Part shown: in pieces, positions 1-20,842 of the stretch | Numbering within the stretch: the stretch's first letter is position 1 | How the letters are laid out: each line of letters starts with the position of its first letter | Origin: an uncultured Porphyromonadaceae bacterium | GTDB taxonomy: Bacteria > Bacteroidota > Bacteroidia > Bacteroidales > Muribaculaceae | DNA length: 20,842 bases | NCBI GenBank assembly: GCA_900554265.1 | Contig: USGZ01000002.1 | Location: forward strand, 1 to 20,842 | Reading direction: 5' to 3' | Translations under genes and position numbers: made by a program | The notes under the pieces: generated by a model | The model's input: the letters and a program-made list of their open reading frames with translations, nothing else | Database searches by the model: none | What the model was told of the DNA's origin: nothing

Positions 1-62
1 GCCGCCGTCTCTCTGAAAATCCGATGTGCCTACTGTTTCTTGTCACAGCTTTTCGTATTCAT
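1..62 (-). ncRNA. Truncated 5' end of a T-box-like leader RNA
   Basis: Downstream of the minus-strand consensus promoter at 70-98 the transcript would read GTGACAAGAAACAGTAGGC, then, about 14 nt later, CAGAGAGACGGCGGC at the window edge. An AGTAG-type bulge followed by CAGAGAG and a GGNGGN stretch is the usual pattern of the first stem (Stem I) of clostridial T-box riboswitches, which sense uncharged tRNA and control aminoacyl-tRNA synthetase or amino-acid genes. Only the first ~60 nt are present; the specifier loop, antiterminator and regulated gene lie outside the window, so the amino acid cannot be told. The call rests on pattern recognition, not a covariance model. Confidence 0.6.
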
Positions 63-69
63 TGGTTTG

Positions 70-98
70 ATTATAGCACGATTTTGGGGATTTGTCAA
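70..98 (-). promoter_or_regulatory. Consensus sigma-A promoter, leftward
   Basis: On the minus strand there is a perfect TTGACA (98-93), a 17-nt spacer and a perfect TATAAT (75-70). It faces the left edge and would drive the T-box-like leader at 1-62. It is divergent from the rimP promoter about 60 bp away. Confidence 0.85.
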
Positions 99-160
99 CA
101 CGTCTGAGCCTTAAAACATTGATTTTACCTGAAAAATACGCTGTTTTTTCAAAAAACCTA

Positions 161-189
161 TTGATTTTCTGAAATAAACGTGGTATAAT
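161..189 (+). promoter_or_regulatory. Sigma-A promoter of rimP-nusA with extended -10
   Basis: TTGATT (161-166), a 17-nt spacer and TATAAT (184-189), preceded by TG at 181-182, which makes an extended -10. It lies about 110 bp upstream of rimP and would transcribe rimP and the nusA-like gene. Confidence 0.85.
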
Positions 190-208
190 AATACAAGATA
201 GATTAGAC

Positions 209-237
209 TAAAGACTGGGGTTTCGCTCCAGTCTTTA
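209..237 (+). promoter_or_regulatory. Hairpin in the rimP leader
   Basis: TAAAGACTGG (209-218) pairs perfectly with CCAGTCTTTA (228-237), extended inside by a G-T wobble and a G-C pair around a loop of about five bases. It lies in the 5' leader just after the expected transcription start. A short T/A tract (TTTAAGTTTTAA) follows, so it could act as a weak attenuator or terminator, or protect the 5' end. Hairpins at this position are common before clostridial rimP-nusA operons. Function is inferred. Confidence 0.55.
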
Positions 238-301
238 AGTTTTAATCGGGGTCAGGCGGTTTTTGCCTGTCCTGCTGCATATTCTGAAAGGAGCTGGCTT
301 A

Positions 302-808
302 ATGGCACTTGCAAAGGGGTTCAGCACTATCGAGGCTGCGGCTGAGGCCGCGGTAAGACCGATAGTCGAGGGCCACGGTTTCTCGCTGTGGGACGTCTGG
401 TTCGCGAAGGAGGGCGCAAAATGGTATCTGCGTATCTTCATCGACAAGCCGCACGGCGTTTCCATCGACGACTGCGAATCCATCGACGGTGAGATAAACT
501 CCATCATCGACGAGCAGTATTTCATCGACAAGATCGACTATCTGGAGATAGGTTCCGCGGGGCTTGAGCGTTCCGTGAGAAGACTTGCCCAGCTTGAGCA
601 GTCGATAGGAAAAAAGGTGAGGGTCAAGACCTACAAGCTGTGCGATGGCGCGCCTTCCAAGGACTTCAGGTGCGTTCTTTCGGGATACGACGGAGAAAAG
701 ATCACGCTGACCGGCGATTTCGGGGAGATCTCGCTTCCCGCCGCCGATATCTCGGCAATGAACTACGACGATTTTGACGATCACGAACTGATAGAAGACG
801 GCGAGTGA
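302..808 (+). CDS. rimP: Ribosome maturation factor RimP
   Basis: A 168-aa protein of the RimP (YhbC/DUF150) family, a cytoplasmic factor needed for 30S subunit maturation. The N-terminal alpha/beta domain holds the family signature: an opening helix with VRPIVEGHGFSLWDVWF, then WYLRIFIDKPHGVSIDDCE and, further on, YLEIGSAGLERSVR, which is the RimP version of the EVSSPGLDRPL motif. The C-terminal part (from about residue 95, KKVRVKTYK) is the SH3-like domain. The start at 302 is chosen over the ATG at 263 because a strong Shine-Dalgarno, GAAAGGAG at 286-293, lies 8 nt before it and family homology begins there. It is first in the operon with nusA 37 bp downstream, the standard Firmicutes order. 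Its codon and base use differ from everything right of about 910. Confidence 0.93.
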   Translation: MALAKGFSTIEAAAEAAVRPIVEGHGFSLWDVWFAKEGAKWYLRIFIDKPHGVSIDDCESIDGEINSIIDEQYFIDKIDYLEIGSAGLERSVRRLAQLEQSIGKKVRVKTYKLCDGAPSKDFRCVLSGYDGEKITLTGDFGEISLPAADISAMNYDDFDDHELIEDGE

Positions 809-845
809 CCGCGGCTTAATTTTTTAATGGAGGAATTAACGGAAA

Positions 846-908
846 ATGGCTAAGAAGAAAGTACAGCAGCCCCAGAACGACATCACTGAATTTTTTGACG
901 CGCTTGCC
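846..908 (+). CDS. nusA: NusA N-terminus, truncated at a contig junction
   Basis: The gene starts at ATG 846 with GGAGG at 829-833, directly after rimP as in rimP-nusA operons. The first ~20 residues include ITEFFDALA, which fits the opening helix of NusA (usually EFFEALxxLE), the transcription termination/antitermination factor. After roughly base 905 family likeness stops: the next sequence is the complement of an S41 peptidase gene on the other strand. The frame stays open to 2951 but everything beyond the junction is antisense to real genes, so the 701-aa conceptual product is an artefact. The identification rests on position and few residues; the truncation is clear. Confidence 0.65.
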
Positions 909-1208
909 GATTACGCTGCCTATGCCGGCATACCCTCCGGCGGAGAGCTGCAGAAGCTCGTCCTGCTCGTTGCTCGGATAGTACTCCGTGTAGGGGTCGG
1001 TGTAGTACAGCAGCGCCTGGATGGTATTGTCCATAATCTCGTCGACGGCTATAGTGTCGACATAGGAGGTTTCCAGCTCCTTGGCTATGCTGTTGAGGGT
1101 CTGAAGCTTGCGGGCCAGTCGGTCCTTATTGCCGGCGCTGTCGGCGAAAACCTGACCAAGCATCCCCGCCGCGAGCACCAGCGCCGCGAATATCGTAAAT
1201 TTCTTCAT
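908..1208 (-). CDS. S41 carboxyl-terminal peptidase, N-terminal fragment
   Basis: The start at 1208 gives a signal peptide (MKKFTIFAALVLAAG, predicted cut near VFADS), then a helical segment RKLQTLNSIAKELETSYVD and the family hallmark TDPYTEYYPSNEQDEL followed by GGYAGIGSVI. In CtpA/tricorn-like S41 proteases this motif comes just before the PDZ domain. Only about 100 of the usual 500+ residues are present: the PDZ and the Ser/Lys catalytic domain are lost because the sequence changes to the rimP-nusA DNA. The upstream ATG at 1313 is rejected because it lies beyond the promoter at 1235-1266. The intact protein would process or degrade envelope proteins in the periplasm. The family call is good; substrates are unknown. 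Confidence 0.8.
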
Positions 1209-1234
1209 TTTTGCTGTCGTATCGTTCCAAACTG

Positions 1235-1266
1235 CAAATATAGCACTTTTCCCCCACCCCCGCAAA
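1235..1266 (-). promoter_or_regulatory. Bacteroidales sigma-ABfr promoter of the S41 gene
   Basis: Minus strand: TTTG (1266-1263), 20-nt spacer, TATATTTG (1242-1235), matching the Bacteroidetes -33 TTTG and -7 TAnnTTTG consensus. It lies 27 bp upstream of the ATG. The spacer is rich in G and closely resembles that of the promoter at 15766-15797. Confidence 0.8.
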
Positions 1267-1276
1267 TCACCACAAA

Positions 1277-1304
1277 ATCGGCCTACGTTCGCACGCAGGC
1301 CGAT
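1277..1304 (-). terminator. Probable terminator of the starch operon
   Basis: ATCGGCCT (1277-1284) pairs with AGGCCGAT (1297-1304), extended inward with one mismatch to an 11-bp stem. Reading on the minus strand, the stem is followed by TTTTG, a short U-tract. It lies about 90 bp after the GH97 stop codon and just upstream of the S41 promoter, where an operon end is expected. Confidence 0.6.
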
Positions 1305-1340
1305 GAAGAACATTTGGTTTTTGCTAAAACAACCTTTGGG

Positions 1341-1380
1341 GAGTCTGTCCGGTATGTCCGGTTGAGCCGGAGGCGGACTC
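1341..1380 (-). other. Hairpin directly after the GH97 gene
   Basis: An outer stem GAGTC (1341-1345) / GACTC (1376-1380) encloses an inner stem TCCGG (1357-1361) / CCGGA (1367-1371). It starts about 17 bp after the stop codon. There is no clear U-tract, so it may be a 3'-end stability hairpin working with the terminator at 1277-1304. Confidence 0.4.
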
Positions 1381-1397
1381 GCTCCGAATATATCAGC

Positions 1398-3500
1398 TTA
1401 CTGTTTCTTCGTGATTCTGATTGCCGCGCCGCCGCCGGGAGCGAGGTGCGGGCGCAACACGGTCGAGGCGTCGACTTCGACGGTGCTGATGCGGTATGCC
1501 TGGGGATTCTCCTTCCAGTCGGCATCCGGAGCATCGGCATATACCGTGGCCACATAGGTTTCGCCGGCGGGCAGGAAGCCCAGGTCGACTGTCGCCGTAC
1601 GGGCGTTCTCGTCCGTGATTGCGCCTACATACCAGTCGTCGGAGTTCTTGTCGCGGCGGGCGACGGTGATATAGCGTCCCGGTTCGGCTTCGAGATAGCG
1701 GGAGTCGGACCAATCTACGGGCACGTCCTCGATGAAGCGGAAGGCATCCGGGAAGCGCTCGTAGTTCTCGGGCAGGTCGCAGGCCATCTGCATCGGCGAG
1801 GGCATGGTCAGGTAGAGGGCCAGCTGGCGCGCCAGCGTGGTGCCCGCCTGGGAGTCCTTGCCTTCGCCGTAGTAGCTCAGGCGCGTCTCGAACAGGCCCG
1901 GGGTATAGTCCATCGGGCCGCCCTTGAGGCGCGTGAAGGGCAGGATGCAGGTATGCGACGGCGGGTTGCCGCCCATCGACTCGAACTCGCCGCCGCGTGC
2001 CGATTCCTGGGCCAGCCAGTTGGGATAGGTGCGGGCCAGACCGGTGGGACGCGGAGCCTCGTGGCTGTCGACCATGATCTGATAGTCGGCGGCCCGCCTG
2101 GCCACGTCGAGCACATGGTCCACCATCCACTGCGAGGTATGATGCTCCGAACGGGGGATGATTGCGCCTACGTAGCCGGTCTTGACGGCGTCGTAGTTGT
2201 TGTCCTTCATGAACCTGAAGGCGCGGTCAAGCTGAAGGGAGTAGTCGGCGGCGTTGGCGGCGGTCTCGTGATGCATGATGAGCTTCACGCCTTTGGAGCG
2301 GGCGTAGTCGCGCAGCGAGTCGACGTCGAAGTCGGGATAGGCCTTGTCGAAGAGGAACTGGCGGTTCTTGCGGTAAGCGGCCCAGTCCTCCCAGCCTTCG
2401 TTCCAGCCCTCGACGAGCACGCCGTCGATACCGTGGGCCGCGGCGAAGTCTATGTAGCGCATCACGTTGGCCGTGTTGGCCGGATGGTGGCCGTTGGATT
2501 CGAGCGCCGAGTAGTCGGTGATGCCGGGCTTGGCCAGGAAGTCGTTCGAGTAGGCCCAGGTCTTGATTTTGCCGGTGAACATCTCCCACCATACGCCGAC
2601 GAACTTCATCGGCTTGATCCAGGAGGTGTCCTCGATCTTGCAGGGCTCGTTGAGATTGTAGACCAGCTGCGAGGCCAGGATATCGCGGGCGTCGTCGCTG
2701 ATGATGAGCGTGCGCCAGGGGGTGTCGAAGGGCAGGTGCAGATAGGCGCTGACGCCGAGACGGTCGGGCACCAGGTGCGCCTTCATCGCGTAAGCGGCGG
2801 TGTCGACGTCCAGCAGCATCGCCGGATAGCCTACAAGGGCGGCTTCATGGACGTTGACGTAGACCGAGTCGGCCGTCTTGAGCAGCAGCGGCGTCTGGAC
2901 CGTCGTGCCTCCGGTGCGCTGGGCCTCGCTGTGGCGGCGGTAGTTGCCTAAGGCCGAGGGAAGCTCCGTGAAGGTGGTCTCGGACCAGAGGTACTCGTCG
3001 GTATCGTAGTCGCCGGGGATGCAGAAGATGCGGTGGTTGTCCGTGTAGTTGTACTCGGTGAGCTCGTCGCGGAGGGTCAGGTAGTTGGGACCCTGCTGGG
3101 CAGGCAGCTCGTAGCGGAAGCCGATGCCGTCGTCGAACACGCGGAAGCGCAGCGTCATGGCCCGCGCCGGGTCGGTGGCCTTCAGGTGCAGGGCCAGCTC
3201 GCGGAAGTGGTCGCGCACGGTCGAGTACTCGCCCCATACGGGCTGCCAGCTGCGGTCGACGGTAGCGGTGTCGACGCCGGCGATGGTGAAGCCCGAGGTG
3301 AAGGAAGTCTCGTCGGCGCGCAGACCCAGGCGGCTGGGCGCGACGAGCGCACGGCCCTTGTAGTCTACGGAATAGCACGGCGCGCCATCGGCGTCCACGT
3401 CGGCCGTGAGGCGGATGGCTCCGTCGGGGGAAGTGATGACCGCGGCCGTCGCGGCAAGGGCGCCCGCGGTCATCATCATTGTTGCCAGAATTTTCTTCAT
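1398..3500 (-). CDS. susB: SusB-like GH97 alpha-glucosidase
   Basis: A 700-aa secreted enzyme with an N-terminal signal peptide (no lipobox), so probably periplasmic. Glycoside hydrolase family 97: N-terminal beta-super-sandwich (about residues 22-290), (beta/alpha)8 barrel (about 295-590) and C-terminal beta domain. It releases glucose from the non-reducing ends of maltooligosaccharides. Visible family motifs are VEGWNEGWEDW at 363-373, HHET at 410-413, DSHEAPRPTG at 478-487 and SARGGEFES at 500-508. E481 and E505 align with the base and acid glutamates of B. thetaiotaomicron SusB, and E412 with a calcium ligand, which supports the inverting, alpha-glucosidase type rather than the retaining, Asp-nucleophile alpha-galactosidase type. 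Last gene of the operon, 32 bp after the amylase. Length matches the family (about 700-740). Confidence 0.92.
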   Translation of the reverse strand: MKKILATMMMTAGALAATAAVITSPDGAIRLTADVDADGAPCYSVDYKGRALVAPSRLGLRADETSFTSGFTIAGVDTATVDRSWQPVWGEYSTVRDHFRELALHLKATDPARAMTLRFRVFDDGIGFRYELPAQQGPNYLTLRDELTEYNYTDNHRIFCIPGDYDTDEYLWSETTFTELPSALGNYRRHSEAQRTGGTTVQTPLLLKTADSVYVNVHEAALVGYPAMLLDVDTAAYAMKAHLVPDRLGVSAYLHLPFDTPWRTLIISDDARDILASQLVYNLNEPCKIEDTSWIKPMKFVGVWWEMFTGKIKTWAYSNDFLAKPGITDYSALESNGHHPANTANVMRYIDFAAAHGIDGVLVEGWNEGWEDWAAYRKNRQFLFDKAYPDFDVDSLRDYARSKGVKLIMHHETAANAADYSLQLDRAFRFMKDNNYDAVKTGYVGAIIPRSEHHTSQWMVDHVLDVARRAADYQIMVDSHEAPRPTGLARTYPNWLAQESARGGEFESMGGNPPSHTCILPFTRLKGGPMDYTPGLFETRLSYYGEGKDSQAGTTLARQLALYLTMPSPMQMACDLPENYERFPDAFRFIEDVPVDWSDSRYLEAEPGRYITVARRDKNSDDWYVGAITDENARTATVDLGFLPAGETYVATVYADAPDADWKENPQAYRISTVEVDASTVLRPHLAPGGGAAIRITKKQ

Positions 3501-3532
3501 TACTGTAAAGAAGGAAATTTATAGCTTAGGGT

Positions 3533-4858
3533 TCAGTTCATGTAAATCGCGTAGCCGTAGGCTCCGAGCTCGAGGGTGACGGGCACGGTCACTGTGGCGC
3601 CGGAGAGCAGGTCGGTCATCGAGGCTCCGGTGAGCATGATGGGCGTGCGGATGCTCTTGGTGTCGGCGGTAGGATTGACGGCCACCATCAGCGTGTGGCC
3701 GGGAATCGAGCGCGTGAAGCATACTACGGACGAAGTCGAGAGGTCGGCGAGCTGGCCGCGGCGCACCTCGGCGGAACTGCGGAAGGCGGCGTTGATGGCG
3801 GCGAACTTGTCGCTCAGGGCCTGCGAGAAGGTCAGCGGGTTGTAGTTGAAGAAGCTGAGCTTGCCGGAGAGGCCCTCGACGTCCATCGACGAGTAGATCA
3901 TCGGGGTGCCGTTGAGCATCGAGGCCAGCACATAGGCGGCGGGGATGCCTTCGGGAGCGCCGAACATGGTGGCCACGTTGTTCTCGGCGGCGGTGTCGTG
4001 GTTGAACACGTAGCGCAGAATCGAGTCGCCTTCAGGCACGACGGACAGTGCGCTCTGGGCCTCGCTGACGGCCTTCGAGGGCTTGTCGCCGTGGAAGACT
4101 TCGGAGATGGTCGAGCCGCTTTTCCAGTCGTAGATCATATCGAAACCGGCCTCGTAGTATTCGGCGTGCGAAGTCTCGGCGAGCATGATGAGCTCGGGAT
4201 TGAGGGCGCGCATGGCGGTGATGGCCTCGCTCCAGTAATCGATAGGCACGCCTTCGGCGTAGTCGCAGCGGTAGCCGTCGATGCCCAGTTCCTTGATCCA
4301 GAAAATCATGGCGTCCGTCATGGCAGCGCGTAGATTCTGGTTCGAGAAGTCCAGCTGGGCCACGTCCGTCCAGCCGTTGGCGTTGACGATATTGCCGTTG
4401 GCGTCATGTTCGTACCAGTCAGGGTGCTGGGCAATCCAGGCGCAGTCCCAGGCTGTGTGGTTGGCGATCCAGTCGAAAATCACCTTCATGCCCTTGGCGT
4501 GGGCGGCGTCGACAAGGGCCTTGGCGTCGGCCATGGTACCGTAGCGCGGATTGAGGGCCGTGAAGTTGCGCACGCAGTAGGGAGAGCCGAAGGCGTTGAG
4601 CTCGCCGGTCTCATAGACGGGCATGATCCAGAGGATGTCGGTGTTCATGCCGGCGATGCGGCCGAGCTGGGCGGCGATGCCGTCCAGGCACTCGTTGTCG
4701 CCGAAGAAACGGGGATTGGCCTGGTAGATTACGTTGGTGCTCACCTCCGGGCCTACCGTAGGCGGCGCGGGGTTCTCGGGCATGTCGATTTCGTAGGAAG
4801 TGCAGCCGGTGGCGGCAAATGCTGCCACCGCTGCGAGTATAGCTTTGATTGCTTTCAT
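3533..4858 (-). CDS. GH13 alpha-amylase lipoprotein
   Basis: A 441-aa alpha-amylase with a lipoprotein signal peptide (lipobox AATGC, Cys19), probably on the cell surface like SusG. All four GH13 conserved regions are visible: region I DWIANHT (129-135), region II GYRCDYAEGV with nucleophile D199, region III LAET with acid/base E228, and region IV FNHD with transition-state stabiliser D288. It should cut internal alpha-1,4 links of starch. At 441 aa it is much shorter than SusG (about 690), lacking room for the CBM58 insertion; starch binding may instead come from the neighbouring four-repeat lipoprotein. The residues after Cys19 (TSYEID) are only weakly acidic, a less clear surface-export signal than in its neighbours. 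The gene starts 7 bp after the upstream stop, so translation is probably coupled. Confidence 0.93.
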   Translation of the reverse strand: MKAIKAILAAVAAFAATGCTSYEIDMPENPAPPTVGPEVSTNVIYQANPRFFGDNECLDGIAAQLGRIAGMNTDILWIMPVYETGELNAFGSPYCVRNFTALNPRYGTMADAKALVDAAHAKGMKVIFDWIANHTAWDCAWIAQHPDWYEHDANGNIVNANGWTDVAQLDFSNQNLRAAMTDAMIFWIKELGIDGYRCDYAEGVPIDYWSEAITAMRALNPELIMLAETSHAEYYEAGFDMIYDWKSGSTISEVFHGDKPSKAVSEAQSALSVVPEGDSILRYVFNHDTAAENNVATMFGAPEGIPAAYVLASMLNGTPMIYSSMDVEGLSGKLSFFNYNPLTFSQALSDKFAAINAAFRSSAEVRRGQLADLSTSSVVCFTRSIPGHTLMVAVNPTADTKSIRTPIMLTGASMTDLLSGATVTVPVTLELGAYGYAIYMN

Positions 4859-4865
4859 TCAGGTC

Positions 4866-6590
4866 TTATTTGAGTTCGGCGCTTGTCGGGCCGGCGGAAA
4901 TAATATAGTTCTTGTCCAGGGTAATGCTCATGGCATCGTACTGGGTACCGTCGTTGTTGTTGAAGATGAGGTTCTCGGTCTCGCCGTGACCCTCGACGGT
5001 GATTACCTTGTAGGTAACGCCGTCGACAGTCTCGGTTGCATCGGGGCTGACGCCGGGCCAGCCCCCGAACACTTCCTTGTCGCCCCAGGCGTAGACGTAG
5101 AAGTTAGCCCAGCCGGTATTGTCCTCGATGTAGATCTTGAACTCGCTGACAGGCTCCTCGATGGCTGCGGCGCCGTCGGGGTTGGCGACGATATACCAGT
5201 CCTTGTCCAGGGTGATGGCCAGAGCGTCGTACTGGGTACCGTTGTTGTCGTGGAAGATAAGGTTCTCGGTCTCGCCGGCGCCGGATACGTTGAATACCAG
5301 GAAGCTCATGCCGCCGATTTCAACGGTTTCGGACGAAGTGGCGCCGGGCCAGCCGCCGAAGAGTTCCTTATCGCCCCAGGCGTAGACATAGAAGTCGCTC
5401 CAGCCGGTGAGGTTCTGGACATAAATCTTGTAGTCCTGAGGTTCGGGGTCGGGATCCGGGTCGGGTTCGGGAGTCGTGCCGGGGTCGTAGGTCTCGGGGT
5501 CGATTTCAGTGGCGCCGGAGGCGGTGAGCTCTACGTAGACGTCGCGGTCGAGGTTGAAGACAACCACGTCGTCGACCTGCTTGCCGTTGCCGTTGTTGAG
5601 AATCACGTGTTCCTCAAGACCGGCGTCGCAGTTGGCCGCGCCGAGGTCGAAGTAGGTGTACTCGACGCCCTTGATGGTCTGGGTTCCGGTAGGAGCCATG
5701 CCCGGCCATGCGCCGTTGAGGTCGTTGACCGCGCCCCACATATAAAGGTAGAGCTCGTCCCAGCCGCTCTTGTTGACCACGAACACGGCATAGCCGTCGT
5801 GCTTGACGTTCGACGAGGGGTCGTACTCGAGGACTGCGTCGGGTGTCAACTCGAGGTAGAAGTCCTTGTCCAGGGTAACGTTGTAGTCCGGGAGCTGCGA
5901 GCCGCCGTTGTTGTTGTTGAAAATCAGGTTCAGGTTGAGGCCCTCGTTGGCGGCGCCGGTATCGAAGTACTTGTAGGTCACGCCTTCGATTTCAACCTTG
6001 CCGGTGGGAGTCATGCCGGGCCAGGCGCCGAATGCCTCGGCGTCGCCCCAGGCGTACATGGCCAGGTCTTCGAAGCCGGAGTTGTCGACAACGTAGATCA
6101 CGTAGCCGTCGTGGACGATTTCACCCGGATCGACGGGTTTGTTGAAGTAGTCGGCCCAGCGGTAAAGAAGCACGTTCAGGCGCTGGCCCAGGGCCGGAGC
6201 CTCGGTGTGGAGAACGGGCTGGTTGTCCAGCGAGCGCTCTTCGCCCTGCTCCGAATTATAGAAGGTATAGCCGTCGGCAAGGGTCTTGCCGTCGACGAAG
6301 TCGTCGGGATTCAGATAGATACCCCACTTCACGTCCGTGTCGCTGGCCTTCTCGAGCTGCCACATCGGATTGCCCACGGCAGCTTCCTGGCCGCCATTAA
6401 ACTCGCCGACGATATAGATTTTGTCGGTCGGTATTGTGCCCTGCGGCACGATTACCTCCAGCAGCTGATAGCCGGGGCGCAGCTCGAAGCGCGGCAGCTC
6501 GCTGTCGAATATGATCTCGTCCTTGGAGCATCCCGCCAGCAGGGGCAGAAGCATCAGGAAAAGAAAACTGAATATATTGAATTTCTTCAT
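4866..6590 (-). CDS. SusE-position lipoprotein with four CBM26-like repeats
   Basis: A 574-aa lipoprotein (lipobox LLAGC, Cys21) followed by SKDE, which fits the Bacteroidetes K-(D/E)2 signal for surface display. Residues 30-150 form an N-terminal domain of the SusE/SusF outer-membrane type (weak likeness). Four repeats follow, at about 160-252, 264-358, 385-472 and 481-568. Each has the order YxIYVxNxxGWxxFYxYAWG, a GxWPG turn, then NLIFNNNxGxQ and a closing ITLDKDxYI strand. This is the pattern of starch-binding module CBM26, with the aromatic residues W/Y that stack on glucose. An acidic Pro/Asp linker (370-384) separates repeats 2 and 3. It probably holds starch at the surface for the GH13 and SusC/D proteins, replacing classical SusE/SusF. 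Located 12 bp after susD. The CBM assignment is from motif recognition only. Confidence 0.82.
   Translation of the reverse strand: MKKFNIFSFLFLMLLPLLAGCSKDEIIFDSELPRFELRPGYQLLEVIVPQGTIPTDKIYIVGEFNGGQEAAVGNPMWQLEKASDTDVKWGIYLNPDDFVDGKTLADGYTFYNSEQGEERSLDNQPVLHTEAPALGQRLNVLLYRWADYFNKPVDPGEIVHDGYVIYVVDNSGFEDLAMYAWGDAEAFGAWPGMTPTGKVEIEGVTYKYFDTGAANEGLNLNLIFNNNNGGSQLPDYNVTLDKDFYLELTPDAVLEYDPSSNVKHDGYAVFVVNKSGWDELYLYMWGAVNDLNGAWPGMAPTGTQTIKGVEYTYFDLGAANCDAGLEEHVILNNGNGKQVDDVVVFNLDRDVYVELTASGATEIDPETYDPGTTPEPDPDPDPEPQDYKIYVQNLTGWSDFYVYAWGDKELFGGWPGATSSETVEIGGMSFLVFNVSGAGETENLIFHDNNGTQYDALAITLDKDWYIVANPDGAAAIEEPVSEFKIYIEDNTGWANFYVYAWGDKEVFGGWPGVSPDATETVDGVTYKVITVEGHGETENLIFNNNDGTQYDAMSITLDKNYIISAGPTSAELK
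4887..6113 (-). repeat. Four tandem starch-binding modules; last two nearly duplicated in DNA
   Basis: The four modules occupy 6113-5835, 5801-5517, 5438-5175 and 5150-4887. The last two have a period of exactly 291 bp (97 codons) and retain long DNA matches, for example CTTGTCCAGG at 4911 and 5202, followed by shared tracts such as TCGTACTGGGTACC, which points to a recent duplication. The first two are more diverged. Confidence 0.8.
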
Positions 6591-6602
6591 GTCGGCTTGT
6601 TT

Positions 6603-8399
6603 TTAATAGTTAGGATTCTGTACCAGACCGGGGTTGACCATAAGGGCAACCTGCGGCAGGGGATACCATTCGTAGCGTCGGTCGCGCTTGGCGGGCATCT
6701 CGCGGTCGGTCTCAGAGGTGCGGCCGAAGAACCACCACTGGCCCTGGGTGAACTTGTCGAAGCGGCGCAGGTCGGTGCGGCGGCGACGGCCCTCGTTGAG
6801 GAACTCGAGACCCCATTCGCTGAGCATCCAGTCGCTGTCGAACTTGTCGAAGCCGGGACCGGGATTCTCGATGGTCGAGGCGTCCGATGCGGAATAGTAG
6901 CGCTGACGCACGTCGTTGACCAGCTGCTTGGCGCTGCCGGCGTCGCCGGCGCGGAGCTTGCACTCGGCCAGGGTGTAGTAGACTTCGGCGAGGCGGAACT
7001 CAACCTGGTCGGCGTCGCGCCAGTCGACACCTACGGAAGTGGGATATACCGGGTAGCGGAGCACGCGGAAACCGGAGTTGGTCTGGCCCCAGCGCGGGCT
7101 CATCACGGGTTCGAGGGCGCGGCCCAGGCCCAGGAAGGTACCTACCTGGTCGACGTAGATCAGAGGCTTGTCCTGAAGGTCGGCGTCGGCGAGGACGGGT
7201 TCGCCGGTCTCGTAGTTGATCTGGGCGCCCATGGCGAAGATGCCCTGCCAGTTGCCGGCGGCGTCGCACTTGAAGGGCTGCTTGCGGATATCGAGGTCGT
7301 TCATGCGGTCGAAGGGTGCGCCGAGCTTGTCGCCGTAGTCGAACAGGAAGCTCTTGGCGCCCTCGCTGCCGGCGTTGGGAACGAGCGTGCCCGTATTGTC
7401 CTTCGAAGGTACCAGGCAGGTGCAGTTCCAGCCGCCCTGGTCGCAGGAGAAGCCGAACATCTCGTCGTAGTTATAGGGAAGGAAGGGGGTGTTGCGGTTG
7501 TTGTTGGTCATGCGGCCAGCCTCCATGGCGAAGGCGAACACCACCTCGGGGCAGGTATTGTTGTCTACTCCGTAGATTTTGCGGTAGTCGGCGGCGAGGT
7601 CGTACTGGCCGTACTTGCCGTCGATGATTTCCTGGCAGAGGGTGGCGCACTCGGCGTAGCGGTCGGTGCCCGTCCATAGCTGGGAGTTCAGCAGGATACG
7701 CATCTTGAGCATGCGGTTCATGCCCTGGTTCATGCGGTTGCGGGTGGCGCTGGATCCGTCCTCGGCGGTGAGGTCGGCCCAGCAGCCGTCGAGTTCGTCG
7801 GCGATGAAGTTCCAGATTACCTCGCAGCCCTTGTTGAAGTCGGGGTCGGCGGAACCGGGGATGTCACCGCCGACGGAGATGTTCAGAGGCAGAGAGCCGC
7901 CCCAGAGCTCGAAGTTGTTGTAGTATGCCCAGGCACGCATGGTGCGCACTTCGGCGATGTAGGAGCGCAGGGAGGCGTCGGTCATGCCGATGGCTTCGGG
8001 ATTGAGGGCCTCCAGGTCGTTGATCAGGGTATTGCAGAGGCCGATGGTCTCCCAGGCGTGTTCCCAGGCCTGACGGATGATTACGGACTCGGAATTCCAG
8101 GTCTGCGTCGAGAGCACGAACTTGGCGGCTTCGTCGTAGCCCCAGGCGCCGCCGTTCCAGGTACGCCAGGCAATCTGGTCGGCGGGGAATTCGTTCAGGT
8201 ACCAGAAATACTCCAGGAAGCCGCTGGCGGCGCTGGCGTAGATGGAAGCCACGGCGCTCTGGACGCTCTGTTCGTCCTGATAGTAAGTCGAGGCGTCGAT
8301 GCGGTCGAAGGTCACTTCATCCAGGTCCGTGCACGACCATGCTCCGACGGCTATTGCGGTCGCACTCAGCAGACCGGCTATATGTTTGAATAGTTTCAT
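6603..8399 (-). CDS. susD: SusD-family starch-binding outer-membrane lipoprotein
   Basis: A 598-aa lipoprotein (signal peptide ending WSC, Cys23; mature start CTDLDEVTFD is acidic and fits surface export). The SusD fold is recognisable: the N-terminal helical stretch YYQDEQSVQSAVASIYASA, the TPR-like LINDLEALN region and IAEVRTMRAWAYYNNFELWG (RagB/SusD hallmark AEVRFLRAxYY). The C-terminal half holds EVYYTLAECKLRAGDAGSAKQLVNDVRQR and the final NPGLVQNPNY, typical of SusD ends. It caps the SusC channel and delivers maltooligosaccharides. It sits 19 bp after susC and 12 bp before the starch-binding lipoprotein, in the fixed susC-susD order. Starch specificity is inferred from the operon. Confidence 0.95.
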   Translation of the reverse strand: MKLFKHIAGLLSATAIAVGAWSCTDLDEVTFDRIDASTYYQDEQSVQSAVASIYASAASGFLEYFWYLNEFPADQIAWRTWNGGAWGYDEAAKFVLSTQTWNSESVIIRQAWEHAWETIGLCNTLINDLEALNPEAIGMTDASLRSYIAEVRTMRAWAYYNNFELWGGSLPLNISVGGDIPGSADPDFNKGCEVIWNFIADELDGCWADLTAEDGSSATRNRMNQGMNRMLKMRILLNSQLWTGTDRYAECATLCQEIIDGKYGQYDLAADYRKIYGVDNNTCPEVVFAFAMEAGRMTNNNRNTPFLPYNYDEMFGFSCDQGGWNCTCLVPSKDNTGTLVPNAGSEGAKSFLFDYGDKLGAPFDRMNDLDIRKQPFKCDAAGNWQGIFAMGAQINYETGEPVLADADLQDKPLIYVDQVGTFLGLGRALEPVMSPRWGQTNSGFRVLRYPVYPTSVGVDWRDADQVEFRLAEVYYTLAECKLRAGDAGSAKQLVNDVRQRYYSASDASTIENPGPGFDKFDSDWMLSEWGLEFLNEGRRRRTDLRRFDKFTQGQWWFFGRTSETDREMPAKRDRRYEWYPLPQVALMVNPGLVQNPNY

Positions 8400-8418
8400 T
8401 GTTTCGAGATGATGCGGT

Positions 8419-11385
8419 TTAACGGAAACGGATGGTGGCGCCCAGGGTCAGCTGCATGGCTGTCGGGTAGGCGGAGGATACGTCGACGCCGGGGGTGATT
8501 CCCGTCGAGGGTACGGCGGAGGGGTCGGTGCCGGTATAGCCCGTGATGGTGAAGATGTTCTTGGCCGAGAGGTAGACGCGGACGGAATCCAGCAAGCGGC
8601 GGTTCTTCAGGGGCACGGTGTAGCCGAGCGTAACGTTCTCGAGCTTGAAGTAGTCGCCGCGCTCGAGGAAGTACGACGAGATTACGCCGCCGCCGGACCA
8701 TACGTCGCGGTCCTTGAGGTAGGTGCTGCGCAGTACGTTGTCGCTGCCGCTGCCCTTGAGGCCCATGCCGTAGCGGCGCATGTTGAAGATTTTGTGGCCG
8801 AAGGCGCCGTTGAACATAAGGCTCAGGTCGAAGTTCTTCCACTTGACGGTGTTGTTCCAGGTCAGGAAGTGCTTGGGAGCGCCGTCGCCGATGTAGCGTT
8901 TGTCCTTGGGGTCGGCGGTCGAGGCGTTGACCTTCTCGCCGTCGGCGGTGTAGATGAGCATATTGTGATCTTCGTCTACTCCGGCATACTCGTAGCCGTA
9001 GAACTGGCCGATGCGGCCGCCTTCCTCGACGCGGAAGAAGTACTCGCTGGTGCCTACGCCCGGCTTGCGGTAGAGGTCGAGGTAAGATGCCTGATAGATG
9101 GAGTTCGAGAGCTTGGTGAGCTTGGTGGTGCCGTAGGAGTAGTTGATGCCGGTGGTCCAGGTCACGGGCTGGTTGACGACTGCGTCGGCCGTGAGGGCGA
9201 TTTCGATACCGGTGTTCTTGGTGGTACCCACGTTGACGAGTATGTCGGGATATACGTACGGGGGCTGCGGGGCCGTGTAGTTGTACAGCAGGTCCTGAGA
9301 GCGGCGGTCGAAGTACTCGACAGAACCGTAGATTCGGTTGAAGAACATGAAGTCCACGCCGTAGTTGGCGCTGGAAAGCTTCTCCCAGCCGAGGTTGGGG
9401 TTGGCGTTGTTGGAGGGGCGGTAGCCGGTGATCCACTGGCCGTCGATCAGATAGGTGCCGTTTGTGGAATATGTGGCAAGGGATTTGTACGCATCGAAGT
9501 CGCTGCGGCCGGTAACACCCCAGGAGATACGGGGCTTGAGGCTCTGGACGGTCTGCACATATTCCGAAAGGAAGGGAGCCTTGGCCATTTCCCAGGCGAT
9601 GGAGGCCGAGGGGAAGGAACCCCACTTCTTGTCGGCGCCGAACTTGGTCGATCCTTCATGACGGATGGAAGCGGAAGCTATCACCATACCGCGCCAGGAG
9701 TAATTGGCGCGTCCGAAGAAGCCGACGAGAGTCGACTGGCTCTTGCCGCCGTACATCTGGGCCTTGCCGTCGGCCAGCCAGGAGCCCGAGCCGATGCCGT
9801 TCCAGAGGGGTTTGTCGAAGGTGAAGTCGTTGTTCTGCATGAACATCTGCTCCCAGTCGCTGCGCTCGAAGGAGTAGCCGCCTACGAGCTTGAAGTCATG
9901 GTCGCCGCTGAGGAAGCCGTAGTTGCCGATCCATTCCAGGCGGTTGGTCCACCATTTCTGGTACTGCTGGGAAGCGCGGCCCTTGTAGCCGCCCCAATAG
10001 GATTCGCCGGAGGTCGTCGGAGTGTAATAGTCGCTCTTGAGGTCGTTGTAGCTGTAGGAGTACGACAGAGTGGTGCTCACGCTGTGCTTGTCGTTGCTCC
10101 AGATGCTGTACTTGACGTCGGCGGTGCCGAGCAGGTAGGTGCGGTTGCCCTGCGAGGTGTTGACCTTAAGCTGCTGCACGGGGTTCTTGATGTCCGTAGG
10201 GGAGGTGGGCTGGAAGTAGGAGCCGTCGGCGTTGAACACGGGGATGGTCGGGTTCATGCCCAGGGCGGTGTCGAACATGCCGCTGTCGCCCCAGTCTTCC
10301 TTGACCTTGCGGGCGTTGATTGTGGCGGTGAAACGCAGGTGGCTGTCGAGGGTATTTGCGGAAACGGCCGCACGGCCGCCGAATTCCTCGCGGCCGCTTA
10401 CGATGTCCAGACCGTTGGCCTTCTTCCAGTTGACGGAGGCTGTGTAGTAGCCGCCGTTGGAGAGGCTGCCGTCGATGGAGAGGTACTGGTTGGTGTCGTA
10501 GGCAACGTCGCGGGTAATCAGGTCGTACCAGTCGGTGCTGGCGCCGTAGTCGTTGCCGCGGCGGGCAAGGCGCCATTCGTAGGGCGAGAGTACCTCGGGC
10601 TTGTCCTTGGCGAAGGCCAGGGCGCCGTAGGAATCATAGGTGATTACGGGCAGCCCCGGTTCGCCGGTGCCCTTCTTGGTGGTGATGAGGATAACGCCGT
10701 TGGCGCCGCGCGTACCGTAGATGGCGGCGGAGGCGGCATCCTTCAGTACGGACATGGACTCGATGTCCTGCGGGGCCAGGGTGCGGATATCGCCGCCGGC
10801 CACACCGTCGATCACGATCAGAGGACCGTTGCCGGCGCTGAGGGAGGTGGCGCCGCGTACCTGAAGCGATGCGCTGCCGTTGGGGTCGGCGGAAGCGGTG
10901 CTGGACACGTTGAGGCCGGCAACCTTGCCGGTGAGCATTTCCATCGGGTTGTTCATGGCGCCCTTCTGGAAATCGTCGCGGTTCACCTGGACGATGGAGC
11001 TCGAAAGTTCCTTGCGGCTCAGGGAGCCGTAGCCTACGACAACTACCTCGTCGAGGATTTCGCTGTCCTCCTGCATGGTGACGTCGATTTTGGTCTGTCC
11101 GTTTACGGCGACCTCCACAGCCTGGAAGCCGACATAGCTGAATACGAGAGTACCGTCGGAAGGAACGGCGGAAATGGTGTAGTTGCCGTCAAAGTCGGTT
11201 ACCGCGCCGTGTAACTGGTCGCCTTTTACCGAAACGCTGACGCCTATGAGGACTTCGCCGGTCCGGTCAGCGACAGTTCCGGAAACATTGACAGTCTGCG
11301 CCGCCAGCTGCGGGACAGACAGAAGAGCCAGCAGCATCAGCAAGGTATGCTTCAAGGCTCGTAGATTCCATGGTTTTCTGTTCAT
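8419..11385 (-). CDS. susC: SusC-family TonB-dependent outer-membrane transporter
   Basis: A 988-aa transporter. Signal peptide to about residue 29, then a carboxypeptidase-D-like regulatory domain (31-106: VNVSGTVADRTGEVLIGVSV and DFDGNYTISAV), a TonB-box/SusC signature EILDEVVVVGYG (109-120) and the plug domain with VSSTASADPNGSASLQVRG and IESMSVLKDAASAAIYGTRG. The rest is a 22-strand beta-barrel ending in a C-terminal Arg-Phe-Arg tail (TLGATIRFR). It imports oligosaccharides captured by SusD using energy from TonB-ExbBD. First gene of the operon, with a promoter at 11441-11472. Length is normal for the family. Substrate (starch or maltooligosaccharide) is inferred from the downstream GH13 and GH97 enzymes. 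Confidence 0.96.
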   Translation of the reverse strand: MNRKPWNLRALKHTLLMLLALLSVPQLAAQTVNVSGTVADRTGEVLIGVSVSVKGDQLHGAVTDFDGNYTISAVPSDGTLVFSYVGFQAVEVAVNGQTKIDVTMQEDSEILDEVVVVGYGSLSRKELSSSIVQVNRDDFQKGAMNNPMEMLTGKVAGLNVSSTASADPNGSASLQVRGATSLSAGNGPLIVIDGVAGGDIRTLAPQDIESMSVLKDAASAAIYGTRGANGVILITTKKGTGEPGLPVITYDSYGALAFAKDKPEVLSPYEWRLARRGNDYGASTDWYDLITRDVAYDTNQYLSIDGSLSNGGYYTASVNWKKANGLDIVSGREEFGGRAAVSANTLDSHLRFTATINARKVKEDWGDSGMFDTALGMNPTIPVFNADGSYFQPTSPTDIKNPVQQLKVNTSQGNRTYLLGTADVKYSIWSNDKHSVSTTLSYSYSYNDLKSDYYTPTTSGESYWGGYKGRASQQYQKWWTNRLEWIGNYGFLSGDHDFKLVGGYSFERSDWEQMFMQNNDFTFDKPLWNGIGSGSWLADGKAQMYGGKSQSTLVGFFGRANYSWRGMVIASASIRHEGSTKFGADKKWGSFPSASIAWEMAKAPFLSEYVQTVQSLKPRISWGVTGRSDFDAYKSLATYSTNGTYLIDGQWITGYRPSNNANPNLGWEKLSSANYGVDFMFFNRIYGSVEYFDRRSQDLLYNYTAPQPPYVYPDILVNVGTTKNTGIEIALTADAVVNQPVTWTTGINYSYGTTKLTKLSNSIYQASYLDLYRKPGVGTSEYFFRVEEGGRIGQFYGYEYAGVDEDHNMLIYTADGEKVNASTADPKDKRYIGDGAPKHFLTWNNTVKWKNFDLSLMFNGAFGHKIFNMRRYGMGLKGSGSDNVLRSTYLKDRDVWSGGGVISSYFLERGDYFKLENVTLGYTVPLKNRRLLDSVRVYLSAKNIFTITGYTGTDPSAVPSTGITPGVDVSSAYPTAMQLTLGATIRFR

Positions 11386-11440
11386 TATAAGTATGATTTG
11401 GTTGTGATGATTTTCATGGCGCGCTTTTGCTCTGCGGACG

Positions 11441-11472
11441 CAAAATTCGGCACTTCCCGCACACGCGTCAAG
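11441..11472 (-). promoter_or_regulatory. Probable promoter of the starch operon
   Basis: Minus strand: CTTG (11472-11469), 20-nt spacer, GAATTTTG (11448-11441), one mismatch in each box compared with TTTG / TAnnTTTG. It gives a leader of about 50 nt before susC. The imperfect boxes suit a regulated promoter that needs the activator encoded upstream. Confidence 0.5.
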
Positions 11473-11526
11473 ACAATCAAATAAAAATCAAAACTTATCG
11501 AACAGCTATTTGGTTAAATTTCAGCT

Positions 11527-11540
11527 AATTTTATAAAATT
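11527..11540. promoter_or_regulatory. AT-rich 14-bp palindrome upstream of the susC promoter
   Basis: AATTTTATAAAATT is a perfect palindrome about 55 bp upstream of the -33 box of susC and 27 bp after the regulator stop codon. It could be an activator site or part of the regulator's transcript end. Two similar strings, TTTGGTTAA near 11509 and TTTTGGTAA near 11540, lie around it as an imperfect direct repeat. The AT richness of the spacer means chance is possible. Confidence 0.3.
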
Positions 11541-11566
11541 TTGGTAAGGAAAAATCAAGGCGTTTT

Positions 11567-13219
11567 TCAAATCAAATTTTTCACGTCCTCCTCGAATCTG
11601 TCCGGGTTCAGAGCCCTTTTTCTCATTTTTGACCGGTAGGTGTAGACCGTGGAGAGCGAGCAGCGCAGGAACTCGGCGATTTTGGCGCTGTCCTCCATAC
11701 CGAGCCGGACCAGAGCGAAGAGGCGCAGCTCCGTGTTCAGCAGTTCGCCCGGCTTGAGCTCAACCTGCTCGCCCGGCTTGAGAAGGGCGTTGAATTTCTC
11801 GACGAACGAGGGGTAGATGTTGAGGATGGCCTCGTCGAACTTGACGTAGAATTTCTTCAGAAGCTGGTCCGATACTTCCGTCGACTCGAGTTTCTTGAGC
11901 AGGTCGGCCTTGTTGCCCCCTTTGGCCGTCAGGACCCGCAGCGACTGCTGGTAGCGCTGAAGCGTAGATATGGCCGAAGAACAGTATTCCATGAACAGAC
12001 CAGCGTACTGTTCCTTGGTCTTGTTGTAGTCGCGCAGCTCGAAATTGCGGCGTTCCAGCTCGCTGTTGGCGTCGCGCAGCTGCGCGGACATCACGCTGAG
12101 TTCGGTATTGACGGTGTTGACCTCGGCGTTGGCGCGCCGCAGTTTCCTTATCTGCGAGAGGATGAACAGCAGCGTGATTACCAGTACGAAGGATAGCACC
12201 GTGCTGGTCCATGTCGATATCTGCAGGCGCCTGTTGTTGCGGTGCTGCATCTGGGAATACGCTTCGTCGATTACGGGTAGCATCTTGCTGGACTGCGCGT
12301 TGCGCATCAGCGCCGAGTAGAAGTTGGCATCGGCTATGCTTTTCATCAGGTAGCGGTTGGCGCGCTCAATGTCGCCGTCCTCGAACATCAGCGTAGCGAC
12401 GGCGCGGAACGACATATTCTCCTTAACCGCGCCCTTCACGTCCGAAATGGCGCTGAGTATCAGGTAGCGCTTGCCTTCGTCGCGGTAGCCGTTTATCTGA
12501 TAGATATACGCCAGGGTCGACGCCAGGATGGAATACTCGCGCGTGCCCGAAGTATACTCGCCCATGAATTCCGTCATCTCGCCGATCACGTCCTCCAGCT
12601 CGCCGGCGCGCGCCCGCTCGCTCAGCACGTGGCAGCGGTAGTTGAAGCTCCCTGGTTCGGCCGTCCGGCGCAGGGAATCGGCGTAGGATGTCCGCAGACG
12701 CTCGTAGTTGAGCGCCGTCTCATGCTCGTCCGTATATTCGCTCAGATACTGGTAAAGCGCGCAGTAGGCCGAATAGTAATCCTCGAGCAGCTCCGGGTCC
12801 AGCGAGTCGCGGGGTATCTCGCGCATCAGCGAGAGCGCGTCGGAGAACAGCCCGGCGTGTGCCATGACATCGGCGCGGCGGATGCGAAGGCGGTTGTACT
12901 CCGCCGGATTGCGCCGTACCGAAGGGCGGCGCAGGTTCAGGTTGATGTAGTACAGCGCGGAGTCGGCGTTGTAGGCGTTGAATTCCTCCGCCAGGGCATC
13001 GGTGATTTCCACACGCTGGGCCTCGTCGCGCGCCAGGGCATAGTCGCGCTGCAGCCGGGCGATGCGGTTCTCCTTGGCGATCTCGTAGTCGCGGCTGCGC
13101 GCGATCTCGTTGTCGAGTTCGGTGCATAGTTCCCCGAAGGTGCCGTCGGTACCGGTACCGTCGCGGCCGCCGCAACCTGCCAGGGCAAGCGCGACAAGAA
13201 GAAGTATCCAGGTTTTCAT
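11567..13219 (-). CDS. Membrane-spanning regulator with DUF6377-type C-terminus (SusR-like role)
   Basis: A 550-aa protein: signal peptide with lipobox ALAGC (Cys16), then a long helical, TPR-like periplasmic region (about 30-330), a TM helix (about 334-356, TSTVLSFVLVITLLFILSQI), a coiled coil (357-400, NTELSVMSAQLRDANSELERR) and a conserved C-terminal region. The last contains YPSFVEKFNALLKPGE, GELLNTELRLFALVRLG and the LuxR-like helix-turn-helix SAKIAEFLRCSLSTVYTYRS (511-530). This architecture is known in Bacteroidetes (DUF6377 family) as a one-component regulator of adjacent polysaccharide genes. It lies directly upstream of susC in the same orientation, so it probably activates the starch operon when maltooligosaccharides bind outside. 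Ligand and DNA site are inferred. No promoter of its own is obvious; it follows the nuclease gene by 83 bp. Confidence 0.82.
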   Translation of the reverse strand: MKTWILLLVALALAGCGGRDGTGTDGTFGELCTELDNEIARSRDYEIAKENRIARLQRDYALARDEAQRVEITDALAEEFNAYNADSALYYINLNLRRPSVRRNPAEYNRLRIRRADVMAHAGLFSDALSLMREIPRDSLDPELLEDYYSAYCALYQYLSEYTDEHETALNYERLRTSYADSLRRTAEPGSFNYRCHVLSERARAGELEDVIGEMTEFMGEYTSGTREYSILASTLAYIYQINGYRDEGKRYLILSAISDVKGAVKENMSFRAVATLMFEDGDIERANRYLMKSIADANFYSALMRNAQSSKMLPVIDEAYSQMQHRNNRRLQISTWTSTVLSFVLVITLLFILSQIRKLRRANAEVNTVNTELSVMSAQLRDANSELERRNFELRDYNKTKEQYAGLFMEYCSSAISTLQRYQQSLRVLTAKGGNKADLLKKLESTEVSDQLLKKFYVKFDEAILNIYPSFVEKFNALLKPGEQVELKPGELLNTELRLFALVRLGMEDSAKIAEFLRCSLSTVYTYRSKMRKRALNPDRFEEDVKNLI

Positions 13220-13243
13220 GGCAGAAGTATGGCTTGTAATGGA

Positions 13244-13284
13244 GCGAACGCAGGGAGCCCTGCTGCAGGCGTCCTTGCGTTCGC
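13244..13284. other. Long hairpin between nuclease and regulator genes
   Basis: GCGAACGCA (13244-13252) pairs perfectly with TGCGTTCGC (13276-13284), and a G-T wobble plus further pairs (GGA with TCC) extend it inward. It fills the gap between the nuclease stop (13303) and the regulator start (13219). On neither strand is it followed by a clear U-tract, so it is more likely an mRNA stability or processing hairpin than a strong terminator. Confidence 0.5.
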
Positions 13285-13302
13285 GGTATTTTCAGTTAAT
13301 CC

Positions 13303-15702
13303 TCAGCGGATTACCACACGTCGTGCAAAGTCGCCGCAGGCCACGATGTAGAGGCCCGGTGCGAGGCTGCCGAAGCTGTGCTCGCCCTCGGTGAGGACAC
13401 CGTAATGGATGGTGGTGCCGTCGAGCGCGTAGACGCCGAAGGTCAGGCCGTCGGTCTCGACCGTGACGATAAGCTCGCCGCCGCGGCAGAAGGCGTCCCA
13501 GCTGTGGCGCTCGGCGCTCGGATCGCTCACGCCGGAGCTGTAGCGCGTGATGCTCACGTCGTCGAGGTTCAGGCGGCTGCCCGAGGTCTGCTGCAGGCGC
13601 ACGCGCGCCTTACCCGCACAGCCTACGAATACGGAGTACTCTGCATAGGTGGTCCCGCTAACGGTAACGCTGCCGGCCGTCCTGTAGCTCTGACCGCCGT
13701 CGGTGCTGTACTGCACGTCGATTACCGGGTTGCTCTCGCTGCCCCAGTACTTTGCGAAGAAGGAAACGGTGCCTATTCCTCCTGTGCGGTCCTCGGCCAT
13801 CTCGATATAGGAATCGGGATTCTTGCCGAAGCGGACGCTCTGCTCGCCGCTGTGGGCGGGGTCGGACGACCATATGCCGACGTTCGAGAAATTCCATTTG
13901 GCAGCCGTGCCCTGATAGGCGTCCAGGGGATTGTACGAGCCGAAACCGGAGGCATCCTGCTCGAAGTCCTCGCAGAAGTCGGGAACGATGCTGGCGATAC
14001 CTCTGATTTCAATGGCCTCGGCGGTATAGCTGCCGGAAGCGGCCGTCAGCTGCCCGGTGTAGGTGCCGCCGCTCGCGGCGTACATGCGCAGGTAGACGCG
14101 GTCCTGGTCCTCGGGAACGACCACGCTGCCGCTCCAGTCGGAATTGTTGGCGCTTACCTGGAAGGGCGCGGTGACCGTTACGGTGATGTCGCCCTCGAGG
14201 TTCTCGGATTCCATCAGCAGCTCGGCGGCCTCGGAGGGTTCGCCGGGAGCGGCGGTGAAGTAAAGGTCGCCGTCGAAGAGGAATTCAATCGAGGGGATGG
14301 GGTCGGCCGTGGTCACGGTCACGGGTCTGCTGGTCTGCGAGGCGGACGATACGGTGTAGGTATAGGTGGTCGAGGGCTCGAGGCCTGTCACGTTGTAACT
14401 CTGCACGCCGCTGGCTACCAGGCGGGGATAGCCTTCGATGCTGGCGCCGCCGGTGCGGACGTCGAGGGTGTAGTTGCCGCCGGTGGCGTCGCCGATGTAG
14501 ACCCAGGTGGCCGTAAAGGACTCGTCGGTGATGTAGATGGCCGGACCGGCGGGGAGGCCGTCGACGCAGTTGCCGCTAAGGGATACGGTGCGCGTCAGGT
14601 CGCCGCAGCTCAGGGTCATGGTGCCGGTCGAGGCGCCTACGGCCGTCGGACGGTAGGTCAGCGTCAGCCGCGTGCCGGTGGAGCCGTTGGTGGCGGCCGC
14701 AGTCAGCGAGGTGACGGCAGAGCTGAAGCCCGCCCCGGAGAAGCTGATGAAGGTCGGTTCGGTGGCGTTGGTGGTGCGCACGTATATGTTGCGCTCGATG
14801 GCCACGCCGGCGGCCGTGGTGCCGAAATCGACGCTGCTGCCCTCGGCGGGCTGCATGATTTCAGGCTCGGCGGGGCCGTTCGGGGTCCAGGCTACCGCCG
14901 ACTTGTTGCCCCAGATGTGCTCGGCGAGCTCGGGATAGTCGATGAAGGGGTTGCGGTTGCGCTGGCGCCCGTAGACAACGTCGTTGCGGTTGATTTCCTT
15001 CTCGCTGACTGGATCCTGGCGGTGCCATTTCAGCAGCAGGTTGATGGCCCAGGTTTTGAAGGCCGGGAAGTTGTTGCCGGCCAGCATGTCGGAATGCCAG
15101 GAGCCGATGCGGGTGTAGTATGCCGCGGCCATGTAGAAATAGCTGCGGGCGAAGTCGCCCTTATACTCGTCGTCAGGTTCGAACACCGTGCCCGAATAGC
15201 CGGGGAAGGTGCTCTTGCCCAGCTTGCCCAGCGGACGGACGCCGTTGTGCGAGGCCAGGTAGGTGCCGTTGGCGCACTCGCCGTAGGGATAGTTGCTGCG
15301 CTGGCCGTTGACCTTGCCGTCGGTGGGATAGATATGGAAGGCGTCGCTGGCCATCGGAGAGCCGTTGTCGAACCAGCTCTTTGGGAACGAGTGCTCGCGG
15401 TTATAGCAGTCGCCGACGTAGGAATAGTTGCCGCAGGTGGAGCCGAAGACCCACTCCTTGGTCGAATACATGTCCCAGATTTTGCCGTTGGGGCGTACGT
15501 CGGAAGTGCGGTAAAGCGACAGCAGGCCGTCGTAGCCAACGTTGGTATGGGTGCCTATCTTGGAATTGAGAGCGGCGAGAAGCTCGCGGCCGCACTTGTT
15601 CTCCGCGGCATCGTAGTAGCCCGCAGGAGCGCCGGCGGCGGCGCTCATACAGCCGAGCAACACTCCGGTAGCCAGGCTGACGATATTCCTGAGAATTCTC
15701 AT
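13303..15702 (-). CDS. Secreted EndA/NucM-family endonuclease with type IX sorting tail
   Basis: A 799-aa secreted protein. Signal peptide (about 1-25), then an endonuclease I domain (about 28-270) with NREHSFPKSWF (101-111; H104 is the expected general base), DAFHIYPTDGKVNGQRSN (120-137; N132 a metal ligand) and RNRNPFIDYPEL (248-259). These are the family hallmarks of the beta-beta-alpha-metal nucleases EndA, NucM and Vvn, which cut DNA or RNA non-specifically. Next come an Ig-like domain (280-380), a fibronectin III-like domain (385-468), another beta domain (470-570) and a jelly-roll-like domain (575-722). The last ~75 residues (ELIVTVETDGLTFGVYAL ... LAPGLYIVACGDFARRVVIR, in parts) form a type A C-terminal sorting domain for type IX secretion. 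The start at 15702 is chosen because the ATG at 15891 lies upstream of the promoter and lacks a signal peptide. It may scavenge nucleotides or degrade extracellular DNA. Confidence 0.9.
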   Translation of the reverse strand: MRILRNIVSLATGVLLGCMSAAAGAPAGYYDAAENKCGRELLAALNSKIGTHTNVGYDGLLSLYRTSDVRPNGKIWDMYSTKEWVFGSTCGNYSYVGDCYNREHSFPKSWFDNGSPMASDAFHIYPTDGKVNGQRSNYPYGECANGTYLASHNGVRPLGKLGKSTFPGYSGTVFEPDDEYKGDFARSYFYMAAAYYTRIGSWHSDMLAGNNFPAFKTWAINLLLKWHRQDPVSEKEINRNDVVYGRQRNRNPFIDYPELAEHIWGNKSAVAWTPNGPAEPEIMQPAEGSSVDFGTTAAGVAIERNIYVRTTNATEPTFISFSGAGFSSAVTSLTAAATNGSTGTRLTLTYRPTAVGASTGTMTLSCGDLTRTVSLSGNCVDGLPAGPAIYITDESFTATWVYIGDATGGNYTLDVRTGGASIEGYPRLVASGVQSYNVTGLEPSTTYTYTVSSASQTSRPVTVTTADPIPSIEFLFDGDLYFTAAPGEPSEAAELLMESENLEGDITVTVTAPFQVSANNSDWSGSVVVPEDQDRVYLRMYAASGGTYTGQLTAASGSYTAEAIEIRGIASIVPDFCEDFEQDASGFGSYNPLDAYQGTAAKWNFSNVGIWSSDPAHSGEQSVRFGKNPDSYIEMAEDRTGGIGTVSFFAKYWGSESNPVIDVQYSTDGGQSYRTAGSVTVSGTTYAEYSVFVGCAGKARVRLQQTSGSRLNLDDVSITRYSSGVSDPSAERHSWDAFCRGGELIVTVETDGLTFGVYALDGTTIHYGVLTEGEHSFGSLAPGLYIVACGDFARRVVIR

Positions 15703-15765
15703 GGTAGAAGTTATGTCCTGTATTTTTCTTGAATTGTGTACGACTGGTTCCGACAAAGCGGACTG

Positions 15766-15797
15766 CAAATTTAGCCATTTTCCCCCAATCCCGCAAA
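15766..15797 (-). promoter_or_regulatory. Promoter of the nuclease gene
   Basis: Minus strand: TTTG (15797-15794), 20-nt spacer, TAAATTTG (15773-15766), matching the Bacteroidetes consensus. The leader is about 60 nt. The spacer is nearly identical to that of the S41 promoter at 1235-1266. Confidence 0.8.
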
Positions 15798-15899
15798 CCC
15801 AAACCGCGCTCTCCCCTATTGCGCCCCCTCGAAAGCCATCTGCCCTCAATAAAATTCGCTCCATATCGCGATTTGCGAGAATTTTTCTCACAAATAAGC

Positions 15900-15929
15900 T
15901 TTGAATGAATATTTATTTTGCTATATTTG
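15900..15929 (+). promoter_or_regulatory. Promoter of the ATPase-RloB pair
   Basis: TTTG (15900-15903), 18-nt spacer, TATATTTG (15922-15929). It ends 21 bp before the ATG at 15951, giving a very short leader. It is divergent from the nuclease promoter about 100 bp away. Confidence 0.75.
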
Positions 15930-15950
15930 CAGCAGATTTGCGAAATCACT

Positions 15951-17150
15951 ATGCTGGTAAACTTCACATTCAAGAACTTCAGGTCTTTCCGAAACGAAAT
16001 GACCCTGAGTATGGAAGCGGCTCCGATCCAGGAGCTGCCAGGCGCCGTCGTCGAATCCTGCGGCGAGAATCTGCTGCCCGTCGCCGTGACGTACGGAGCC
16101 AATTCGAGCGGCAAAAGCAATGTGCTCAAGGCCTTGAAAGCCATGCGCGACGTGCTGCTCAACTCGGTGAAACTCAACCCCAAGGATAAACTCGAAGCCG
16201 AGCCATTTTCCCTTGACATGATTTCCGCGGCCGAGCCGACATCATTCGAAATCCAGTTTACCCTCGGCGGCTCGAGATTCCGCTACGGCTTCGACTATAC
16301 TGCCGAGGCCATCATGGCAGAATGGCTCTACGAGAAGCGTCCGGCCGAGCGCGAGTTCGAACTTTTCCTCCGCAGCGGCGACGAATTCAGGATTTCGCGC
16401 ACACGATTTACCGAAGGGCTGGGCAAGCAGTCGGCCACGCCGGCCAACCGTCTGTTCGTGTCCCTGGTGGCGCAGCTCAACGGCAAGGTTTCGCAGGCCA
16501 TTCTCGACTGGTTTTCCAATATCGAATATATTTCCGGGATGGACGACAAAGGCTATGCAGGAAAGACACTCCAAATGCTGTTCCTGAATCAGGACGGCGC
16601 CGACGATATCAGGCGTTTCTTCGACGAGTCCAATCTCGGCTTCAAGGAACTCGACGTCGAGGTTGAAAACGCCGACACCATGAGGATGAAATCCGAAACG
16701 GCCCACATACTCTACAATGCCGACGGCCAGAGCATCGGGGAACGTAGATTTCCTACCGAACAGATGGAGTCGGAAGGCACCAAGAAAGTCATCGAAATCG
16801 CCGGTCCCATCTTCGATGCCTTGCTAAATGGCAAGATTCTGCTTGTCGACGAACTGGATGCGAAACTTCATCCTTTCCTAACCCGAAAGATTATCGGCCT
16901 GTTTATGGACACGAAAACCAACAGCGCCGGAGCCCAGCTACTCTTCGCCACGCACGACACCAACCTCCTCAATATCCGCTACCTGCGCCGCGATCAAATC
17001 TGGTTCACCGAAAAGGACAAATCCGACTCGACCGACCTATACTCGCTCGTAGAGTTCCGCGATGACGCAGGCAATAAGGTCCGCAACGACCGCAACATTG
17101 AGAAAGATTACATCAACGGTCGCTACGGCGCTATTCCTTTTATCGGCTGA
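15951..17150 (+). CDS. AAA ATPase of an RloA/AbiLi-like defence pair
   Basis: A 399-aa ATP-binding protein of the SMC/ABC-like AAA group (AAA_15/AAA_21 type). N-terminal strand LVNFTFKNFRSFRNEMTLSM, then Walker A GANSSGKSN (49-57, K55), an ABC-signature-like segment SEGTKKV (274-280), Walker B ILLVDELD (296-303, E301) and an H-loop FATHDTN (H335). The C-terminus, IEKDYINGRYGAIPFIG, matches the conserved YxxGRYGAIP end of RloA/AbiLi-type proteins. Two bases separate its stop from the RloB-like gene. The pair resembles abortive-infection AbiL and the rlo genes found near restriction systems: the ATPase probably controls the nuclease-like partner on phage sensing. The start at 15951 is set by the promoter at 15900-15929 and by homology; the earlier ATG at 15918 lies inside the promoter. 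Seems less G+C-rich than its neighbours. Confidence 0.88.
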   Translation: MLVNFTFKNFRSFRNEMTLSMEAAPIQELPGAVVESCGENLLPVAVTYGANSSGKSNVLKALKAMRDVLLNSVKLNPKDKLEAEPFSLDMISAAEPTSFEIQFTLGGSRFRYGFDYTAEAIMAEWLYEKRPAEREFELFLRSGDEFRISRTRFTEGLGKQSATPANRLFVSLVAQLNGKVSQAILDWFSNIEYISGMDDKGYAGKTLQMLFLNQDGADDIRRFFDESNLGFKELDVEVENADTMRMKSETAHILYNADGQSIGERRFPTEQMESEGTKKVIEIAGPIFDALLNGKILLVDELDAKLHPFLTRKIIGLFMDTKTNSAGAQLLFATHDTNLLNIRYLRRDQIWFTEKDKSDSTDLYSLVEFRDDAGNKVRNDRNIEKDYINGRYGAIPFIG

Positions 17151-17152
17151 AT

Positions 17153-17854
17153 ATGGGACAAGCGCCTAAATTCCTAATACAGAAGCGCAAACTCGAAAAA
17201 CGCGAGGCCAAGGCCGCCAGGAGGCGCAAAGTCGCCACGCGCGACAAAATCGTGCGTTTCCTGATTGTATGCGAAGGCGAACGCACCGAACCCAATTACT
17301 TTAAGGAACTCGTCAAGGACAAGTATTCGGAAGTACGCTCGGTGGATATCGTAGGCGCAGGTCGTTCCACTTGCTCTCTGATTAGGGAAACGGAAGAAAT
17401 GAGAGACCTGCTCGAGCGCCAGCGTCAGCTGAAATTCGACCGCGTATGGGTAGTTTTCGATAAGGATGACTTCAACGATTTCAACGAGGCCATCGTAGCG
17501 GCGGCTAACAAGGGACTGATGGCAGGGTGGAGCAACGAAGCTTTCGAGTTATGGTACCTTCTGCACTTCACATATCTCGATGCAGCCATATCCCGCGCCG
17601 ACTACATCGCCAAACTTCAAAACGAAATCCGCAAGTTCCCCGCCTATAGCAAATTCAGATATAAAAAGAATGATGCCGGCATCTATGCCCTGCTCCGCGA
17701 AATAGGCGACGAGAACCAGGCGAAACTCCGGGCCAAAAAGCTGCGGTCTATGTTTGCGGGAGTACACGATTATAAAAACCATAAGCCCTGCACCTGCGTC
17801 GACATACTTGTCGACGAACTGGAGAATCCTGAAAAGCTGTTGAAAGACATCTAA
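17153..17854 (+). CDS. rloB: RloB/AbiLii-like Toprim-type effector
   Basis: A 233-aa protein of the RloB family. A very basic N-terminus (KRKLEKREAKAARRRK) precedes a Toprim-like core: strand plus acid motif FLIVCEGERTEPNYFKEL (36-53, E41), then VWVVFDKDDFNDF (98-110, D103 and D105) and SNEAFELWYLLHF (127-139), all RloB hallmarks. The C-terminal KNHKPCTCVDILVDEL segment matches the family's closing motif (usually NPSTxVHxLVxxL). Toprim domains with the E and DxD residues are metal-dependent nucleases or nicking enzymes, so it is probably the toxic effector of the pair. It follows the ATPase gene by 2 bp in the same operon. The family call is solid; nuclease activity and phage defence are inferred. 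Confidence 0.87.
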   Translation: MGQAPKFLIQKRKLEKREAKAARRRKVATRDKIVRFLIVCEGERTEPNYFKELVKDKYSEVRSVDIVGAGRSTCSLIRETEEMRDLLERQRQLKFDRVWVVFDKDDFNDFNEAIVAAANKGLMAGWSNEAFELWYLLHFTYLDAAISRADYIAKLQNEIRKFPAYSKFRYKKNDAGIYALLREIGDENQAKLRAKKLRSMFAGVHDYKNHKPCTCVDILVDELENPEKLLKDI

Positions 17855-18016
17855 TTCGCACCAGCTAGGAACCGACAGGCACGGGACGCTTGGTTAAACT
17901 ATTATAAAATGAGGGGACGGGGGTTGGGAAATCGGTGTAGGCAGGGTACCTTTGCGGTGTCGGTTTGCGTCTTCCGCATCGGCCTCTTACATCATCACTC
18001 TGACTTCTTACGAGCC
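17855..18016. other. Spacer between RloB-like gene and nitroreductase
   Basis: This 162-bp stretch has no convincing gene. It holds a short AT-rich patch (ACTATTATAAAAT near 17899-17911) and the nitroreductase promoter. No obvious hairpin terminator follows the defence pair. Confidence 0.4.
17923..17954 (+). promoter_or_regulatory. Promoter of the nitroreductase gene
   Basis: GTTG (17923-17926), 20-nt spacer, TACCTTTG (17947-17954), fitting TTTG / TAnnTTTG with one mismatch in the -33 box. It lies about 60 bp upstream of the ATG at 18017 and rules out the ATG at 17909 as start. Confidence 0.65.
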
Positions 18017-18709
18017 ATGACTCTTTCCGAAGCTATCGTCGCACGGCATTCTGTCCGTCGCTACCTGGATCGGCCCCTCGACCCGGCTGCAATAGAAACA
18101 TTGCAGGCTAAAATCAGGGAAATCAACGCCGCCGGCAATCTCCACACTCAGCTGATCCTCGGCGAGCCCAAGGCCTTCAAGGGCATTTTCGCCTACGGCA
18201 AGTTCTCCGGCGTGAGCGACTACATCGTCATGGCCGGTCCGAAGGATGCCTCCCTCGACGAGCGCATAGGCTATTACGGCCAGGAGCTGGTCCTGCTGGC
18301 GCAGACGCTGGGGCTGAACACCTGCTGGGTCGGGCTGAGCTACCGCAAGATCGGCGGCACTTTCATCCTCGCTCCCGACGAGAAAATCGGCTGCTATATC
18401 GCCATCGGCTATGGCGCGACCCAGGGCACGCCCCACAGGACAAAGACCGTCGAAGAACTCGGCAGCGTCGGCGCCGACTCCCCGGACTGGTACCGCCGCG
18501 GCGTGGAGGCCGCACGCCTGGCCCCGTCGGCCATCAACCAGCAGAAGTTCCGCTTCCGCTGCCTCGACACCGCCGCCGAAGGCAGGGGGCTGGTAGGCTG
18601 CTCGAAGGGCTTCTCCCTTGTCGGCTACACGGCCATGGACCTGGGCATCGCCAAGCGAAATTTCGAAATCGGCGCATCTCCTGTAAAAATCATCTTCTCA
18701 TCGCTATGA
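18017..18709 (+). CDS. Nitroreductase-family flavoprotein (TM1586-like)
   Basis: A 230-aa FMN-dependent oxidoreductase of the nitroreductase superfamily, close in pattern to the TM1586-type group. N-terminal ARHSVRRYLDRPLD is the FMN-phosphate-binding motif; SDYIVMAGPKD, then GYYGQELVLLAQTLGLNTCWVGLSYRK and RLAPSAINQQKFRF, are family signatures. It probably reduces quinones or nitro compounds with NAD(P)H in the cytoplasm. The start at 18017 is supported by the promoter upstream and by homology beginning at once. The stop overlaps the next start in an ATGA tetramer, so the two genes are probably translated together. The substrate cannot be told. Confidence 0.88.
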   Translation: MTLSEAIVARHSVRRYLDRPLDPAAIETLQAKIREINAAGNLHTQLILGEPKAFKGIFAYGKFSGVSDYIVMAGPKDASLDERIGYYGQELVLLAQTLGLNTCWVGLSYRKIGGTFILAPDEKIGCYIAIGYGATQGTPHRTKTVEELGSVGADSPDWYRRGVEAARLAPSAINQQKFRFRCLDTAAEGRGLVGCSKGFSLVGYTAMDLGIAKRNFEIGASPVKIIFSSL

Positions 18710-19197
18710 AACAGTTAAGGTTCATCGCATCCGCCATTGCGGCAGTGCTTCTGCTGTCCGGCTGCTCGCTGAGTGCCCCCAAGGCCGTGTTCAACCAGGA
18801 CCGCAGCATGAACGACTACAACTACGTCTACATCGTTCCGACAAACAACTATTCCGACTTTCAGGACCCCCGTAACGTGGACGGCATGATTATGAACTTA
18901 GGCAACTTCATAAATCCCGGCGACATCATCGCCGGCATCATGATGCAGCATGGCTACGTGTGCGTTCCCGAAATCATTCCCGCCAACGCCCGCCGTACGA
19001 TGGTGGCTACATTCGCCGACGGCGGCCGCACCGACTTGGGCGTAACCCTCTCGACTACGGCCACAATTCAGTTTACCGACGCCGTCACGCAGGCACCCGT
19101 GGCAACCTTCTCCGCCGAAGCCCGCGGCCAGTCCAACACAGAAGTAATCCGCAACGCCATCACCCGCGCCCTCTCGAACCTGCCCGAAAGACAGTAA
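18706..19197 (+). CDS. Lipoprotein of unknown function
   Basis: A 163-aa lipoprotein: lipobox LLSGC with Cys20, mature start CSLSAPKAVF. The residues after Cys are not acidic, so an inner face of the outer membrane is likely rather than surface display. The mature part has a beta-rich look: DYNYVYIVPTNNYSD, then GDIIAGIMMQHGYVCVPEI, then TTATIQFTDAVTQAPVATFS and a C-terminal amphipathic helix (NTEVIRNAITRALSNLP). The pattern of a small lipoprotein with a Y-V-x-I-V-P strand and a helix in the last 20 residues is reminiscent of DUF4136-like proteins, but I do not recognise the family firmly. It overlaps the nitroreductase stop by 4 bp (ATGA). Confidence 0.8.
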   Translation: MKQLRFIASAIAAVLLLSGCSLSAPKAVFNQDRSMNDYNYVYIVPTNNYSDFQDPRNVDGMIMNLGNFINPGDIIAGIMMQHGYVCVPEIIPANARRTMVATFADGGRTDLGVTLSTTATIQFTDAVTQAPVATFSAEARGQSNTEVIRNAITRALSNLPERQ

Positions 19198-19231
19198 GAT
19201 CAAGCCGGCAGTGGAGGTAGGGGGCAAAGGT

Positions 19232-19246
19232 GGGCGCCTTGCGCCC
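19232..19246. other. Tight G+C-rich hairpin after the lipoprotein gene
   Basis: GGGCGC and GCGCCC pair around a CTT triloop, about 35 bp after the lipoprotein stop. On the plus strand it is followed by A residues, not T, so it is not a normal intrinsic terminator for the lipoprotein gene. It lies inside the MITE-like element. Confidence 0.5.
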
Positions 19247-19253
19247 AAAAACC

Positions 19254-19297
19254 GGGATTAATCGAGATTAATCGGGAATAATCCTGATTAATCGGGA
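19254..19297. repeat. Four tandem 10-bp repeats with GATTAATC cores
   Basis: Units GGGATTAATC, GAGATTAATC, GGGAATAATC and CTGATTAATC run back to back from 19254 to 19293, followed by a partial GGGA. Three of the four carry the perfect palindrome GATTAATC. The 10-bp period places each copy on nearly the same face of the helix. Confidence 0.75.
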
Positions 19298-19372
19298 AGA
19301 ATAACAAACCGGTATCGGGGCGATTGTGTCGGAGCGAGACGCCCCGACCTCCACGGCAATTGCACCTGACCT

Positions 19373-20344
19373 TTAGCAGTGTGCTGCGATGAGGGTGGCC
19401 GTTCCGGTGAGCGTCAGCCTGTTTACGGGAGCCGGTATCAGCGCGCTCTGGCCTCGTCGCAGCGTCAGCGCAGTCCCCTCCTCTGCCCCGGTACGGACCT
19501 GAATACTGCCTTCGATGCATGTAAGCGTGGTGAAGCTGTCGTAATCTGTCGACACCTCCCGCTCCCCGCCGACACGCAGGAGGTCGGCCGAGAAGTGGCT
19601 GCATGATGTAAGGGCCGACTTGCCGTCGGTCTCCGGGCCGGGTCTTGTGGCGCCCGACTGCCGCACCTTGTAGTCGATGGCTTCCTTGGCTTCCTCGACG
19701 TGAAGCTCGCGCGGACGCCCCGTGCGGGCATCGACGCGTCCGAAATCATAGATACGGTAAGTGATATCGGATGTTTCGTGAATCTCGATCAGAAGATTGC
19801 CGGCGCCGGCACTGTGGATGCGCCCTGCCGGAAGGAAGAAAACGTCGCCGGGATGCGACTTATGCGTCGTCACGACATCCATCAGCGTGTTGTTCGCCGC
19901 GCGCTCCTCGTACTCCTGCGGTGTAATCTCTCTGGAGAACCCGGAATGGATTACAGCACCGGGGTCCGCGTCGACAACGTACCACATCTCCGTCTTACCG
20001 AGTGAGTTATGCCGTCGCGCTGCAAGCCCGTCGTCCGGATGGACCTGCAGCGAGAGATCGGCGGCGGTGTCGATAATCTTGATAAGCAGAGGGAAAGTAT
20101 TGCCGTAGCGGCGGTAGACGGACTTACCGACAAGCTCCTCGCCGTACCTGGCGAGTACTTCGGGCAGCGTCATGCCGGCAAGAGGACCGCGGGCAACCAC
20201 CGACGGATTTTCCGCAATTCCCGAAATCTCCCAGCACTCGCCTATGCCCGTCAGGTCCGTATCTATTCCCTTGAAAGCCGCAATCTTCTCTCCGCCCCAG
20301 ATAACAGTCTTGAATATCGGGTTGAAAACCAGTGGAGTAATCAT
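19373..20344 (-). CDS. manA: Mannose-6-phosphate isomerase, class I
   Basis: A 323-aa zinc enzyme that interconverts mannose-6-phosphate and fructose-6-phosphate. It is the short, single-cupin-core type found in Bacteroidetes and Firmicutes. Visible motifs, numbered from the upstream ATG at 20356 (subtract 4 for the start chosen here): the N-terminal FNPIFKTVIWGG, SLQVHPDD (102-109, with Zn ligands Q104 and H106), GKTEMWYVV (Zn ligand E123) and PAGRIHSAG (Zn ligand H181). The start at 20344 is preferred to 20356 because homologues begin a few residues before the KPxxWGG stretch, and because the stop of a small upstream frame overlaps this ATG (ATGA). Convergent with the lipoprotein gene. It could feed mannose into glycolysis or supply mannose-6-phosphate for GDP-sugars. 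Confidence 0.93.
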   Translation of the reverse strand: MITPLVFNPIFKTVIWGGEKIAAFKGIDTDLTGIGECWEISGIAENPSVVARGPLAGMTLPEVLARYGEELVGKSVYRRYGNTFPLLIKIIDTAADLSLQVHPDDGLAARRHNSLGKTEMWYVVDADPGAVIHSGFSREITPQEYEERAANNTLMDVVTTHKSHPGDVFFLPAGRIHSAGAGNLLIEIHETSDITYRIYDFGRVDARTGRPRELHVEEAKEAIDYKVRQSGATRPGPETDGKSALTSCSHFSADLLRVGGEREVSTDYDSFTTLTCIEGSIQVRTGAEEGTALTLRRGQSALIPAPVNRLTLTGTATLIAAHC

Positions 20345-20482
20345 ATCTGAAGCCATTGAGAAAGATAGCGGTTAAACTCGTCCTGAATAAACGGGGTACG
20401 ACGACAGCAAGCGGCGCAGTCCGAATCGCTCTGCGCGCACGGGGCAAAACTTCATGCCTGTATTTACCGTTTCTTGCATCAT
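20341..20482 (-). pseudogene. Small gene upstream of manA, apparently broken by one base
   Basis: From ATG 20482 (or 20479) a frame reads MMQETVNTGMKFCPVRAER and on to a stop at 20372. If one C is removed from the CCCC run (plus-strand GGGG at 20393-20396), the frame continues as YPFIQDEFNRYLSQWLQI and ends in a TGA that overlaps the manA start as ATGA. The repaired product would be 46 aa. The second part looks protein-like and has the classic coupling overlap but no start of its own, which suggests one gene with an extra base, or a sequencing error. I do not recognise the protein. It may also be chance. Confidence 0.35.
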
Positions 20483-20566
20483 TATTTCAGGAACACAGTG
20501 TTCTCTTCACGACAAAACCTGCAGCTTCATCCTCGAGGTCGCAGCGGCAGTATCCGTCAGAAAGTG

Positions 20567-20574
20567 CAAAATTA
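20567..20574 (-). promoter_or_regulatory. Possible -7 box upstream of manA
   Basis: TAATTTTG on the minus strand, followed by CACTTTC, fits the Bacteroidetes TAnnTTTG box. No good TTTG lies 19-21 nt upstream, so support is partial. It would give a leader of about 80 nt before the small frame at 20482. Confidence 0.4.
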
Positions 20575-20713
20575 ACTATTATCTTTGAAGAAATCCACGA
20601 CTTTTGCGGAAAATCCGCCGCCTCCGCCCGACAAAGGCTGATTTTAACCAAATTTTTCTTTCGCGGAAGGAGAGGCGGACCTGGCGTCGGGGCGCGGAGC
20701 TCCGCCGAAATGC

Positions 20714-20745
20714 CGGCGTCCGGATACTCACGCACCCGGACGCCG
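20714..20745. other. Perfect 10-bp hairpin near the right edge
   Basis: CGGCGTCCGG (20714-20723) pairs perfectly with CCGGACGCCG (20736-20745) around a 12-nt loop. No U-tract follows on the plus strand (AAGAAGAATT) or on the minus strand (GCATTTCGG). It may belong to a gene or repeat beyond the edge. Confidence 0.55.
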
Positions 20746-20812
20746 AAGAAGAATTGCTATATCCAATCTATTCTTACACTTTGTACCTATGTGTTCGTTA
20801 CATGCGCGGGGG

Positions 20813-20830
20813 CGGTCCCATCGGGGACCG
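20813..20830. other. Short hairpin at the right edge
   Basis: CGGTCCC (20813-20819) and GGGACCG (20824-20830) pair around an ATCG tetraloop, next to the GCCGCCGCCG run that ends the window. Its context is cut off. Confidence 0.4.
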
Positions 20831-20842
20831 GCCGCCGCCGAA

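Follow-up and report, generated by a model that had tools for sequence, protein, structure and literature searches.

The window examined here, the whole 20,842-nucleotide stretch of contig USGZ01000002.1, is very probably an interspecies chimeric contig, that is, an artefact of assembly or of library preparation, as judged from its genes and their matches. Approximately positions 1–909 form a left segment that carries rimP and the beginning of nusA and is clostridial (Oscillospiraceae-type), while the segment from 899 onward is of Bacteroidales (Muribaculaceae) type and starts inside the gene for an S41 peptidase. A fusion of two organisms' DNA in the middle of genes is the interpretation that agrees best with the observations: each interrupted gene has intact relatives, promoter type and composition change, and a short stretch at the join is compatible with either gene. 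The preliminary description had proposed that this contig joins two organisms, and the proposal is borne out by the lineage of the matches on each side and by the intact relatives of the cut genes. A separate database search of each side returned relatives of RimP and NusA for the left and of S41, glycoside hydrolase family 97 (GH97) and Sus proteins for the right, and these belong to different lineages, the lineage names resting on the labels of the protein matches.

The left segment contains a complete rimP gene (302–808, plus strand), which the preliminary description had missed while correctly recognising the start of nusA behind it. The gene is preceded by a ribosome site, AAAGGAG, read directly from the sequence at 287–293, and its product carries the Pfam RimP_N domain (E 1.5e-17) and is 99% identical to protein P0001 over 100% of its length. 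Among the best 120 of 319 RimP relatives examined, four carry an organism label, and three of these are Oscillospiraceae (P0017, P0038 and P0057, at 77, 78 and 72% identity), the remaining one being from Lachnospiraceae (P0116, 66%). In the genus that best matches the right-hand segment the left-part RimP finds distant matches only, in 31 of 49 genomes, where the best by E-value (9.3e-7) has 33% identity and shorter stretches reach 44%. A scan of the viral_contigs set gave two weak loci for RimP, 42 residues long at 43–45% identity, and none for NusA.

The nusA gene begins at 846 on the plus strand, behind a GGAGGA ribosome site that can be read directly at 829–834, and runs for 21 codons and one further base to 909, where it is cut at the junction. 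Its codons in 846–908 agree with one NusA protein of 403 residues (P0122) in 21/21 residues and with a second of the same length (P0123) in 20/21, and both proteins depart from the window at codon 909. These two, out of six candidates, were the only proteins found to have NusA residues 1–40, and P0122 carries the Pfam domains NusA_N and KH_5.

On the other side of the junction, the minus strand holds the 5' part of the S41 peptidase gene (899–1208), identified by its identity to P0124 and cut after residue 103 of 556. From 1208 down to 900 the fragment corresponds to residues 1–103 of P0124 with 100% identity over 99% of the 104-residue query, and P0124 itself is intact at 556 residues with Peptidase_S41 and PDZ domains. 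For each of the two interrupted genes an intact version thus exists (P0122 and P0123 for NusA, P0124 for S41). The next codon on the minus strand, 899–897, encodes Val in the window and Gly in P0124, and leftward past the break none of the 18 following residues matches. The closest S41 relative with an organism label is a Muribaculaceae protein (P0127, 66%). The search for S41 relatives went from order to family to genus, with evenly drawn samples of 393 and 397 genomes from the larger groups and then with 49 genomes. In this last set, which is the genus of G719, the gene is present at E ≤ 1e-150 in 43 of 49 genomes with a best identity of 66%; since the nearest S41 protein lies this far away, the right-hand species of the window is not among the genomes searched. 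The match extends across the position of the break in each of the 20 aligned S41 loci (L085–L104, 3.5–4.7 kb each), and none of these loci contains a hit to RimP or NusA at E ≤ 1e-5. A scan of the genome_contigs set with P0124 reached at most 42% identity among the best 80 of 186 relatives, and the viral_contigs scan with S41 gave no locus.

The preliminary description had placed the loss of likeness to both genes, nusA on the plus strand and S41 on the minus strand, at a single place within 895–915, and codon-by-codon comparison confirms it. NusA can be followed without a break to 908, and an Ala as the next residue would share the following base, which moves the possible limit to 909; S41 can be followed in the same way down to 900, where a Gly as its next residue would likewise share one base, giving a limit of 899. 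The junction (no strand assigned) can accordingly be drawn as the stretch 899–909, compatible with nusA and S41 alike by this comparison and by a background test. The further claim, that the joining sequence can be read as either gene, holds for these positions, with a weaker NusA likeness extending to 932. Past 909 the reading is exactly that of S41, yet NusA residues 19–29 still match at 8/11 positions (ALA, YAA and GI). Against a background of the six frames of window positions 1301–20842 together with 19 regions from the genus, at least 8/11 was reached at none of 623,494 positions and 7 at four of them; a stricter test confined to NusA residues 22–29, those after 909, gave 5/8, a score equalled at 26 of 623,854 positions. 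These data suggest that the two parents are more alike at the join than chance gives, a patch of the kind expected if likeness caused the join.

The promoters also differ between the two sides. TTGACA/TATAAT is a common clostridial promoter type, and TTTG/TAnnTTTG is the Bacteroides type. A sigma-70 type promoter with all 12/12 consensus bases (TTGACA-17-TATAAT, 70–98, minus strand) points leftward out of the window and is the only exact site of its kind in it (0.00 expected), and a promoter-like site with 10/12 consensus bases (TTGATT-17-TATAAT, 161–189, plus strand) lies upstream of rimP. On the right, a Bacteroidales-type promoter, TTTG-N20-TATATTTG, stands upstream of the S41 gene (1235–1266, minus strand). 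The window holds three TTTG-N16-22-TAnnTTTG sites where 0.05 are expected, all three of them right of 900, on a side that makes up 96% of the window. Sigma-70-like sites number four in positions 1–1500 against 1.0 expected, and two weaker ones (9/12) occur right of the junction, at 1027–1060, which counts against a clean split. The division of promoter styles by side that had been described earlier therefore stands for the exact TTGACA/TATAAT site on the left and the TTTG/TAnnTTTG sites on the right, but not for the weaker sigma-70-like sites, which occur on the right as well. Composition changes as well. When the 898 bases of 1–898 were compared with 191 overlapping right-hand segments of equal length, their distance was 0.354 for 3-mers (maximum among the right-hand segments 0.334) and 0.512 for 4-mers (maximum 0.490), a small margin from a short sample. 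The tetranucleotide comparison across the join, with 1–898 outside all 191 segments by this small margin, agrees with the split first proposed.

The genes of the right segment point to a Muribaculaceae-type organism, a name that rests on the labels of the protein matches. The GH97 gene (1398–3500, minus strand, Pfam GH97 domains) is followed on the same strand by other starch-locus genes, for an alpha-amylase family protein (GH13), a starch-binding protein (CBM26), SusD and SusC (3533–11385). In the genus of G719, GH97 was found in 34/49 genomes at E ≤ 1e-100 with a best identity of 81%, and it is 75–82% identical in all nine regions fetched from that genus. Five of these nine (L123, L126, L127, L130 and L131) preserve the block GH97, GH13, SusE, SusD, SusC in the window's order, with 73–86% identity for SusC, 72–82% for SusD and 54–64% for GH13, SusE being lower and patchy. 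SusC and SusD were seen in six of the nine regions, five of them at the identities just given; the sixth, L128, has a distant SusC (39%) and SusD (32%) and a regulator-like match (32%). Region L125 stops just beyond GH97 with a partial GH13 (47%), and L124 and L129 have no further starch-locus gene within the stretch covered. A ManA-like protein at the far right end matches 44 of the 49 genus genomes at E ≤ 1e-60 with a best identity of 54%, weak evidence as the protein is widespread.

Three other features of the right segment and its relatives were observed. In L123 a rimP–nusA pair (483–2341 of that region) lies about 7.7 kb from GH97 and shows 30–38% identity to the left-part proteins; the resemblance of this closeness to the arrangement in the window looks like coincidence. 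In the window itself, an AAA_21 ATPase gene with an RloB-like gene directly after it occupies 15948–17854, a stretch of lower G+C, and its best PADLOC models, AbiLi (8.4e-95) and AbiLii (1.4e-29), make it a putative pair of the phage abortive-infection type. At lower coordinates, 13303–15891, a gene encodes a long and possibly secreted protein in which an Endonuclease I domain is accompanied by a sub-cut-off Pfam match to fibronectin type III and a long C-terminal part.

One feature of the right segment differs from its relatives. The S41 and GH97 genes, neighbours in the window across 1209–1397, were together in none of nine GH97 regions and none of ten S41 regions. In the former, the stretch covered beyond GH97 ranged from 0.7 to about 10 kb. 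The adjacency is most simply explained by an ordinary rearrangement. A second break between the two genes is less likely, as the S41 promoter (1266–1235) agrees with a promoter at 15797–15766 in 27/32 bases, and on the strength of this agreement we tentatively take the S41-side stretch to be from the same organism as the rest. The likeness of these two minus-strand TTTG-N20-TAnnTTTG promoters (1235–1266 and 15766–15797) includes the spacer and perhaps represents a form typical of the species. Between the two genes lies a terminator-like hairpin (1277–1304, minus strand) of 12 pairs, seven of them G-C, which is weak as a signal, two such sites being observed against 1.9 expected in shuffles.

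A join of this kind could in principle be natural. Gut bacteria do exchange DNA, and a real recombination or transfer could have brought the clostridial rimP–nusA segment and the S41 gene together in the same genome; we regard this as most improbable, because the join interrupts two genes, leaving 21 codons of nusA and 103 of the 556 S41 residues, and because an intact S41 protein with an identical N-terminal part exists in P0124. The junction 33-mer had no exact match in genome_contigs and viral_contigs, a weak argument against transfer, as the two parent species may be missing from both sets. The window contains no tRNA, and the 15 translations from it that were scanned against Pfam, including stretches of both frames at the join, gave no mobility domain. 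A transferred segment would have recipient sequence on either flank, and the left part here extends beyond the first base of the window. In its most specific form, illegitimate recombination between phyla, directed by a match of 11–22 bases that arose by chance, would have moved the clostridial rimP and the beginning of nusA into a chromosome of Muribaculaceae type, or vice versa, and we give this just as slight a prospect. That one organism simply has an unusual gene order, without any junction, is the least credible reading, practically negligible: nothing was found in its favour, RimP is 99% identical to a protein with clostridial labelled relatives and only distantly like its matches in the right-hand genus, and nusA and the S41 gene break off at the same point. 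The join almost certainly arose from sequencing or assembly error rather than in nature.

How an artefact of this kind was made is harder to say, and the identity of NusA residue 22 in the left-hand parent bears directly on it. The join was probably brought about by likeness between the two parent DNAs, whether this acted in the assembly graph or during library preparation. With Asp at that residue the exact shared bases could extend over 899–920, a stretch of 22 bases, which would just exceed the starting k of an assembler, common assemblers starting at k = 21, and would point to a mis-join in the graph. With Ala, as in P0122 and P0123, the exact overlap spans at most 899–909; these 11 bases are below the usual k-mer sizes and too short for k = 21, which makes a library chimera or a read-overlap error more likely. 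A physical chimera, formed in library preparation or amplification by a template switch at a short match or by fragment ligation and then extended at both ends, is accordingly a serious possibility, if somewhat short of an even chance. It is favoured by the short shared stretch that Ala-22 implies, but the likeness that continues beyond 909 speaks for a longer one; moreover, a chance chimeric read is normally single and rarely survives assembly unless coverage is low.

Whichever its origin, the chimeric contig shares features with interspecies chimeric contigs as outlined in PMC8171044 and PMC7881036, the second of which describes chimeric contigs as such: two species are involved, gene content, composition and promoters switch at one point, and the join sits at a likeness between both, seen here at the amino-acid level. 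According to PMC8171044, sequence common to two species can give rise to chimeric nodes in de Bruijn graphs. The nodes treated there are stretches common to evolutionarily similar species, whereas the parents here appear to come from different phyla and resemble each other by chance over a short patch that is read in opposite frames.

The contig is otherwise ordinary, and it is useful chiefly as a contamination flag, its two parts to be handled as separate organisms. Any inference that relies on finding the two parts on one contig, be it on the host of the starch locus, on cross-phylum transfer or on binning, would be false. The case illustrates that DNA of unrelated species can become joined where the two resemble each other by chance over a very short stretch.
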